Assembly (NCBI RefSeq): GCF_003626755.1
Contig: NZ_RBCJ01000002.1
Coordinates: 248,001 to 312,000 of the forward strand
Reading direction: 5' to 3'
DNA length: 64,000 nt
Origin: Ulvibacterium marinum
GTDB lineage: Bacteria; Bacteroidota; Bacteroidia; Flavobacteriales; Flavobacteriaceae
This document shows, in pieces, positions 1-64,000 of the stretch. The stretch's first letter is position 1, and the number at the start of each line of letters is the position of its first letter. A model generated the notes under the pieces. The model ran no database searches. It was not told where the DNA came from and saw only the letters and a list, made by a program, of their open reading frames with translations. A program made the translations under genes and the position numbers.

Positions 1-2934
1 TTGTATGCCCAGCAGACTATCACGGGAACCGTGACGGACGAGAACGGCCAAGGTATCCCAGGTGCCAACATTGTAGTACAAGGAACAACAAATGGCGTAG
101 TAACCGATTTTGACGGAAACTTTAATATAGAAGCAGATTCCGATGATGTATTGGTATTATCCTATTTGGGTTATGCCACTCAAAATGTTCCGGTCGGAAA
201 CCAAACTACTATAGCCATCCAAATGGCTCCAGATGCAGCGCAACTGGATGAAGTGGTCGTTATTGGTTATGGTACTTCTAGAAGAAAAGATCTTACGGGT
301 GCTGTAGCAAGTGTATCTGCCGAGTCTTTTGAAAACCAACCGGTAACAAGGGTGGATGAAGCTTTACAAGGTAGAGCTGCCGGTGTTAGTGTTGCGAGAG
401 CTAACGGTGCTCCCGGAGGTGGTATTAAAGTGCGTATTAGAGGGGTAAACTCCATTACCGGAAACAACGATCCCCTAGTGGTGGTCGATGGTATTATTGG
501 AGGTGACCTTAGTACGCTTAATCCAAATGACATTGAAAACCTGCAAGTATTGAAAGATGCTTCCGCTACTGCCATTTATGGGGTTAGAGGTTCCAACGGG
601 GTTATTCTTGTTTCCACAAAAAAAGGGTCTGGTAAAGCTAAAGTTAATGTGAATTATTTTACTGCGATTTCAGAAGTACCCGATTTTCTTCCAACTCTGG
701 CAGATAATGTTGGAGACTTTGCCAGAATTGAAAATATTAGAAAGTTGAGTATTGGTCAAAATCCTACGTTTACGGATGCCGAGATTGCAGGTTTTGATGC
801 TAATGGAGGGACCTTATATCAAGATGAAATCTTTAAGACCGGTATAAGCGAAAACTTACAAATTTCTTTTAGCGGATCCGAAGGTAAACTGCGTTATTTC
901 TTATCTGGAAACTACAGAGACGAGGAAGGTATCGTAATTAACACAGGATATCAACAATTATCAGTTAGGTCTAATATAGAAGCACAAATTACTGACAAAT
1001 TGAAGATAGGTGTTAACATTTATGGTAGTCATGGCGAATGGAAAAACAACTTTCAATCCTTTGGAAATGGGCAAGGAAGTTTGGTTGCCAAAGCCTTGAC
1101 TTGGGATCCTACAACCCCGGTTTTTGATGAAAACGGAGATTATAACAGGCGTTCAACAAGAGGGATTGCCTCTCTAAACTTGAATCCTGTGTTAACTTTA
1201 AACGAAAGTGATTTTCAGGACATACAAAAACTCTTAAACGCTACATTAAACGTAACCTATAATATCACAAATAATTTCTCATATCAACTAGTGGCAGGTA
1301 CTACTTCAAACGATTATAATGTTCAAAGATATGCAGTTGAAGGGCCAAACGATACTCCGGACGCTATCTTTAGAAATGATAAGGACACTTTCTTCCAAGT
1401 GAGCAACATCTTTACCTGGCAAAAGGTATTTAACGAAAAACATGATGTAACGTTAACAGGGGTTCAGGAATATTCCAATCAAAAGAATGTTTTCAATAGG
1501 TTTACCGCGAATGACCTTATTTTACCTAACGGGTACTACTTTGCCGAGACAGCTGGAGGATTTGAAATTGGGAATAATTTTGAAGAACGTGAGTTACAGT
1601 CCTATATGCTGAGAGCAGTGTATACCCTTGACAACAATCTGTCCATTACGGCTACGGGGCGTTATGACGGAACATCAGTTTTTAGACCGGGTAACAAATG
1701 GGGGTTCTTCCCATCTATTGCTGCCGGGTATACATTGAATAGTATTGTTGATAACTCGGCCTTCCTAAGCAACCTTAAGATAAGGGCTGGTTGGGGACAA
1801 GTGGGTAATCAGGGTGTTGATACATATGGAACCTTTGCCAATTTGGGTACGAATGCGTATTCCTATGATGGAGGAACTCAAGTAACAGGTTCTGAAATTG
1901 TTGGTTTTGCCAATCCAGACCTTACCTGGGAGACCACTACGCAGACCAACATAGGTATTGATCTTGGGTTTAATGAAGGTAGGGGCAATTTGAGTGTAGA
2001 CGTTTTCCAAAAAGACATTAAAGATTTACTTCTTGAAACACCTGTTACCGGATTTAACGGTGGAGATTTTATTAATGAAAATGTGGGAACGGTTGAAAAC
2101 CAGGGTATCGACGTCACTTTTGGGTATGATATCATTCAAAACGATAACTTTAACTGGAATGCCAACCTCGCACTTTCCTATGTAAAGAATGAAGTGGTTT
2201 CTTTATTTGACGGTCTTCAAGAAATTGAAGGGGAGTTTCAAGCACCGGGAGGTCAGGCCAGAAGGCTTAACATCATTCAGGTAGGGCAGCCCATAGGACA
2301 ATTAAACGGTGCCACCTTTTTGGGTACGTGGAAAAGCTCGGAAGCTGCAGCGGCCGAGGCTGTTGGCAAAGTACCAGGAGATGCAAAATACCTTAGGGAC
2401 GGGGATGGCAATATTGTGTTTGGTGCTATTGGCAATGGTCAACCTACTACTACATGGGGTTTCAATAATACTATTACGTACAAAAACTGGGACCTAAATA
2501 TTTTCATCAATGGTTCCCACGATTTTGAAGTATACAATTTAACCAGAGCCATGATTACTGGAGGTGCAGGGGATTCAAGAAGCTTCTTGGCCTCAGACCA
2601 AGTGAATCAATGGACACCCTCAAATGAAACCGATATCCCTGCAACGGTACAATTTTACAATTCTTCAAGATATATTGAAAAAGGTGACTTCATTAGGTTG
2701 AGTAACTTAAATATTGGTTATACATTTAACAATGTTGCCAGTCTGGAAGGTACAACGCTTAAGTTGTATGCTAGTGGACAAAACCTATTTCTGATTACAG
2801 ATTATAGCGGTTATGATCCTGAATTATCGTCTAGAAGAACTGAGCAAGGAAATGCGGATGTAGCACCAGGGATAGATGTTGGTAATTATCCTAACTCTAG
2901 GACATTCACCCTCGGGATAAAGGTTGGATTCTAA
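1..2934 (+). CDS. SusC/RagA-family TonB-linked outer-membrane transporter (5' end just outside window)
   Basis: Outer-membrane TonB-dependent channel that imports oligosaccharides together with its SusD lid. The visible residues start at the end of a signal peptide (YAQ then QTITGTV), so the true start lies a few dozen bases upstream. Residues about 6-85 form the carboxypeptidase-regulatory-like beta-sandwich typical of SusC. LDEVVVIGYG (about 82-91) is the TonB-box region, and the plug follows with the SusC signature GVRGSNGVILVSTKKG near residue 200. The rest is a long beta-barrel ending in an aromatic residue (KVGF). The SusD gene follows 33 bases later and both end at one terminator, so they form one transcription unit. 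The substrate cannot be read from the sequence; neighbouring genes suggest a red-algal galactan. Confidence 0.95.
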   Translation: MYAQQTITGTVTDENGQGIPGANIVVQGTTNGVVTDFDGNFNIEADSDDVLVLSYLGYATQNVPVGNQTTIAIQMAPDAAQLDEVVVIGYGTSRRKDLTGAVASVSAESFENQPVTRVDEALQGRAAGVSVARANGAPGGGIKVRIRGVNSITGNNDPLVVVDGIIGGDLSTLNPNDIENLQVLKDASATAIYGVRGSNGVILVSTKKGSGKAKVNVNYFTAISEVPDFLPTLADNVGDFARIENIRKLSIGQNPTFTDAEIAGFDANGGTLYQDEIFKTGISENLQISFSGSEGKLRYFLSGNYRDEEGIVINTGYQQLSVRSNIEAQITDKLKIGVNIYGSHGEWKNNFQSFGNGQGSLVAKALTWDPTTPVFDENGDYNRRSTRGIASLNLNPVLTLNESDFQDIQKLLNATLNVTYNITNNFSYQLVAGTTSNDYNVQRYAVEGPNDTPDAIFRNDKDTFFQVSNIFTWQKVFNEKHDVTLTGVQEYSNQKNVFNRFTANDLILPNGYYFAETAGGFEIGNNFEERELQSYMLRAVYTLDNNLSITATGRYDGTSVFRPGNKWGFFPSIAAGYTLNSIVDNSAFLSNLKIRAGWGQVGNQGVDTYGTFANLGTNAYSYDGGTQVTGSEIVGFANPDLTWETTTQTNIGIDLGFNEGRGNLSVDVFQKDIKDLLLETPVTGFNGGDFINENVGTVENQGIDVTFGYDIIQNDNFNWNANLALSYVKNEVVSLFDGLQEIEGEFQAPGGQARRLNIIQVGQPIGQLNGATFLGTWKSSEAAAAEAVGKVPGDAKYLRDGDGNIVFGAIGNGQPTTTWGFNNTITYKNWDLNIFINGSHDFEVYNLTRAMITGGAGDSRSFLASDQVNQWTPSNETDIPATVQFYNSSRYIEKGDFIRLSNLNIGYTFNNVASLEGTTLKLYASGQNLFLITDYSGYDPELSSRRTEQGNADVAPGIDVGNYPNSRTFTLGIKVGF

Positions 2935-2967
2935 AAAAAATTGTTAATGGAAAAATATATCGAAAAT

Positions 2968-4581
2968 ATGAAAACAAGAAAAATTTATAAATCATTAAAG
3001 GGGCTTATTGCTGTCTTTGGCTTGGCCGTTATGGCCTTAAGCTTTAATGGCTGTGAGCAATTTGATCTTGAAGAAGACCCTTTGTCTTCTCAATTGCAGG
3101 TAGGAACGTATAGTACCATGGCGCAATTAGAATTAGGCGTTACCGGAATCTTCGGCAAATTGAATAAGGCCGCTTGGATGTCTACGTTCTATGTAAACGG
3201 ATGGTCGGGTGATGATATTACCACACACGTTGCTAGTAACAAAGCTGATTTTAGGGAGTACGATCAACGTTTTGTAACACCGGAGAATTCAAGAACATTA
3301 ACGAACTGGAATGGAGTTTATGAAATGATTCGTGCTGCAAATACAGTTTTGCAGAGTGTGGAAGGCGTAACATTTTCTCCAGCAGAACCTGAAAAGAGAG
3401 AGCGATTGATAGGGGAAACTTACTTCTTAAGAGCTATCATGTTCAATCATTTAATGCGTATCCATGGGAGAATCCCATTGATTTTAACGGTTGATCCTTT
3501 TCAACAACCCGGCTTAAACACCCAATTGGAGGTGTTTGAACAAATTGAGAGCGATCTTTTAGCGGCAGAGTCTAGATTGCCCATGTCTACGGCTGTTGGA
3601 TCGGCAAACCCGAATGCTGGTACTGCCAGGGCGTTTTTAGCACGCCTTTATATGGACTGGGCCGGTTTTCCCTTAAAAGATGCAGGTAAATATGCACAAG
3701 CGGCGGCAAGTGCCAAAACGGTCATGGATAATGCAGCGGAGCATAACTTCTCATTAGAACCGGATTTGACCAAATTATGGTCTCAAGCAGGAAGATTTAC
3801 TGAAGAAGGTGTCTTTACCATTGTTTATAGTCAAAGCGGTGGCAATCTTTCAAATCGCAAAATGGGCAAATTGGGACTGCCATCTGATCCAGGTTTAAAT
3901 GGATGGCAAGAAACCTTTGCAGAAATTCGCTTTTTTGAGGATATGCCGGCCGGAGCTAGAAAGGATGCCACATATTATGACGTATTACCAGTGGCCGATG
4001 ATGGGGCAATCGATGTTGCCAACCCTACTAGAATGTTACGTTGGGAAGAGTTTAAAGATCAGCAAAACCCAATTTTAAGAAAAATTGTCGGAGAGTTGGC
4101 TGATGGCGATTGGGCCCAATTTCAAACGGAACGAAGTGATTTATTTATGCGTTACGCAGAGGTATTGCTAATTTATGCCGAAGCTTCAGGCGAGGCTGGT
4201 ACAGCTGGTGCCGATGCATGGGAAGCCCTAAATATGGTACATAGAAGAGCTATGGGACTTGATCCCAATACACCGGATGCAAGTGATTTGACAGTAGCTG
4301 ATGGAACTATCCAAGATTTAGCATTTACGGAACGTAAATGGGAGTTTGCCGGAGAGTTTATCCGCTGGAATGATTTGGTACGTAAAGAAAAAGTTGAGGA
4401 AGCGTTGGGGAATAGAAATCCACAGGTCTCTATTGGTACCTCATTTGACGAAAATGGTGTTGGCACTCCAATACCTTTGACAAGTGCAGCTAACCCAATT
4501 TTAGGTTCTTTGGGCACCGATAATTATTTTGCGCCAATACCACTTGAGGAAGTGGAAAAAAATCCAAATTTGGCGAATTAG
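2968..4581 (+). CDS. SusD/RagB-family surface glycan-binding lipoprotein
   Basis: Surface lipoprotein that caps the SusC channel and binds the incoming glycan. I chose the ATG at 2968 because it gives a compact signal peptide (MKTRKIYKSL, hydrophobic core, then FNGC with the lipidated Cys at residue 29). In-frame starts at 2941 (TTG) and 2947 would add a polar leader. The N-terminal half is TPR-like helical (for example ETYFLRAIMFNHLMR), and the C-terminal RagB region contains FTERKWEFAGEFIRWNDLVR, a typical SusD ending motif. About 537 residues, normal for the family. It is paired with the SusC gene upstream. Confidence 0.93.
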   Translation: MKTRKIYKSLKGLIAVFGLAVMALSFNGCEQFDLEEDPLSSQLQVGTYSTMAQLELGVTGIFGKLNKAAWMSTFYVNGWSGDDITTHVASNKADFREYDQRFVTPENSRTLTNWNGVYEMIRAANTVLQSVEGVTFSPAEPEKRERLIGETYFLRAIMFNHLMRIHGRIPLILTVDPFQQPGLNTQLEVFEQIESDLLAAESRLPMSTAVGSANPNAGTARAFLARLYMDWAGFPLKDAGKYAQAAASAKTVMDNAAEHNFSLEPDLTKLWSQAGRFTEEGVFTIVYSQSGGNLSNRKMGKLGLPSDPGLNGWQETFAEIRFFEDMPAGARKDATYYDVLPVADDGAIDVANPTRMLRWEEFKDQQNPILRKIVGELADGDWAQFQTERSDLFMRYAEVLLIYAEASGEAGTAGADAWEALNMVHRRAMGLDPNTPDASDLTVADGTIQDLAFTERKWEFAGEFIRWNDLVRKEKVEEALGNRNPQVSIGTSFDENGVGTPIPLTSAANPILGSLGTDNYFAPIPLEEVEKNPNLAN

Positions 4582-4610
4582 TATTGAGTTAGTTTTTTTT
4601 AGTTTTAACC

Positions 4611-4653
4611 CATAACGGTAAGATCGGTAGCAAATCTTACCGTTATGTTTTTT
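4611..4653 (+). terminator. Rho-independent terminator after the SusC/SusD pair
   Basis: A perfect 14-bp inverted repeat (left arm 4611-4624, loop 4625-4633, right arm 4634-4647) is followed directly by six T residues (4648-4653). It lies 30 bases after the SusD stop codon and marks the end of that operon. This is seen directly in the sequence. The rest of the gap up to 4879 holds no recognisable gene. Confidence 0.88.
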
Positions 4654-4879
4654 AAAGGGATTCCTATAGGATTGGTATCGTTTTAAAGATAGAAAACACC
4701 AAATTTTGATACTTACTTCATTTACAAACTATGTACCTTAGCAACACGGGAGACAGGTCATTTTTGAAAGCCAATTCAAGGCATGTCTAAAAAGAGTATC
4801 CTAAAAGAAAACGGTTTGCCCTCGGAGTTGTTCTAGGATTTTGCCTATTCGAATACAAGCTTAAATGCAATATTTTTAA

Positions 4880-6355
4880 ATGCTCGATTCAATTATAAAT
4901 AAAAAGAACATTTCTATTTCTCACATCGTTTTGGGTATTGGATTTTTTTTGTTTTTGGCAAATTGTACCACTGAAAACAAACATGCTGAAGGGAAAGAAT
5001 TGGCGAAAACTAATTGTGCCTCATGTCATATGTATCCAGATCCTCAAATATTACCCAGAAGGGTATGGGGCGAAAAAGTACTGCCCAATATGGGTTTATT
5101 AATGGGAATGTCACATGGACCCATATATACGTATGGGGATACCGAATCCAATACAAATTTAAAACCAACAATTGCGCAAGAAGATTGGGATAAGATAGTA
5201 CATTATTACATCAATGAATCCGAGAGCAGTATCCCCAAATATTTAATCGAAGACCAAGGATATACCAATGTTTTTGAGCCTCATATTTTTTCGCTTGATT
5301 CTTTACCCTTAATTACCATGACCACTTATAATGAAAAAAGTGGAAGTTTGTTTTTAGGGAATGGTAGTAGTTCAACATTGCTAACGTTGGATACTAATGG
5401 GGAAATACTTAACTCGGAAGAGTTAGATAGCCCACCAATTAAAATAGTATTTAAGGATTCTTTAGATTATATATTGACAATCGGTAATCTAAACCCCTCA
5501 GATGAGGCAAAAGGAAAACTGAAGATTGGAAATAATGTTATAGAAGAATTGATTAGACCTGTTGATTTTTTGATTTACGACATAAATTTAGATGGATATG
5601 ATGACGTATTTGTGTGTAGCTACGGAAACAATATTGGAGATTTTTCTTTGTTTGAAAATTTAAGGAATGGCACATATAAGAAAAGGGTAATTCATCCAAT
5701 ATCCGGGGCAATAAAAGTTGAAATAACCAATATGGATGATGATGATGAGAATGAAATTGTAGTTTTATTTGCCCAGGAACATGAATTGATTATGATTTGG
5801 GATTATGAAAACAATTCTTTTATCGGCAAAAAAGCAGTTCAATTTCAGCCAGCTTTTGGATTTGTAGATTTTCAGCTAAGGGATATGAATGGTGATGGCC
5901 TTAAGGATATTATCATTGGCAATGGAGATAATTCAGATTTATCAACAGTGCTTAAAAATTTCCATGGAGTAAGGGTCTTGCTAAATAAAGGTGATAAAGA
6001 ATTCTCTGAAGACTATTTTTTACCTATTCATGGGGTTAGCAGAATTAGGGCAGAAGATTTCGATTTGGATGGCGATACAGATATTTTGACAGTTTCTAAT
6101 TTCGGTGATTTTTCAAATTCGCAATTTAAAAGTGTTCAGTTTTTGTCGAATGAAGGAGAATTAAAATTTGAACCAAAATATATTCATAGGCTTCCGGATT
6201 TTAGATGGCAGACCTTGGATGTATCGGATTATGATAAGGATGGAGATTTAGATGTGTTCTTAGGTTCCTTTAATTTAAATGTTGGACCGGAAGAATCGGA
6301 CATATCCAATAAAAAAGATATTTCTTGGGTGAAACTGGAGAATAAAACTAAATGA
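4880..6355 (+). CDS. Lipoprotein fusing a c-type haem motif to FG-GAP/VCBS repeats
   Basis: Probable surface or periplasmic lipoprotein. The signal peptide ends in LANC (Cys 29). A haem-attachment motif NCASCH (about residues 45-50) follows, then a MYPDP stretch. The remainder is a series of FG-GAP/VCBS-like blades with Asp-rich calcium loops, for example DINLDGYDDVFV, DMNGDGLKDIII, DFDLDGDTDILT and DYDKDGDLDVFL, which suggests a seven-bladed propeller. The haem and repeats are visible; an electron-transfer or glycan-oxidising role is inference. It sits between the SusC/D operon and a second FG-GAP lipoprotein and is clearly more AT-rich than its surroundings. Confidence 0.8.
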   Translation: MLDSIINKKNISISHIVLGIGFFLFLANCTTENKHAEGKELAKTNCASCHMYPDPQILPRRVWGEKVLPNMGLLMGMSHGPIYTYGDTESNTNLKPTIAQEDWDKIVHYYINESESSIPKYLIEDQGYTNVFEPHIFSLDSLPLITMTTYNEKSGSLFLGNGSSSTLLTLDTNGEILNSEELDSPPIKIVFKDSLDYILTIGNLNPSDEAKGKLKIGNNVIEELIRPVDFLIYDINLDGYDDVFVCSYGNNIGDFSLFENLRNGTYKKRVIHPISGAIKVEITNMDDDDENEIVVLFAQEHELIMIWDYENNSFIGKKAVQFQPAFGFVDFQLRDMNGDGLKDIIIGNGDNSDLSTVLKNFHGVRVLLNKGDKEFSEDYFLPIHGVSRIRAEDFDLDGDTDILTVSNFGDFSNSQFKSVQFLSNEGELKFEPKYIHRLPDFRWQTLDVSDYDKDGDLDVFLGSFNLNVGPEESDISNKKDISWVKLENKTK

Positions 6356-6360
6356 CTTTG

Positions 6361-6945
6361 TCAGCGCATATCTTCTTCAGATCTATCGGGAACATTAACT
6401 ATACTGGGTTCTTTCATTAAGGCGATTACATCACTTAGTTCCCTATCACTAAGTTCCGATACGCCTTTTCTGAAATAAAAATTGGCAACCTCTTGTATTC
6501 CATGAATATATAGATCAAATTTATAGTTCTCTAAAACCCAATTAAGACACTCTTTCTGAGTCGTTTCTTCTTCCAGTTTCCAAGCTAAAGTGTAAGCTTT
6601 ACGGTTGGATATTTTTGAACTGTCTTTATCTTGTCTACTGATATCTGAAATCATAGCGGCCAAAAGACTAGGGCTTTTGGTAAAATCATTTGAAATCAAA
6701 CCATTTAATATCTGTCTATTTAAACTATGGGATAGAATATTGCCATGTTCTTGTTCATACAATTGGTAAAACTTATCCGGCAATTCTTCGGCGAACTTTA
6801 CTTTTGTTACAAATTCTGTTAGCTCATTTTCAGTTACAAAATCCTCCCAAGTATTCCTTAAATAGTAGTGGACAAAAAAAGGACTGGAAATACCAATGAT
6901 AAGAACCCAAATTATGATTTTAAAAGCTCGTTTTTTATATATCAT
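6361..6945 (-). CDS. Hypothetical single-pass membrane protein, 194 aa
   Basis: Function not recognised. The N-terminus has basic residues followed by one membrane helix (about 9-27, IIIWVLIIGISSPFFVHYYL), leaving a mostly helical soluble domain of about 165 residues with charged segments. The stretch ELPDKFYQLYEQEHGN faintly recalls short transglycosylase-like proteins of Flavobacteriia, too weakly to name. It converges on the upstream lipoprotein gene with only 5 bases between stops. Base composition is AT-rich like that neighbour. The reading frame is intact, so it is probably a real gene. Confidence 0.6.
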   Translation of the reverse strand: MIYKKRAFKIIIWVLIIGISSPFFVHYYLRNTWEDFVTENELTEFVTKVKFAEELPDKFYQLYEQEHGNILSHSLNRQILNGLISNDFTKSPSLLAAMISDISRQDKDSSKISNRKAYTLAWKLEEETTQKECLNWVLENYKFDLYIHGIQEVANFYFRKGVSELSDRELSDVIALMKEPSIVNVPDRSEEDMR

Positions 6946-7226
6946 TTTTAAGTAATGAAATTATGGGATACTGCTATTTTTTTGATAAACGAAGCTAATT
7001 ATTTTCTTTTTAGCAACAAATTAATAAGGCTTCCTTTTAAGGATTGAGTATATAAATTTCGAGCTATTTTTGTTTAAGCCATAGCGGTAAGTTTTGTTGC
7101 CGGTCCGGCTGCAATGGTCATATATCCTTTTGATACCTGATTAGCGAAAATTACCAATGAAATTTGATGGTTTCCCCTAAAAAACTTCGTATTTTAGGTA
7201 CATTAATCGAATTACATTCTTGACGT
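6946..7226. other. Divergent intergenic region, 281 bases
   Basis: Lies between two divergently transcribed genes and so should carry both promoters. I see no exact TAnnTTTG element. The stretch near 7079-7092 resembles the left arm of the terminator at 4611, and a small odd palindrome (GCCGGTCCGGC) lies at 7099-7109. No coding potential was recognised. Confidence 0.4.
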
Positions 7227-10200
7227 ATGCACATGACCCGACATCTATGCTTTTTAACAATATTATGGCATCATAGAGCATGGAGTTTTCTTCTTGTTTT
7301 AATGATCATTGCTTGTGATGAATCGAAAGAAGGCCTCATAGATTCTCAGGCGACCAAAATGCAACCTAAATTGTTTACTTCGATATCCTCGAGTCAATCT
7401 GGAATCGATTTTGTAAACATATTGGAAGAGACCTTGGAATCAAATTATTACCAATACATGTACACCTACATTGGAGGGGGTGTAGCCTCCGGGGATATTA
7501 ATAATGATGGGCTGGTTGACTTGTATTTCACTTCAAATTCATCGGAGGACAAGTTGTATTTAAACCTCGGGGAATTTAAGTTCAAGGAAATTTCCCTTGG
7601 AGCCGGTATTTCGAAAAATGATGGCTTCAACACTGGGGTTACCATGGTAGATGTCAACAACGATGGATTTTTAGATATTTATGTGTCCCGTGGAGGTTGG
7701 AAGGATGGTAACAACAAGTTTGCAAATTTGCTCTATATTAATAATGGCGACCTTACTTTTACCGAACGCGCCGAGGAATTAGGCCTAGCGGATGCAAATA
7801 GGACTATACAAGCCACATTTTTTGACTATGACAAGGATAATGATTTGGATGTATATGTTTCCAACACTCCCGATATTACAAGTAGAACACAGGTCCTTGA
7901 TTTGGACAAAATTCAAAAAGACCCTAAAACTTTGGAGTTAAAGGGGTCTGATCGGCTATATAACAATGATGGTACAGGTCATTTTACCGATGTTTCGGAT
8001 AAAGCCGGACTTCAATATGATATCGGTTTTGGATTGAACCCTCAAGTTGGGGATTTGAACAACGATGGTTGGTTGGATGTCTATGTTTGTAATGACTTCA
8101 ATGTGCCCGATTTGGCCTATATCAACAACGGAGACGGTACGTTTACCGAATCCCGGGACAAACTGTTCAAACATATGTCCTTCAATAGTATGGGAAGTGA
8201 TATGGCGGATATTAATAACGACGGACTATTGGATTTGATGACCTTGGATATGAATCCGGAGGATTATGTCCGTTCAAAAACTACCATGGCCATGACCTCG
8301 GTGGACCAATTTGAATTGATGGTGGAAAAAGGATACCACTATCAGTACATGCACAACATGCTACAACTGAACAATGGTAATGGGACGTTCAGCGAAATTT
8401 CAAAAATGGCAGGAATGGCCAATACGGACTGGAGTTGGGCACTACTCTCAGCTGATTTCGATTTGGATGGATACAATGATATTTATGTTACCAATGGGGT
8501 TTTCAGAGATGTCATTGACCGCGATAAGAACAACGAAATTCTGGAGATACTCCGTGAAAATGGGCGTAAACCGACATCCGAGGATTTTTTGAGATTTGCC
8601 AAAATACTTCCGCAACAAAAGCTGAACAATTATTTTTTTAAAAACAATGGTGATACCACCTATGAAGACGTTTCCATACATTGGGCAGATTCTATTCTTA
8701 CTTTTTCCAATGGAGCGATTTATTCCGATTTGGATAATGATGGCGATTTGGATGTTGTGGTAAATAACATTAACGAAAAGGCAACGCTGTTAAAGAACAA
8801 TGCTTCGGACTTGGAAATAGGCAATTTTCTAAAATTGTCTTTCAAGGGGCCTGAAAAAAACCCAAATGGCCTGGGAGTCATCGCCAAAGTATACCTGAAG
8901 GATAATGAGTGTCAAGTTCGGCAATTGATAAACACAAGGGGATTTCTGTCGTCGGTTTCCAATGTCTTACATTTCGGAATAGAAAAAGAGAATGAGATAA
9001 CAAAGTTGATAATTCTATGGCCCGACGGGAAGCAAGAAGTGCTTACGGAGGTTACGGTTAATCAACTGCTTACCGTTGACTATGCCAATGCCGTTGATGA
9101 AACTGAGGATGATATGTTACCGACGAAGTCACTTTTTTCAAAACTACCTTCTGCCCATAAGCACATAGACCCTTATTTTAACGATTACAATCTACAGGTG
9201 TTGTTGCCCCATAAATTGTCTCAGACCGGTCCGGGCGTTGCAAAAGCTGATGTTGATGGAGATGGTTTAGAGGATGTTTATATCGGAGGAGGTCGCGGAC
9301 AATCCGGACAGTTATTACTAGGAGGACCCAACGGCTCTTTTCGATCTAAAAATATAAGTGCTTTTACGCGTGACGCTCAGCATGAAGATCAGGCCGCTGC
9401 CTTTTTGGACGTTGATAGTGATGGTGACCTGGATCTATACGTGGTTAGCGGCAGTTATGAATACTATCAAAACCCCAGACTTTTACAGGATCGGTTGTAC
9501 CTTAACGATGGTAAAGGTGATTTTTCCAAATCTGATCAGCTACCGGACATGTTGACCTCGGGTTCCGTAGTAGTCCAAAACGATTACGATCAAGACGGCG
9601 ATATTGATTTATTCGTCGGTGGAAGAGTGATTCCTGGAAAATATCCCTATGCTCCTACAAGCTATTTACTTCTAAATAACGGGAGTACTTTTGACATAGC
9701 CACAAGGGAATTGGCTCCGGAATTGGAGACCATTGGCATGGTTACCGATGCCGTTTGGAAGGATATTAATGGCGATTCCAAAATTGATTTGATTGTTACA
9801 GGGGAATGGATGGGTATTGAGGTCTTCATAAATGAAGGTAACAAATTGGTCAAAAATAGTGATTATAACAGTTTGTCGGCTGTTAAGGGGTGGTGGAATG
9901 AACTTCTTGTAGCCGATATTGATAATGATGGTGATCAGGATATCATCGCAGGCAATTTAGGTTTGAACTATAAATTTCATGCATCTAAGGAAGAGCCTTT
10001 CGATGTATATACCACCGACTTTGATTTTAATGGTTCGGTCGATGTTGTTTTGGCCAAAAAGTACAATGGCAAACAGGTACCTGTTCGGGGAAAGAGTTGC
10101 ATGACCCAGCAGCTACCACATTTAGCGAGTAAGATACCCACCTATACGGATTTTGCCAGCAAAGATCTTGAGGGAATTGTTGGAAAACGTTTGGAAAATG

Positions 10201-10592
10201 CCTTGCACTACCAAGCTACGGAATTTCGTTCAGGTATTTTTATCAATGGAGGAAACGATTCTTTTTCTTTTCGACCGTTTAACAATAAAGTACAGCAATC
10301 ACCAATAAACAGCGTACTTTTCGATGATTTTGATGCTGATGGGAACAAAGATTTAGTTCTCGCCGGAAACAACTATCAATCGGAGGTGGAGACTACGCGT
10401 GCCGATGCCGGTATAGGCTCTTTCCTGAAGGGAGACGGTCAAGGAGGTTTCGTGTTAATCCCAAATTCTGAATCTGGTTTTTTTGCGGATAAAGACGTTA
10501 GAAATATGATTACATTAAATACTCCAACGGATAAATTGTTGATGGTAATCAACAATAATGACTACCATGATATTTTTAAGGTAGAAAATTGA
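7227..10592 (+). CDS. CRTAC1-like FG-GAP/VCBS and ASPIC/UnbV lipoprotein
   Basis: Large exported lipoprotein of 1121 residues with a signal peptide ending MIIAC (Cys 30). From about residue 75 there are many FG-GAP/VCBS blades with calcium-binding Asp loops (DINNDGLVDLYF, DVNNDGFLDIYV, DLDNDGDLDVVV). An ASPIC/UnbV-type segment around residues 530-625 ends near ITKLIILWPDGKQEV. A second propeller-like repeat set runs from about 650 to the end. Proteins of this layout are common beside SusC/SusD systems and are thought to work at the cell surface; a binding role is inference. The regulator gene starts 4 bases after its stop, so the two are probably cotranscribed. Confidence 0.85.
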   Translation: MHMTRHLCFLTILWHHRAWSFLLVLMIIACDESKEGLIDSQATKMQPKLFTSISSSQSGIDFVNILEETLESNYYQYMYTYIGGGVASGDINNDGLVDLYFTSNSSEDKLYLNLGEFKFKEISLGAGISKNDGFNTGVTMVDVNNDGFLDIYVSRGGWKDGNNKFANLLYINNGDLTFTERAEELGLADANRTIQATFFDYDKDNDLDVYVSNTPDITSRTQVLDLDKIQKDPKTLELKGSDRLYNNDGTGHFTDVSDKAGLQYDIGFGLNPQVGDLNNDGWLDVYVCNDFNVPDLAYINNGDGTFTESRDKLFKHMSFNSMGSDMADINNDGLLDLMTLDMNPEDYVRSKTTMAMTSVDQFELMVEKGYHYQYMHNMLQLNNGNGTFSEISKMAGMANTDWSWALLSADFDLDGYNDIYVTNGVFRDVIDRDKNNEILEILRENGRKPTSEDFLRFAKILPQQKLNNYFFKNNGDTTYEDVSIHWADSILTFSNGAIYSDLDNDGDLDVVVNNINEKATLLKNNASDLEIGNFLKLSFKGPEKNPNGLGVIAKVYLKDNECQVRQLINTRGFLSSVSNVLHFGIEKENEITKLIILWPDGKQEVLTEVTVNQLLTVDYANAVDETEDDMLPTKSLFSKLPSAHKHIDPYFNDYNLQVLLPHKLSQTGPGVAKADVDGDGLEDVYIGGGRGQSGQLLLGGPNGSFRSKNISAFTRDAQHEDQAAAFLDVDSDGDLDLYVVSGSYEYYQNPRLLQDRLYLNDGKGDFSKSDQLPDMLTSGSVVVQNDYDQDGDIDLFVGGRVIPGKYPYAPTSYLLLNNGSTFDIATRELAPELETIGMVTDAVWKDINGDSKIDLIVTGEWMGIEVFINEGNKLVKNSDYNSLSAVKGWWNELLVADIDNDGDQDIIAGNLGLNYKFHASKEEPFDVYTTDFDFNGSVDVVLAKKYNGKQVPVRGKSCMTQQLPHLASKIPTYTDFASKDLEGIVGKRLENALHYQATEFRSGIFINGGNDSFSFRPFNNKVQQSPINSVLFDDFDADGNKDLVLAGNNYQSEVETTRADAGIGSFLKGDGQGGFVLIPNSESGFFADKDVRNMITLNTPTDKLLMVINNNDYHDIFKVEN

Positions 10593-10596
10593 TTTG

Positions 10597-12231
10597 ATGT
10601 TCCGAAACCAAAAAACATACCCATCTCTTGTTATTTTTTGGTTGTACTGTTTTTTCTTTCTAAGGGTTGGGCATACCCAGGACAGTATCGATAGACCTTT
10701 ATTGGACGCTGTGGGCACTGCCAAAGTGATGAGATATCAAAACCCGGATAGTTCAGTGATCCTATTACAGGAGGCTTATAATGAATCCATATCTGTCGGC
10801 GATACCCTTCAAGCGATAAATGCATTGTTGGAAATGACCGATGTTTATGGGCATCAAGCCAATTATGCCAAATCATATGATTATTTCTGGGATGTTCTTT
10901 TTTTGTCGGATAACATTAAGAACGATTCCCTAAGGGCTATTATTTACTATCGCTTGGGCCGCATGTACAGTTTTTACAAGCGTAGGGAAGATGCATTCAA
11001 ATATTTGCAGACCTCTTTGGATATCAACAAAAACTTGGTGAGCAACGGAAAAATGGACAAGGCCTATTTGGTACAGAACTACTACGCCTTCTGTAATACC
11101 TATAGGGAATTGGATGAGCCCAAAACGGCTAAGATTTATCTGGATAGTTGCTTTACATACTATAAGAATGTTCCTGGACAGGTAAATATGGCCTCTCTAA
11201 AGTTTGAAAAAGCCTTTATTTTGGGTCAGGAAGGAAAGACCAGTGAGGCCTTGCAGATCATGAAGGAAGTAGAACCTTGGTTTTTGGAGAACCTACCTTC
11301 ATATTTGGTTCTTGTATATACCTATTGGGGAGATATGTTCCGCAGCGTATCGAATTTTCAGGAAAGTGAATCCTATTATAACAAAGCACTGGAAATTTCA
11401 GACACCTATAATAGTCATATAGATTTTACACCTTTGGTTTATGAAAGGTTATCCGATTTATATCTAAAGACCGGAGACTATCAAAATGCTTTTGAAAACC
11501 AACGGGCCTCAAAAAATCTTGATGCCCAATTTTTTGATAGTCGCAGTGAGAGAAATAAGCCCTTGTTGGAAATAAAGGATGAATTTCGCCGGGAAAAGGA
11601 GCGCCAGGAAAAATTGATACAGCAACAGCGTTTGGAACAATTGGAACAGGAGGATAAAATTTCCTTGCTTCAGCGAATCATTTTATTAGGCAGCTTAATT
11701 TTCTTAATAATCATCGGCCTTATCTATGTAAAGCACCTTCGCTCCAAGCATAAGGCGGAGAAACAACTGATCCGCCGTAATAAAGAACTTGAGATACAAA
11801 AGGCGGAAGAACTCTTGGAACTCAAAAACAAAGAACTTGCCACATCTGCCCTGCAGCTAGTAGAGAAAGATGAATTTTTGCAAATGTTGAAAGATAAACT
11901 CAAAAAGAATGGAGAGAGTGTAAAGGCTTCGGAACTGAATCAAGTACTTAAATCCATTTCTGTGAGCAATACTAGTAACTGGGAAGAGTTCAAACTACGA
12001 TTCACCGCAGTCAATGAAAAATTCTACAAAGAATTGATTCAAAGATATCCTAAGCTCACGCAAAGCGACCAAAAAATTTGTGCCTTGATCAAGCTTAATT
12101 TTTCCAGTAAGGATATGGCAAGACTTCTGGGAATATCCGTTGAATCCGTACATACCGCACGTTATCGACTTAGAAAAAAAATGGGCCTGGACCGAAGTAT
12201 AAATCTTGAGGAATACATTGCAAGTATGTAA
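10597..12231 (+). CDS. TPR-transmembrane-HTH (LuxR-type) regulator
   Basis: Membrane-anchored regulator of a type frequent in Bacteroidota. It has an N-terminal signal peptide (to about GHTQ, residue 28) and extracytoplasmic TPR-like helical repeats (about 50-300). A charged coiled coil follows, then a membrane helix at about 358-377 and a second coiled coil. The C-terminal HTH of the LuxR/GerE kind contains LTQSDQKICALI and SSKDMARLLGISVESVHTAR. It probably senses a periplasmic signal and acts on nearby promoters; targets are not known. I chose the ATG at 10597 over the TTG just before it. A paired direct repeat lies in the gap downstream (12260-12301), before the GH117 operon. Confidence 0.85.
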   Translation: MFRNQKTYPSLVIFWLYCFFFLRVGHTQDSIDRPLLDAVGTAKVMRYQNPDSSVILLQEAYNESISVGDTLQAINALLEMTDVYGHQANYAKSYDYFWDVLFLSDNIKNDSLRAIIYYRLGRMYSFYKRREDAFKYLQTSLDINKNLVSNGKMDKAYLVQNYYAFCNTYRELDEPKTAKIYLDSCFTYYKNVPGQVNMASLKFEKAFILGQEGKTSEALQIMKEVEPWFLENLPSYLVLVYTYWGDMFRSVSNFQESESYYNKALEISDTYNSHIDFTPLVYERLSDLYLKTGDYQNAFENQRASKNLDAQFFDSRSERNKPLLEIKDEFRREKERQEKLIQQQRLEQLEQEDKISLLQRIILLGSLIFLIIIGLIYVKHLRSKHKAEKQLIRRNKELEIQKAEELLELKNKELATSALQLVEKDEFLQMLKDKLKKNGESVKASELNQVLKSISVSNTSNWEEFKLRFTAVNEKFYKELIQRYPKLTQSDQKICALIKLNFSSKDMARLLGISVESVHTARYRLRKKMGLDRSINLEEYIASM

Positions 12232-12259
12232 GGACTGGATATCTTATCCCAATCAAGCG

Positions 12260-12301
12260 TTGTACAGTTTTTGTCTAGTGATCTTTGGATGATTGTACAG
12301 T
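12260..12301 (+). promoter_or_regulatory. Paired direct repeat TTGTACAGT upstream of the GH117 operon
   Basis: The 9-mer TTGTACAGT occurs exactly at 12260-12268 and again at 12293-12301, start to start 33 bp, about three helical turns. Each copy contains the palindrome TGTACA. A near-consensus minus-7 element (TACTTTGG) follows at 12311-12318. It lies 145-186 bases before the first GH117 start and could be a tandem activator site. The repeats are seen; the role is inference. Confidence 0.45.
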
Positions 12302-12445
12302 CTAAAATCATACTTTGGAGCGTTGAAAATGACAGTTTCTAAATACTTCAAAGTGTAATCGGAATAAAGAAAGAGTACCCCTCTTTTTAAAGAATCTGAA
12401 ATAGCAATTTTTGGCAATAATTACAATAAACTGCAAATAACCAAT

Positions 12446-13672
12446 ATGACACTATTTAAAAAAATGTTACTCTTAGCTGGTCCGGTTTTACTAATTTCCT
12501 GCAATTCAACGTCAGAACCACCCAGTGAAAACAAAGTTGAATCCGCAACCGAACATAAAATGAAGATTACCGATAAACAAATCGACCATTTGGGTATTAC
12601 CAACAAAGAATTTTTGAGCGCTGCTTCCAAAAGAGCTTTGCAATGGCCGGATATTGGTAACGAGTGGTTTATAGAATTCAGTGGGCCACAGCCTTTAAAG
12701 GGCGATTTAGCCTATGAAAAAGGAGTTGTTCGCCGCGATCCAAGTGCCATGATCAAGGAAAATGGTAAATACTATGTGTGGTATTCAAAAAGTACCGGCC
12801 CTACCCAAGGCTTTGGTGGAGATATAGAAAATGATAAGGTATTTCCATGGGACCGCTGCGACATTTGGTATGCCACCTCGGAAGATGGGATTACATGGAA
12901 AGAAGAAGGATTGGCCGTGGCGCGAGGAAAAAAAGGGGAATATGACGATAGATCGGTTTTCACGGTCGAAATTATGAAGAATGATGGAAAATATTACCTC
13001 TGCTACCAAACGGTAAAATCGCCGTACAATGTTCGGGTCAAGAATCAAATTGGTTTGGCGTGGGCCGATTCGCCGGATGGACCTTGGACCAAGAGCAAAG
13101 AGCCCATCTTAAGCCCTGCGGACAACGGTGTGTGGAAAGGAGAGGAACAAAATCGTTTTATGGTGGAAAAAAAAGGAGATTTTGACAGCCATAAGGTACA
13201 CGACCCATGTATACTTCCATATCAAGGGAAATTCTACCTCTATTATAAAGGAGAGCAAATGGGCGAACAAATTACCTTTGGCGGTCGGCAAATACGGCAT
13301 GGAGTCGCCATTGCCGATAATCCCAAAGGACCTTACGTAAAATCCCCGTACAACCCAATTAGCAATAGCGGGCATGAAATCTGTGTTTGGCCTTATAATG
13401 GTGGTATTGCCTCATTGATTACCACAGATGGGCCGGAAAAAAACACGATTCAATGGGCTCCCGATGGAATTAATTTTGAAATCGTGTCTTCCATAAAGGA
13501 TGCTCCACATGCCATTGGTCTAAATAGAAGTGCCGATAACGAAAAGGAACCTACTGAGATTCTTCGTTGGGGGCTTACACATATTTACAATAATGGGGAC
13601 GAGCAAAGTATTATGCGGTTTACTTCAAGGCGTAGAACCTCACATACGGCCAAAGGGGAAGCATCAAAATAG
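12446..13672 (+). CDS. GH117-family lipoprotein, putative 3,6-anhydro-L-galactosidase (copy 1)
   Basis: Exo-acting glycosidase that in characterised family members removes the terminal 3,6-anhydro-L-galactose from neoagaro-oligosaccharides. Signal peptide with lipobox LISC (Cys 19). The N-terminal helical segment with LSAASKRAL and EWF, used for dimer exchange in GH117, is present (about 55-75). The five-bladed propeller motifs RDPSA (about 97), [12 protein letters not shown] (about 251) and SGHE (about 308) match the conserved Asp/His active-site pattern. It is the first gene of the L-AHG operon. Not every GH117 clade is active on agar oligosaccharides, so the exact substrate is open. No truncation; 408 residues is normal. 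Confidence 0.88.
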
Positions 13673-13706
13673 TGAGCATAGAAGCATAAAAATTCAAAGA
13701 CAGAAG

Positions 13707-14723
13707 ATGAAAGCAACGGTTTACCAAGGAAATAAAACCTTTTCAGTCATAGAAAGGGAAATGGAGACACCTTCAAAAGGAGAGGTGAGGATCAAAGTGG
13801 CTTATTCCGGTGTATGTGGCACGGATGTACACATTTATCACGGGATGATGGACAAGCGGGTGAACGTTCCGGTCACTATTGGTCATGAAATGTCCGGTAT
13901 CATTGATGCTATCGGCGAAGGGGTATCCGACTTTTCCGTTGGGGAAAAAGTTGTAGTACGGCCTTTGGATGATCGGGGTGTAAAACCTTCCGATAAGGGC
14001 TTCAATCATATTTGCGAGGATTTAAAATTTATTGGTATCGACAGTCCGGGATCTATGCAACAATATTGGAATGTACCGGCCTTTACCCTACACAAGTTGA
14101 AACAAGAAACGGATTTAAAATTGGCCGCTTTAATAGAACCGCTTGCCGTGGCGGTACATGACGTACGCCTAAGCGGATTGGTAGCTGGGGAGACGGCCGT
14201 TGTTCTAGGTGGTGGACCTATAGGTCTTCTTGTTGCTCTGGTCGCCAAGGAGACAGGGGCAGATGTCATTGTTTCCGAAGTAAATGAAAATCGGATTTTA
14301 AAGGCCCGGGAATTGGGATTAAACGCAGTGAACCCTACAAAAATAGATCTGATCGGTTACGTTCAGGAACGGACAAAAGGTCGCAAAGCGGATGTAGTCT
14401 TTGAAGTGGCCGGAGTACAGCCGGCACTGGATGTTATGACGGAAATTGCAGGGATACGTGGACGTATTTTGATGGTCGCTATTCACGGACAGAAAAGAGA
14501 GGTTGACCTCTTCAAGTTTTTTTGGAAGGAATTGAAGTTGATCGGCGCAAGGGTTTACGAAAAGGAGGACTATGAAAAGGCGATTGCCCTTATTACCGCC
14601 AATGAATTACCATTTGAGGAAATGATTACGGACGTACAACCATTAAGCAACATTCAACAGGTTTTTGAGAATATTGATAACAATCCTGACGGTATGAAAG
14701 TGCTTATGGATTGCCAGGCTTAA
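13707..14723 (+). CDS. Zinc-type medium-chain alcohol dehydrogenase, likely KDGal 5-dehydrogenase
   Basis: Cytoplasmic NAD(P)-dependent MDR enzyme of the threonine/sorbitol dehydrogenase type. Catalytic-zinc motifs CGTD (about 37-40) and GHE (about 62-64) are present, with the dinucleotide motif VVLGGGPIGLL at about 168-178. By context it may oxidise 2-keto-3-deoxy-L-galactonate at C5 to the 2,5-diketo acid, the step between the cycloisomerase and the KduD-like reductase in the L-AHG pathway. The usual four-cysteine structural-zinc loop is missing: the region after RPLDDRG keeps only one Cys (ICED). The ATG at 13707 is chosen because the family starts with MKATVY; the upstream in-frame extension reads through the GH117 gene in another frame. 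Confidence 0.82.
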   Translation: MKATVYQGNKTFSVIEREMETPSKGEVRIKVAYSGVCGTDVHIYHGMMDKRVNVPVTIGHEMSGIIDAIGEGVSDFSVGEKVVVRPLDDRGVKPSDKGFNHICEDLKFIGIDSPGSMQQYWNVPAFTLHKLKQETDLKLAALIEPLAVAVHDVRLSGLVAGETAVVLGGGPIGLLVALVAKETGADVIVSEVNENRILKARELGLNAVNPTKIDLIGYVQERTKGRKADVVFEVAGVQPALDVMTEIAGIRGRILMVAIHGQKREVDLFKFFWKELKLIGARVYEKEDYEKAIALITANELPFEEMITDVQPLSNIQQVFENIDNNPDGMKVLMDCQA

Positions 14724-14741
14724 AAAGGAGTGGACAAAGAA

Positions 14742-15929
14742 ATGAAAAAATATACGGTTTTAGTTTTGGGACTACTTTGCATTGGTATTTCTTGTAACAC
14801 TTCCAAGGAAAAGAAGGAGAAAGCAGTTACCGATATTCCTTTTTCGGAGAAAACCGTAAAACAATTAGGAATTACAAACAAAGACAGCCTTAGTGCCGCA
14901 TCCAAGAGAGCTCTTGAAATGGGTTATGATGCAGGGCCGGAATGGTGGACCAAGTTTCGCATTTCGGATATAAAAGGAGATTTAGGGTTAGAGGAAGGTG
15001 CTATTAAAAGGGATCCAAGCGCTGTAATTAAAGTTGATGGAACATACTATGTCTACTATACAAAAAGCTTTGGAAGGTCATTTGGATTTAATACAGGTGA
15101 CCCATCAAAAAAAGTGTTCCCATGGGACTTATCGGAAGTATGGTGTGCAAAGTCAAAAGACGGTTATACTTGGAAAGATGTTGGTTTGGCCGTTGGCCGA
15201 GGAGAAACAGGATCATATGACGATCGTGCCGTGTTCACCCCTGAAGTATTGGCACATAAGGAAAAGTATTATCTCGTATATCAGACGGTGAAAGCCCCTT
15301 ATGCGAATCGTGTAAAAAATCAAATAGGAATGGCAATAGCCGATTCTCCCGAAGGACCGTGGAAAAAGTTAGCTGAGCCAATTCTATCTCCAGCCACCAA
15401 TGGAAAATGGTTAGGTGAAGAGGACAACCGTTTTCTAGTAGTCGAAAAAGGCGATTTCGATAGTCAAAAAGTACATGACCCCTGTTTAATGTTTTATAGA
15501 AATAAGTTCTATCTCTATTACAAGGGTGAACGTATGGGTGAAGGTCACACCTTGGGAGGCCGCGAAATCAAATGGGGTGTGGCCATCGCGGATATTATTA
15601 CAGGCCCATACAAGAAGTCGTCCTACAACCCTGTGACCAATAGTGGACATGAAGTCTGTGTTTGGCCGTACCAAAATGGAATCGCGGCAATGTTGACTTC
15701 CGATGGACCTGAAAACAATACGATACAGTGGTCTCCAGATGGAATTAATTTTGAAATTAGGTCACATATCGGTGGGCGTACAAAACCACCTCATGCAGCG
15801 GGTCTGGCGAGGTCTTTGGATACTGAAAAAGCTCCGTTAGCTGCTTTGGAATGGGGATTGTGCTTTGACCACAAAGATGGTTGGGATTATATCAAAAGAT
15901 TTGAAACTTATGTAAAAAAAGCATTGTAA
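14742..15929 (+). CDS. GH117-family lipoprotein, putative 3,6-anhydro-L-galactosidase (copy 2)
   Basis: Paralogue of the GH117 gene 1 kb upstream and colinear over its whole length. Signal peptide ends GISC. The N-terminal LSAASKRAL helix, [17 protein letters not shown] and SGHE motifs are all kept, so the active site looks intact. The ATG at 14742 is preferred to the GTG at 14730: an AAGGAG sequence ends at 14730, a good distance from the ATG. Copy 1 has GNEWFIEF where this one has GPEWWTKF, which suggests different subsite preference. It follows the dehydrogenase gene by 18 bases in the same operon. Confidence 0.88.
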
Positions 15930-15993
15930 AGTAAATTTTAGTAATAATCAAAAGGATTCCGATTTTAACTGGAATGGCATTAAAAATATTAAG

Positions 15994-16764
15994 ATGAACG
16001 TATTGAATCAATTCAGCCTCAAAGGAAAAACCGCACTCGTTACCGGATGTAAACGCGGTATAGGAAAGGCTATGGCACTGGGCTTGGCCGAGGCGGGCGC
16101 TGATATCATTGGGGTAAGTGCCTCTTTGGAAAAACATGGTAGTATCGTGCAACAAGAGGTAGAGGGAATTGGAAGAAAATTCAAAGCCTATACTTGCGAT
16201 TTTGGAAACCGCGAGGCCTTATATGAATTCATTGCGCAAGTGAAGGACGATTTTCCAAAAATCGATATTTTGGTAAACAACGCAGGTACAATTTTGAGGG
16301 CACCGGCAGTAGAACATTCTGATGAGTATTGGGATAAGGTAATCGAGGTAAATCAGACCGCACAATTCGTTCTTACCCGGGAAATAGGAAAGGAAATGGT
16401 TAAAAATGGTGCTGGGAAAGTTGTATTTACCGCTTCGTTGTTGACTTTTCAAGGTGGAATTACCGTTCCTGGATATGCGGCCAGTAAGGGTGCCATAGGA
16501 CAAATGACGATGGCCTTTGCCAACGAATGGGCCGGTACGGGAGTCAATGTAAATGCTATTGCCCCGGGTTACATCAGTACCGATAATACGGAGGCTTTAC
16601 GGAACAATCCGGAAAGGAACGATTCCATTTTAGCTCGTATCCCTGCAGGTCGTTGGGGCCAACCTGAGGATTTCAAGGGGCCTATCGTATTTCTATGCTC
16701 AGATGCTTCCAATTACATGAATGGAACCACCATGCTGGTCGATGGTGGATGGATGGGTAGATAA
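15994..16764 (+). CDS. kduD: KduD-like 2-keto-3-deoxygluconate 5-dehydrogenase (SDR)
   Basis: Classical short-chain dehydrogenase that interconverts 2,5-diketo-3-deoxygluconate and KDG. It shows TGCKRGIGKAMALG (nucleotide binding, about 18-31), NNAG, Ser in TASLLTFQGG, and YAASK as catalytic Tyr/Lys. INVNAIAPGY-like and IPAGRWGQPED segments, and the C-terminal DGGWMGR, closely match the KduD subfamily. In this operon it probably reduces the diketo acid made by the MDR enzyme. The start at 15994 gives the usual MNVLNQFSLKGK beginning. Cytoplasmic, 256 residues. Confidence 0.85.
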   Translation: MNVLNQFSLKGKTALVTGCKRGIGKAMALGLAEAGADIIGVSASLEKHGSIVQQEVEGIGRKFKAYTCDFGNREALYEFIAQVKDDFPKIDILVNNAGTILRAPAVEHSDEYWDKVIEVNQTAQFVLTREIGKEMVKNGAGKVVFTASLLTFQGGITVPGYAASKGAIGQMTMAFANEWAGTGVNVNAIAPGYISTDNTEALRNNPERNDSILARIPAGRWGQPEDFKGPIVFLCSDASNYMNGTTMLVDGGWMGR

Positions 16765-16827
16765 ATCAAGAACATTTCGATCCAAACGGATCGGGAATAT
16801 AAAAGATTAACCGAATCAATATATATC

Positions 16828-18282
16828 ATGTCAAAAATCAAAGAATACCAATTATTCATTGATGGAAAATGGATTCCTTCAGCTTCCGGAGAAACCATTG
16901 ATGTAATCAATCCCTCCACAGAGGAAGTAGTGGCCAAAGTGCAGAACGGTACTATTGAGGAAGCTCAAATGACGTTGGAAGCGGCTGAGCTGGCACAAAA
17001 GTCTTGGCGAAAACTACCAGCGCGCCAACGTGCCGAAATTTTATACAGACTAGCCGATGAAATCAAGGAGAACGCCGATTATTTGGCCGAGCTCTTGGTA
17101 AAGGAACAGGGCAAATTGCTAAAGGTCGCGCAAATGGAAGTAGCAGTGACGGCCTCATTTATTGAATACGCTTGTGAGGGTGCCCGAAGAATTGAAGGAG
17201 ATATTATTCCTTCGGACAATCCAAACGAACAGATTTGGATTCAAAAGGTACCCCGCGGCGTAGTAGTCGCCATAACCGCATGGAACTTTCCGTTTGCTTT
17301 GGCAGGGCGCAAGCTAGGCCCTGCCCTGGTTGCTGGGAATACATTAGTGATCAAACCCACTTCCGAAACACCATTGGCCACTTTGGAGCTTGGAAATCTG
17401 GCAATAAAAGCGGGTCTGCCCAATGGGGTTCTCAATATCCTTACAGGGCCTGGTAGAGCTATGGGCAATGCATTGGTAGAAAGTTCCATAACCAAAATGG
17501 TGACCATGACAGGCTCTACACCCGTAGGACAACAAATAGCGCGCAACGCGGCCCAAAACTTGACCCATGTGCAGCTGGAACTGGGGGGTAAAGCACCATT
17601 TATTGTTTTTAAGGATGCCGATTTGGATGAAGCCGTTGACGCGGCCTTACATTCCCGTTTCGATAACTGCGGACAGGTATGCACCTGCAATGAAAGAATG
17701 TATGTTCATGAAGATATCTATGATGTCTTTATGGAAAAATTTATTACGAAAACAAAGGCCCTAAAAGTAGGCGATCCGATGCTTGAGGAAACGGATATGG
17801 GGCCGAAGGTCAATGCGGCGGAATTAAAACATATGGAACACCTCGTTGCTGTTAGTTTAAAGGAAGGAGCCACTTTGGCTACCGGGGGTGCACGCCCCAA
17901 AGGGAATCAGTTCGAAAAGGGATTTTGGTTTGAACCGACCGTACTCACCGATGTAACACAAGATATGACCATAGTTCATGAAGAGTCCTTTGGACCTATT
18001 TTGCCAGTTTTGAAGTTCAGGACCTTTGATGAAGTCATGGGCTATGCCAATGACTGTGATTACGGTCTAGCGGCCATGGTCTTTACAAATGATATGAACA
18101 CCATCATGAAGTGCAATGATGAATTGGAATACGGTGAGATTTATGTAAACCGTGGTCATGGGGAACAGCATCAAGGTTTTCACAATGGGCATAAATTATC
18201 GGGAAGTGGTGGCGAAGACGGCAAATATGGTTTCGAGCAGTATTTGGAAAAAAAGACATTTTACATCAGACATAAGGCCTAG
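16828..18282 (+). CDS. NAD(P)-dependent aldehyde dehydrogenase, likely 3,6-anhydro-L-galactose dehydrogenase
   Basis: Cytoplasmic aldehyde dehydrogenase of the lactaldehyde (AldA) type, 484 residues. The catalytic Glu in LELGGKAP (about 253), the catalytic Cys in NCGQVCTCNER (about 284-288) and the cofactor region TGSTPVGQ are visible. By context it oxidises L-AHG to 3,6-anhydro-L-galactonate, the first committed step. Its stop codon is immediately followed by the ATG of the cycloisomerase (no gap), so the two are translated together. In known agar users the same two activities are consecutive steps. Substrate is inferred from context, not from a specific residue. Confidence 0.85.
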   Translation: MSKIKEYQLFIDGKWIPSASGETIDVINPSTEEVVAKVQNGTIEEAQMTLEAAELAQKSWRKLPARQRAEILYRLADEIKENADYLAELLVKEQGKLLKVAQMEVAVTASFIEYACEGARRIEGDIIPSDNPNEQIWIQKVPRGVVVAITAWNFPFALAGRKLGPALVAGNTLVIKPTSETPLATLELGNLAIKAGLPNGVLNILTGPGRAMGNALVESSITKMVTMTGSTPVGQQIARNAAQNLTHVQLELGGKAPFIVFKDADLDEAVDAALHSRFDNCGQVCTCNERMYVHEDIYDVFMEKFITKTKALKVGDPMLEETDMGPKVNAAELKHMEHLVAVSLKEGATLATGGARPKGNQFEKGFWFEPTVLTDVTQDMTIVHEESFGPILPVLKFRTFDEVMGYANDCDYGLAAMVFTNDMNTIMKCNDELEYGEIYVNRGHGEQHQGFHNGHKLSGSGGEDGKYGFEQYLEKKTFYIRHKA

Positions 18283-19374
18283 ATGTTTACACGGATAAAG
18301 ACCATTGACTGTAACCTGTTCAGAGTGCCTTTGCCAGAGGTTATGAACGATGCCAAACATGGAGACCATACCCATTTTGAGTTGGTTACGACAACCATAC
18401 AACTGGAAGATGGCGCTCTGGGAACGGGTTATACGTATACCGGTGGAAAGGGTGGGCAGGCCATAAAAGCGATGGTCGTTCATGATATTGCTCCGGCCCT
18501 TATCGGAAAGGACGGCAATGACATAGATGCACTCTATGATTTCATGGAATGGCATATGCATTATGTTGGGAGGGGCGGCATTGTCTCCTTTGCCATTTCA
18601 ACTATTGATATTGCCCTGTGGGACATCAAATGCAGGAAATCTGGACTTCCATTATGGAAAATGGCCGGAGGTGCTGGGAATACCTGTAAGGCGTATTGTG
18701 GCGGAATTGATTTGCAGTTTCCTATTCCCAAACTTCTAAAGAAAATGGAAGGTTATTTATCCTCGGGGTTTAATGCCGTAAAGATAAAGATAGGTCGAGA
18801 GAACTTGGACGAGGATATTGAACGGATAAAAGCGGTACGGGAATATATCGGTCCTGATATTACTTTTATGGTGGATGCCAATTACTCCATGAGTGTTGAA
18901 AAGGCTATCGAGGCTATTAAGCGATTCAAGCCATACAATATTACTTGGTTTGAAGAACCTATAATTCCGGATAACTACAAGGGATTTGCCCAGATTGTTG
19001 ATGCCACCGGATTTCCCCTGGCCATGGGCGAAAATCTTCATACTATTCATGAATTCGAATATGCGGTAGAGCAAGCAAAACTTTCATATCTGCAACCAGA
19101 TGCCTCCAATTGTGGCGGGATTTCGGGCTGGTTAAAAGTTGCCCAATTGGCAAACGAAAACCACATCCCCATATGTTCCCATGGTATGCAGGAACTACAT
19201 GTAAGCTTGGTTTCCGCCCAACCCAATTCGGGCTGGCTGGAAGTGCATAGTTTCCCTATAGATCAGTATACCCACAGGCCTTTGGTGGTTGAAAATCATA
19301 GGGCCGTAGCCCCTGATACTCCGGGAGTTGGTGTTGAATTCGATTGGGCCAAACTAAGTTCCCACAAACAATAG
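18283..19374 (+). CDS. Enolase-superfamily enzyme, likely 3,6-anhydro-L-galactonate cycloisomerase
   Basis: Mandelate-racemase/muconate-lactonising type barrel of 363 residues. Acid-base Lys motif KIKIG (about 165-170), metal ligands in VDAN, WFEEP and GEN, and His in CSHGMQELH at the end of strand 7 are present. By position directly after the aldehyde dehydrogenase it should open the anhydro ring of 3,6-anhydro-L-galactonate, giving 2-keto-3-deoxy-L-galactonate. Other sugar-acid dehydratases share the fold, so the substrate is inference from the operon. Confidence 0.82.
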
Positions 19375-19383
19375 AAGGGAAGA

Positions 19384-20427
19384 ATGAAAATTGTCGAAAC
19401 ACATTTTGGAATCCTGGAAGGAAACGAAGTACAACTATACACTTTGGAGAATGACAATGGCATTCGTGTTAAAATCACCAACTATGGGGCGACTATTACA
19501 TCCATAACCGTACCGGGAAAAGTAAGAGGTCCAGAGGAAGTTGTTTGCGGCTTCGATAATTTTGAAAATTACTTTTCAAAGGAATATAAAGAAAACGCTC
19601 CGTATTTTGGTGGGACCATAGGGCGATATTGCTCGCAAATAAAGAATTCCAAATTCAATCTAAACGGTACGGAATTTCAATTGGCAAAGAATTGTGGGGC
19701 CAATAATTTACATGGAGGTACAGAAGGGTTTGATAAAAAGATATGGGAGGTAAAGCCATTTGATCAAAACACATCCCAATTAGAGATGAAGCTCCGTAGC
19801 GGACATCTCGAAGAGGGTTTTCCGGGAAACGTATACATTAACGTTGTTTTCTCACTTGATAATGCGAATCAATTGCAAATTGCTTACAAAGCACTTTCGG
19901 ATCAAGATACTCCATTCTCGATGACCAACCACACGTATTTTAATCTATCGGGCTTTGCAGAAACTGTAGAAGGGCATAACGCCCAAATAAATTCGGATAA
20001 AAAGCAAATTTGGGACAGTTCGGGTGCCGGGATCAATGAAAACGTTCTATTGGCCGGTTCTTTAGATGATCTTCGTAACCCTAAGACCATTGGTGATGTC
20101 CACAAGGCCATGGGAGATGGGTTTGAACATTATTACCTTTTTGAGGACAAAGGTTTTGATTTGGAAAAGGTAGCTGAAATAAAAGATCCTAAAAGTGGTC
20201 GTTCACTGGAAATATCCACAACCGAACCGGGCATGCTCTTTTATACAGGCAAATATACCTCTAATGAACTGAAGCGGGAATCAGGGCAACAATATGGCAA
20301 GTACAGGGGGTTCTGTTGTGAGACCCATAGGTATCCCAATGGGCCTAACCTTCTCGGTTCGCCAAAAAGCATCTTGAAAAAAGGGGAGTCCTTTGCGAGC
20401 ACTACCATTTTTAAGTTTGGATGGTAA
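19384..20427 (+). CDS. galM: Aldose 1-epimerase (mutarotase)
   Basis: Interconverts alpha and beta anomers of galactose or related aldoses. Motifs: NYGATI at the start, GGTIGRYCSQI where GRYxNRI is usual, NLHGG with the first active-site His, and TNHTYFNLSG with the second. A conserved PGM and FYTGKY region precedes the C-terminal GFCCETHRYPN, whose Glu is the likely base. No signal peptide, so cytoplasmic. It follows the cycloisomerase by 9 bases and fits handling of galactose or anhydrogalactose released by the GH117 enzymes. Confidence 0.88.
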   Translation: MKIVETHFGILEGNEVQLYTLENDNGIRVKITNYGATITSITVPGKVRGPEEVVCGFDNFENYFSKEYKENAPYFGGTIGRYCSQIKNSKFNLNGTEFQLAKNCGANNLHGGTEGFDKKIWEVKPFDQNTSQLEMKLRSGHLEEGFPGNVYINVVFSLDNANQLQIAYKALSDQDTPFSMTNHTYFNLSGFAETVEGHNAQINSDKKQIWDSSGAGINENVLLAGSLDDLRNPKTIGDVHKAMGDGFEHYYLFEDKGFDLEKVAEIKDPKSGRSLEISTTEPGMLFYTGKYTSNELKRESGQQYGKYRGFCCETHRYPNGPNLLGSPKSILKKGESFASTTIFKFGW

Positions 20428-20436
20428 TGGAGGTAG

Positions 20437-20464
20437 ACCTGACAGGTTTTAGAAACCTCGTGGA
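20437..20464 (+). repeat. Small palindromic element between galM and the transporter gene
   Basis: GACCTGACAGGTTT followed by TAG-loop and AAACCT: the visible stem is AGGTTT (20444-20449) with AAACCT (20453-20458). The left part looks like half of the palindromic intergenic elements common in Bacteroidota; the matching right half is missing. There is no T tract. It could be a decayed repeat or a processing hairpin. Confidence 0.35.
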
Positions 20465-20498
20465 TTAGGAAAATTAAACGAAACATAAATATCAAACC

Positions 20499-21521
20499 AT
20501 GATAGAAGGAGTTTTATGGGCCATCTTTGCTGGCCTTATGCTGGGGCTCTATGCCCTACCGGAAAAGTTTACAAAAGGGTTCAAATATGAAAATACATGG
20601 AGCCTATTTTTTCTCTTGACCATGTTTGTAGTACCCAGTATTGTTTCCGTAGTACTGATAAATGGTTTTGGGGACATATTTGGAAATATGCCGACCGATA
20701 TTTGGATTAAAATGGGTCTGGCTAGTTTTCTGTGGGGAATCGGTGTCATGATGTGGAGCAAGGCCATTAACTACATAGGACTTTCTCTCGGTTTTTCAAT
20801 ATTTATCGGTACGGTCATATTGGTAGGTTCGTTGTTGCCTTTTATTGTTGATGGAATTCCCCCAGCAAACGTTCTACTTTTTATAGCCATTGGAATCCTG
20901 ATAGTTTTATTGGGAATCGTCCTTAATGGAAAAGCTGGTTTGATTCGCGAAAAAGATGAGAAGAAATCCGATAGGGAACAAGAAGTCGATACTTCAAAAG
21001 GCTCAATGGCCACGGGAATTTTAATTGCCGTAATTGGAGGGCTTTTGGCTACAGGCTTTAGTTATGCCAATGCCGTAGGCAGGCCTTATCTGCACCAGGC
21101 AAGTGTTGCCCAAGGTAACCCTGATTGGATAACCGCGGTAGCCATAATGTTTCCAATTTTTATTAGCGGAGGGATTGTAATGACCGCTTATTTTCTTTGG
21201 CAACTGAACAAGAAGAATGCTTGGGGCCATTTTAAAATATCTTCTTTTAGTAAAAACCTCTTCCTAATTTTGATTATGGCCGTGTTCCATTACGCAGCAT
21301 CCGCGCTTTTTGCTTATGCCGCTTCTAAACTAGGTGCTTCGGGCAATACTGTGGGTTATGCCATTTTCAACACCGCTTCTGTGGCAACAGCCATTATAAG
21401 TGGAATAGTAACCCATGAGTGGGTGCGGGCCTCTTCCAAAGCGCGGAAAATTCTATATGCCGGTCTTGGCTGTATGGTTCTCGGCATTTTGGTTATAGCT
21501 TATGGCAATGGACAGATGTAA
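20499..21521 (+). CDS. RhaT-like sugar transporter (drug/metabolite transporter superfamily)
   Basis: Inner-membrane protein of 340 residues with about ten hydrophobic helices and a charged cytoplasmic loop near 145-165 (REKDEKKSDREQ). The pattern GVLWAIFAGLMLGLYALPEKFTKG at the start, and the C-terminal helices, resemble the L-rhamnose-proton symporter family. In this operon it probably imports L-AHG, galactose or a small oligosaccharide into the cytoplasm. Substrate is inferred. Confidence 0.75.
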   Translation: MIEGVLWAIFAGLMLGLYALPEKFTKGFKYENTWSLFFLLTMFVVPSIVSVVLINGFGDIFGNMPTDIWIKMGLASFLWGIGVMMWSKAINYIGLSLGFSIFIGTVILVGSLLPFIVDGIPPANVLLFIAIGILIVLLGIVLNGKAGLIREKDEKKSDREQEVDTSKGSMATGILIAVIGGLLATGFSYANAVGRPYLHQASVAQGNPDWITAVAIMFPIFISGGIVMTAYFLWQLNKKNAWGHFKISSFSKNLFLILIMAVFHYAASALFAYAASKLGASGNTVGYAIFNTASVATAIISGIVTHEWVRASSKARKILYAGLGCMVLGILVIAYGNGQM

Positions 21522-21536
21522 CACATAGTTTTGGTT

Positions 21537-23345
21537 ATGCAATTTTTTCGATCGGAAATGGTTTACTTCTTGCTTCTAGTTAGTTTGTCCTGTACCGGGC
21601 CTCAAAAGCAAGAAAGGGATTTCACTTCCGAAATCAAACGTCCCAACGTGATTTTAGTAATGACCGATGACCAAGGTATCGGCGATTTGGGCGCTCATGG
21701 AAACCCTTGGATAAAAACGCCTAATATAGACAAGTTCTTTAACGAGTCTGTACGGCTTACCGATTTTCATGTGAGTCCCTTATGCACGCCCACAAGATCT
21801 GCTTTGATGACGGGCCAATATCCCATAAATAATGGGGTTTGGGCAACTTTCAAGGGAAGGGATATGTTACATGGGTCGTCCATAACAATGCCGGAAATAT
21901 TTGATCAAAATGGCTATGTTACCGGACTATTCGGTAAGTGGCATCTTGGAAATAACTATCCATCGCGACCAATGGACAAAGGTTTTGATATTGCAGTTCA
22001 TCATAACTCGGGCGGGGTAGGCGAGTTATCCGATTATTGGGGGAACAACTATTTTGATGATACGTATCTAGTCAATAACACACCAAAACAATTTGAGGGT
22101 TACTGTACCGATATTTGGTTTGATGAAGCCATAAAATTCATTAAGGACAAAAAAGACGAACCGTTTTTCATTTACCTTCCAACGAATGCACCGCACCATC
22201 CACTTTATGTAGAGGAACGTTATTCCAGACCTTATGATAGCTTGGTCAACAAGAATATACCCAGTGCCGAGTTTTACGGTATGATTACCAACATTGATGA
22301 TAATTTTGGTAAACTGGATAGAGCACTTAAGGAGATGGGATTGTTGGAGAACACCATTTTAATATTTTGTTCGGATAATGGTAGTCAATTCGGGGTAAGC
22401 GAAGACTATAGTTTGGGTTGGAACAAGGGATTACGGGGAAGAAAATCTGATAAATTGGAAGCAGGCCATAGGGTCCCCTTTTTCATTCGATGGCCCAAGG
22501 CCGGGATAAAGGACGGTAAGAATCTGACCGACCTAACTTCCCATGTAGATGTATTACCAACGCTTGCAGGTCTTTGCAATATGACACTACCAACAGGTTT
22601 TAAGGGTGATGGCATTGATCTTTCAGAAGTACTTTTAGACCCTGACAAACAGATATCGGAAAGAACAGTTTTTGTTCACCATCGGCAGGATTATCGCCAA
22701 CCTGAACCTATCGAGGGTTCTTGTGTAATGCGCGGAAAATGGCGTTTGTTGAACGGGTCACAACTATATGATATCACAACCGATCCAAAGCAAGAACATA
22801 ATATTGCCAAAGACTATCCGGAGGTGGTAAAACAACTTCTATCGGATAACAAGACGTTTATATCCAAGGCCATACAAAAAAAGGAATATCAGGAATTGGC
22901 CCACAAAAAGGTGGGTAGTAATCTACAAAAGACAACGACACTTACCATACAACATGCCTTAGGTGAAGATGGCCCAATATGGATGCAGGATGAAATTACT
23001 GCTGGGATCAAGAACAAAAATGCATTGCATCCCATAGAAATAATGAAAAAAGGAACCTATAGAATTCGATGTAGACGTTGGCCAATGGAATGTCCAGGTA
23101 CTATTAACGGTATTCCAGAACAGAATCCAAAAGGACTGTTCGAATATAAATCCTTGGACGTCCAGAAAATTGAAATTTCCATGTTCGGTAAATCCTATCA
23201 AAAGAATGTCGCGCCTATAGATGAGTATATTGATTTCGAAATTGAATTGAACCCGGGAAAAACGATGCTTAAAACGGAGTTTATTATACAAAATGAAACA
23301 TATGGTGTGTATTATACCTATGTGGAATTGGTAAAAGAATCGTAA
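21537..23345 (+). CDS. S1-family sulfatase, exported lipoprotein (copy 1)
   Basis: Formylglycine-dependent sulfatase. Signal peptide ends LSLSC. Metal-binding MTDDQG (about 42-47), the formylglycine signature CTPTR with Cys at about residue 83, GKWHLG, and SDNGSQFG for the second metal site are present. After the catalytic domain there is an extra C-terminal region (about 460-602) with beta-rich segments typical of this S1 subset. It would remove sulfate esters from galactan oligosaccharides outside the cytoplasm. The ATG at 21537 is chosen over the TTG at 21531 and the ATG at 21558; the last would leave a very short signal. A separate maturation enzyme would be needed and is not in the window. 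Confidence 0.9.
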   Translation: MQFFRSEMVYFLLLVSLSCTGPQKQERDFTSEIKRPNVILVMTDDQGIGDLGAHGNPWIKTPNIDKFFNESVRLTDFHVSPLCTPTRSALMTGQYPINNGVWATFKGRDMLHGSSITMPEIFDQNGYVTGLFGKWHLGNNYPSRPMDKGFDIAVHHNSGGVGELSDYWGNNYFDDTYLVNNTPKQFEGYCTDIWFDEAIKFIKDKKDEPFFIYLPTNAPHHPLYVEERYSRPYDSLVNKNIPSAEFYGMITNIDDNFGKLDRALKEMGLLENTILIFCSDNGSQFGVSEDYSLGWNKGLRGRKSDKLEAGHRVPFFIRWPKAGIKDGKNLTDLTSHVDVLPTLAGLCNMTLPTGFKGDGIDLSEVLLDPDKQISERTVFVHHRQDYRQPEPIEGSCVMRGKWRLLNGSQLYDITTDPKQEHNIAKDYPEVVKQLLSDNKTFISKAIQKKEYQELAHKKVGSNLQKTTTLTIQHALGEDGPIWMQDEITAGIKNKNALHPIEIMKKGTYRIRCRRWPMECPGTINGIPEQNPKGLFEYKSLDVQKIEISMFGKSYQKNVAPIDEYIDFEIELNPGKTMLKTEFIIQNETYGVYYTYVELVKES

Positions 23346-23367
23346 ATTCCTCTATTCATTTATATAG

Positions 23368-23390
23368 GGACAATAGCATCGGTATTGTCC
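23368..23390 (+). terminator. Possible hairpin terminator after the sulfatase gene
   Basis: A perfect 8-bp stem (GGACAATA at 23368-23375, TATTGTCC at 23383-23390) with a 7-base loop lies 23 bases after the sulfatase stop. It is followed by TTATT rather than a clean T tract, so it may be a weak or partial terminator. Confidence 0.45.
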
Positions 23391-23434
23391 TTATTGATGC
23401 TTCAGTGCTTTTAAAGTTTTATCTCCTAGGGAAT

Positions 23435-24148
23435 ATGAAAATAAATGACTTCTCCCAAAGTGTTTTCATAACAGGTGCCAATCGTGGTATGGGCCTGGGA
23501 TATGTAGTTCATTATTTAAAAAAAACCTTTTCAGTTATAGCCACGGCCAAAAATCCAGATAGGGCAGGGGAGTTATTACGGCTTAAAAAAGAATATCCCG
23601 ATCAATTATCGGTATTGGAGTTGGATGTTAGCTGCGAGGCATCTATTTTGAAACTTGTGGATCAATTACAAAGCATGGGCGTTACCTTTCTTCTGGCCAT
23701 TAACAATGCAGGTATTTCCTTGGAAGAGGAATTTGGTAAATGGACCAAGGCTACATTTGAAGCTCATTTTAGGGTAAATACCATAGGACCTGCGCTGATC
23801 TCGCAAGCGTTACTGCCTTTTTTGGAAAAAGGAGCTAAATTGATACAGGTGTCCTCCGGTTTGGGATCATTGGAAAAAAAGAGTAATCTTAACCATGGTT
23901 TGGATGCTTATGCTGCAAGTAAATGTGCCTTGCATAGTATTGCTGTGAACTTGGCCGAAAAACTGAGAACAAAAAATATTATGGTATTTGTTATTAATCC
24001 TGGATGGGTCAAAACAAAGATGGGCGGTGACGAAGCTCCCACTTCAATTGATGAAGCTATTGGCAATATAACAGGAACCATAGAACGGTTAACATTTGAA
24101 CAAACAGGTAGTTTTTTATCAGAAAAGGGAGAGCCAATTCCATGGTAG
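23435..24148 (+). CDS. Short-chain dehydrogenase/reductase, carbonyl-reductase-like
   Basis: SDR of about 237 residues without a signal peptide. TGANRGMGLG (nucleotide binding, about 12-21), NNAG, Ser in QVSSGLGS and the YAASK catalytic pair are present. INPGWVKTKMGG near the end is typical of C-factor/carbonyl-reductase-like SDRs. It is clearly different from the KduD-like SDR upstream. Substrate unknown; position after the sulfatase suggests a sugar or small-aldehyde reductase. The ATG at 23435 is chosen over a GTG ten codons upstream because SDRs start close to the first strand. Confidence 0.78.
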   Translation: MKINDFSQSVFITGANRGMGLGYVVHYLKKTFSVIATAKNPDRAGELLRLKKEYPDQLSVLELDVSCEASILKLVDQLQSMGVTFLLAINNAGISLEEEFGKWTKATFEAHFRVNTIGPALISQALLPFLEKGAKLIQVSSGLGSLEKKSNLNHGLDAYAASKCALHSIAVNLAEKLRTKNIMVFVINPGWVKTKMGGDEAPTSIDEAIGNITGTIERLTFEQTGSFLSEKGEPIPW

Positions 24149-24196
24149 CCAATATTGAATAAAGAACAAATAAACATTTAAAAAAATAAAAATAAA

Positions 24197-26014
24197 ATGA
24201 TTAAAGACGTAAAGATTGCAGCTTGCTTGTTAGTGCTTTTATTTATGACGCCGAATACTATAATGGCCCAAGAGATTAAAGGCGAGCTCAAAAAATGGCA
24301 TAAAGTAACACTGGTCTTTGAGGGACCACAAACTTCGGAAAAAGCAGAGGAAAATCCTTTTTTAGACTATCGTTTAAATGTCACTTTCACGCACTCAGCA
24401 TCACAGGAAAAATTTGTAATCCCAGGGTACTATGCGGCAGATGGGGATGCCGCCAATACAGGTGCCGAAGCAGGAAATATTTGGAAAGTCCATTTTGCCC
24501 CGGATAAAGAAGGAGAATGGACGTATCAGGTAGATTTCAAAAAAGGAAAATGGGCCGCCGTACGTTCATCGGAAAAGATAAAGAGCGCAGAATATATGGA
24601 TGGCAAGACAGGCAGTTTCACCATCAACAAAACGGACAAAACCGGAAGGGACTTCAGAGGGAAGGGAAGGTTGCAATACGTGGGCGAGCGTTACCTAAAA
24701 TTTCAGAATGGTGAATATTTCTTAAAATGTGGGTCCGATGCCCCGGAGAACCTTTTGGCCTACGATCAATTTGACGGTACTTTTAAAAATGATGGTCATA
24801 AAGATGACTTGATAAAAAAATGGGAAGCTCATCGGCAAGACTGGAAAGAAGGTGACCCTATTTGGAAGGGTGGCAAAGGAAAAGAGATTATAGGAGCAAT
24901 CAATTATTTGGCTTCCAAGGGAATGAACGCTTTTTCATTTTTAACCATGAATATTGAAGGTGATGATCAAAATGTTTTCCCCTATATAGATTACGATACC
25001 TGGGATCGCTTTGATACTTCAAAATTGGATCAATGGGAAATTCTTTTTGAACACGGCGATAAACTAGGTATGTTTTTGCATTTTAAAACCTTGGAGTTTG
25101 AAAACCAGGGCCTATTGGACAATGGGGGTACCGGATTGTATACTAAATTATATTATCGTGAGCTCATTGCACGTTTCGGACATCATTTGGCCATGAATTG
25201 GAACTTGGCCGAGGAAACGGGGGATTGGACCGAGACACCGCCGACTTTTCCATTGGATGCGGCGGAAAGAATTCGATTGGCCGAATACATTTCCTTTGTG
25301 GATCCTTATAAGCATCACCTTGTTATCCATAATGGAGCATGGTACGATGAAATTTATGGTCCGAACACAAAGTTTACGGGAGCCTCCTTACAGACCAATA
25401 AAGCTGATTTCAGTAATGTTCACAAATCTGTTTTAAGGATTTTGAACGAATCCAAAAAAGCTGGTAAAATTTGGGCGGTTGCCTGTGATGAACCTGGGGA
25501 TGCCCAACATTCCTTGATTACCGATACGGAAGACCCAGAGCACAATGATGCACGGAAAAATGGACTTTGGGGCGCCATGATGGCCGGTGCATGGGGCACG
25601 GAATGGTATTTCGGTTATAAGCACCCACATTCAGATTTAACCTGTCAAGACTATCGCTCTCGAGACCTTTTCTGGGACCAGGGAAAAATATGCCTTGATT
25701 TTTTTAATGAAAACAATATCCCCTTTTGGAATATGGAATCCAATGATTCCCTTATCTCCTCAGAAGGCGATTACGTTTTGTCCCAAACTGGGGAGAGTTA
25801 TGTAGTGTATCTGAAAAATGGGGGTGAATCAACCTTGGACTTAGGAAATTCAGATGGGGATTATGAGGTTTCTTGGTATAATCCACGGAAAGGTGGAGCA
25901 TTACAGAAAGGAAAGATCAAATCAATATCCGGCTCAGGAAATCAATCACTTGGCAAACCTCCTGTAAAGAAGGAGCAAGATAAGGATTGGGTGGTTTGGG
26001 TTCAAAAGAAATAA
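24197..26014 (+). CDS. DUF5060 domain protein with clan-A-like glycosidase barrel
   Basis: Secreted protein, signal peptide to about IMAQ (residue 25). Residues about 30-130 match the DUF5060 beta-sandwich (KWHKVTLVFEGP, DYRLNVTF, GKTGSFTI nearby). A TIM-barrel region follows with MNWNLAEETGDW (about 335-345), where the Glu could be acid/base, and ACDEPGD (about 430) as possible second carboxylate. The C-terminal ~90 residues resemble the putative collagen-binding-like domain often found after such barrels. Probable glycoside hydrolase of unknown specificity. The next gene begins 2 bases after its stop. Confidence 0.75.
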   Translation: MIKDVKIAACLLVLLFMTPNTIMAQEIKGELKKWHKVTLVFEGPQTSEKAEENPFLDYRLNVTFTHSASQEKFVIPGYYAADGDAANTGAEAGNIWKVHFAPDKEGEWTYQVDFKKGKWAAVRSSEKIKSAEYMDGKTGSFTINKTDKTGRDFRGKGRLQYVGERYLKFQNGEYFLKCGSDAPENLLAYDQFDGTFKNDGHKDDLIKKWEAHRQDWKEGDPIWKGGKGKEIIGAINYLASKGMNAFSFLTMNIEGDDQNVFPYIDYDTWDRFDTSKLDQWEILFEHGDKLGMFLHFKTLEFENQGLLDNGGTGLYTKLYYRELIARFGHHLAMNWNLAEETGDWTETPPTFPLDAAERIRLAEYISFVDPYKHHLVIHNGAWYDEIYGPNTKFTGASLQTNKADFSNVHKSVLRILNESKKAGKIWAVACDEPGDAQHSLITDTEDPEHNDARKNGLWGAMMAGAWGTEWYFGYKHPHSDLTCQDYRSRDLFWDQGKICLDFFNENNIPFWNMESNDSLISSEGDYVLSQTGESYVVYLKNGGESTLDLGNSDGDYEVSWYNPRKGGALQKGKIKSISGSGNQSLGKPPVKKEQDKDWVVWVQKK

Positions 26015-26016
26015 GT

Positions 26017-28101
26017 GTGAAAAAAGTTTTGTTTCCTTTTGTACTGGTGCTTTTCTGGTCCTGTCAGAACCGATCCGATACTATAACGGTATTTATGGAG
26101 GATGATTTAAGGAAAAAAACGGCATACGCATTTGACGAGTTGCAGAATAATCTAAAAGGCCATGAACTCAATTTGGTTTTTTCCGAAAACCCAGAAAAGG
26201 CCCAATTCGTCGTGAAGACCTCCACATCCAAGGAAAAGGATGCCAACGATGGTTTTTCAATTCAAAAGGAGGGCGGAAAACTAATACTTTCGTCAGAAAA
26301 TTCAAGAGGAGCGCTTTATGGGGTATTGGACATAGCCGACCAATTGAAAAAAGGTATTGACTGGTATGCTGTCGAAGAAAAATCTATAGCCGCTCATTAT
26401 CCATTTAGGGCCATTAAATTTAACCTGCCCTGGTTCTCCTATCGTAGCGGGGAAAACTTGTCCCTTCATTACGAGACTTGTCGTGATTTAAAGTTTTGGG
26501 AGTCTTTCTTGGACATGATGGTCGAGAATAAATTCAATACACTTACACTTTGGAATTTACATCCGTACATGTTCATGGTACAATCCGAAGCCTTTCCAAA
26601 AGCATCGCCTTTTACCAAAGCGGAAATGGAAGAATGGCAAATCTTCTGGAAAAGCCTATTCAAAATGGCCAAGGCCCGTGGTATCGACCCTTATATTTTT
26701 AACTGGAATATTTTTGTTTCGGAGGAATTCAGCAAAGAGTACAACGTAGCCGAGTATTCTAAAGATAGTGGTTTTTGGGGCGATGGAGAAACGAATGAAC
26801 TTATAGAGCAGTATACCAAAGAAATGGTTACCAATACCATTAATGAATATGAAGATTTGGCCGGAATCGGTATTACCTTGGGCGAGCGTATGGGTGGAAT
26901 GACCTCGGAAGAGCGCCGCGATTGGATAGACCGTACCCTTATTCAAGGGATAAAAGAGGCGGACAGAAAAGTGAAATTGTTTTATAGGGCACCACTTTCA
27001 GCCGGAAAAAGCAGTGAAGGCACAACAAGTGTGTCCGCCGAAAAATTGACACGTGAAGCCATAGAAAATATTGGATTGGAAGATGATGTACTCTTAGGTT
27101 TTAAATTCAACTGGTCGCATGCCCATTCGTCTCCCAAGGTATCTATTGTACATGGGGGTATTTTAACGGATACCTATTGGAAACCAGCCCCTAAGAACTA
27201 TAAAGGGGTGTGGACTATGCGCAATGAGGACTTTTTCGCACTGCGTTGGGCGCAACCGGATTTTATCCGAGATTTTATACAACACAACAGCCAAGATTAT
27301 ATTGGGGGGTGTATTATTGGCTCGGAGACTTATATTCCTGCTAAGGATTACATCACCAAAAAGGAATTTCAAACATGGGACTATGCCTATGAACGGCAGT
27401 GGTTATTCTATAAGGTTTGGGGTAATCTACTCTATAATAAAATAACACCGGACTCTTATTTTGCAGAGGCCTTGGCCAAAAAATTCGATTTGGAAGATGC
27501 CTCGGAACTGATTTCAGCTTGGAAAATGGCCTCTCAGAATGCCAATCGTTTTGCTAGTTTTTTTCGTGGTACCTGGGATGCCACCTTGTATACTGAGGGG
27601 ATGACCACTGTTGGAGGTAAATTCATTGATATAGAAAAGATGATGACCCATCCTGTTTTGGATTCTTCCTATGTAAACATTTCCGATTTCGTAAAAGGAT
27701 ACTTCAAAGATGATCAGATTACACCATTGCAACTAGCCGATAATACAGAAATGGAAAGTAATGAAGCACAGAAAATTGCCAATAGCATAAAGAATGAAAA
27801 TCAATCCCAAGAATTGCAGATCGAGTTAAACGATATTGATGCTTGGGGCCATTTCGGTTTATACTTTGCCGATAAAATACGTGGAGGTGTAGCGCTTCAA
27901 AAGTATAGAGTCAGCGGAAATGACGAACTTCAACAAGAAGCAGTTTCACATCTAAAGAATGCACTACAACATTGGAAGGATTATACCCAAGCCATGGAAA
28001 AATATAACGTATCAACAATGCCTTATCAATTTGATCAAGAGTTCTCATGGCGAAAACATATTGTTAATGCAGAAAATGATATTCGTATCGCTGAAAAATA
28101 A
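26017..28101 (+). CDS. GH67/GH20-like putative glycoside hydrolase lipoprotein (paralogue A)
   Basis: Exported lipoprotein beginning at the GTG at 26017; signal MKKVLFPF with lipobox FWSC. An N-terminal GH67N/GH20b-like domain (about 20-110) contains SSENSRGALYGVLDIADQ. The following TIM-barrel region has LTLWNLHPY, IFNWNIF, GIGITLGERMGG and WTMRNEDFFALRW. The Glu in TLGERM is conserved in the paralogue at 31205 and is a catalytic candidate. The classical alpha-glucuronidase GH67 catalytic motifs are not seen, so activity may differ. The gene follows the DUF5060 gene by 2 bases, which indicates cotranscription. Confidence 0.7.
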   Translation: MKKVLFPFVLVLFWSCQNRSDTITVFMEDDLRKKTAYAFDELQNNLKGHELNLVFSENPEKAQFVVKTSTSKEKDANDGFSIQKEGGKLILSSENSRGALYGVLDIADQLKKGIDWYAVEEKSIAAHYPFRAIKFNLPWFSYRSGENLSLHYETCRDLKFWESFLDMMVENKFNTLTLWNLHPYMFMVQSEAFPKASPFTKAEMEEWQIFWKSLFKMAKARGIDPYIFNWNIFVSEEFSKEYNVAEYSKDSGFWGDGETNELIEQYTKEMVTNTINEYEDLAGIGITLGERMGGMTSEERRDWIDRTLIQGIKEADRKVKLFYRAPLSAGKSSEGTTSVSAEKLTREAIENIGLEDDVLLGFKFNWSHAHSSPKVSIVHGGILTDTYWKPAPKNYKGVWTMRNEDFFALRWAQPDFIRDFIQHNSQDYIGGCIIGSETYIPAKDYITKKEFQTWDYAYERQWLFYKVWGNLLYNKITPDSYFAEALAKKFDLEDASELISAWKMASQNANRFASFFRGTWDATLYTEGMTTVGGKFIDIEKMMTHPVLDSSYVNISDFVKGYFKDDQITPLQLADNTEMESNEAQKIANSIKNENQSQELQIELNDIDAWGHFGLYFADKIRGGVALQKYRVSGNDELQQEAVSHLKNALQHWKDYTQAMEKYNVSTMPYQFDQEFSWRKHIVNAENDIRIAEK

Positions 28102-28126
28102 GGATTATCAAATTTAATGGCATAAA

Positions 28127-31100
28127 ATGAAAAAGCTATTTCTACTTCTTGGACTAGTATTCGCCTTCTTGGGATGTAAACAGGATGTAAAAGAGCCCCG
28201 AAATGTCTCGATAGATGAGATTTCAGGAAGCGAGGAAGTAAAAGAATTTATGGAAACCTTCAATAGTATGGGAATCCAGTCCGACGGTACTCAAAATATA
28301 TCTCCCCAGGAAGCCCTTAAAAAATTTGATATCGCCAAAGATTTGCAGATTGAATTGGTACTTTCCGAACCAGAGATACATCAACCGGTCGACATTAGTT
28401 TTGACCATCGTGGCAGGTTATGGGTGGTACAATACAACCAATATCCCTATCCCGAAGGGGTTAAGGTAACGGATATAGATAGACATAACCGTGCAGTCTT
28501 TGATAAGACTCCCAAACCGCCATCTGAAGGCGTAAAGGGTGCGGATAAGATAACCATCTTTGAGGATACCAATAATGACGGCAAGTATGATAAATCTATA
28601 GATGCCATTACCGGACTTAACATTACCACTGGTGTGGCCTTGGGACGTAAAAGGATATGGGTACTTACGCCGCCATATTTAGTAGCTTACCCGGATACGG
28701 ATGGCGATGGTCTTCCGGATGGAAAACCCGAAGTACACTTGGAAGGTTTTGGATTGGAAGACACCCATGCGGTGGCCAATAACCTGCGTTGGGGTCCCGA
28801 TGGGTGGTTGTATGGAGCCCAAGGGAGTACTACTGTAGCAAATGTAAATTCTGCAGTTTCTAAAAACGTCTATTTTAGCGGACAGGGCATATGGCGTTAC
28901 CATCCAGAAACCAAGATCTTTGAGGTATTTGCAGAAGGTGGTGGAAATACCTTCGATGTGGAATTTGATAAAAAGGGAAGGGTTTATTCGGGGGACAATG
29001 GAACGGCCCGCGGCTTCTATTATAAACAAGGCGGCTATTATCTGAAAAACTGGGGGAAACATGGAGCTTTGACCAACCCCTATGCTTTTGGATTTCTTCC
29101 AGGTATGGAACTGGAAGGGGAGAAGTTTCGATTTACACACGCCTGGATCAAATACGAAGAAGCAAATTTACCCAAACGCTATCACGGTAAAATATTGGCT
29201 CTGAATCCCTTGCATAATTTTGTTCGGCTTACGCGTATGGAAGAAAAAGGGTCAACTTTTCTTTGTATTGACGAGGAAAAGATTCTAGAGTCTTCAGATC
29301 ATTGGTTTAGGCCTGTTGATATCAAATCGGGACCTGATGGTGCCGTTTATATTGCTGACTGGAACGATAGTAGAATGTCCCACGTAGATCCACGGGATAC
29401 CTGGAGCAAGACAACGGGCAGGATCTATAGATTTCGCAATAAGGAAAAATTGACCGTTCCAAATTTTGATTTAAGTACCATGACCAATTCCGAATTGGTA
29501 CAACTGCTGAGCAACAAGAATAAGTGGTTCCGACAGGAGGCTTTACGGCAATTTGGTGATAGAAGGGATGGCAGTGTTTTACCAGAACTTGAAACGATAT
29601 TTCATTCTAATGTTTCCGGACAAACTTCCTTAGAGGCACTTTGGGCTATCCATCTGACCGGTGGGTTCAGTGATAAAATAGCGCTTGAAGCCATGGATCA
29701 TACCGATCCCTATGTTCGACTTTGGGCTATCCGATTGATTGGAGATACTCGGAAAGCTTCAAATTCTGTTGCCCGGAAATTAAAGGAAATGGCTATTTCC
29801 GAATCCCATTTGGAAGTTTTGGGACAACTGGCTTCCACGGCCAAGCGTCTTCCCCAGGATGTGGCTATACCTATTATAGCAGGTCTGTTTGAGAATAACT
29901 TCCATCAGGAGGATATCGAAAATCAAATGTTTACATGGTGGGCCGTCGAATCGAAAGCAGAAACGGGCAGAAAACTCGTATTGGCACTTTTTAATAAGAA
30001 AGAAATATGGGACAAGGCCTTGGTGAAAGATGTGGTTTTGGAACGTCTTATACAGCGTTACGCCATAAAGGGCGGAGATGAAAATTATTCTTCCTGTATA
30101 GAATTGTTAAATCTTTCGCCTAGCCATGCACATGCCAAAATACTTTTCACGGGTTTGCAGGAAGGATTACGGGGTCGTAGCCCTTTTGAAATACCAACAG
30201 ATCTTGCCCAAATGATTCAGAAGTATCAATCCAAGTTCGGGGAAGGCAAATTGGCATTGCCATTACGACGCAACGAAACCGAAGCTGTGGACAAAGTTTT
30301 AGAACTGTTGCCCAATGAAGATGCCGATAGGTTAGAGCGACTGGCCTATATTAAAATCTTTGGGGAAATTGACCAGCCCAAGTCAATTCCGGTTTTGTTG
30401 GGTATCGCCCAGGATCACAAATATTCAATAGCCGTTAGGGTGGCCTGTTTGGAAACTCTGGGCCACTATAATGAAGAGGTTATCGGAAAGGAAATGGCGG
30501 ACGCCTATCTTTTTAAACTCAGGGCGGATCTGGACCTAAGAAAGGCGGCCTTTCAACTCTTTGCAAGCAGGGCATCATGGGCGAGTGCTTTTCTCGTAAA
30601 GATTAGCGATACCAAGGAAGTTAAGAAAAGTGAAGTGCCTTTGGAAATTATTCGGCAGTTTAAACTTTTGGGCGATTCCGACTTGAGTAAAAAAGTAGAT
30701 GAATTATGGCCCAGTGTTAAAATGGTCTCTTCGGAGGAAAAGGAGAAAGAAATCAAAAGGATTCAAAAGGCCTTAGTCTCTGGAAAAGGAAATGTAGAGA
30801 AGGGTAAAAGTCTTTATGGTATGTACTGTGCAAATTGCCACATCTTGAATGGAGAAGGCAAGGAAATAGGCCCTGAACTGACGGGATATGATAGAAACAA
30901 CCTTACCTATATGGTCCTGAACATCGTGGATCCGAACGCCGATATCCGGGAAGGTTATGTAAACTACCGGGTAAAGAAAAAAGATGGGCAGGTCATCGTA
31001 GGGATACTCACTGACCGTAGCGCGGGAAAAATTAAGATAAAACCTTTAGGGATGGATGAAATAACACTTGTTCCAGAAGCAATAGATGAAATAAAGGCTC

Positions 31101-31189
31101 AAAAAGCATCCATAATGCCTGAGCGATTATTGGCCGGGTTATCGGAGCAAGATATCCGGGATCTATTTGCCTACATGAACAAAGAATAG
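28127..31189 (+). CDS. PVC-type membrane-bound dehydrogenase/HEAT/haem-binding lipoprotein
   Basis: Exported lipoprotein of 1020 residues (lipobox FLGC). The N-terminal part (about 50-420) is a propeller of the putative membrane-bound dehydrogenase type, with VDISFDHRGRLWVVQYNQYP, LRWGPDGWLYGAQGS and VDIKSGPDGAVYIADWNDSR. HEAT-like helical repeats follow (about 440-850). The C-terminal haem-binding domain has YCANCH near residue 900 followed by GPELTGYDRNNL. This architecture is best known in Planctomycetota/Verrucomicrobiota and is also found in marine Bacteroidota. It probably oxidises a sugar or sugar alcohol and passes electrons to the haem. It sits between two GH67-like paralogues. Confidence 0.8.
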   Translation: MKKLFLLLGLVFAFLGCKQDVKEPRNVSIDEISGSEEVKEFMETFNSMGIQSDGTQNISPQEALKKFDIAKDLQIELVLSEPEIHQPVDISFDHRGRLWVVQYNQYPYPEGVKVTDIDRHNRAVFDKTPKPPSEGVKGADKITIFEDTNNDGKYDKSIDAITGLNITTGVALGRKRIWVLTPPYLVAYPDTDGDGLPDGKPEVHLEGFGLEDTHAVANNLRWGPDGWLYGAQGSTTVANVNSAVSKNVYFSGQGIWRYHPETKIFEVFAEGGGNTFDVEFDKKGRVYSGDNGTARGFYYKQGGYYLKNWGKHGALTNPYAFGFLPGMELEGEKFRFTHAWIKYEEANLPKRYHGKILALNPLHNFVRLTRMEEKGSTFLCIDEEKILESSDHWFRPVDIKSGPDGAVYIADWNDSRMSHVDPRDTWSKTTGRIYRFRNKEKLTVPNFDLSTMTNSELVQLLSNKNKWFRQEALRQFGDRRDGSVLPELETIFHSNVSGQTSLEALWAIHLTGGFSDKIALEAMDHTDPYVRLWAIRLIGDTRKASNSVARKLKEMAISESHLEVLGQLASTAKRLPQDVAIPIIAGLFENNFHQEDIENQMFTWWAVESKAETGRKLVLALFNKKEIWDKALVKDVVLERLIQRYAIKGGDENYSSCIELLNLSPSHAHAKILFTGLQEGLRGRSPFEIPTDLAQMIQKYQSKFGEGKLALPLRRNETEAVDKVLELLPNEDADRLERLAYIKIFGEIDQPKSIPVLLGIAQDHKYSIAVRVACLETLGHYNEEVIGKEMADAYLFKLRADLDLRKAAFQLFASRASWASAFLVKISDTKEVKKSEVPLEIIRQFKLLGDSDLSKKVDELWPSVKMVSSEEKEKEIKRIQKALVSGKGNVEKGKSLYGMYCANCHILNGEGKEIGPELTGYDRNNLTYMVLNIVDPNADIREGYVNYRVKKKDGQVIVGILTDRSAGKIKIKPLGMDEITLVPEAIDEIKAQKASIMPERLLAGLSEQDIRDLFAYMNKE

Positions 31190-31204
31190 GGTTTTTAAAA
31201 TGAT

Positions 31205-33370
31205 ATGGGTTTGACACAGAAATTTAGGATATCCTTGTTTACGGTTTTTGTCCTGTTTACAGTACTTGGTGCTAATTACCATTTGTATGCTCAAGATGGA
31301 ATAGACCTTGACTTTGCCTTGCGCAAAATTGAGGAGGCCAAAGCAAAGAATGGACTTACATCCTTAAAAATTGATTTTAAGTTGGATTCCAAATTGGGTT
31401 CCGAAGCATATACTATTAAAACTTCAGGAAATAGGACAACCATTTATGGCGGCGATGGGAGAGGACTTTTATATGGAGGTTTGGAAGTTGCGGAGCAAAT
31501 AGTTTTAAACCAAAAAATTGCTGAAACACGACGCAAGCCCTATCTGGAAAAACGCGGTCTAAAATTCAATATCCCATTGGATGCGCGTACACCTAGTTAT
31601 GATGACACGGGTGATGCTGCTCAAAACAACATTTTGGAAATGTGGAAATGGGAATTTTGGGAAGAATTTCTAGATAACATGGCCTTGCATCGCTATAATA
31701 CATTGACTTTATGGAACCCGCACCCGTTTCCCTCCATGATTAAAATGAACGATTTTCCGAATGTAGCCCTAGAAGATGTAAAGGTCACTACGTTAAAGCC
31801 TATTGGTAAGGAAAATGAATGGGCCGAACCGCAAATGGTATCGAGCAATGTGATGGAAAACTTGAAAACCGTCAAGAAAATAACAATAGATGAGAAAATT
31901 TTATTTTGGAAAAAGGTAATGCACCTTGCCAAACAAAGGGGTATCGATATCTACTTTATTACCTGGAACATTTGCCCTAATAGTGTTGCGAAACCTGTAC
32001 CTCCATTCTATCGTACATATGATGTTGATCCCTATGATGAACCTGCGGGTAAATATGGGATTTCCCATCAGGCAGATGACCCCGAGACCATTGCATATTA
32101 CCGTACAGCGGTAAAGACCTTTTTGCTCACGTATCCTGATATAAAAGGAATTGGAGTGACCGCAGGGGAACATATGTCAAAACCTTTTGGTGATTACAAT
32201 CGCGAAAAATGGCTGTGGGAGACCTACGGCCAGGGTGTGCTAGATGCCAAGGAAATACAACCAGAGCGAAAAGTGCATTTCATACATCGGGTTTGGAACT
32301 CGAATATGGAACTTATTATGCGCTATTGGAAGGATTATCCAGATCAGTTTGATGTCAGTTTCAAATACGCCAAGGCGAGACTGTATTCCTCGCCGAATAT
32401 TCCTTTTGCGGATAATCATATTGAGGCAATGAAGCCCTATGGGCTCAAGTCTTGGTGGAACCTTCGCAATGACGATATTTTTGTTTACCGATGGGGCGAT
32501 GCAGAATATGTTAGGGAGTTTTTAGGCAATTTTCCGAAGGAACATACAGCCGCATATCACATGGGCTCGGATGGTTATGTTTGGGGAAGGGAGTTTGTTT
32601 CGAAGGATTCGGAGGTTGCAGGTCAGCTCGAAATTGAAAAACATTGGTACAATTTCATGTTATGGGGAAGATTGGGTTATGACAATACACTCAGTAGAGA
32701 TTTCTTTATAAAGAAATTGCAAAATCGTTTTCCAAACTTAGATGCAACTTTGTTGTATAATACGTGGCAGTTTGCATCCAAGATAGTTCCCCAGATCAAT
32801 CGTTTCTATTGGAAGGATTGGGACTTCATGTGGTCTGTGGAATCCTGTTACAACGAGCGAAAAGGTTTTCAGACGGTTCTCGATTTTATGGATAATCCCA
32901 CTATGGAAGGTAGTGCGATTATCAATCCCAAAACTTATGTAGAAACAACAGGCGAGGGAAACATTGCGGATGGCATAACTCCAATACAAGTTGCCCATAA
33001 CTTAAACGAGTACGCCACAAAAACAATTGATGGCGCTCAAAAATTGAAAATGACTAACATGGCAATTACCCCGGAAGCCTCTATTTTACTAGATGATATC
33101 CTAGCAATGGCTTACTTGGGAAACTATTATGCCGCTAAGATGCAAGCGGCCACTGAGCTATCCTTTTTTATCAAAAATGAAAAAGCCATACACCAAAAAA
33201 ACGCCATAAGTCTTCTTGAGGAAGCCATAGTTCATTGGATGAATTACGCGGACATTTCAGAAACCCATTATAAGAGCCAAATGCTGGCACGGACAAAAAT
33301 GATCGATTGGCAGGCTATTTTAAATGATGTAAAACAAGATATTGAATTGGCCAAAAACATAAAATTATAG
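31205..33370 (+). CDS. GH67/GH20-like putative glycoside hydrolase, secreted (paralogue B)
   Basis: Paralogue of the protein at 26017, 721 residues. It has a normal Sec signal peptide (cut near LYAQ, about residue 30) instead of a lipobox. Matching landmarks: GDGRGLLYGGLEVAEQ in the N-terminal domain, LTLWNPHPF, FITWNICP, GIGVTAGEHMSK, WWNLRNDDIFVYRW and YHMGSDGYVWGREF. The Glu in TAGEH aligns with that in TLGER of paralogue A. It has an insertion after WNPHPF absent from A. Probably periplasmic, acting on the same class of glycan as A with a different linkage or substituent. Confidence 0.7.
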   Translation: MGLTQKFRISLFTVFVLFTVLGANYHLYAQDGIDLDFALRKIEEAKAKNGLTSLKIDFKLDSKLGSEAYTIKTSGNRTTIYGGDGRGLLYGGLEVAEQIVLNQKIAETRRKPYLEKRGLKFNIPLDARTPSYDDTGDAAQNNILEMWKWEFWEEFLDNMALHRYNTLTLWNPHPFPSMIKMNDFPNVALEDVKVTTLKPIGKENEWAEPQMVSSNVMENLKTVKKITIDEKILFWKKVMHLAKQRGIDIYFITWNICPNSVAKPVPPFYRTYDVDPYDEPAGKYGISHQADDPETIAYYRTAVKTFLLTYPDIKGIGVTAGEHMSKPFGDYNREKWLWETYGQGVLDAKEIQPERKVHFIHRVWNSNMELIMRYWKDYPDQFDVSFKYAKARLYSSPNIPFADNHIEAMKPYGLKSWWNLRNDDIFVYRWGDAEYVREFLGNFPKEHTAAYHMGSDGYVWGREFVSKDSEVAGQLEIEKHWYNFMLWGRLGYDNTLSRDFFIKKLQNRFPNLDATLLYNTWQFASKIVPQINRFYWKDWDFMWSVESCYNERKGFQTVLDFMDNPTMEGSAIINPKTYVETTGEGNIADGITPIQVAHNLNEYATKTIDGAQKLKMTNMAITPEASILLDDILAMAYLGNYYAAKMQAATELSFFIKNEKAIHQKNAISLLEEAIVHWMNYADISETHYKSQMLARTKMIDWQAILNDVKQDIELAKNIKL

Positions 33371-33418
33371 TGAATTAAGACAGGAGGCGTTTTTCTCCGT
33401 TTCAAAATAGTTTAAGAA

Positions 33419-34237
33419 ATGAAAATAACAGTATCTAAATTCTTTACACTTATTAGTCTATTAATTGTTCTTAATGCTTGCAAAGAAGAAGCCAAGCCCA
33501 ATATAGCGGAGGGGTCAGATAAAAAAATAGAAATTGTTGAAAAACCGGATTTGTTCTACCATTATTCTATTTGGCATGCCTTTGTCAATAAGATTTTTGA
33601 AGGCGATATAACCGCTGGAGAATTAAAGACTAAGGGCGATATTGGTCTCGGTTCCTATAATTTTTTGGATGGGGAATTGATCATGCTCAATGGTCAGCTC
33701 TATCAGGCCAAAGAAAACGGGAAGGTTGTGAAGCCTTCCGATGACATTAAAATCGCCTATGCCAATGCTACTTTTTTTGATACAGACGATACGTTTAATT
33801 TGCAAGAAGTCCCTGATTACGAAACCTTAAGAAAATATATCAATGAAAAATTACCGACAAAAAATATATTCTACGCTTTTAAAATTCATGGGGAGTTTTC
33901 AAAAATGAAATGTGGTGGATTGCACAAACAGGAAAAGCCTTTTGACAAGGGTTTGGATTATTTGATTCCTAACCGTCCCATTTTTGAACGGGAAAATTTT
34001 ACCGGAACTATGGTCGGCTTTTTTTGTCCCGAATTTATAGGCGATATCAACGCATCTGGTTACCATCTACATTTTGTTTCCGATGATGAAACTTTTGCCG
34101 GTCACGTAATGGAATTTGAAGCAAAGAACCTCAAAGTTGAAATTGACCAGATACACGAATACCAATTTGTGCTTCCGCAGACTGAAGAATACAGAAACGT
34201 CGGTTTTGAAAAGGAATTTCAATATAAGAAGCAATAG
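33419..34237 (+). CDS. Exported acetolactate-decarboxylase homologue (lipoprotein)
   Basis: Member of the alpha-acetolactate decarboxylase family (normally cytoplasmic, acetolactate to acetoin). Family landmarks: LGSYNFLDGELIMLNGQLYQ, GTMVGFFCPEF and the zinc-site pattern GYHLHF (about 214-219) with AGHVMEF downstream (His about 229). All ligand histidines appear kept. Unusually it has a lipoprotein signal (LNAC, Cys 21) and lies in a glycan operon right before a sugar-acid transporter. A different periplasmic substrate, such as a branched 2-keto or ulosonic acid, is possible but is inference. Length after the signal is normal for the family. Confidence 0.85.
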   Translation: MKITVSKFFTLISLLIVLNACKEEAKPNIAEGSDKKIEIVEKPDLFYHYSIWHAFVNKIFEGDITAGELKTKGDIGLGSYNFLDGELIMLNGQLYQAKENGKVVKPSDDIKIAYANATFFDTDDTFNLQEVPDYETLRKYINEKLPTKNIFYAFKIHGEFSKMKCGGLHKQEKPFDKGLDYLIPNRPIFERENFTGTMVGFFCPEFIGDINASGYHLHFVSDDETFAGHVMEFEAKNLKVEIDQIHEYQFVLPQTEEYRNVGFEKEFQYKKQ

Positions 34238-34254
34238 CGTATTTTAAGTTCTGC

Positions 34255-35544
34255 ATGGGAAATAGATCACAAGCGACCCGAAAAAGATATAATATTCTCA
34301 CCATGATATTCGTAACCGTGGTCATCAATTATTTGGACCGGACGAATATCTCCATAGCGGCTTCAGCCATTCAAAAAGACCTCGGTATCAACTCGATACA
34401 AATGGGGTATGTTTTTTCCGCCTTTGCATGGACCTACGCTTGTTTACAAATTCCCGGTGGGATTGTTGCGGATAAGATTAAATCAAGGGTATTATACACT
34501 TTTATTATGGCCTTCTGGTCCATTGCAACCTTGATTCAGGGATTTGCCAATTCGTTTATTACCTTAATTGGGCTTAGGGCCAGTATTGGTGTTTTTGAAG
34601 CACCTTCATACCCCATAAACAATTTAATCGTTACCAGATGGTTCCCTGAAAAGGAGCGGGCATCCGCTATAGGAATTTATACTTCGGGCCAGTTTTTAGG
34701 AATGGCCTTTTTGCTTCCCGTGCTTGCCATTATTCAAAATTATCTAGGTTGGCGGGGACTCTTTTTTGTGTCGGGGGCCATAGGCATCCTCTGGGCAGGG
34801 ATTTGGTATTACTTCTATCGAGATCCCCAAGAACACAAATATGTCAGCGACACGGAGTTGGAACACATCAAATCTGGAGGTGGTCTTGTAGATATAAAGG
34901 AAAAAGCTGAAAAGAAGATGGATTTTAAATGGTCGGACATAAAACAAGTTTTTCTTTACCGTAAACTTTGGGGCCTTTATATTGGTCAGTTTTGTCTTGG
35001 TGCTACCATTGTGTTTTTCCTAACCTGGTTTCCGACCTACTTGGTCAAGTACCGGGGGCTAGATTTTTTGCAATCCGGATTTTTAGCTTCCATTCCTTAT
35101 TTGGCGGCCTTTGCCGGAGTATTATTGTCCGGTTTTACTTCTGATTATCTGACTAGAAAAGGCTATTCCGTAGAAATGTCAAGAAAGGCGCCAATTATTA
35201 TAGGCATGTTGTTATCTACCTGTATTATTGGCGCCAATTACACCAATAGTACTTTTTTTATTATATTCTTTTTGGCCTTGGCCTTTTTTGGTAATGGCCT
35301 GGCAAGTATTGCATGGGTATTCATTTCATTAATGGCGCCTAAAAAACTCATAGGACTTACGGGAGGGGCCTTTAATTTTATTGGCGGGTTGGCCGGAATT
35401 GTGGTGCCTATTGTAATTGGATATTTGGTAGAGGACGGTGATTTTGGCCCTGCGCTATTTTTTATTGGAGGAATAGCCCTTTTGGGATTCATCTCTTATA
35501 CTTTTATAGTAGGTAAGGTAGAGCGTATCATTATAAAAGAATAA
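34255..35544 (+). CDS. MFS transporter of the anion:cation symporter (ACS) family, sugar-acid type
   Basis: Twelve-helix inner-membrane carrier of 429 residues. The start contains VVINYLDRTNISIAA and a loop GIVADKIKSR, as in hexuronate, glucarate and galactonate proton symporters. A central charged loop lies around residues 190-220. Its partner gene 37 bases downstream is a galactonate-dehydratase-like enzyme, so D-galactonate or a related aldonic acid is the likely cargo. Confidence 0.83.
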   Translation: MGNRSQATRKRYNILTMIFVTVVINYLDRTNISIAASAIQKDLGINSIQMGYVFSAFAWTYACLQIPGGIVADKIKSRVLYTFIMAFWSIATLIQGFANSFITLIGLRASIGVFEAPSYPINNLIVTRWFPEKERASAIGIYTSGQFLGMAFLLPVLAIIQNYLGWRGLFFVSGAIGILWAGIWYYFYRDPQEHKYVSDTELEHIKSGGGLVDIKEKAEKKMDFKWSDIKQVFLYRKLWGLYIGQFCLGATIVFFLTWFPTYLVKYRGLDFLQSGFLASIPYLAAFAGVLLSGFTSDYLTRKGYSVEMSRKAPIIIGMLLSTCIIGANYTNSTFFIIFFLALAFFGNGLASIAWVFISLMAPKKLIGLTGGAFNFIGGLAGIVVPIVIGYLVEDGDFGPALFFIGGIALLGFISYTFIVGKVERIIIKE

Positions 35545-35581
35545 ATTCAATGATAATCCAAAATTCTTTAAAAGTCGACGA

Positions 35582-36742
35582 ATGAAAATATCGGATATCA
35601 AGACCTATCCTATTAATATTGGTTCAGGAAGTCAGTTGGTCGTAAAAGTTGAGACAGATTCCGGTATATATGGTTGGGGGGCATCAGGACTTTCGGGAAG
35701 GGAGCTTGCAGTAATAGGTGCCATTACCCACTTTAAGGTTTTTTTGATAGGTAAAGACCCTCATAAAATAGAAGCTATTTGGCAGGAATTATACCGAGGA
35801 CAGTATTTTGAAGGTGGACGGGTTTTGGCGGCGGCCATTTCCGCCATAGATATTGCTTTGTATGATATTAAGGGAAAAACCCTTGGTGTACCGGTTTATG
35901 AATTATTAGGAGGGAAGCAGCGTAATTTTGTACCCTGTTTTGCTTCTGTACGATTTACAACCCTTAAGGAATTGTTGGATTATTCAAATACTTGTATTAA
36001 GGAAGGCTGGAAAGTTCTTCGTTTGGCACCTGCCGAATTTGAATCGCAGAAGGATAAAAGCCGCTTTGAGCCTACGGAGTCCATAACACTTTTGGCGGAT
36101 TGGGTCAGAGAATTAAGACACCAAGTGGGTAGGGGAATCACAATCGGAATCGATTATCATACCCGACTCACGGCCGCCGAAACCTATTCCTTTATTAAAC
36201 GCATGCCCGCGGGGACCTTGGATTTTATTGAAGAACCTATCCGTGATGAAAATCCGGAAGCTTATGAAAGTCTTCGTAAAATGGTGGATGTGCCCTTCGC
36301 CATTGGCGAGGAGTTCTCCAGCAAATGGCAATTTCTACCGTTTTTGGAAAAGAACATTGCACAATATGCGCGTGTTGATGTTTGTAATGTAGGTGGAATT
36401 ACCGAGGCCATGAAAGTAGCGGCCATCGCCGAGGCCCACTACATCGATTTGATGCCGCACAATCCCTTGGGTCCCATATGTACGGCAGCTTCAATTCATA
36501 TGGCAGCGGCATGTAGCAATTTTAGTTATTTGGAGGAGATAAACACCCCTGCTCAACAGATGGGTACCAATGACCGGAATTTTTATCCGGTGCAGCCTGA
36601 GTTGGACGGGACAGGATATCAAGTTCCGGATACCTCTGGACTAGGGGTGGAATTTGACGAGAAATATGCATTGAATCAAGAATTTAAGCCCGTAGAAATT
36701 CCTAGGTTAAAAAGAGACGACGGCTCTTTTACAAATTGGTAG
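35582..36742 (+). CDS. Enolase-superfamily sugar-acid dehydratase, galactonate-dehydratase-like
   Basis: Mandelate-racemase-group barrel of 386 residues. Metal-binding IGIDYHTRL, FIEEPIRDENP and IGEEFSSKW are visible, and LMPHNPLGPI carries the catalytic His typical of the DgoD branch. Likely converts D-galactonate to 2-keto-3-deoxygalactonate in the cytoplasm. It is distinct from the cycloisomerase at 18283, which has CSHGMQELH at the equivalent place. The last 14 bases overlap the 3' end of the converging sulfatase gene. Exact substrate is inferred from motif and from the ACS carrier next to it. Confidence 0.8.
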   Translation: MKISDIKTYPINIGSGSQLVVKVETDSGIYGWGASGLSGRELAVIGAITHFKVFLIGKDPHKIEAIWQELYRGQYFEGGRVLAAAISAIDIALYDIKGKTLGVPVYELLGGKQRNFVPCFASVRFTTLKELLDYSNTCIKEGWKVLRLAPAEFESQKDKSRFEPTESITLLADWVRELRHQVGRGITIGIDYHTRLTAAETYSFIKRMPAGTLDFIEEPIRDENPEAYESLRKMVDVPFAIGEEFSSKWQFLPFLEKNIAQYARVDVCNVGGITEAMKVAAIAEAHYIDLMPHNPLGPICTAASIHMAAACSNFSYLEEINTPAQQMGTNDRNFYPVQPELDGTGYQVPDTSGLGVEFDEKYALNQEFKPVEIPRLKRDDGSFTNW

Positions 36743-38168
36743 GGGACACAGGTTCACCCTCCAAAGGATAATCCGAATCATAAATGTGGGCTTCCTTCAT
36801 ATATGTCTTTAGCTTTTCAAAGACGTCCAGGTGTTCTTCAATAAGATTATTTTCTTCGCCAATATCATTGGACAGGTCATAGAGTTCCCAGGAATCCGAT
36901 TTATAGATGTGTAGCAACTTCCATTTTCCGCTACGTATGGCCTGCGCATCATGGTTACTTTCGGCAAATTCCCAGTATAAATAATCATGTTGTTTTTGCG
37001 TATCGGACTGCCCCATAAGTGTTGGAAGAAACGATATTCCATCCGTAGCCGTAGCTAAAGGATAATCGATTACGTCCGCATAGGTCGGAAGCATATCCCA
37101 AAAAGCCGTTGGAAGATCAGATACCGAGTTGGGGGAAATCTTTCCCGGCCACTGGGCAATAAATGGAACTCGGACACCTCCTTCATACAAGTCCCGTTTG
37201 GTACCTTTTAGGGCGCCGTTGCTATCAAAAAAATCCGGGTTTACACCACCTTCCTTATGGGGGCCATTGTCACTGGTAAAAATGACCAAAGTATTTCTAT
37301 CTATTTTCAGATCTTTCAACTTATCCAATATTCTGCCTACATCCGCATCCAGGAGACTTATCATGGCTGCCTTGGCCTTTTCGGGTTCTGGCCAATCCCG
37401 ATTCTTATAGATTCCTAAATTTGGAACCTCCATCCCATGATCTGCTGTCAATTCCCCTTCATTGTTCGCATGTGGTATGGTCAAGGGTAAGTATAGAAAA
37501 AATGGCTTCTGCTTTGGAGCATCCAAAAATCGTAAGGCCTCCTTGATGATCAACGAGTGCGAATATTCATTTTTATCGGTAGCAGCACCTCCTATTCCTT
37601 TAGCATAGCCTTCCTTGGCCAGGATTACCTTGTTATTTAAGCGTATTTTTTCTCCATCTTTTAGAAGATGATCGGGATAGTAATTATGTGCGTGAATTTG
37701 GTTTAAATAACCAAAATATGTATCGAATCCCTGTACTGAAGGTTCTCCTGTGGAACCTACTTCGCCTAGGCCCCATTTTCCCATTAGAGCTGTGGTGTAC
37801 CCTGCTTTTTGGAACATTTTTGCCAAGGTAAAGTCATTGGGAGTCAATATGTTGTTATTGTTTCCCCGCACCGGCGCATGTCCCTGATGTAGACCGGTCA
37901 TCAATGAGGCTCTTGAGGGCGCACATACCGTATTACCGGCATAATGGTTGGTAAAACGGATACCGTTTTGGGCCATTTGGTCCAACCTCGGTGTCCTGAT
38001 TCTTTCTTGTCCATAACTCCCTAAGTCCCCATATCCCAAATCATCGGCCAGGATATAGATAATATTAGGGGTATTGACCTTTGAAACTTCAGGATTCTCC
38101 TTTTTAATCTTACCGCAGGAATTTCCCGCCAATACGGCCAAACCTAATAGAATACTTTTTTTTATCAT
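36729..38168 (-). CDS. S1-family sulfatase, exported lipoprotein (copy 2)
   Basis: Formylglycine sulfatase of 479 residues. Signal peptide ends GNSC (Cys 18). Metal site LADDLGYGD (about 40-48), signature CAPSRASLMTG with the modified Cys at residue 82, GKWGLGE, and FTSDNGPHKEGG are present. It lacks the long C-terminal extension of copy 1 and belongs to a different S1 subgroup. It starts the minus-strand block only in the sense of position: it is the last gene of the leftward operon. Probably removes a differently placed sulfate. Confidence 0.9.
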   Translation of the reverse strand: MIKKSILLGLAVLAGNSCGKIKKENPEVSKVNTPNIIYILADDLGYGDLGSYGQERIRTPRLDQMAQNGIRFTNHYAGNTVCAPSRASLMTGLHQGHAPVRGNNNNILTPNDFTLAKMFQKAGYTTALMGKWGLGEVGSTGEPSVQGFDTYFGYLNQIHAHNYYPDHLLKDGEKIRLNNKVILAKEGYAKGIGGAATDKNEYSHSLIIKEALRFLDAPKQKPFFLYLPLTIPHANNEGELTADHGMEVPNLGIYKNRDWPEPEKAKAAMISLLDADVGRILDKLKDLKIDRNTLVIFTSDNGPHKEGGVNPDFFDSNGALKGTKRDLYEGGVRVPFIAQWPGKISPNSVSDLPTAFWDMLPTYADVIDYPLATATDGISFLPTLMGQSDTQKQHDYLYWEFAESNHDAQAIRSGKWKLLHIYKSDSWELYDLSNDIGEENNLIEEHLDVFEKLKTYMKEAHIYDSDYPLEGEPVSPTNL

Positions 38169-38196
38169 GCAAAATATACATCAAATCGGTAGTAAT

Positions 38197-38979
38197 TTAT
38201 TCAATAAATTCAACTAGACCAAAACGATTGGCCTGATGTACATTTTTTGAAATATCATAAATGGGAAATAGGGTGGAAGTAGACCTTCTATTACCGTTTA
38301 AATCGTTTCGGTCTTGGCGTACGGCCAAAATGGCCCAATGCGTTCCTTTTTGTATGGGTTCTATCTCTCCTAGTTCACCGAAATTTGAAATGGGTATGGC
38401 CATTTCCATGGTCCAACCCTTATCGATATCTGAGTTATCATTGATCGTCCCATCATAGGTTATTTCAACCTTAAACTCAGGATTAAATGTCTTGTAGACC
38501 ACATCTTTACCCTTATAGTACCTATTGAAATAAATGAAGTCGTTCGAGGCCTTGTTTAGGTTCAGTTCATATCCAAAATGGGTGTCCAGACTATCCGGTG
38601 CGGTGATAAAAAAGATTTCCGCACAATCATCAAGATAAGGTTCCCCATCGCGTCGAGTTTCGCGTACGGTAAGAAACTTATCTTCCATTTGGTAGAACAA
38701 GTATATGTTTTGCTCATCCCATAACATCCGAAAAGTAGTTTTTTGCTCGTCGTCCTGCTGCTCTATCCTATAAAAATAATCCAACGTCCTTGCCTCGGTT
38801 CTCTGCCAAACTTCTTCGTTTAATTTGCCATCTACCACAATCTTCTGATTGGTTTTGGAAGCCTCAAAAATGGATTGTTCCCCAAGGGAAAGTTTTTGAA
38901 CGTTTTGCCCGACGGCCACGGCAACCCCGGTGAAAATAAATACTAGGGAGACCAAAGCACATTTGTGTGGGTGGTACAT
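38197..38979 (-). CDS. CBM9-like carbohydrate-binding secreted protein
   Basis: Secreted protein of about 260 residues; signal peptide to about VAVGQ. The rest is one beta-sandwich of the family-9 carbohydrate-binding type: IVVDGKLNEEVWQ, LWDEQNIYLFYQMED, LDDCAEIFF, GWTMEMAIPISNFG and ILAVRQDRND. Such stand-alone domains bind glycans or help cell-surface assembly. I chose the ATG at 38979 because it lies after the stop of the upstream gene (38988) and gives a clean signal; an in-frame start at 39021 would overlap that gene. Cotranscribed with its neighbours. Confidence 0.8.
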   Translation of the reverse strand: MYHPHKCALVSLVFIFTGVAVAVGQNVQKLSLGEQSIFEASKTNQKIVVDGKLNEEVWQRTEARTLDYFYRIEQQDDEQKTTFRMLWDEQNIYLFYQMEDKFLTVRETRRDGEPYLDDCAEIFFITAPDSLDTHFGYELNLNKASNDFIYFNRYYKGKDVVYKTFNPEFKVEITYDGTINDNSDIDKGWTMEMAIPISNFGELGEIEPIQKGTHWAILAVRQDRNDLNGNRRSTSTLFPIYDISKNVHQANRFGLVEFIE

Positions 38980-38987
38980 TGTCAGGC

Positions 38988-41900
38988 TTAATTTAGATTT
39001 TCCATCATGACTTTTGCCCAAAGGTTGTTCTGGTATTCGCCAAGCGCGGTCTGCAAGAGATGTTCGGCATCGTCTTTCTTTCCAAGTCCAAGATTACCTA
39101 AGGCTTCAAGGAAATACGATTGGGAAATTGCTTTTTTATTGGTTGCGGAGGCTTCTTCTACGGCGACCAAAGTATTGCCATTTCCTCGGTTTCTTTGCCG
39201 TTGCGCACTTTGAATCAAGTCCTTGAACATACTTTTAGCTTTGTCGGCCTGCCCTAATTTTTCATTGGCCATAGCTTGATAATAGATCAAGTCGTACATA
39301 CCTCTCCCGTTTTGGGCCGCTGCGCTTTTTTGATAACTATCCTTCGCCTTTTTATTATTTCCCATTTGCGCATAGGCTTCTCCCATATAATAATAGATCA
39401 TGGCATTTTTTTCATCATGTGTGGGTTTTCCAACTTCCAGATTTTCAGGATATAATAGGGCGCGTTCCAAATGGGAAATAGCCTCTTTGTAGTTGTTGTT
39501 TTTTATTAATTCTTTGGCCTTCAACGTATGTGCATCCACATAATGCCAGTACGTTTCCCGGCCTCCTTCCCAGGTTCTAAAATGATGCTTGTCCAAAAAC
39601 TGAATAGCCTCATCATATTCACCATTGAGATTTAAAAGCTGGACCAGGGTTTTGGGAGCGGCTACGTCTTTTCTAACGATATCGATATTATTTCTTAGTA
39701 TTTCCAGATTTTCTGTGAAGTCCTCATCGGATTCGTCATAGTACTTGGAGAGTTCGGCATACCACAACGGGTTGTCACCATTCAGTGAAATGGCCTTTGT
39801 CATATGTTCAATGGCCTTTTTAGGATTCTTCCCATGATAAAAATCACCAAACGCGAGATTACGCCAAACCATAGGAATACTGGTATCTATGGCACCGGAT
39901 TTTTCCCAAGCCGCCATGGCATCTTTTGGACGGTTATCATAAAGAAGATTCCCCAAGAGATAATACGCCATAGCGTTTTGTGCATCGATACTTATGGCAT
40001 TCTTCAATACAACCTCGGTTTCTGCCCTATATGGAAAGCTATATTCCAAAGAGCAATTTTTAGCGGTCGCAAGGTACTCCTTGGCCTTGGCTGCATTTCC
40101 CGCTTTACTATGAAACCAGGAAAGATAATAATGCACCAAAGGATTTTTCGGATTCTTTATATTCGACAGTAGATCCATACCATCTTTCAATAGGCCTGAG
40201 TTCATATAGTGGGTAACCATCTCCAAATAGTTGTTTTCCACATCCTGCATGTTCCTGTGCCAATCCTCCATGGAAGAATTTCCCTCCAAAAGCCTTTTCT
40301 CATATAGGGCGGAAAAATTCAATGGGTCATATGTCAAGTGTTCTTCCAGCAGGGAAAGTGCTTTGGTGGTACCCCCAAGTTTTCGAAGCAAAGAAGCATA
40401 GAGTACTGTAATGCGGCCATCCCTAGTATTAGTGGAATGGGCCTCTTTAGTGTATTCCAATGCCTTGGTAAAATCGCCCTTTTGGCCCTCTAACAAAGCC
40501 AATTGATAATTGCCAGCTGAAAACCACTGATAGTACCAGGTGGAACGGGCCAAATTCTTATACGCCTCAGCAGTTTGCCCCAATGCCTTATGTGCCATTC
40601 CCAAATAATAGAAAAGTTCGCCCTCTTTTGGTTGAAAATATTTTACCTTAAGTTTATCCGCGGCTTTTTGTAAATAGGACAAGGCTTCTTCATATTTCAT
40701 TTGATTTAACCGGCGCTTGCCTAAAGCGATATTGGTCCGATAATCGTTGGGCGATTTCTCCAAGGCTGCTAAATAATAGTCATCTGGATTAATCCCTGGG
40801 CGGTTAAATTGTTCTACAAACCTACCGGTTAGATAAAGGTCCTCGATAGTGGTAAGTTCCTCAGGCTTTTTTACCCTTTCCTGTACCTCTGGTAGTTCTG
40901 GTTTCTGAGGTTTATAAGGGGTATAAGAAACCAATTCCCTTCCTTGGTCATCTTTCAATTCAACATAAAGCTGATACTCGTCCAACGGCTTTCGGCTTTT
41001 GTATGTTGAAGTAAAGGGCATAGCGGGATCAATATCTATGGTCTTTTCCACCAAAACTTCATCGCCATTCTTCAGAAGTACTTTGGCATTCTTAAAAATG
41101 GTCGTTGTATTGAATCCGTAGAAAACCGTTTTGCTATTACGCATTTGAAGTGTTACCGAAGCATCAATGGTGGCGTTCTTTGCAATTTCGATATCCCGTA
41201 ATGGATACCAATAGTTTTTGGCATCCTTAACGGAGTGTGGCAAGATCCAGCTATAATCAGGTTGATTGTTGGAGAAGGTTCCCGTCATTAATTCCACATA
41301 GGCTTTTCCATCATCCGTAAGCTTCCGCCTAGCATTTTGACCTTGTAGTCCCGGGCCAAACTGCCATAGTTTTGATGCGTTGTTCTCATGAGGGTCTCCC
41401 ACATGTACGGTACCGGCATTTTGTCCATAATCATACCCGCCGATAAAACCTTCCTTAATATCCCACATAAAGAACGATACCGGGTTGGGGTGGTTTTTCC
41501 ACCAGGTGAGATCAACTCCTTCGGGGTAACTGGTTCGACCATAGCTGTCGGTGGCATTGGAAATAGGCCATTTAATAAAGCTTCTATTGTTGTGGAATAC
41601 ACCTATTTCTTGGCTTGGCGGCCAAAATGTTCGAAAATCATCATTGGAAGTTATGGCTACATTGGCCCAGAAAAGAAACGTTTTCGTTAGTGTGTTGGTA
41701 TTATTGATACGATAGTCCACTTCAATATAAGATCGGCCAGGACGTAGTGTCATACCAATAACACCTCGCATATCCATCGTTTTTTCGGTCTCCCCGATCC
41801 AAATAGTGGCACTACCATCTTCATTTTCGACCATTCTATAGTCGCTTTTCATCATAGTAGTTGTTCTGTGATGATGCGGAAAACACCATTCTATTCCACC

Positions 41901-42314
41901 GGAAACCCAAGCACCCAACGTACCTATCAAATCAGGTTTAATTACACTATTGGTATGGAACAATTCATGCCCGTTGGTTTTATCTATTGCAGAAAACAAC
42001 CTTCCCCCAAAGGCAGGAAGTACCTTTACCTTAAGGTATTCATTTTCCAAATAGACCATTTCATACGTAACATCAACCAAAGAATCCCCAAGTTTTGTTT
42101 GCGATGGATAAGGATATACTTTGCCCTGTGCTCCTTGAACACCTCGCCCTGTATAAAATATGGGACTTGTTTCGTCCTGGCCTATTTTATAGGTAGGGAT
42201 TACCTCTGTACCTTCGTAGACTTTTACCTGAGCAAATGCCAAAAAGGAAAAAGACAATAGAAAAAGTGATAAGACTTTCCTTTTACTATTTTTCTTGTGA
42301 AGCTTCTTCTCCAT
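38988..42314 (-). CDS. Secreted DUF5107 domain plus TPR-repeat protein
   Basis: About 1108 residues. Signal peptide from the ATG at 42314 (MEKKLHKK, cut near AFAQ); an upstream in-frame ATG at 42377 would add a polar leader. Residues about 30-420 form the DUF5107 domain, which has a mutarotase/glycosidase-like beta-sandwich look (LPAFGGRLFSAIDK, ISGGIEWCFPHHHR-type region, FLFWANVAITSND). The remaining ~600 residues are TPR repeats (for example YFPLGMAHKALGQ-like YYLGMAHKALGQTAEA, YYMGEAYAQMGNNKKA). The family is common in marine polysaccharide loci with unproven activity. His-rich FPHHHR could be a metal or substrate site. Confidence 0.78.
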   Translation of the reverse strand: MEKKLHKKNSKRKVLSLFLLSFSFLAFAQVKVYEGTEVIPTYKIGQDETSPIFYTGRGVQGAQGKVYPYPSQTKLGDSLVDVTYEMVYLENEYLKVKVLPAFGGRLFSAIDKTNGHELFHTNSVIKPDLIGTLGAWVSGGIEWCFPHHHRTTTMMKSDYRMVENEDGSATIWIGETEKTMDMRGVIGMTLRPGRSYIEVDYRINNTNTLTKTFLFWANVAITSNDDFRTFWPPSQEIGVFHNNRSFIKWPISNATDSYGRTSYPEGVDLTWWKNHPNPVSFFMWDIKEGFIGGYDYGQNAGTVHVGDPHENNASKLWQFGPGLQGQNARRKLTDDGKAYVELMTGTFSNNQPDYSWILPHSVKDAKNYWYPLRDIEIAKNATIDASVTLQMRNSKTVFYGFNTTTIFKNAKVLLKNGDEVLVEKTIDIDPAMPFTSTYKSRKPLDEYQLYVELKDDQGRELVSYTPYKPQKPELPEVQERVKKPEELTTIEDLYLTGRFVEQFNRPGINPDDYYLAALEKSPNDYRTNIALGKRRLNQMKYEEALSYLQKAADKLKVKYFQPKEGELFYYLGMAHKALGQTAEAYKNLARSTWYYQWFSAGNYQLALLEGQKGDFTKALEYTKEAHSTNTRDGRITVLYASLLRKLGGTTKALSLLEEHLTYDPLNFSALYEKRLLEGNSSMEDWHRNMQDVENNYLEMVTHYMNSGLLKDGMDLLSNIKNPKNPLVHYYLSWFHSKAGNAAKAKEYLATAKNCSLEYSFPYRAETEVVLKNAISIDAQNAMAYYLLGNLLYDNRPKDAMAAWEKSGAIDTSIPMVWRNLAFGDFYHGKNPKKAIEHMTKAISLNGDNPLWYAELSKYYDESDEDFTENLEILRNNIDIVRKDVAAPKTLVQLLNLNGEYDEAIQFLDKHHFRTWEGGRETYWHYVDAHTLKAKELIKNNNYKEAISHLERALLYPENLEVGKPTHDEKNAMIYYYMGEAYAQMGNNKKAKDSYQKSAAAQNGRGMYDLIYYQAMANEKLGQADKAKSMFKDLIQSAQRQRNRGNGNTLVAVEEASATNKKAISQSYFLEALGNLGLGKKDDAEHLLQTALGEYQNNLWAKVMMENLN

Positions 42315-42449
42315 GGCGTTACTTGCAGCTATGCAATTTTGCAGTATGGATAATTGATCGGGAAATGAAGTGTACATGGGATTTTTGATTTTATTTTTTA
42401 AAAATAAATCAGAACGAAAAAATAAGGTAGTATAAATGGGTCAATCTCT

Positions 42450-42468
42450 ACTACAAATGTTTTGTAGT
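42450..42468. promoter_or_regulatory. 19-base interrupted palindrome upstream of the DUF5107 gene
   Basis: ACTACAAA, a TGT spacer, then TTTGTAGT: a perfect 8-bp inverted repeat in the 179-base gap between the flavoprotein gene and the DUF5107 gene, 136-154 bases before the latter. No T tract on either side, so an operator fits better than a terminator. Role is inference. Confidence 0.4.
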
Positions 42469-42493
42469 TTCCCTCTAATTCCGATAAATAGGG

Positions 42494-44227
42494 CTATACG
42501 GATTCCTGAGCCATTTTAGAAATTGCCCTAGCTCTCTTTACTTCTATTTTCTTCAACATCCAATCAGGATAATCGACCGGGTTTTCCGCTTCATAAATCC
42601 TTAGGTATTGATCGTCTTGTGGCTTTTTTAGTTCATCCGCTTCACATCCCAAAATAGTGGCAGCAGTATCTACCCCGGAATGGGACGCACCTGCTACACC
42701 ATGGGATAGGATACTTGCCCCGCACAAATACAGATTTTCAATTTCGCTTTTTGCCTTAAAAGCAAAAGGGCCAATGTGCCTGAGGCTTTTTTCGGTTCCA
42801 TAGACATTGCCACGGGTAGTATTAATGTAATATTCATTGGTGATGGGTGTTCCCAACTCCATTTGTACTATATGATCCCGGACTCCAGGGATGGCCCGTG
42901 AAAGGCCATTGAGCATCTTTTGGGAAAGTATTTCCTTGAACTTGATATAGCCCTCGGACCTAGGTTCCGTCTCTTCCTTGTATTTTTCAAAAGTGCTATA
43001 GTCGATTAACGTTATGGCCTCAATAGTATGGTGCTTGCCGTCATAACTAGCGGGATCTTTTAAGGAGGTACAGCTAATGAACATGGCTTCAAAGGCCTCT
43101 CCATTAGAAAGATTAGGGGTCATAAGGTCATCATAAAGATCGTCTGTATCCTTGTTGGGCATCAACCAAATATTGCCAGAATCAAGACCGGCCTTGCGCA
43201 AATCCATATCTACGGTCAAAAAAAGCATTAACGATGTGCAGGAGTATTTGGTCTTGGACAGTTTTTTTTGAAGTTTGGAACTCAGATTTTCCTTACCAAC
43301 CAGATTCAAGTAGGTAATTCCGGGATCCGCATTGGAAACTATGGTATTGGCGTAGAGGAGTTGACCGTTTTCCAATGCTACCCCTATTGCACGCTTTTTC
43401 CTTTCACCCTGGGTTAAAATCCGATTTACGGTTGTGCCAGTCTGTAGGTGGCCTCCATGTTTTTTCAATGCATTGGTCATGGCCTTTATCAAGGCACCAC
43501 CACCGCCCATGGGATAATAAGCCCCATTAAAGTAGTGGCTCATTAAGGCACAATGTAGGGGGAAAGCCGCTTTTTTAGGTTGAAGGCCATGGTCCCCACA
43601 TTGGATGTTCAGGATGTTTTTGAGTAACGGATTTTTGATATGCCAATTGATGACTTTTCTTAGACTAAAAAGCCCATATTTGCCCATATGCCTAGTTTTG
43701 TAGGGAATGGTCAGCTTCTGCCAAAAGCCTTTGAAATAGGGTAGGGAATAGATTTGTACACTTACATTGCGCACTAGGTTTAGATAGGTGTGAATGGATT
43801 TCCTTTCTTCCGGAAAACGCTCCGTAAGGCGATCGATCAATTGTTCGAGATTTGAGGGAAAGTCAAAACGTTCTTCCCCGATCCAGGCATGCTCATAGGC
43901 ATCGGGATTCATCCTAAAGAACACTAGGTCATTGGCTATGCCCAGACCTCTATACAAATCATTGGTGGCCTCACCCTCTGCCAAAAGCCCTACATAATGT
44001 ACTCCCGGCGTAAATCGATGTCCATCCAAATAAAAACTATGGCACCATCCACCGGGAACATCGTGCTGCTCCAATACCAATACCTTTTGTCCGGCCCTGG
44101 CCAAACAAATTCCCGTAGCCAGACCACCGGCTCCAGAACCAATGACAATCGTATCCCACTTGTTATCTTCAGGCGAGTTAAGGTTCTTAACGGATACTGA
44201 TTTATCGTTTTCAGCAGTTTCTCCCAT
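42494..44227 (-). CDS. CrtI/RetSat-like FAD-dependent oxidoreductase
   Basis: Flavoprotein of about 577 residues in the phytoene-desaturase/carotenoid-isomerase/retinol-saturase family. FAD-binding VIGSGAGGLATG (about 28-39), GGWCHSFYLDG, HYFNGAYYPMGGGGALIKAM, and the C-terminal FAD motif GVAGASHSGVDTA are clear. No signal peptide. The ATG at 44227 is preferred over the TTG at 44272, which overlaps the previous gene. Carotenoid or polyprenoid oxidation or reduction would be the family expectation. Its place inside a sulfated-glycan operon is unusual, and substrate is unknown. Confidence 0.8.
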   Translation of the reverse strand: MGETAENDKSVSVKNLNSPEDNKWDTIVIGSGAGGLATGICLARAGQKVLVLEQHDVPGGWCHSFYLDGHRFTPGVHYVGLLAEGEATNDLYRGLGIANDLVFFRMNPDAYEHAWIGEERFDFPSNLEQLIDRLTERFPEERKSIHTYLNLVRNVSVQIYSLPYFKGFWQKLTIPYKTRHMGKYGLFSLRKVINWHIKNPLLKNILNIQCGDHGLQPKKAAFPLHCALMSHYFNGAYYPMGGGGALIKAMTNALKKHGGHLQTGTTVNRILTQGERKKRAIGVALENGQLLYANTIVSNADPGITYLNLVGKENLSSKLQKKLSKTKYSCTSLMLFLTVDMDLRKAGLDSGNIWLMPNKDTDDLYDDLMTPNLSNGEAFEAMFISCTSLKDPASYDGKHHTIEAITLIDYSTFEKYKEETEPRSEGYIKFKEILSQKMLNGLSRAIPGVRDHIVQMELGTPITNEYYINTTRGNVYGTEKSLRHIGPFAFKAKSEIENLYLCGASILSHGVAGASHSGVDTAATILGCEADELKKPQDDQYLRIYEAENPVDYPDWMLKKIEVKRARAISKMAQESV

Positions 44228-44268
44228 TGGTTTTGTTTTGTTGGGCCTTGGCTTTCTTTGCCAGATTC

Positions 44269-45438
44269 TCAATTACGCATGGCCGCCTCAGGAAACATAT
44301 CTTTCCAAATAATGGTTTTATGGGTCTCTGCGGAACGCTTTGCGGCTTCCAGTATTTGCATTACCCGTTTATTGTTTTCCAATGATGAGACATCGTATGC
44401 CGGTAGTTGGTGGTTCTCCTGAACCACTTTTTGCAACAACGCAAAAGGGTCATGGAAGCCTTGTGGAAGCGGTTCTGCCTCCAAAGCGCTTGACTCTTGT
44501 TTTCTCCCTGTCATGATTTCCATGGCACTTGCATTTTTGCAAATCACATAACCTGTAGTTCCATAAATTTCCATATCCTTTACATGATGTGGCCAATTCC
44601 AAGAAGCTTGAATAATGACTTGGTTTTCGGGATAGTCCAAAACTATTGTGGCATCATCATCCACTTTTGGATACAAATTAGGTTTCAATTGTTGGGTGAT
44701 ACAAGTAACGGATTCCGGCTCTTGTCCTTTCATGAACCAAGTCGCCAGATTGGCACCATAGCAACCAAAATCGGTAAGGGCACCTCCACCATTCAAAACG
44801 GGATCCGTAAGCCATTCCAAAAACTCAGGATTGCATCCTATTTCAATGGGACCAAAATGGCCTGTATGGAAAACCATTCGACGGATATTCCCAATTTTTC
44901 CCTCAGTATGAACAAGGTCATAGGCTTTATAATTACTGCCATACCAAGAGGTTTCATAATTGGTAAGTAAATGAATTTCATGTTTTTTGGCCAGGGCGAT
45001 CATTTCTTGGGCATGTTCCCAACTTACGGCCAAGGGTTTTTCTACCATTACATGCATGCCCAACGGAGCGCAATATTTCACAGTATCCAAATGGTCATAA
45101 ATTGAATTGAATGCGGTTACGGCTTCAGGTTGTACCGCTTTAACCATTTCATCCAAGGAATCAAAAACAATATCCATGGAATATCCATGCTGGTCGGCAT
45201 ATCTTTGGGCGAGTTCCCTGTTGGGCTCTACAATTCCCACAATTTCGATGTCGCCCAATTTTTCCCTCCCCAGAATCCAGTGTACATGGGTATGGACCAG
45301 TCCCACCACGCCGATTCGTAACGGTTTTTGGGCTTTCCCAATTTCTTTCAATTCCATATTGTTATCATGAGCCGATATCAAGGAGGTAATAGAAAATAAC
45401 AGTATCAGACCCATCCACTTTTGAGATATGCTGCTCAT
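44269..45438 (-). CDS. Exported Gfo/Idh/MocA-family oxidoreductase (Sec signal)
   Basis: NAD(P)-dependent sugar oxidoreductase fold of 389 residues. The Rossmann motif IGVVGLVHTHVHW (about 42-54), MVEKPLAV with the conserved Lys (about 136), and NGGGALTDFGCYG are typical. A Sec-type signal peptide (about 1-23, core GLILLFSITSLISA) precedes the fold; an internal start at Met 28 would give a cytoplasmic form, and the sequence cannot decide. It overlaps the SGNH gene start by 4 bases (ATGA), a sign of translational coupling. Probably acts on a sugar or sugar derivative of the locus. Confidence 0.8.
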   Translation of the reverse strand: MSSISQKWMGLILLFSITSLISAHDNNMELKEIGKAQKPLRIGVVGLVHTHVHWILGREKLGDIEIVGIVEPNRELAQRYADQHGYSMDIVFDSLDEMVKAVQPEAVTAFNSIYDHLDTVKYCAPLGMHVMVEKPLAVSWEHAQEMIALAKKHEIHLLTNYETSWYGSNYKAYDLVHTEGKIGNIRRMVFHTGHFGPIEIGCNPEFLEWLTDPVLNGGGALTDFGCYGANLATWFMKGQEPESVTCITQQLKPNLYPKVDDDATIVLDYPENQVIIQASWNWPHHVKDMEIYGTTGYVICKNASAMEIMTGRKQESSALEAEPLPQGFHDPFALLQKVVQENHQLPAYDVSSLENNKRVMQILEAAKRSAETHKTIIWKDMFPEAAMRN

Positions 45439-46127
45439 TCTCCTGAATTTAAAGCTTCTGAAATAGCAATTTCTACAATGGGTTCCATAACCTTATAGCC
45501 CTCTGCCGTGGGATGTACGCCATCATGCGCATATTTCTCGGGCAAGCCGTTACGTTCATCCGCCATGGCGGAAAAATAATCCAGATAAATGATATTGTTA
45601 AGTTCCGCATAGGTCTTGATCATCTGGTTGAGTGCAACAATTTTCTTTGCCGGTTCCATTCCCGGCTTCCAAGGATAGTCATAGGCGGGCAGGGTAGAGG
45701 AGAGCACTACTTTAATGCCGTTGGCCCTTGCCAGTTCGGCCATGGAAATGATATTATCGGATATCATATCCAATGTAGATGGTCCGGTATTCCCTGCAAT
45801 ATCGTTTGTCCCAGCCAAGATTACCACTACTTTGGGCTTTAATTCAATGACATCCTGCCGAAAACGTAAGAGCATCTGAGGTGTGGTCTGACCGCTGATC
45901 CCCCTGTTGATATATGGTTTGCCTTCAAAAAAATCTGGGCGCGTCTTGAGCCATCCAATGGTTATGGAGTTGCCCATAAAAACTACCCGGTTCTCTTCTT
46001 CTGTAGGAGCTGCCAATTTTTCGTTCGCTTCTTTAAAATGATTCAAATCTGGCCAATCTTGGGCGTTTACCGATGTCATAATTCCAAACAGGACCATCAT
46101 TATAATACTATTTTTCATAGATTTCAT
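45435..46127 (-). CDS. Secreted SGNH/GDSL-family hydrolase
   Basis: Exported esterase-like protein of 230 residues; signal peptide to about SVNAQ (22). The four SGNH blocks are visible: MGNSITIG (nucleophile Ser about 53), ISGQTT, LAGTNDIAGN, and HDGVHPTAEGY with the catalytic Asp/His. Likely removes acetyl or other ester groups from sugars, or acts as a lactonase; the family is broad. It is coupled to the oxidoreductase downstream by a 4-base overlap and starts 3 bases after the sugar dehydrogenase gene. Confidence 0.88.
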   Translation of the reverse strand: MKSMKNSIIMMVLFGIMTSVNAQDWPDLNHFKEANEKLAAPTEEENRVVFMGNSITIGWLKTRPDFFEGKPYINRGISGQTTPQMLLRFRQDVIELKPKVVVILAGTNDIAGNTGPSTLDMISDNIISMAELARANGIKVVLSSTLPAYDYPWKPGMEPAKKIVALNQMIKTYAELNNIIYLDYFSAMADERNGLPEKYAHDGVHPTAEGYKVMEPIVEIAISEALNSGE

Positions 46128-46130
46128 GTA

Positions 46131-47762
46131 TTACTCCAAACCTTTGCGTTGATGTGCGATATCCGCAGCGATAATATTTCCTTTGGTTTTTCCAAATTCC
46201 GTTCGAATATAATTTAAAATATCCCTTATTTCGTTATCCTCTAAATTTTTATAGGCAGGCATTTCTCCTTGATAGGAAACACCATTCACTTGTATAGGGT
46301 GATTAAGGCCTCCCAAGGTAACATCTATGAGTCTGGCCACGTTGCCGGATACCCATTCACTATCCACCAAAGGTGGAATCTGCCCAACATTTCCCTTGCC
46401 ATTCGGGGCATGACAGGCAGCACAATGCGTACCATAGAGTTTGGCGCCGTTGTCCAAATCATCATTGGACGTAATAGATCTGTAAATTTCTGGACTTAAA
46501 CTAATTGCGGTAAGTTCTTCTTTTAATTCGATGGGTTTTTCTAAAGCTGCCAATTGCCGTTGTATACCTTCATCGGCTATTTGTATCTTAATGATACGAT
46601 CACCATTGGATTTGGGCAAAGAATCATATAACCAAGGCTGATGCCCCTGGTGCCAATCCATATTGCTTGTGGCCAGATAAATCTCACCCTGCTTACCAAC
46701 CGCTACATCACGCAATCTTCCTAAGAATTTTTGGAAAAAGAGATGCTCTTCATTGATTTTATCACCCTCTGCATTTAATGACAAAACCCGAAAGGAACGA
46801 CCTTTTAGGGTGGTCAATAGCAAACTGTTTTTCCATTCGGGAATTTGATCACTGTCATAATATTCCAGTCCTGCTGTGGCAATGGTCGGTGTCCATGCCA
46901 TTAGAGGCTCTTGGGTAACCGAATCCTTGGCATAGGCCTTTTCGTTTTCCAAGTCGATAAAACCATGGATGTCCGGCCAACCATAATTTGAACCTTTTTG
47001 TATAAGGTTAACTTCATCATCGTTGTTCGGACCATGCTCGGAAGCATATAGCTTGCCATTCCCAATGGTTATACCGTGAATATTTCTATGACCGGTGCTC
47101 CAGGTAGGATTGTTTGGGTATGGATTGTCATCTGGAATACTTCCATCAAGATTGAGGCGCAAAACCTTTCCGTTTAAGGTTTCAATATGCTGAACGGTTC
47201 GGGTATCCCCAACATCTCCGGTGCCGATCCATAGCTTGTCCTGAAAAATTAGCATACGACTTCCATTGTGATACGTGTTTCCAGGGATATCCTTTAAAAT
47301 AAGTTTTGGGTCCACCAGACTGTCCCCTTCCAAAGAATACCGCATAATTTTAGAAGAAATAATATCTAGAAAATTATTGTCCTTTTCTGATACGGTATAA
47401 TGAACATAAAGGAAAGGATCCGTTTCAAAACTCGGGTGTAGGGCCATACTAAACAATCCTGATGATTTTCGGTAGAATACATCATCCAAAACGGCCAAAT
47501 TTTGAATTTCGCCGGTGGCAATATCAACTCTATTTATAGTGCCTTTTTGTTCTGTAAAATATAACCATCCATCCGGACCAGGTACCAAATCCCAGGGCAC
47601 TTCAAGATTTTTGGCCACTTCGGTTACCAGTAATACAGACGAATCCAATTGTACTTGAGCCAAATAATTTTTTCCGTCCCAATTTGGCTTAGGGGGTGTT
47701 GAGCAGGCAACGATCAACAGTATACAATAGGTTACGATACCAAATATTAAGCCTCTCCCCAT
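46131..47762 (-). CDS. PQQ-type aldose sugar dehydrogenase fused to cytochrome c (lipoprotein)
   Basis: Exported lipoprotein of 543 residues (lipobox IVAC). Residues about 45-410 are a six-bladed propeller of the soluble glucose/aldose dehydrogenase (Hhip-like) family: LEVPWDLVPGPDGWLYFTEQ, DDEVNLIQKGSNYGWP and RLRDVAVGKQGEIYLA. A cytochrome c domain follows with CAACH at about 446-450 and a Met ligand candidate in YQGEMPAY. It would oxidise an aldose such as galactose to the lactone and pass electrons to haem. It overlaps the next upstream gene (48700-47747) by 16 bases. PQQ use is inferred from family. Confidence 0.85.
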   Translation of the reverse strand: MGRGLIFGIVTYCILLIVACSTPPKPNWDGKNYLAQVQLDSSVLLVTEVAKNLEVPWDLVPGPDGWLYFTEQKGTINRVDIATGEIQNLAVLDDVFYRKSSGLFSMALHPSFETDPFLYVHYTVSEKDNNFLDIISSKIMRYSLEGDSLVDPKLILKDIPGNTYHNGSRMLIFQDKLWIGTGDVGDTRTVQHIETLNGKVLRLNLDGSIPDDNPYPNNPTWSTGHRNIHGITIGNGKLYASEHGPNNDDEVNLIQKGSNYGWPDIHGFIDLENEKAYAKDSVTQEPLMAWTPTIATAGLEYYDSDQIPEWKNSLLLTTLKGRSFRVLSLNAEGDKINEEHLFFQKFLGRLRDVAVGKQGEIYLATSNMDWHQGHQPWLYDSLPKSNGDRIIKIQIADEGIQRQLAALEKPIELKEELTAISLSPEIYRSITSNDDLDNGAKLYGTHCAACHAPNGKGNVGQIPPLVDSEWVSGNVARLIDVTLGGLNHPIQVNGVSYQGEMPAYKNLEDNEIRDILNYIRTEFGKTKGNIIAADIAHQRKGLE

Positions 47763-48700
47763 AGTTGTTCTGCTTTTTTCAAGTCTTTTTTCAGGGCGGT
47801 GTATACAACTTCTGGAGAGACCGAAATCTCCGATTTTCCATGTGAGGCACCACCCAATGGATATTCTGCATGCAGAATAACCGGAACATTGATCTTATAT
47901 TCTTTTAAAAGGCTGAAATACTTTTTAAAATCTACCATTCCTTCACCTAAAGGAACGTTTACGACCTTCCAACGACCCCCAACATTTTCCCATTTATAAT
48001 CTTTTAAAGCGATGGACTTAATGTGGTCCTTAATAAGTCTTAGACCATTTTCCCAAGAAAGACCACCCTCTACCATCGCATGCCTTATGTCATATTGTGC
48101 TCCAAAATACTCTTTGTCAGCTCCTTCCAACAGGGTTTTGATTTCCCAAATGGAAGCCCCTACCCAGGTGCCCGAGTGATTCTGATAACAGCCTTTTAAA
48201 CCTAAGGATCGATTCAACTCACTGAGGGATTTGATGGTCTGTGTATGTTCCTTAAGTGTATCGGGCATGGGTTGGCTTTCATCATATCGGAACCAATTAC
48301 AACGATAATGGGTGATACCCTGTTGTGAGGCGACCTTTAAGACTTCGGCATCCAAGGGGTCATTTGCATCGTCGATCGCCGTTGTCATCAAATGACAATT
48401 TGAACCTCCTTTTTTTATTTCTTCTATCGCCTTGGGTAAATCCTCAGCCACATTTTCCGGAAGAACATGACCTCCAGGTCTAACGGTAAGATCTAGTCCT
48501 GCAAAACCCATTTCCGCAGCTTTTTCGCCAGCCGTACGATAGTTTAAAAACTGAAGGTGTTTTGAAAATAGATATACGGGAAACGTATCGTCTAATTTAT
48601 CCGGTATTTGCGATAAAGTTTGTAGGGGGTGTAAGAAAGGTAGGGCTCCCAAGGCCTGTGTAGTCGTTTTAATGAATTTTCTTCTTGTTGTATTCTCCAA
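47747..48700 (-). CDS. Exported sugar-phosphate-isomerase/epimerase-like TIM-barrel protein
   Basis: Xylose-isomerase-like TIM barrel of 317 residues with a twin-arginine style signal (TTRRKFIKTTTQALG). GFAGLDLTVRPGGHV, YRCNWFRYDE, GAQYDIRHAMVEGG, IALKDYKWE and ILHAEYPLGG show the usual barrel-strand metal ligands (Glu/Asp/His). Such exported members are common in Bacteroidota glycan loci, and their reactions are mostly unknown; epimerisation or dehydration of oxidised sugars is possible. Overlaps the PQQ enzyme gene by 16 bases, which suggests coupled translation. Confidence 0.8.
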   Translation of the reverse strand: MENTTRRKFIKTTTQALGALPFLHPLQTLSQIPDKLDDTFPVYLFSKHLQFLNYRTAGEKAAEMGFAGLDLTVRPGGHVLPENVAEDLPKAIEEIKKGGSNCHLMTTAIDDANDPLDAEVLKVASQQGITHYRCNWFRYDESQPMPDTLKEHTQTIKSLSELNRSLGLKGCYQNHSGTWVGASIWEIKTLLEGADKEYFGAQYDIRHAMVEGGLSWENGLRLIKDHIKSIALKDYKWENVGGRWKVVNVPLGEGMVDFKKYFSLLKEYKINVPVILHAEYPLGGASHGKSEISVSPEVVYTALKKDLKKAEQLWGEA

Positions 48701-48703
48701 TGT

Positions 48704-49177
48704 TCACTTTTTATAGTATTCGCTTTGTTTCAATTGTTGCTCCTCTGCTTGCTTTAAAGGTAATGCTTTTATCAATCTATTCATTTTGGGTCTTAGCGCA
48801 ATCATATAGGCTAATAATGAAAGACCTATTACAAGGTACAATGCATTTCCATAGGTATAGTAAATGACCAAAGCAAAAAGGGCAGATCCTTCTAAGAGGG
48901 CATATTGTATAAGGGAAGCGGTTTGATATCGGGTTAATTTGGTGGTCAGAGTATCTTTTGGATGAATATTTTGTAGTTGTTTTTGGAACAAAAACTTGCT
49001 CAAAAAATAACCTAGAATAGCGATCGTGGGGACAATGTAAACGTATGGGTCTTTGGAATCCGTCCCTACAGTAAAGGAAGGGTTTTGAAAGTAGACGAAC
49101 AGGGTGAAGGCTATGAGCCCCATGGTTAGAGAACTATGAATAAGCGTAAGGGTCCGCATAAAGGATTTAATCTGCAT
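48704..49177 (-). CDS. Hypothetical four-helix membrane protein, 157 aa
   Basis: Function not recognised. Four hydrophobic segments (about 13-30, 45-63, 88-108, 112-130) separated by short charged loops, with a basic/glutamine-rich C-terminus (QAEEQQLKQSEYYKK). It is the first gene of the leftward operon: 173 bases separate it from the divergent gene at 49351, and the TIM-barrel gene starts 3 bases after its stop. It may be an unrelated housekeeping membrane protein carried at the operon start. Confidence 0.65.
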   Translation of the reverse strand: MQIKSFMRTLTLIHSSLTMGLIAFTLFVYFQNPSFTVGTDSKDPYVYIVPTIAILGYFLSKFLFQKQLQNIHPKDTLTTKLTRYQTASLIQYALLEGSALFALVIYYTYGNALYLVIGLSLLAYMIALRPKMNRLIKALPLKQAEEQQLKQSEYYKK

Positions 49178-49350
49178 AAAACGTCTAATAATCGGCCTTC
49201 TCGCCGTTTCATATCTTGATAAGTACTAAAATAGTTGTTTTAATCGAAAAGCAATTTCTTTAAGTGCCATTTATAAATTTTACATGAGATAGAATTATTT
49301 GGGTGGTTTATTTATATTTTTAAGGCACAAGCAATTGAAACTCAAAAGAC

Positions 49351-50487
49351 ATGAATAGAAGAACTTTCAACACCAAATTATCCCAGGGCATAGCCGGAAC
49401 GGCCCTACTTAGTGGAATTCCCTTAGCCTGTGCCATGGGTGGAGCACAGAATAAAAAGAAATTGGGTATCGCTCTTGTAGGGTTGGGTAGCTATAGTACC
49501 TACCAATTGGCCCCTGGGCTTCAGGATGCCGAACATTGTTATTTGGCGGGTATTGTTACAGGCACCCCCGAAAAGGAAAAAGTTTGGATGGAAAAATATG
49601 GCATACCCAAGGAAAATGTCTACAACTACGAAAACTTTGATTCAATTGCCAAAAATGATTCCATAGATATTGTATACGTGGTTCTACCGAATAGTATGCA
49701 TGCTGACTTCAGTATTCGAGCGGCCAGGGCAGGTAAACATGTTATTTGTGAAAAACCCATGGCCATGAATGTGGAGGAATGCGATGCCATTATTGATGCC
49801 TGCAAGAAGTCCGGAGTAAAACTAAGTGTGGGGTATCGCATGCAATCGGATCCCTATACCAATGAGATCAAACGACTGGTTAGCGAAAAACCATTTGGGA
49901 AAGTGATGTACGTGTCCTCCGATGCCGGCTACATTTCCAGAGGCAATCCGGAGCAATGGCGTTTGGATCGATCGCTATCCGGAGGAGGCGCCTTAATGAA
50001 TATGGGGGTATATTCCGTGCAGAGCAATATATATGGTGTTGGACTCAATCCCATTTCGATTTCTGCCCAGGAATTCAGCACTCGTCCCGAATACTTCAAG
50101 GATACCGATGAATCGATTACTGCCCAAATGGAATTTCCGGATGGGACCGTCGGCCACATGTTCACATCTCATAATGCCAGTGCCAACCGTCTTTTTGTTT
50201 CCTTTGAAAAAGGATGGGTGGAACTTAATCCATGTCATAGTTATGGACCAATATCCGGTAGGACATCGGAAGGAAATGAAATTAAGTATCCGCACCAAAG
50301 TCAACAAAAAGTACAAATGGATGATTTTGCCAAACATATTCTAATGGGTACCCCAAATGTGGCCCCAGGGGAAATGGGCAAACGGGATATGATCATTGTA
50401 GAGGCTATTTACAAATCCATTGCCGAAGGAGGAAAGCGTATGCCCCTGGATTTAGGTGATATGGGAATAGTGAAAAAGAATATTTAA
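49351..50487 (+). CDS. Exported Gfo/Idh/MocA-family oxidoreductase (Tat-like signal)
   Basis: Glucose-fructose-oxidoreductase-like protein of 378 residues. The N-terminus MNRRTFNTKLSQG with a following weakly hydrophobic stretch (GIAGTALLSGIPLACA) looks like a twin-arginine signal, which would export it folded with its cofactor. Rossmann motif IALVGLGSYS, ICEKPMAM with the conserved Lys, GYRMQSDPYT and GGALMNMGVYSVQ are typical. Tightly bound NADP(H) is known in the related periplasmic enzyme. Transcribed away from the minus-strand operon and separated from the next gene by 354 bases. Substrate unknown. Confidence 0.85.
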   Translation: MNRRTFNTKLSQGIAGTALLSGIPLACAMGGAQNKKKLGIALVGLGSYSTYQLAPGLQDAEHCYLAGIVTGTPEKEKVWMEKYGIPKENVYNYENFDSIAKNDSIDIVYVVLPNSMHADFSIRAARAGKHVICEKPMAMNVEECDAIIDACKKSGVKLSVGYRMQSDPYTNEIKRLVSEKPFGKVMYVSSDAGYISRGNPEQWRLDRSLSGGGALMNMGVYSVQSNIYGVGLNPISISAQEFSTRPEYFKDTDESITAQMEFPDGTVGHMFTSHNASANRLFVSFEKGWVELNPCHSYGPISGRTSEGNEIKYPHQSQQKVQMDDFAKHILMGTPNVAPGEMGKRDMIIVEAIYKSIAEGGKRMPLDLGDMGIVKKNI

Positions 50488-50841
50488 CCAAGCAAAGAAC
50501 CAAATACTTAAAATACCTGAGTTGCTTTTCCATTCTTATGAAATGGAATACTCCGTCGTTGCAATGAATGCAGAACGGTACACCTCTCCTTGTGTCTCAA
50601 CTCCCCGAGATTTCCTACACATATAACGTCTCTTCCAGGTTTCCTAATCAGTGGGAAACGCTCAATCATTCTCGATAGAGAAATCCTTAATTAGACTTAT
50701 CCTAAATAGTAACACTAAGTTAACCACTTTAACACAAGGTTAAAGTTATGCTAAAACAATCACCAATCTCAGTTAACATGTTTTGCAAACTCGACCGATA
50801 CCTTTGATACAGAATAATAACACTAAAAACTTTAAAACAAC
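50488..50841 (+). other. 354-base intergenic region with promoter-like elements
   Basis: No gene seen. Contents: an inverted repeat TTCCATT/AATGGAA (50528-50534, 50542-50548, 7-base loop, no T tract); GTTAA-containing inverted pieces TTAACC (50721-50726) and GGTTAA (50739-50744); and a minus-7 type element described separately. A leader transcript is possible, but no known riboswitch was recognised. Confidence 0.4.
50799..50806 (+). promoter_or_regulatory. Bacteroidota minus-7 promoter element (TACCTTTG)
   Basis: Exact match to TAnnTTTG, the minus-7 consensus of the Bacteroidota main sigma factor, 35 bases before the ATG at 50842. A TTG at 50783-50785 is closer than the usual minus-33 spacing, so only the minus-7 part is convincing. 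Confidence 0.45.
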
Positions 50842-52389
50842 ATGAGAACACTTAAAAATGTATTGCTATGTACCGGAATCATTGCCTTTTCGTCCTGTGA
50901 CAGATTGGATGATTTCATTGGAGATGGCGGTGGTAGTGATGACGAGCCTATGGGAACAATATTTGAAAACAAATCAAGTTTGGAACCCCTTGTCGCCTTA
51001 AAACCCCAATTCAATTTTGTAGATGCATATTCGTTAATTAGCTCAACAGATGTTTTGGAAGATGGCTTTCGATTTGTGGGTGCTGCGGATGGAGCCGGTT
51101 TTGTGGCAGATCCAAATAGCGATGGTTACCTGTATTTGGTAAATGCGGAGGACGATTATGCAGTTGCTAGAATAGAATTGGACAAATACTTGACACCAAC
51201 GGGTGGACAGTGGATGTTGAATTCCGGTGTTGCAGATTTTGCACGCCAGTGTTCGGGAACTATGTGGGAGGCCAATATTCATGGTGGAAGCAGGGATTTA
51301 TACCTTTCTGCCTCCGAAAGCTTTAACTATGATGTAAAGGGGATAGATCCCTATCAAGCCGTTCCTACACCAACAGCGGATTTTGGATTGGATGCTTTGG
51401 GTGAGTTCGCTTGGGAAAACGCCGTACCATTGCCTCAGGGAGCTTACATAGGCAAGACCGTTATTATTGGCGGAGATGATGACTCCAGCGGTTCGGAGGG
51501 ACAGGTTACCTTGTATTACTCGGAAAATGGTGACGCAGATTTAACCGGGGGAAAAGTGTATGTACTTCGTTTAAAGCAAGTGGATTCCGGAGAGGTAGAT
51601 GCTGATGGTAATCCTGTCGCCATGGATGTAGAACCTGGTGTACTTTATAATGAAAGCAACTTGGTATTTGGTGAAACCTATGACGTTGAGTTTGTAGAAA
51701 TTGAAGATGGAGAAGCCTTAACAAAGGATGAAATGGAAGATGCTTGTGTGGCCGTACAAGCTACCGCTTTTATGCGTGTTGAGGATGTGGATTACCAAAA
51801 AGGAGATTCCGCTGCTAATAGGAACATATTCTTTGCCGTTACCGGAAGAGGCCCGGGAAGAGGTACCTATAACGATTGGGGTACGGTTTACAAGTTAGAA
51901 TTGGATGTGGATTCACCGATGAGTGGTAAACTAACCCAGATAATTTCCGGTAATACGGATACCAATAATATGGATGGTAACTTGGCCACTTTACAGAGTC
52001 CGGACAACATTACCGTAACCGAAAACTTTGTATATGTTCAAGAAGATCCAAACTCGTTCTCTAGAGGTCACTCGGCGTATATTTATCAGTCCGATTTAAG
52101 CGGAAACAATATCAAGGAAGTGTTGGAATTTGTAGTACGTCAGGATTTGGATCCAACTGGAAGTACTGGCTTTAGTGGCGAATATGGTGCTTTGGAAGAT
52201 ATCTCCGATAAAGTTGGGGAACCCAACACGTTTTTATTGAATCTACAGCCTCATTACTGGCAAAGTGATGATTTCAAAAATGTAGATGGGCACAATTTTG
52301 AAACACGTCCCGAATTTGAACCAGGTGGTTTCGCAAGGGAGGATAATCAAGGAGGGCAAATCGTTATTCTACGAGGGTTACCCAGATAA
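50842..52389 (+). CDS. PhoX/DUF839-like lipoprotein
   Basis: Exported lipoprotein of 515 residues (lipobox FSSC), followed by an acidic/Gly spacer. The body looks like a beta-propeller with segments recalling the PhoX/DUF839 group: SGTMWEANIHGGSRDLYLSA, MRVEDVDYQKGD with NIFFAVTGRG after it, and LQSPDNITVTENFVYVQED. In PhoX enzymes these parts carry calcium and iron ligands of a phosphatase; here the match is partial, so phosphatase activity is only a suggestion. It ends 21 bases before a strong terminator and so is probably a single-gene unit. Confidence 0.55.
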   Translation: MRTLKNVLLCTGIIAFSSCDRLDDFIGDGGGSDDEPMGTIFENKSSLEPLVALKPQFNFVDAYSLISSTDVLEDGFRFVGAADGAGFVADPNSDGYLYLVNAEDDYAVARIELDKYLTPTGGQWMLNSGVADFARQCSGTMWEANIHGGSRDLYLSASESFNYDVKGIDPYQAVPTPTADFGLDALGEFAWENAVPLPQGAYIGKTVIIGGDDDSSGSEGQVTLYYSENGDADLTGGKVYVLRLKQVDSGEVDADGNPVAMDVEPGVLYNESNLVFGETYDVEFVEIEDGEALTKDEMEDACVAVQATAFMRVEDVDYQKGDSAANRNIFFAVTGRGPGRGTYNDWGTVYKLELDVDSPMSGKLTQIISGNTDTNNMDGNLATLQSPDNITVTENFVYVQEDPNSFSRGHSAYIYQSDLSGNNIKEVLEFVVRQDLDPTGSTGFSGEYGALEDISDKVGEPNTFLLNLQPHYWQSDDFKNVDGHNFETRPEFEPGGFAREDNQGGQIVILRGLPR

Positions 52390-52410
52390 GTACAAACGAA
52401 GAGAAATAAA

Positions 52411-52438
52411 GACCTCCATTGCACAATGGAGGTCTTTT
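52411..52438 (+). terminator. Rho-independent terminator between PhoX-like and peroxidase genes
   Basis: Perfect 10-bp stem (52411-52420 with 52425-52434) around a GCAC loop, followed by TTTT. It ends the PhoX-like unit. The next gene's start codon is only 23 bases beyond the T run. Confidence 0.88.
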
Positions 52439-52460
52439 CGTTATTCAAAAAATTGCTGAA

Positions 52461-54314
52461 ATGGATAGATTATTGCTTTCAATTTTTATACTGGCAGTTT
52501 TTTTTGGGTGCAAACAAAATCCAAAATCAACTGTAGCTTACTTAGCTGAAGACGGAATTGACTGGAAACCCGTACAAGATTATTATTTGGGTCACATTGT
52601 AACAGCATATTCCCTGCTGGACACTTTAGACAGTCTTCCCATGACCGGGGATAGAACACAGGAAGTCTTCACGGAAATCAGAAGAGAATTCAAACAGGCC
52701 GAACCCTATGCCTCCTACTTGAATCCCGAAGTTGGCCATAGGGCCAATGGACCGGCTTTGCCCATTGTGACCGATGACACACAACGCGTGCTACTGCCAA
52801 TAGGGTTACAGAAATTGGAGGAGAGTATTTATGATGGTGAGGAGACCGAAGAGCGTTATAAGGAGGAAATTTCAATTATGAAGGGACTTCTTAAAAATCT
52901 TATGAATGGCGTAAAGAATCGGGAAGTAACCGCACAACGTTTTTTTATTGCCACCCACCAACAATTGATGCGGATCATTAGTTTAAGTATTTCGGGATTT
53001 GATACTCCCGTAAGTTTATTGGGGCTTCAGGAAACCGTAGTTTCCTTGGAAAGTCTAAAAGAGACTTATGAGTTAAGTATTCAACAACTCATTTTGAAAA
53101 ACGACCCAAAATTGAATGCCAACTTCTTGCAAAACGTAAAAAAAGCACAAAACTTCATAAGCGGGAACCTGGATTTCAATTCCTTTGATCGTTTCACTTT
53201 CATACGGGATTACATGAATCCTATTACTCGAAACTGGGTACGGATTAGGAAAACAGCAGATATTTGGGAACCTGTGAACAACAAACCCTTTAATTTTGAC
53301 GCCCCCACTTTTTTTGAGGACAATTCTTTTAATATCGAGTTTTTTACCCCTCCGATCAATAGAAACCCAACCGATAAAAGAATTGCGCTAGGTAAAAAGT
53401 TGTTTTTTGACCCCAACCTCTCAGAAAATGGTAAAATGGCCTGTGTTAGCTGTCATAACCCCGGTAAAGCCTGGGCAGATGGTTTGGTGGTAAATTATGA
53501 TAAAGATGGAAATCCATTAGAACGAAATACGCCGACATTAATTAATTCCGCCTTTCAAAAGAGCTTCTTTTGGGACGGCCGTTCCCCGAACCTTTTGGAC
53601 CAGATTACTTCGGTATTCACAAACGACAAAGAGTTTGATAGCTCCGTACATCAATTTTCGACTGAAATTTTGATGGACACCACCTATATTTCCCTTTTTA
53701 AGCAAGCGTATGGCGGTATTTCCGGCAGGAATACTGAAATTATCCGTGCTATTTCGTCCTATATTTCAACATTAAATGGCTTCAATTCCAAGTTTGATAG
53801 AAACATTAGGGGAGAGGAAGATACATTAACGGAAGAAGAAAAACTGGGCTTCAACTTGTACATGGGCAAGGCACTTTGTGCTACATGCCATTTTATCCCT
53901 TTGACCAATGGTACCGTACCGCCATTTTTCAGCGATCATGAAAAAGAAGTAATCGGAGTGCCGGAAACAACGGCGAACCAACAATTGGATGATGATCTGG
54001 GGTTTTATTGGCGACACGAACAAAAGCTGGAGGTGCATCGGGGAATGTTCAAAACACCCACAGTTCGTAATGCCGAACTTACCGCTCCCTATATGCACAA
54101 TGGGGTATACCGGACTTTGGAAGAGGTCATGGATTTCTACAACAAAGGTGGGGGAGGAGGAATGGGCTTCGATTTGGAATATCAGACGCTACCGTTTGAA
54201 GAGTTGAATCTGACCCCAAAGGAGCAAAATGCAATCATTGCTTTTATGAAGACATTGACTGACACCAGTGTGCCCCAAGCCGAAGTCTATACCGAACCTG
54301 ACAATACCTTGTAA
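52461..54314 (+). CDS. MauG/cytochrome-c-peroxidase-like di-haem lipoprotein
   Basis: Exported lipoprotein of about 617 residues (lipobox FFGC from the ATG at 52461; an in-frame upstream start would lie inside the terminator). The N-terminal ~270 residues are helical and resemble no named domain with certainty. The C-terminal half is a bacterial di-haem peroxidase: GKKLFFDPNLSENGKMACVSCH (first haem, about 327-331), FWDGRSPNL, GKALCATCH (second haem, about 473-477) and FKTPTVRNAELTAPYMHNG. It reduces peroxide or oxidises a partner protein in the periplasm. Part of a run of lipoprotein genes. Confidence 0.85.
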   Translation: MDRLLLSIFILAVFFGCKQNPKSTVAYLAEDGIDWKPVQDYYLGHIVTAYSLLDTLDSLPMTGDRTQEVFTEIRREFKQAEPYASYLNPEVGHRANGPALPIVTDDTQRVLLPIGLQKLEESIYDGEETEERYKEEISIMKGLLKNLMNGVKNREVTAQRFFIATHQQLMRIISLSISGFDTPVSLLGLQETVVSLESLKETYELSIQQLILKNDPKLNANFLQNVKKAQNFISGNLDFNSFDRFTFIRDYMNPITRNWVRIRKTADIWEPVNNKPFNFDAPTFFEDNSFNIEFFTPPINRNPTDKRIALGKKLFFDPNLSENGKMACVSCHNPGKAWADGLVVNYDKDGNPLERNTPTLINSAFQKSFFWDGRSPNLLDQITSVFTNDKEFDSSVHQFSTEILMDTTYISLFKQAYGGISGRNTEIIRAISSYISTLNGFNSKFDRNIRGEEDTLTEEEKLGFNLYMGKALCATCHFIPLTNGTVPPFFSDHEKEVIGVPETTANQQLDDDLGFYWRHEQKLEVHRGMFKTPTVRNAELTAPYMHNGVYRTLEEVMDFYNKGGGGGMGFDLEYQTLPFEELNLTPKEQNAIIAFMKTLTDTSVPQAEVYTEPDNTL

Positions 54315-54431
54315 TCTATTTTGAAAAACAGCACCAAAAATTAAAGAATACCTAACATATAGTTAAAGCTTGATTGACATTAAAGGGTCGGTAAACCCTT
54401 AATTTCAAGGAAAATTTAAGAACACTGAAAA

Positions 54432-56483
54432 ATGAAAAGAACCCACACAATTTCTAATCCCTGGCGCTTAGCAATCCCTCTATTTTTATCCCTTCTGGTT
54501 TTTGCATGTAGCAAAAATGATGATGATCCGGTTGACTCGGACGGTAATGGGGATGCAATGAATGATGGGGAAAATCAAGAAGAGACCTTGCCCAATCTTG
54601 TAGAACTCGCTCAATCCGTGGATGTTTTGGAATATTTGGTGGAGGCTTTGGGGCAAGCTGATGCAGGTTTGGTAGAAGCACTTTCGGAAGAGGGCACAAA
54701 CACGGTTTTTGCGCCGACCAATGATGCTTTTAAGGCACTATTGAGCCAGTTGGAAGGATTTGAAAAATTGGAGGATTTTGATGAAGCGGCCGAAAAGGAA
54801 CTATTGGCCGAAATCTTAAAATACCATGTAGTCGGGGGTACTTCGGCATTTTCCGACGCACTTTCGGACGGTACGGTCTTGGAAACCCTTCAAACAGAGG
54901 AATTAACCATCAAAGTTGATGCCACCGTACTTGTTCAGGATAAGACCGATGAGGATGCAGAAGTAGTAGGGGCCGATAATGAAGCTTCCAACGGTGTGGT
55001 GCACATTGTTGATAAAGTCCTTTTGCCACAAGCAGTACTAGATCAATTGTACCCCAAACCTTCCCTAGTGGAATTGGTCAGCGAGACGGATGACTTATCC
55101 CTGCTTCGAGATGCCTTAGTAAAAGCCAATTTGGTTGATGCCCTTAATGCAGAAGGACCGTTTACGGTGTTTGCACCATCCAACACTGCCATAGAGGAAC
55201 TATTTGATCTCTTGGGTGACGATTATAACAGCTTTGATGATTTTGACAATAGTATTGAACTTCAAATACTGGAACAAATCTTGCTATACCATGTAGTAAT
55301 GGGGAATATCACTTCCGACGAATTAGCTCCGGGGATGGTTCCTACATTGTTTACGGATAACAGTATTGAGGTAATTGCTTCTGGAGAGACCTTTGTCATT
55401 GGGGATGCCTCGGATACCGACGCCAATATAATCGAGGTGGATAAGGAGGCGTCCAATGGCATTGTCCATAGTATTGATAAAATTCTCATTCCCCAAGAAA
55501 TATATGATTTACTGGGTCTTTCAGGAGATAACAGCGCCAAGAATATTGCCGAATTGGTAGAGGAAACCGAAGGCTTTTCCTTTTTAAAAGAGGCTTTGGA
55601 ACTCACTGGACTTTTAGAAACTTTGGGACAAGACGGACCGTTCACGGTTTTTGCTCCTTCGGACGATGCGCTTTTTGGGTTATTGGCGTTTTTAGGAGAG
55701 GGTTTGAGCGGGATAGAGGACTTTGATTCCGAATTTGAAATAAACCTATTGCGCGAGGTGCTATTGTATCATGTGCTTCCCGGAATTGTCACTTCAGCTG
55801 ATCTTGGAATCAGCACCGCGGATACCTTGTCCGAAGGAAATTCCCTGGAAATCGTTGCTACTGATGGGGGATTTGGATTGGTCGATGCCACAGGTTTTCC
55901 AGTGAATTTCATTACCACCGATATTCCGGCACAAAACGGTGTTATACATACCATAGACCGGGTTCTTGTGCCACAGTCTGTTGTCGAAACAATTGCCACA
56001 GAGGCCACCAAGGCTGTACTGGCTTTTGTTGATTCCTTGGATTTAGATCAAGATGATTTGGACTATGCACAATGTCTGTTGGTCCGTTATCATGAACTTT
56101 CCCAGGAAGTGTTGCATGAAGAATTCACATTTTTCCTACCTACCAATCAGGCCTTTTTGAATCTTTTCGCTTCTTTGGACGGTTATGATTCCCTGGCAGA
56201 TTTTGACACCGCCGAGGACTTAGAAATCTTGGCGACTATCTTGTCCTATCATTTTATTGAGGGTACAAAATTGACTTCAGGACAGTTAAGCAACGGTCAG
56301 ACCGCTACTACCTTACAGGGGGAGGAATTGATAATCAATGTAAATGGCGGCGTATCCATTTTGGACAAGACCGGTAATCCCGCCAATGTAACTTCTCCGG
56401 ATGCAGAAGTATTGAACGGGGTTATCCACATCATAGACAAGGTTTTGTTGCCCCAAGAAATTTTAGAAGCCCTTTCGTCCTAA
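54432..56483 (+). CDS. Four-repeat fasciclin (FAS1) surface lipoprotein
   Basis: Lipoprotein of 683 residues with lipobox VFAC followed by SKNDDD, an acidic pattern of surface-exposed lipoproteins in this phylum. Four FAS1 repeats follow (about 50-210, 212-355, 365-510, 515-680). Each has an H1 motif such as NTVFAPTNDAFKALL, PFTVFAPSNTAIEEL, PFTVFAPSDDALFGL, FTFFLPTNQAFLNL, a YHVV/YHVL segment and a VHIVDKVLLPQ end. FAS1 proteins mediate adhesion or matrix contact. The last 4 bases overlap the 3' end of the converging TIGR02757 gene. Confidence 0.92.
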   Translation: MKRTHTISNPWRLAIPLFLSLLVFACSKNDDDPVDSDGNGDAMNDGENQEETLPNLVELAQSVDVLEYLVEALGQADAGLVEALSEEGTNTVFAPTNDAFKALLSQLEGFEKLEDFDEAAEKELLAEILKYHVVGGTSAFSDALSDGTVLETLQTEELTIKVDATVLVQDKTDEDAEVVGADNEASNGVVHIVDKVLLPQAVLDQLYPKPSLVELVSETDDLSLLRDALVKANLVDALNAEGPFTVFAPSNTAIEELFDLLGDDYNSFDDFDNSIELQILEQILLYHVVMGNITSDELAPGMVPTLFTDNSIEVIASGETFVIGDASDTDANIIEVDKEASNGIVHSIDKILIPQEIYDLLGLSGDNSAKNIAELVEETEGFSFLKEALELTGLLETLGQDGPFTVFAPSDDALFGLLAFLGEGLSGIEDFDSEFEINLLREVLLYHVLPGIVTSADLGISTADTLSEGNSLEIVATDGGFGLVDATGFPVNFITTDIPAQNGVIHTIDRVLVPQSVVETIATEATKAVLAFVDSLDLDQDDLDYAQCLLVRYHELSQEVLHEEFTFFLPTNQAFLNLFASLDGYDSLADFDTAEDLEILATILSYHFIEGTKLTSGQLSNGQTATTLQGEELIINVNGGVSILDKTGNPANVTSPDAEVLNGVIHIIDKVLLPQEILEALSS

Positions 56484-57244
56484 AACTTTTCAAAGACCCC
56501 TAGTCCAAAAAGCGCGAAATCATATTTCACGGGATCTAGGGGATCCAACCCGCGGAGGTTTTGATCCAATTCAAAAACGGCTTTTGCATTATTTTGTTTA
56601 CGGGTCAATAGCCCCAGTTTCCGGGCCACATTGCCGGAATGCACATCCAAAGGACAGGACAACTGTGACGGACTTAGGGTTTTCCATAACCCAAAATCTA
56701 CTCCTGTACTATTGTTCCTCACCATCCATCTAAGGAACATATTAATGCGCTTTGCGGCGGAACCCTTTTTAGGATCGCTAATGTGTTTTGTGGTTCGGTT
56801 TAGATGGGGGAGTTCAAAGAAAACCTGTTTCAAAGCGGATATGGCCGATTGCAGTGAATCTGGTCCGGCACTTTTGACGAATATACTTTCGAGCCCACCA
56901 TATTGCCGATAGATATTTTGAAGACCCCTTATGAAATAGATGAAATCAGTTCCGTTGAAGGTCCTATGGACAAAACCGGATAGCTTTTCCAAATCATCTT
57001 CTTGGTGATTCTTTACAAAGTCGGCCGGGGCATTGTCAAGAAGCTCCATCATCGTGGTGGCGTTGTTGATGATACTTTTACGATTTCCCCAAGCTATTGT
57101 CGCCGTTAGGAACCCACAGATTTCAATATCCTCCTTCCGAGAGAATCTATGGGGGATTTGAAGGGGATCTGTTTCCAAAAATCGAGGGTGGTTATAGTAA
57201 TCCACCTTGGTATCCAAAAACTCCTTTAATTCGGTTTTGTTCAT
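56480..57244 (-). CDS. TIGR02757/DUF2400-family protein
   Basis: Conserved cytoplasmic protein of 254 residues found widely in Bacteroidota and other bacteria, function unknown. Landmarks: YNHPRFLETDPLQIPHRFSRKEDIEICGFLTA, AWGNRKSIINNA, KGSAAKRINMFLRWMVR, and SPSQLSCPLDVHSGNVARKLGLL, a helix-hairpin-like pattern. It is coupled by a 4-base ATGA overlap to the CPBP protease gene before it. Confidence 0.88.
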   Translation of the reverse strand: MNKTELKEFLDTKVDYYNHPRFLETDPLQIPHRFSRKEDIEICGFLTATIAWGNRKSIINNATTMMELLDNAPADFVKNHQEDDLEKLSGFVHRTFNGTDFIYFIRGLQNIYRQYGGLESIFVKSAGPDSLQSAISALKQVFFELPHLNRTTKHISDPKKGSAAKRINMFLRWMVRNNSTGVDFGLWKTLSPSQLSCPLDVHSGNVARKLGLLTRKQNNAKAVFELDQNLRGLDPLDPVKYDFALFGLGVFEKF

Positions 57245-57798
57245 TCTAAAGGGATGTCAAGCGTTTTATATAGCAGCACTGGCACCACTAAAATCAGGTT
57301 ATAACAAGCGTGTAGTGCTATTGCCCAAACGAGGCCAAATCGTATTCGAATATATCCTAAAATAGTGCCCACAACCAATTGGGGCGCGACAAGAACAGGC
57401 GCAAGTAAAATGGTGGTCTGGCGCATTTCAAAATTGGTTATATGATAGAACCCAAAAGTCAGTGTAAAGGCATAGAATATCAAAGGAAACGTTCTTTTTT
57501 GTTTAAAAAGGCTCAAAGGTGCCCTGAAAATAAGTTCTTCCAGAACAGGGGCTACCATTACAGCTCCTAGCAATACCAGCAAAAGAGAATAGCGTTCAAA
57601 GAAATTATCAACCGCATGTTTTCCAAAATCCAGGTCAAAAATAACCTGAATTCCACCGATCAACCAACCTAGGATAAAACTAACGGCAAGGGAAAGGCCC
57701 AATAACTGAAAGAATACGCCAGCCCGATACTTAAAATCCCTGTTTTCATCCGTTCGGTACGTGGGATACTTTAAGAAGATGAGAAGTTCGAGGAGCAT
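57241..57798 (-). CDS. CPBP-family intramembrane metalloprotease
   Basis: Multi-helix inner-membrane protein of 185 residues (four to six hydrophobic segments). The CAAX-protease/bacteriocin-processing motifs are visible: EELIFRAPL (EExxxR, about 106-114), FGFYHITNFE (FxxxH) and HACYNLIL (HxxxN). These carry the metal ligands and catalytic Glu pair. Substrate unknown; the gene is in a small leftward operon with the TIGR02757 protein. Confidence 0.87.
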   Translation of the reverse strand: MLLELLIFLKYPTYRTDENRDFKYRAGVFFQLLGLSLAVSFILGWLIGGIQVIFDLDFGKHAVDNFFERYSLLLVLLGAVMVAPVLEELIFRAPLSLFKQKRTFPLIFYAFTLTFGFYHITNFEMRQTTILLAPVLVAPQLVVGTILGYIRIRFGLVWAIALHACYNLILVVPVLLYKTLDIPLE

Positions 57799-57844
57799 AG
57801 AAAATCAATTGGGTCGGGATTTTGGGCAATCGACCTGTGTTCAC

Positions 57845-58531
57845 TTATTCTGAAAGCACAGCTTTTTGGGAATCTGTTATCCGCCCATCCACCATAGTAA
57901 GTTTGCGATCGGCCATATCCGCAAGTTCCTTGTTATGGGTAACGATTACAAAGGTCTGCCCAAATTTATCGCGAAGCTCAAAAAATAATTTGTGCAGATT
58001 ATCCGCACTTTCCGAATCCAAGTTTCCACTGGGCTCATCCGCAAAAATAATGGACGGGTCATTAACAAGGGCCCTGGCTACGGCCACACGCTGTTGCTCG
58101 CCTCCAGAAAGTTCATTCGGTTTATGATGGTATCTGTCGGAAAGTCCAAGAAAATCCAAAAGTTCTTTGGCTTTTTTTTCGGCTGTGGCCTTGGGCGTGT
58201 TTTTAATGAATGCCGGAATACAAACGTTTTCAATCGCGGTAAACTCGGGAAGGAGTTGATGAAACTGAAAAATAAAACCAATATGTTCATTACGGAATTT
58301 GGCCAGTTCCTTATCCGAAAGGTTTGTGGTGTCCACCCCATTGATTAAGAGTTCGCTGTCCTTCTTGTTGGATTGCTCGTCCAAAGTCCCCAATATTTGC
58401 AATAATGTCGTTTTACCTGCACCGGAGGCACCCACTATGGAAACAATTTCGCCTTTATGTATGCTAATATCAACTCCTTTTAAAACTTGGAGTTTCCCAT
58501 AAGACTTTTGAATTTGGACGGCTTTGATCAT
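57845..58531 (-). CDS. lolD: LolD-type ABC transporter ATP-binding protein
   Basis: ABC ATPase of about 228 residues of the LolD/MacB class, which powers lipoprotein release or macrolide-type export with FtsX-like permeases. Walker [10 protein letters not shown] (about 38-46), Q-loop [10 protein letters not shown], signature [15 protein letters not shown], Walker [13 protein letters not shown] and switch His VIVTHN are intact. The ATG at 58531 (MIKAVQ) is preferred over one 3 codons upstream. No permease gene is adjacent. Given the many lipoproteins here, a lipoprotein-export role is reasonable. Confidence 0.88.
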
Positions 58532-58712
58532 GTATAACATCTTAACACTGCTCGAAAGTAAACATTAACCCTAACAATGCAAAAGCCGGAGAAACTTAAT
58601 AAAGAAGCTTTCGAACTACGAAGAGGACATTAGTTGGCAGAACTTTTTATTTTTGGTACGCTAATAATACGTTAATTTGCGGTTTTAGACTTATAAAAAA
58701 TGGTTTTGTTCA

Positions 58713-58720
58713 TACTTTTG
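58713..58720 (+). promoter_or_regulatory. Bacteroidota minus-7 promoter element (TACTTTTG) for folE
   Basis: Exact TAnnTTTG match, 31 bases before the folE ATG. No TTG at the usual minus-33 distance was found, so the call rests on the minus-7 part and the position. Confidence 0.45.
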
Positions 58721-58751
58721 AAAATAGTATTGAACAAAAATAAATAAAGCT

Positions 58752-59351
58752 ATGGCACCTTATCAAAATTTAGAGGAATACAACTTGGAAATCACAAACG
58801 ATGTTAAAGAGCGTTTTTCCAAGATTATTTCGGAAATCGGCGAGGATGTCGATCGTGAAGGTCTGGTAAAAACCCCGGAAAGGGCGGCCAAGGCCATGTT
58901 GTTCCTCACCCAAGGTTACAAACAGGATGCGGCTGCTATTCTTAAGAGTGCCATGTTCAAGGAATCCTATAACGAAATGGTTATTGTAAAGGACATCGAA
59001 ATCTACTCGTTATGTGAGCATCATATGCTTCCCTTTTTTGGGAAGGCGCATATTGCCTATATTCCTAATGGGCATATTGTTGGCTTGAGCAAGCTTCCTC
59101 GAATCGTGGATGTTTTTGCACGTAGGCTACAGGTCCAGGAGCGTCTCACCGAACAGGTTTTGGATTGTATTAATGATACCTTAAAACCCCAGGGAGTGGC
59201 TGTTGTTATCGAGGCCGCCCATATGTGTATGATGATGCGAGGAGTCCAAAAACAAAACTCGGTTACCACTACTTCCGGGTTTCGGGGATCCTTTAAGAAT
59301 GAGGAAACTAGGAACGAGTTCTTAAAACTGATCAGTTCCAGTCTTTCCTGA
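58752..59351 (+). CDS. folE: GTP cyclohydrolase I
   Basis: Converts GTP to 7,8-dihydroneopterin triphosphate, the first step of folate (and tetrahydropterin) synthesis; cytoplasmic decamer. [27 protein letters not shown] with zinc Cys/His, [23 protein letters not shown], and [13 protein letters not shown] with the third zinc Cys are all present. 199 residues, normal length. A likely promoter element lies just upstream; transcribed divergently from the ABC ATPase gene. Confidence 0.96.
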
Positions 59352-59447
59352 TATATAGCCTGACCTCAAAAACAAAATGGCTTTTTGGAACTACATTTTC
59401 CTTGGCATCCTTATTGCTTTAGAGTAAGTAATGTTTATTTTTAAGTC

Positions 59448-59750
59448 ATGTCAAAAACCAAGGATAAAAAATACAATACACTACTTTTAGGATTACTATT
59501 TGATGGTATAGGAATGCTTTCGTTTACCATACCCTTGATCGGTGATTTCACCGATATTATTTGGGCTCCAATTTCCGCTTGGCTTATGACCCGGATATAC
59601 AAGGGGAAAATTGGCCAGGCTGCTGCCGTATTCAATTTTGTGGAGGAAATAGTACCTGGAATGGATATTATTCCCTCATTTACCATCATGTGGTTTTACA
59701 CTTATGTTTTTAAAGGAAAGGGGAAACGAAAGGTAATTGAAACCAAATAA
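59448..59750 (+). CDS. Small conserved-looking membrane protein, 100 aa
   Basis: Function not recognised. Two to three hydrophobic segments (about 11-30, 33-50, 72-88) with a basic C-terminus (KGKGKRKVIETK). IWAPISAWLMTRIYKGK and FVEEIVPGMDIIPSFTIMW look like re-entrant or membrane pieces seen in small proteins of this phylum. The frame is clean with an ATG 96 bases after folE. Confidence 0.65.
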   Translation: MSKTKDKKYNTLLLGLLFDGIGMLSFTIPLIGDFTDIIWAPISAWLMTRIYKGKIGQAAAVFNFVEEIVPGMDIIPSFTIMWFYTYVFKGKGKRKVIETK

Positions 59751-59889
59751 AGGAAATAATGTTCTACCAATCCAATGTTAAGTAAAGATAGGCATTTCTT
59801 CTACATATATTGACGCCATGATGTAATCCAGGTTACCTTTCCCAACGGTAAAAATCCTAACTTTAGGCATTCCGAAATAAAATGAATCC

Positions 59890-61110
59890 ATGAATAGGAG
59901 AAAGTTTGTTAAAAAGACCACTTTGGCCGCAATGACAGGAATTGTAGGCGGGGATATTGTTTTCGGTTCGGTTATGCCGAAAGGGTATCAACCACTTTCG
60001 TTTCAGGACCCGGATCCTTTTAAGCTATTCGATAAGGACAGTGCAATGGTAGTTTTGAACGACAAACCCTGGAATATGGAAGCACAAGCCCATTTACTGG
60101 ATGATAAGGTAACTCCTTCCAAATACATGTTTATTCGCAACAATGGATTGATTCCGGAGGACGTTGATGTAGAAAATTGGGTTTTAACGGTGGATGGAGA
60201 ATCGGTCAAACAAATCAAAAGTTACTCCTTACAGGATTTGAAATCCAAATTCCAGCATCATACCTATCAATTGACCTTGGAATGCGGGGGAAATGGAAGA
60301 AGTGAATTCAATCCCCCGGCAAAGGGAAATCAATGGACCATTGGTGCTGTTTCCTGTGCTGAATGGACGGGGGTAAGGCTTAGGGATGTTCTGAAAGATG
60401 TTGGTATAAAGGATGACGCGGTGTATTTGGGATATCATGCGGCCGATATTCATTTAAGCCGAAATCCAGAAAAAGAACCAATTTCAAGAGGTGTGCCTAT
60501 TCGCAAGGCAATGCAGGACGAGACACTATTGGCCTTTGCCATGAACGGAAAGGATATTCCTTTGGTTCACGGTTATCCGCTGCGTTTGGTAGCAGGTGGA
60601 TGGCCGGCTTCCACCTCAGGTAAATGGATAAACCGTTTAAGTATTAGAAATATAGTACATGACGGCCCCAAAATGGGAGGTAGCTCGTATAGGGTTCCTT
60701 GCAGTCCAGTAGCACCGGGTGCAAAAGTGGCCGATGGAGATATGTGCATCATTGAGTCCATGCCTATAAAATCATTGATCACCTACCCAAAATCCGGGGC
60801 AATGATTTCCGAAGGAAAAAAATTGAATATCCGAGGCCATGCTTGGGCGGGGGAATTGGAAGTAAAAAAAATGGAATACTCCATTGACTTTGGATCCACT
60901 TGGAAAACCTGTATTTTGGAAAATCCTATAAATCGGCTGGCATGGCAGCATTTTTCTGCAAACATCGATTTCCCAAAAAAGGGTTACTATGAGATATGGG
61001 CCAGGGCTACGGATTCCAAAGGTACTTCCCAGCCCATGCTGCTCCCGGGTTGGAATCCAAAGGGTTATCTGAACAACGCTTGTCATAGGATTGCCATAAA
61101 AGTGATTTGA
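59890..61110 (+). CDS. SorA/sulfite-oxidase-family molybdoenzyme (Tat-exported)
   Basis: Molybdopterin enzyme of 406 residues. A twin-arginine signal (MNRRKFVKKTTLAAM) exports it folded. The Mo-coordinating Cys is in LECGGNGRSEFNPP (about 132). Other landmarks are GVRLRDVLKDVGI, DIPLVHGYPLRLVAGGWP and the C-terminal dimerisation beta-domain with INIRGHAWAG-like NIRGHAWAGELEV. It oxidises sulfite to sulfate, with the next gene's cytochrome c as acceptor. A 3-codon upstream reading frame (59882-59893) overlaps the start codon. The next start overlaps its stop (TGATG), showing coupling. Confidence 0.88.
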   Translation: MNRRKFVKKTTLAAMTGIVGGDIVFGSVMPKGYQPLSFQDPDPFKLFDKDSAMVVLNDKPWNMEAQAHLLDDKVTPSKYMFIRNNGLIPEDVDVENWVLTVDGESVKQIKSYSLQDLKSKFQHHTYQLTLECGGNGRSEFNPPAKGNQWTIGAVSCAEWTGVRLRDVLKDVGIKDDAVYLGYHAADIHLSRNPEKEPISRGVPIRKAMQDETLLAFAMNGKDIPLVHGYPLRLVAGGWPASTSGKWINRLSIRNIVHDGPKMGGSSYRVPCSPVAPGAKVADGDMCIIESMPIKSLITYPKSGAMISEGKKLNIRGHAWAGELEVKKMEYSIDFGSTWKTCILENPINRLAWQHFSANIDFPKKGYYEIWARATDSKGTSQPMLLPGWNPKGYLNNACHRIAIKVI

Positions 61111-61577
61111 TGGGAAATGCGCATAAAACATATAGAAAGCGTGCTCGAAGACTCTATCGTATATTGATTGTTATTAGTGTTATGGCCCTCATTACTGCTA
61201 TTGCCGCATTCTACCTTTATGAGGATGAAAATGCATCAAAAGACAATCCTGAATATTCTGATCCTACGGAGGCAAGGGAAGTAGACCAATTGGAAAAAAG
61301 TATTGATTCGGTTTCAGGCTTTATTCAAGCACCGGGTTTGCGGGAGACGATTATAAATTGCACCCCTTGTCATTCGGCACAACTTGTAACCCAAAACCGT
61401 ATGACCAAAGAAGGTTGGCTCTCCACCATCCGTTGGATGCAAAAGACCCAAAACCTATGGGATTTGGGTGAGAACGAACCCATTATTTTAGAATATCTAG
61501 CCACTAATTATGCTCCGGTGGAAAAGGGTAGGAGGGAAAATTTGGAAGTTACGGAATGGTATGTATTGGAAGAATAA
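61110..61577 (+). CDS. SorB-like membrane-anchored monohaem cytochrome c
   Basis: About 155 residues. Basic N-terminus and one membrane helix (about 16-38), then a spacer and a c-type haem motif NCTPCHSAQ (about 83-88). RMTKEGWLSTIRWMQKTQNLW supplies a Met near the usual sixth-ligand distance. It probably takes electrons from the molybdoenzyme encoded just upstream, whose stop shares a base with this ATG. Confidence 0.83.
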   Translation: MGNAHKTYRKRARRLYRILIVISVMALITAIAAFYLYEDENASKDNPEYSDPTEAREVDQLEKSIDSVSGFIQAPGLRETIINCTPCHSAQLVTQNRMTKEGWLSTIRWMQKTQNLWDLGENEPIILEYLATNYAPVEKGRRENLEVTEWYVLEE

Positions 61578-61603
61578 ATAAACCCGGTTGAACCGTTGGC
61601 TAC

Positions 61604-62503
61604 ATGATCAACAGTATGGCAAAGTATGGAGATGCATTTATAAACTCCTTTTTGGGAACTCTGGAATGGACCTGGAAATCCATTAAATTTGAAGTTCCCT
61701 GGTATACCAATTTCTTTTGGGGTATAATCGTTATATCCCTTTTAGTATGGCTACTTGAGATTCTATTTCCTTGGCGTAAAGAGCAATCCATTTTCAGAAA
61801 GGATTTTTGGTTGGATGCTTTTTATATCTTTTTCAACTTTTTTGTTTTTTCTATTGCTATAAGTGGATTTTATAAAGTACTGGAATTGATTTTTATAGAC
61901 TTAGGAATTTCAATTAAAGATTTAACTGTATTTCATTTAAATGCCTTGCCCTTATGGGCCCAATTATTGATCTTTTTCGTTGTATTGGATTTTGTGCAAT
62001 GGTTTACCCATATCCTTTTGCACAGGTATAGCTTTCTATGGCAATTCCATAAAATACACCATAGCGTCAAGGAAATGGGTTTCGCGGCCCATATGCGATA
62101 TCATTGGATGGAGAACATTCTATACAAGCCTTTAAAAACTTTTGGGATAATGGTTTTAGGCGGTTTTGAGCCGGAACAAGCATATATCGTCCATTTCGCT
62201 GCTATTAGTATCGGTCACTTAAACCATGCCAACATAAAACTAACCTGGGGCCCCTTAAAGTATGTCTTCAACAATCCGGTTATGCATTTGTATCATCATG
62301 CCTATACCTTGCCTGCGGGCAAATACGGAGTGAATTTTGGGATTAGCCTAAGTATATGGGATTACCTCTTTAAGAGCAATTACGTCCCTGAGGATAGTGG
62401 ATCGATACCCTTGGGGTTTGTGGGAGACGAGAATATACCCAAGGGATTTTTGGGTCAGTTCCTATATGGATTCTTTGGACGAAAAAACCGTGAGAAAGAC
62501 TAG
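61604..62503 (+). CDS. Fatty-acid-hydroxylase/sterol-desaturase superfamily membrane protein
   Basis: Integral membrane di-iron enzyme of 299 residues with about four helices in the N-terminal half. The histidine boxes are visible: HILLH (about 135-139), HKIHH (about 149-153), HLNHAN (about 205) and HLYHH (about 228-232). These bind two irons in hydroxylases and desaturases of lipids and carotenoids. Substrate unknown. It lies 26 bases after the cytochrome gene on the same strand and converges on the TonB receptor gene. Confidence 0.85.
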   Translation: MINSMAKYGDAFINSFLGTLEWTWKSIKFEVPWYTNFFWGIIVISLLVWLLEILFPWRKEQSIFRKDFWLDAFYIFFNFFVFSIAISGFYKVLELIFIDLGISIKDLTVFHLNALPLWAQLLIFFVVLDFVQWFTHILLHRYSFLWQFHKIHHSVKEMGFAAHMRYHWMENILYKPLKTFGIMVLGGFEPEQAYIVHFAAISIGHLNHANIKLTWGPLKYVFNNPVMHLYHHAYTLPAGKYGVNFGISLSIWDYLFKSNYVPEDSGSIPLGFVGDENIPKGFLGQFLYGFFGRKNREKD

Positions 62504-62597
62504 CAACACCTATTGTTCTGCCTTGGCACATGTCTTTGGAACAGGAAATAGAGCCGTTTGTGTACTAACAAACAGGAAAAAATTGAAACGCTGTGGA

Positions 62598-64000
62598 TCA
62601 ATAGTTTAGTTTCAATTGCAAAATGAAATTTCGGCCTAAATCGTCAGCGAAAAAACGCTGACGATTTAGGTAATCCCTATAATTGGTATTCAATACATTG
62701 TTTATCGTAAGCCCCGTGGTGAGTTTGGTAGACTTCCCAAGAGGAAATTCTATTTTCGAATTGAGGGCTAAAATATGGTAAGCTTCTGGAGGCGTATTTA
62801 TTTCCAGTAACAGCTCTTGTTGTTGTTCCGGAGAGAAAACCATGATATTCGGTGGAAACTCGTTTTGCCGGAATACATAATTGCTTTCCAGGGAAATTTC
62901 AAAATCCCGCCATTCCGGTTGGGTAAACTTTAGCTTGTTCCTAAAATTGGCCGCTGGTATATTGATAAGGGCCAAATCGTTTTCCATATCCTTGCCTTTG
63001 ACCAAGGAAAATTGATGTTCCGATCTCCAATGGTCGGTCCAATCCACATATGCACTAGCGTCAAGTCCCAATAATCTAGCATTGGTCTGGCGATAGCCCC
63101 ACACCGGAAATGCACCTCGTATGGTAAACTCTACTCCGTTGGGTTCCAGTAGAATAAAATTCCTAATGTAATTGACATAGGGTTCCAGGGTGAAGCCCCA
63201 ACGCTCAAAATCCCTTTCCAGGGACATAGAAAGTTTATGCGACGTTTCACTATCGATTCTCAAATCGCCCAACTCAATCCTCGCTGCGGAATGATGTAAG
63301 CCATCACTGAACAGTTCCGAAGGATTGGGCGCACGTTGTGAAAGGGCGTAGTTAAACCGAAAAACATTTTGATTTCCGCCAAAGTATTGTAGACCGGTTG
63401 TGGCCGAAAAGTTGTGATAGTCAAACACGGGATTGGTAAGTATTTGATTGCCTGCATTTTCAACGATAAAATCCGGGAATTCCTGATCGTATCCCCTTTC
63501 TTCCCAGCGAGATGTCTGATAGAATTTTTGGGCATCGATTCTTGTATAATCGTAACGGAGGCCGGCATCAAGCATTACCTTATCCGTAATTTGGTATTCA
63601 CCGATCAAAAAACAACCTAGATCATACTTTTCATAATCGGGTATCAAACGTCTGACCCCGGTATCCGGATTGGCAAAATTATCCTGATATCTACCCAAAA
63701 CCCCAACGTGCAATTGAGACTTGCGTTTTGCATCCCATTTAAAATCTGCACCCACGGTATGCGTTGTCAATTCCAAGTCAATGGAAGCCCTATCATCCGA
63801 CTCACCACGGCGTACATCAAATTCAAATCTACGGTTTACTTGGACATCGTATTGAAAATTTAATTTCCCCAGTCCCTCAAAACGTTTGTAGAACTTTAAT
63901 TTCCCTAAATGGTGGAAGACTTCTTGTCTTGGATTTTGAAGATCGTAGGTAAAGGGCCTTATGATTTCTGGTTCGCCACTATTTATGCCCCGTATTAAAT
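62598..64000 (-). CDS. TonB-dependent receptor, C-terminal part (5' end outside window)
   Basis: Outer-membrane receptor barrel, read leftward; the frame stays open from the right edge to the stop at 62598. The segment upstream of 63776 is also coding (for example FEFDVRRGESDDRASIDLEL), so the Leu at 63776 is not a start. Barrel strands alternate with aromatic residues; YALSQRAPNPSELFSDGLHH and LGRNFILQLKLNY at the end are typical of iron/siderophore-type receptors rather than SusC. Substrate is not readable. The 3' end carries a perfect inverted repeat (62635-62670). Confidence 0.9.
   Translation of the reverse strand, partial: LIRGINSGEPEIIRPFTYDLQNPRQEVFHHLGKLKFYKRFEGLGKLNFQYDVQVNRRFEFDVRRGESDDRASIDLELTTHTVGADFKWDAKRKSQLHVGVLGRYQDNFANPDTGVRRLIPDYEKYDLGCFLIGEYQITDKVMLDAGLRYDYTRIDAQKFYQTSRWEERGYDQEFPDFIVENAGNQILTNPVFDYHNFSATTGLQYFGGNQNVFRFNYALSQRAPNPSELFSDGLHHSAARIELGDLRIDSETSHKLSMSLERDFERWGFTLEPYVNYIRNFILLEPNGVEFTIRGAFPVWGYRQTNARLLGLDASAYVDWTDHWRSEHQFSLVKGKDMENDLALINIPAANFRNKLKFTQPEWRDFEISLESNYVFRQNEFPPNIMVFSPEQQQELLLEINTPPEAYHILALNSKIEFPLGKSTKLTTGLTINNVLNTNYRDYLNRQRFFADDLGRNFILQLKLNY
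62635..62670. repeat. Perfect 15-bp inverted repeat inside the TonB-receptor gene
   Basis: Arms at 62635-62649 and 62656-62670 are exact reverse complements around a six-A spacer. They lie within codons for the receptor's last strand region (LNRQRFFADDLG). On the coding strand there is no T tract immediately after, so it is not a classical terminator. Confidence 0.75.

Follow-up and report, generated by a model that had tools for sequence, protein, structure and literature searches.

The gene studied here lies within a 64,000-nt stretch of DNA, which we call the window, and all coordinates are positions within that whole stretch. It forms an exact and intact open reading frame running from ATG to stop, which encodes a protein of 272 amino acids, hereafter the window protein. 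The gene and the surrounding features considered in this analysis are as follows.

1–4581, forward strand: SusC-like receptor (1–2934) and SusD-like lipoprotein (2941–4581), at the start of a polysaccharide locus.
21531–23345, forward strand: sulfatase (PF00884).
25987–28101, forward strand: second, more distant GH138-like protein, matching the NCBIfam alpha-galacturonidase model at E 1.2e-32, far below its cut-off.
28127–31189, forward strand: exported DUF7133/HEAT/cytochrome-c protein, flanked by the two GH138-like genes and without conservation in related loci.
31205–33370, forward strand: GH138-like protein, the conserved partner, with a profile match to BPa0997 (6hze) at E 3.5e-48 over both halves.
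33419–34237, forward strand: lipid-anchored protein with the acetolactate decarboxylase (ALDC) fold, member of an arginine-swapped clade (Cys21 lipobox, H216/H218/H229, E86, G166, R186, no Glu253 tail).
34255–35544, forward strand: MFS carrier of the D-galactonate transporter subfamily (TIGR00893, 405 bits, cut-off 395), 17 bp after the window gene.
35582–36742, forward strand: sugar-acid dehydratase of the mandelate-racemase/enolase family, a local neighbour seen in 1 of 32 related loci.
36729–38168, reverse strand: sulfatase (PF00884), cluster c1.

The DUF7133/HEAT/cytochrome-c protein belongs to a type whose name refers to Planctomycetes and Verrucomicrobia. Also encoded in the window are a Gfo/Idh/MocA oxidoreductase that appears to carry a signal peptide (44269–45438) and a glucose/sorbosone-dehydrogenase-like cytochrome-c protein (46131–47762), which together suggest sugar oxidation outside the cytoplasm.

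The window protein matched PF03306 with an E-value of 1.4e-67 (227.7 bits at a cut-off of 25, covering positions 2–217 of the 219 in the profile), and no other Pfam family was reported for it, PF08925 (DUF1907) included. Solved ALDC structures matched as well, the best being 4bt2 (E 4.9e-48, with 35% identity across the fold), so that the ALDC homologue recognized at this position in an earlier, sequence-only reading was borne out. The protein also scored 210 bits against the equivalog model for acetolactate decarboxylase, NCBIfam TIGR01252 (cut-off 180.65), which likewise matched all ten clade members sampled, i.e. the window protein and nine relatives. It is by passing this cut-off that the protein comes to be named acetolactate decarboxylase, a name that is probably wrong. 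The AlphaFold model, with a mean pLDDT of 91.4, had ALDC 4bt3 as its closest fold (VIA Z 34.1, rmsd 1.6 Å over 230 residues), followed after the ALDCs by PTD012/C11orf54 (1xcr; VIA Z 15.2, 218 residues aligned).

For the B. brevis enzyme we take the catalytic residues, following the work on 4bt2–4bt7, to be the zinc ligands His194, His196 and His207 together with Glu65, Arg145 and Glu253. The three histidines align to H216, H218 and H229 of the window protein and Glu65 to E86, all of them present, in agreement with the intact zinc site of the sequence-only reading. What that reading had missed was the remainder of the active site, where Arg145 is replaced by Gly166 in a KCGG motif, Gln164 is replaced by Arg186, and the Glu253 motif is absent. 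We aligned 95 homologues, comprising 56 of the ordinary, Arg-type kind and 39 with the swap, and one further sequence (L098) had His at position 145. The Arg-type proteins had Arg145 in 56/56 and Gln164 in 55/56 cases; in the swapped proteins position 145 was Gly (36) or Ala (3) and position 164 was Arg in 39/39, with the His triad and Glu65 kept in every one. The LxxVE/AE tail motif that holds Glu253 was found in 49/55 Arg-type proteins and, by inspection, in none of the 39 swapped members, the main-clade C-termini instead reading FQYN or FQYKK (FQYKKQ in the window protein); a loose version of the tail pattern gave two matches among swapped proteins, both upstream of the expected place of the motif. 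The arginine has thus moved and the tail glutamate has been lost throughout the clade, while the metal site was kept. In the model, G166 ends a strand (151–166) and R186 precedes another (188–203), and because of these strand ends the two positions are probably near each other; the pairing of the strands would also place Arg186 near the zinc. Two other features of the protein were considered and rejected. The C-terminal E266 is no stand-in for Glu253, as in the alignment it precedes the Glu253 position by about nine residues and is Q, S, K, T, A or R in relatives, and a C165–C203 disulfide was ruled out by the Leu found in place of C165 in the KLGG subgroup.

In a maximum-likelihood tree built without the columns of the swapped positions, a single branch separated all 39 swapped proteins from the rest (support 95/96, present in 94% of bootstrap trees), which shows that the swap has one origin, in Bacteroidota, and has persisted since. 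The main clade (n = 33) comprised proteins from Flavobacteriaceae, Cytophagales and Chitinophagales and one from a Pirellulaceae MAG. Of the two small groups sister to it, one consisted of proteins from Chryseobacterium and relatives and the other of proteins with the motif KMAS. For the Pirellulaceae MAG contig (L060), transfer and mis-binning are both candidate explanations. The KMAS group (L016–L019 and L044) has Ala at the position of Arg145 and Arg at that of Gln164, and its genes adjoin a CMD/SMP-30-like fusion protein and a 300-aa open reading frame without a Pfam match. A second and more distant lipoprotein family with a weak PF03306 match (38.8 bits), seen in the window's own genome (C12, L002:1471–2199) and in L020–L032, is widespread in Flavobacteriaceae and has an HxH...H motif but no Arg145.

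The window protein begins with a hydrophobic signal, SKFFTLISLLIVLNAC, which ends in a lipobox at Cys21 (LNAC at 18–21) and is followed by KEEAK, confirming the clear lipobox noted earlier. A lipobox was present in 33/39 members of the swapped clade, and also in 13/55 Arg-type homologues; the ALDC of B. brevis is itself an exoenzyme. Export therefore does not discriminate between the two kinds of protein, and we dropped it as evidence of a new role, although the sequence-only reading had held it to argue against a role with acetolactate. The residues CKEE fit the K-(D/E)2 consensus for surface export (LES) just after the Cys, a consensus from another genus, Capnocytophaga (PMC5080379), at positions where relatives of the window protein vary.

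We then compared gene neighbourhoods at 71 loci found among 84,980 scanned species genomes, 32 of them from the main clade and 39 from other homologues, and sorted the neighbours into families by BLAST against representatives. Sulfatases were found within 10 kb in 16/32 main-clade loci against 1/39 others, the 10-kb flanks being incomplete in several loci, and GH78 and GH43 were each found in 7/32 main-clade loci and in none of the others. As a control, a TPP enzyme of the acetolactate-synthase type adjoined 10/39 other loci and 0/32 main-clade loci. Neighbours of keto-sugar type (Gfo/Idh/MocA, 3-keto-disaccharide hydrolase, GSDH, ThuA or xylose-isomerase-like proteins, the kinds differing between loci) were present in 12/32 main-clade loci against 1/39 others, but all these neighbourhood contrasts are partly taxonomic, because the comparison loci include many other phyla, and keto-sugar-type genes are common in Bacteroidota. 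The galactonate-type carrier was found in 0/32 main-clade loci and the MR/MLE dehydratase in 1/32, so that both were discarded as functional partners. The argument that the gene sits between a glycosidase and a sugar-acid carrier thus holds on its glycosidase side only.

That glycosidase side is provided by the GH138-like protein encoded at 31205–33370, whose gene ends 48 bp before the start of the window gene. A GH138-like protein was encoded within 10 kb in 18/32 main-clade loci against 0/39 others (p 1.5e-8, with related genomes not being independent), and its placement varied between upstream, downstream and the opposite strand. Across 397 Flavobacteriaceae genomes a GH138-like orthologue was found in 11, the swapped protein in 10 and both in 9 (9/10 genomes against 11/397 overall; hypergeometric p 8.9e-16). 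In two of these nine (G230 and G375) the two genes were on different contigs, and the link therefore extends beyond the local neighbourhood. Only two GH138-like genes occur in the genome of the window, both within 7 kb; their products are 26% identical to each other and have no match in Pfam. Of the two catalytic glutamates of BPa0997, Glu294 is kept in the GH138-like proteins (window E322), but the position of Glu361, in an alignment read by hand, is Ala (KYAKA), so that catalysis may be altered in what would be a glycosidase-like family.

ALDC (EC 4.1.1.5; B. brevis 4bt2/4bt3) thus shares with the window protein its fold, His3 zinc site, Glu65 and export, and differs from it in the replacements of Arg145 by Gly and Gln164 by Arg and in the Glu253 motif that the window protein lacks; the window clade, moreover, has no linkage to acetolactate synthase and is tied to loci with GH138-like proteins and sulfatases. 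The other relative in fold is PTD012/C11orf54, which, as described in PMC12435205, has a His3 zinc site, hydrolyses p-nitrophenyl acetate and was identified by Malatesta et al. (2025) as the 3-dehydro-L-gulonate decarboxylase of the human pathway from D-glucuronate to L-xylulose, its domain DUF1907 (PF08925) being eukaryotic and also found in some bacteria. It has the same overall fold and zinc site as the window protein but is only 12% identical to it, and it acts on a sugar-derived beta-keto acid within what is described as a human pathway and not in an exported glycan pathway. Because C11orf54 is reported there to decarboxylate a beta-keto sugar acid, such chemistry is not new for the fold, and the new role for the fold that had been proposed was an overstatement; what is new is an exported, glycan-locus version of it with a swapped arginine. 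Another non-hydrolase in a Bacteroidota polysaccharide locus that acts on the uronic-acid ends of oligosaccharides is P29_PDnc, the ulvan oligosaccharide dehydratase of Formosa agariphila, which is described as needing no added cofactor and has K303 in its proposed mechanism, a position beyond the 272 residues of the window protein (PMC8511951). We found no link between P29_PDnc and ALDC, and identity with this longer protein was ruled out. In the literature that we searched, no paper linked acetolactate decarboxylase to ulvan, or to polysaccharide utilization together with sulfatase.

Since the arginine has moved and the C-terminal glutamate is lost while the metal site is kept and a GH138-like enzyme travels with the gene, the window protein very probably has a job other than that of ALDC, in the breakdown of seaweed or plant sugars. 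With moderate confidence we propose that it is an exported, lipid-anchored zinc enzyme of ALDC descent with changed chemistry or substrate, acting on an oxidized sugar acid. The likeliest function would be that of a zinc-dependent enzyme which, outside the cytoplasm, turns over a keto acid derived from a sugar, both substrate and reaction being inferred, and a decarboxylase or isomerase of such an acid is a plausible candidate. Its substrate, an oxidized (keto) uronate, aldonate or oligosaccharide end set free in the glycan pathway, would be met in the periplasm or at the surface of the cell. The zinc would hold the carbonyl and a neighbouring oxygen of the substrate, and Arg186, in its new place, would bind the carboxylate with a changed geometry that leaves room for the sugar. 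The chemistry would be of the enediolate kind. A beta-keto sugar acid would most likely be decarboxylated, as it is by C11orf54, the alternative being a keto/aldo isomerization. The loss of Arg145 and Glu253 could equally mean that no decarboxylation takes place at all.

A different reaction at the same metal is conceivable, if unlikely, in that the protein might be a zinc hydrolase or lactonase of a sugar ester or lactone, working by zinc-bound water with Glu65 as base and with the decarboxylation residues dispensable. A His3 zinc site with one Glu is a hydrolase-like set, PTD012 cleaves p-nitrophenyl acetate, and lactonase or SMP-30-type propellers are found near L048, L051, L052, L064 and L065, as well as close to two sister proteins, L082 and L044. 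Such lactonase neighbours are nevertheless limited to 5/32 related loci, all of them without a GH138-like gene nearby; the esterase activity of PTD012 turned out not to be its proposed main role; and we saw neither a serine nor any other signature of a hydrolase. Still less probable is a zinc-binding lipoprotein without catalysis, e.g. one that binds glycans at the surface or serves assembly within the complex with the GH138-like enzyme. In favour of it, two residues taken to be catalytic have been lost, such loci commonly encode SusD-like and other binding lipoproteins, and the KEE following the Cys fits the surface-export consensus, but the His triad, Glu65 and the new Arg are invariant in 39/39 proteins over deep divergence, which argues for an active site under selection. 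Finally, an ordinary acetolactate decarboxylase exported by chance, for all that the profile scores, the identity to 4bt2 and the existence of exported Arg-type homologues speak for it, is very unlikely, and so is one whose neighbours vary at random, a case that the sequence-only reading had itself raised against its proposal, given the clade-wide change at three positions conserved in ordinary homologues, the lack of an acetolactate synthase neighbour and the strong linkage to GH138-like proteins, sulfatases and other glycan enzymes.

Returning to the proposed keto sugar acid enzyme, the clade could tentatively be seen as a family of exported decarboxylases, undescribed in the literature that we searched, which would take CO2 off keto sugar acids arising outside the cytoplasm from the breakdown of algal or plant glycans, by means of an ALDC fold whose catalytic arginine has switched its position. 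If keto sugar acids are indeed the substrates, glycan loci hold a step as yet uncatalogued among carbohydrate-active enzymes, and the tight partnership with the GH138-like protein makes the question of the substrate directly testable. Acetoin formation is probably mispredicted in genome annotations of marine Bacteroidota, because the curated equivalog model fits proteins in which residues held to be catalytic have changed. The strict two-position swap with a retained zinc site, moreover, offers a natural experiment on how a change of reaction comes about in this fold.
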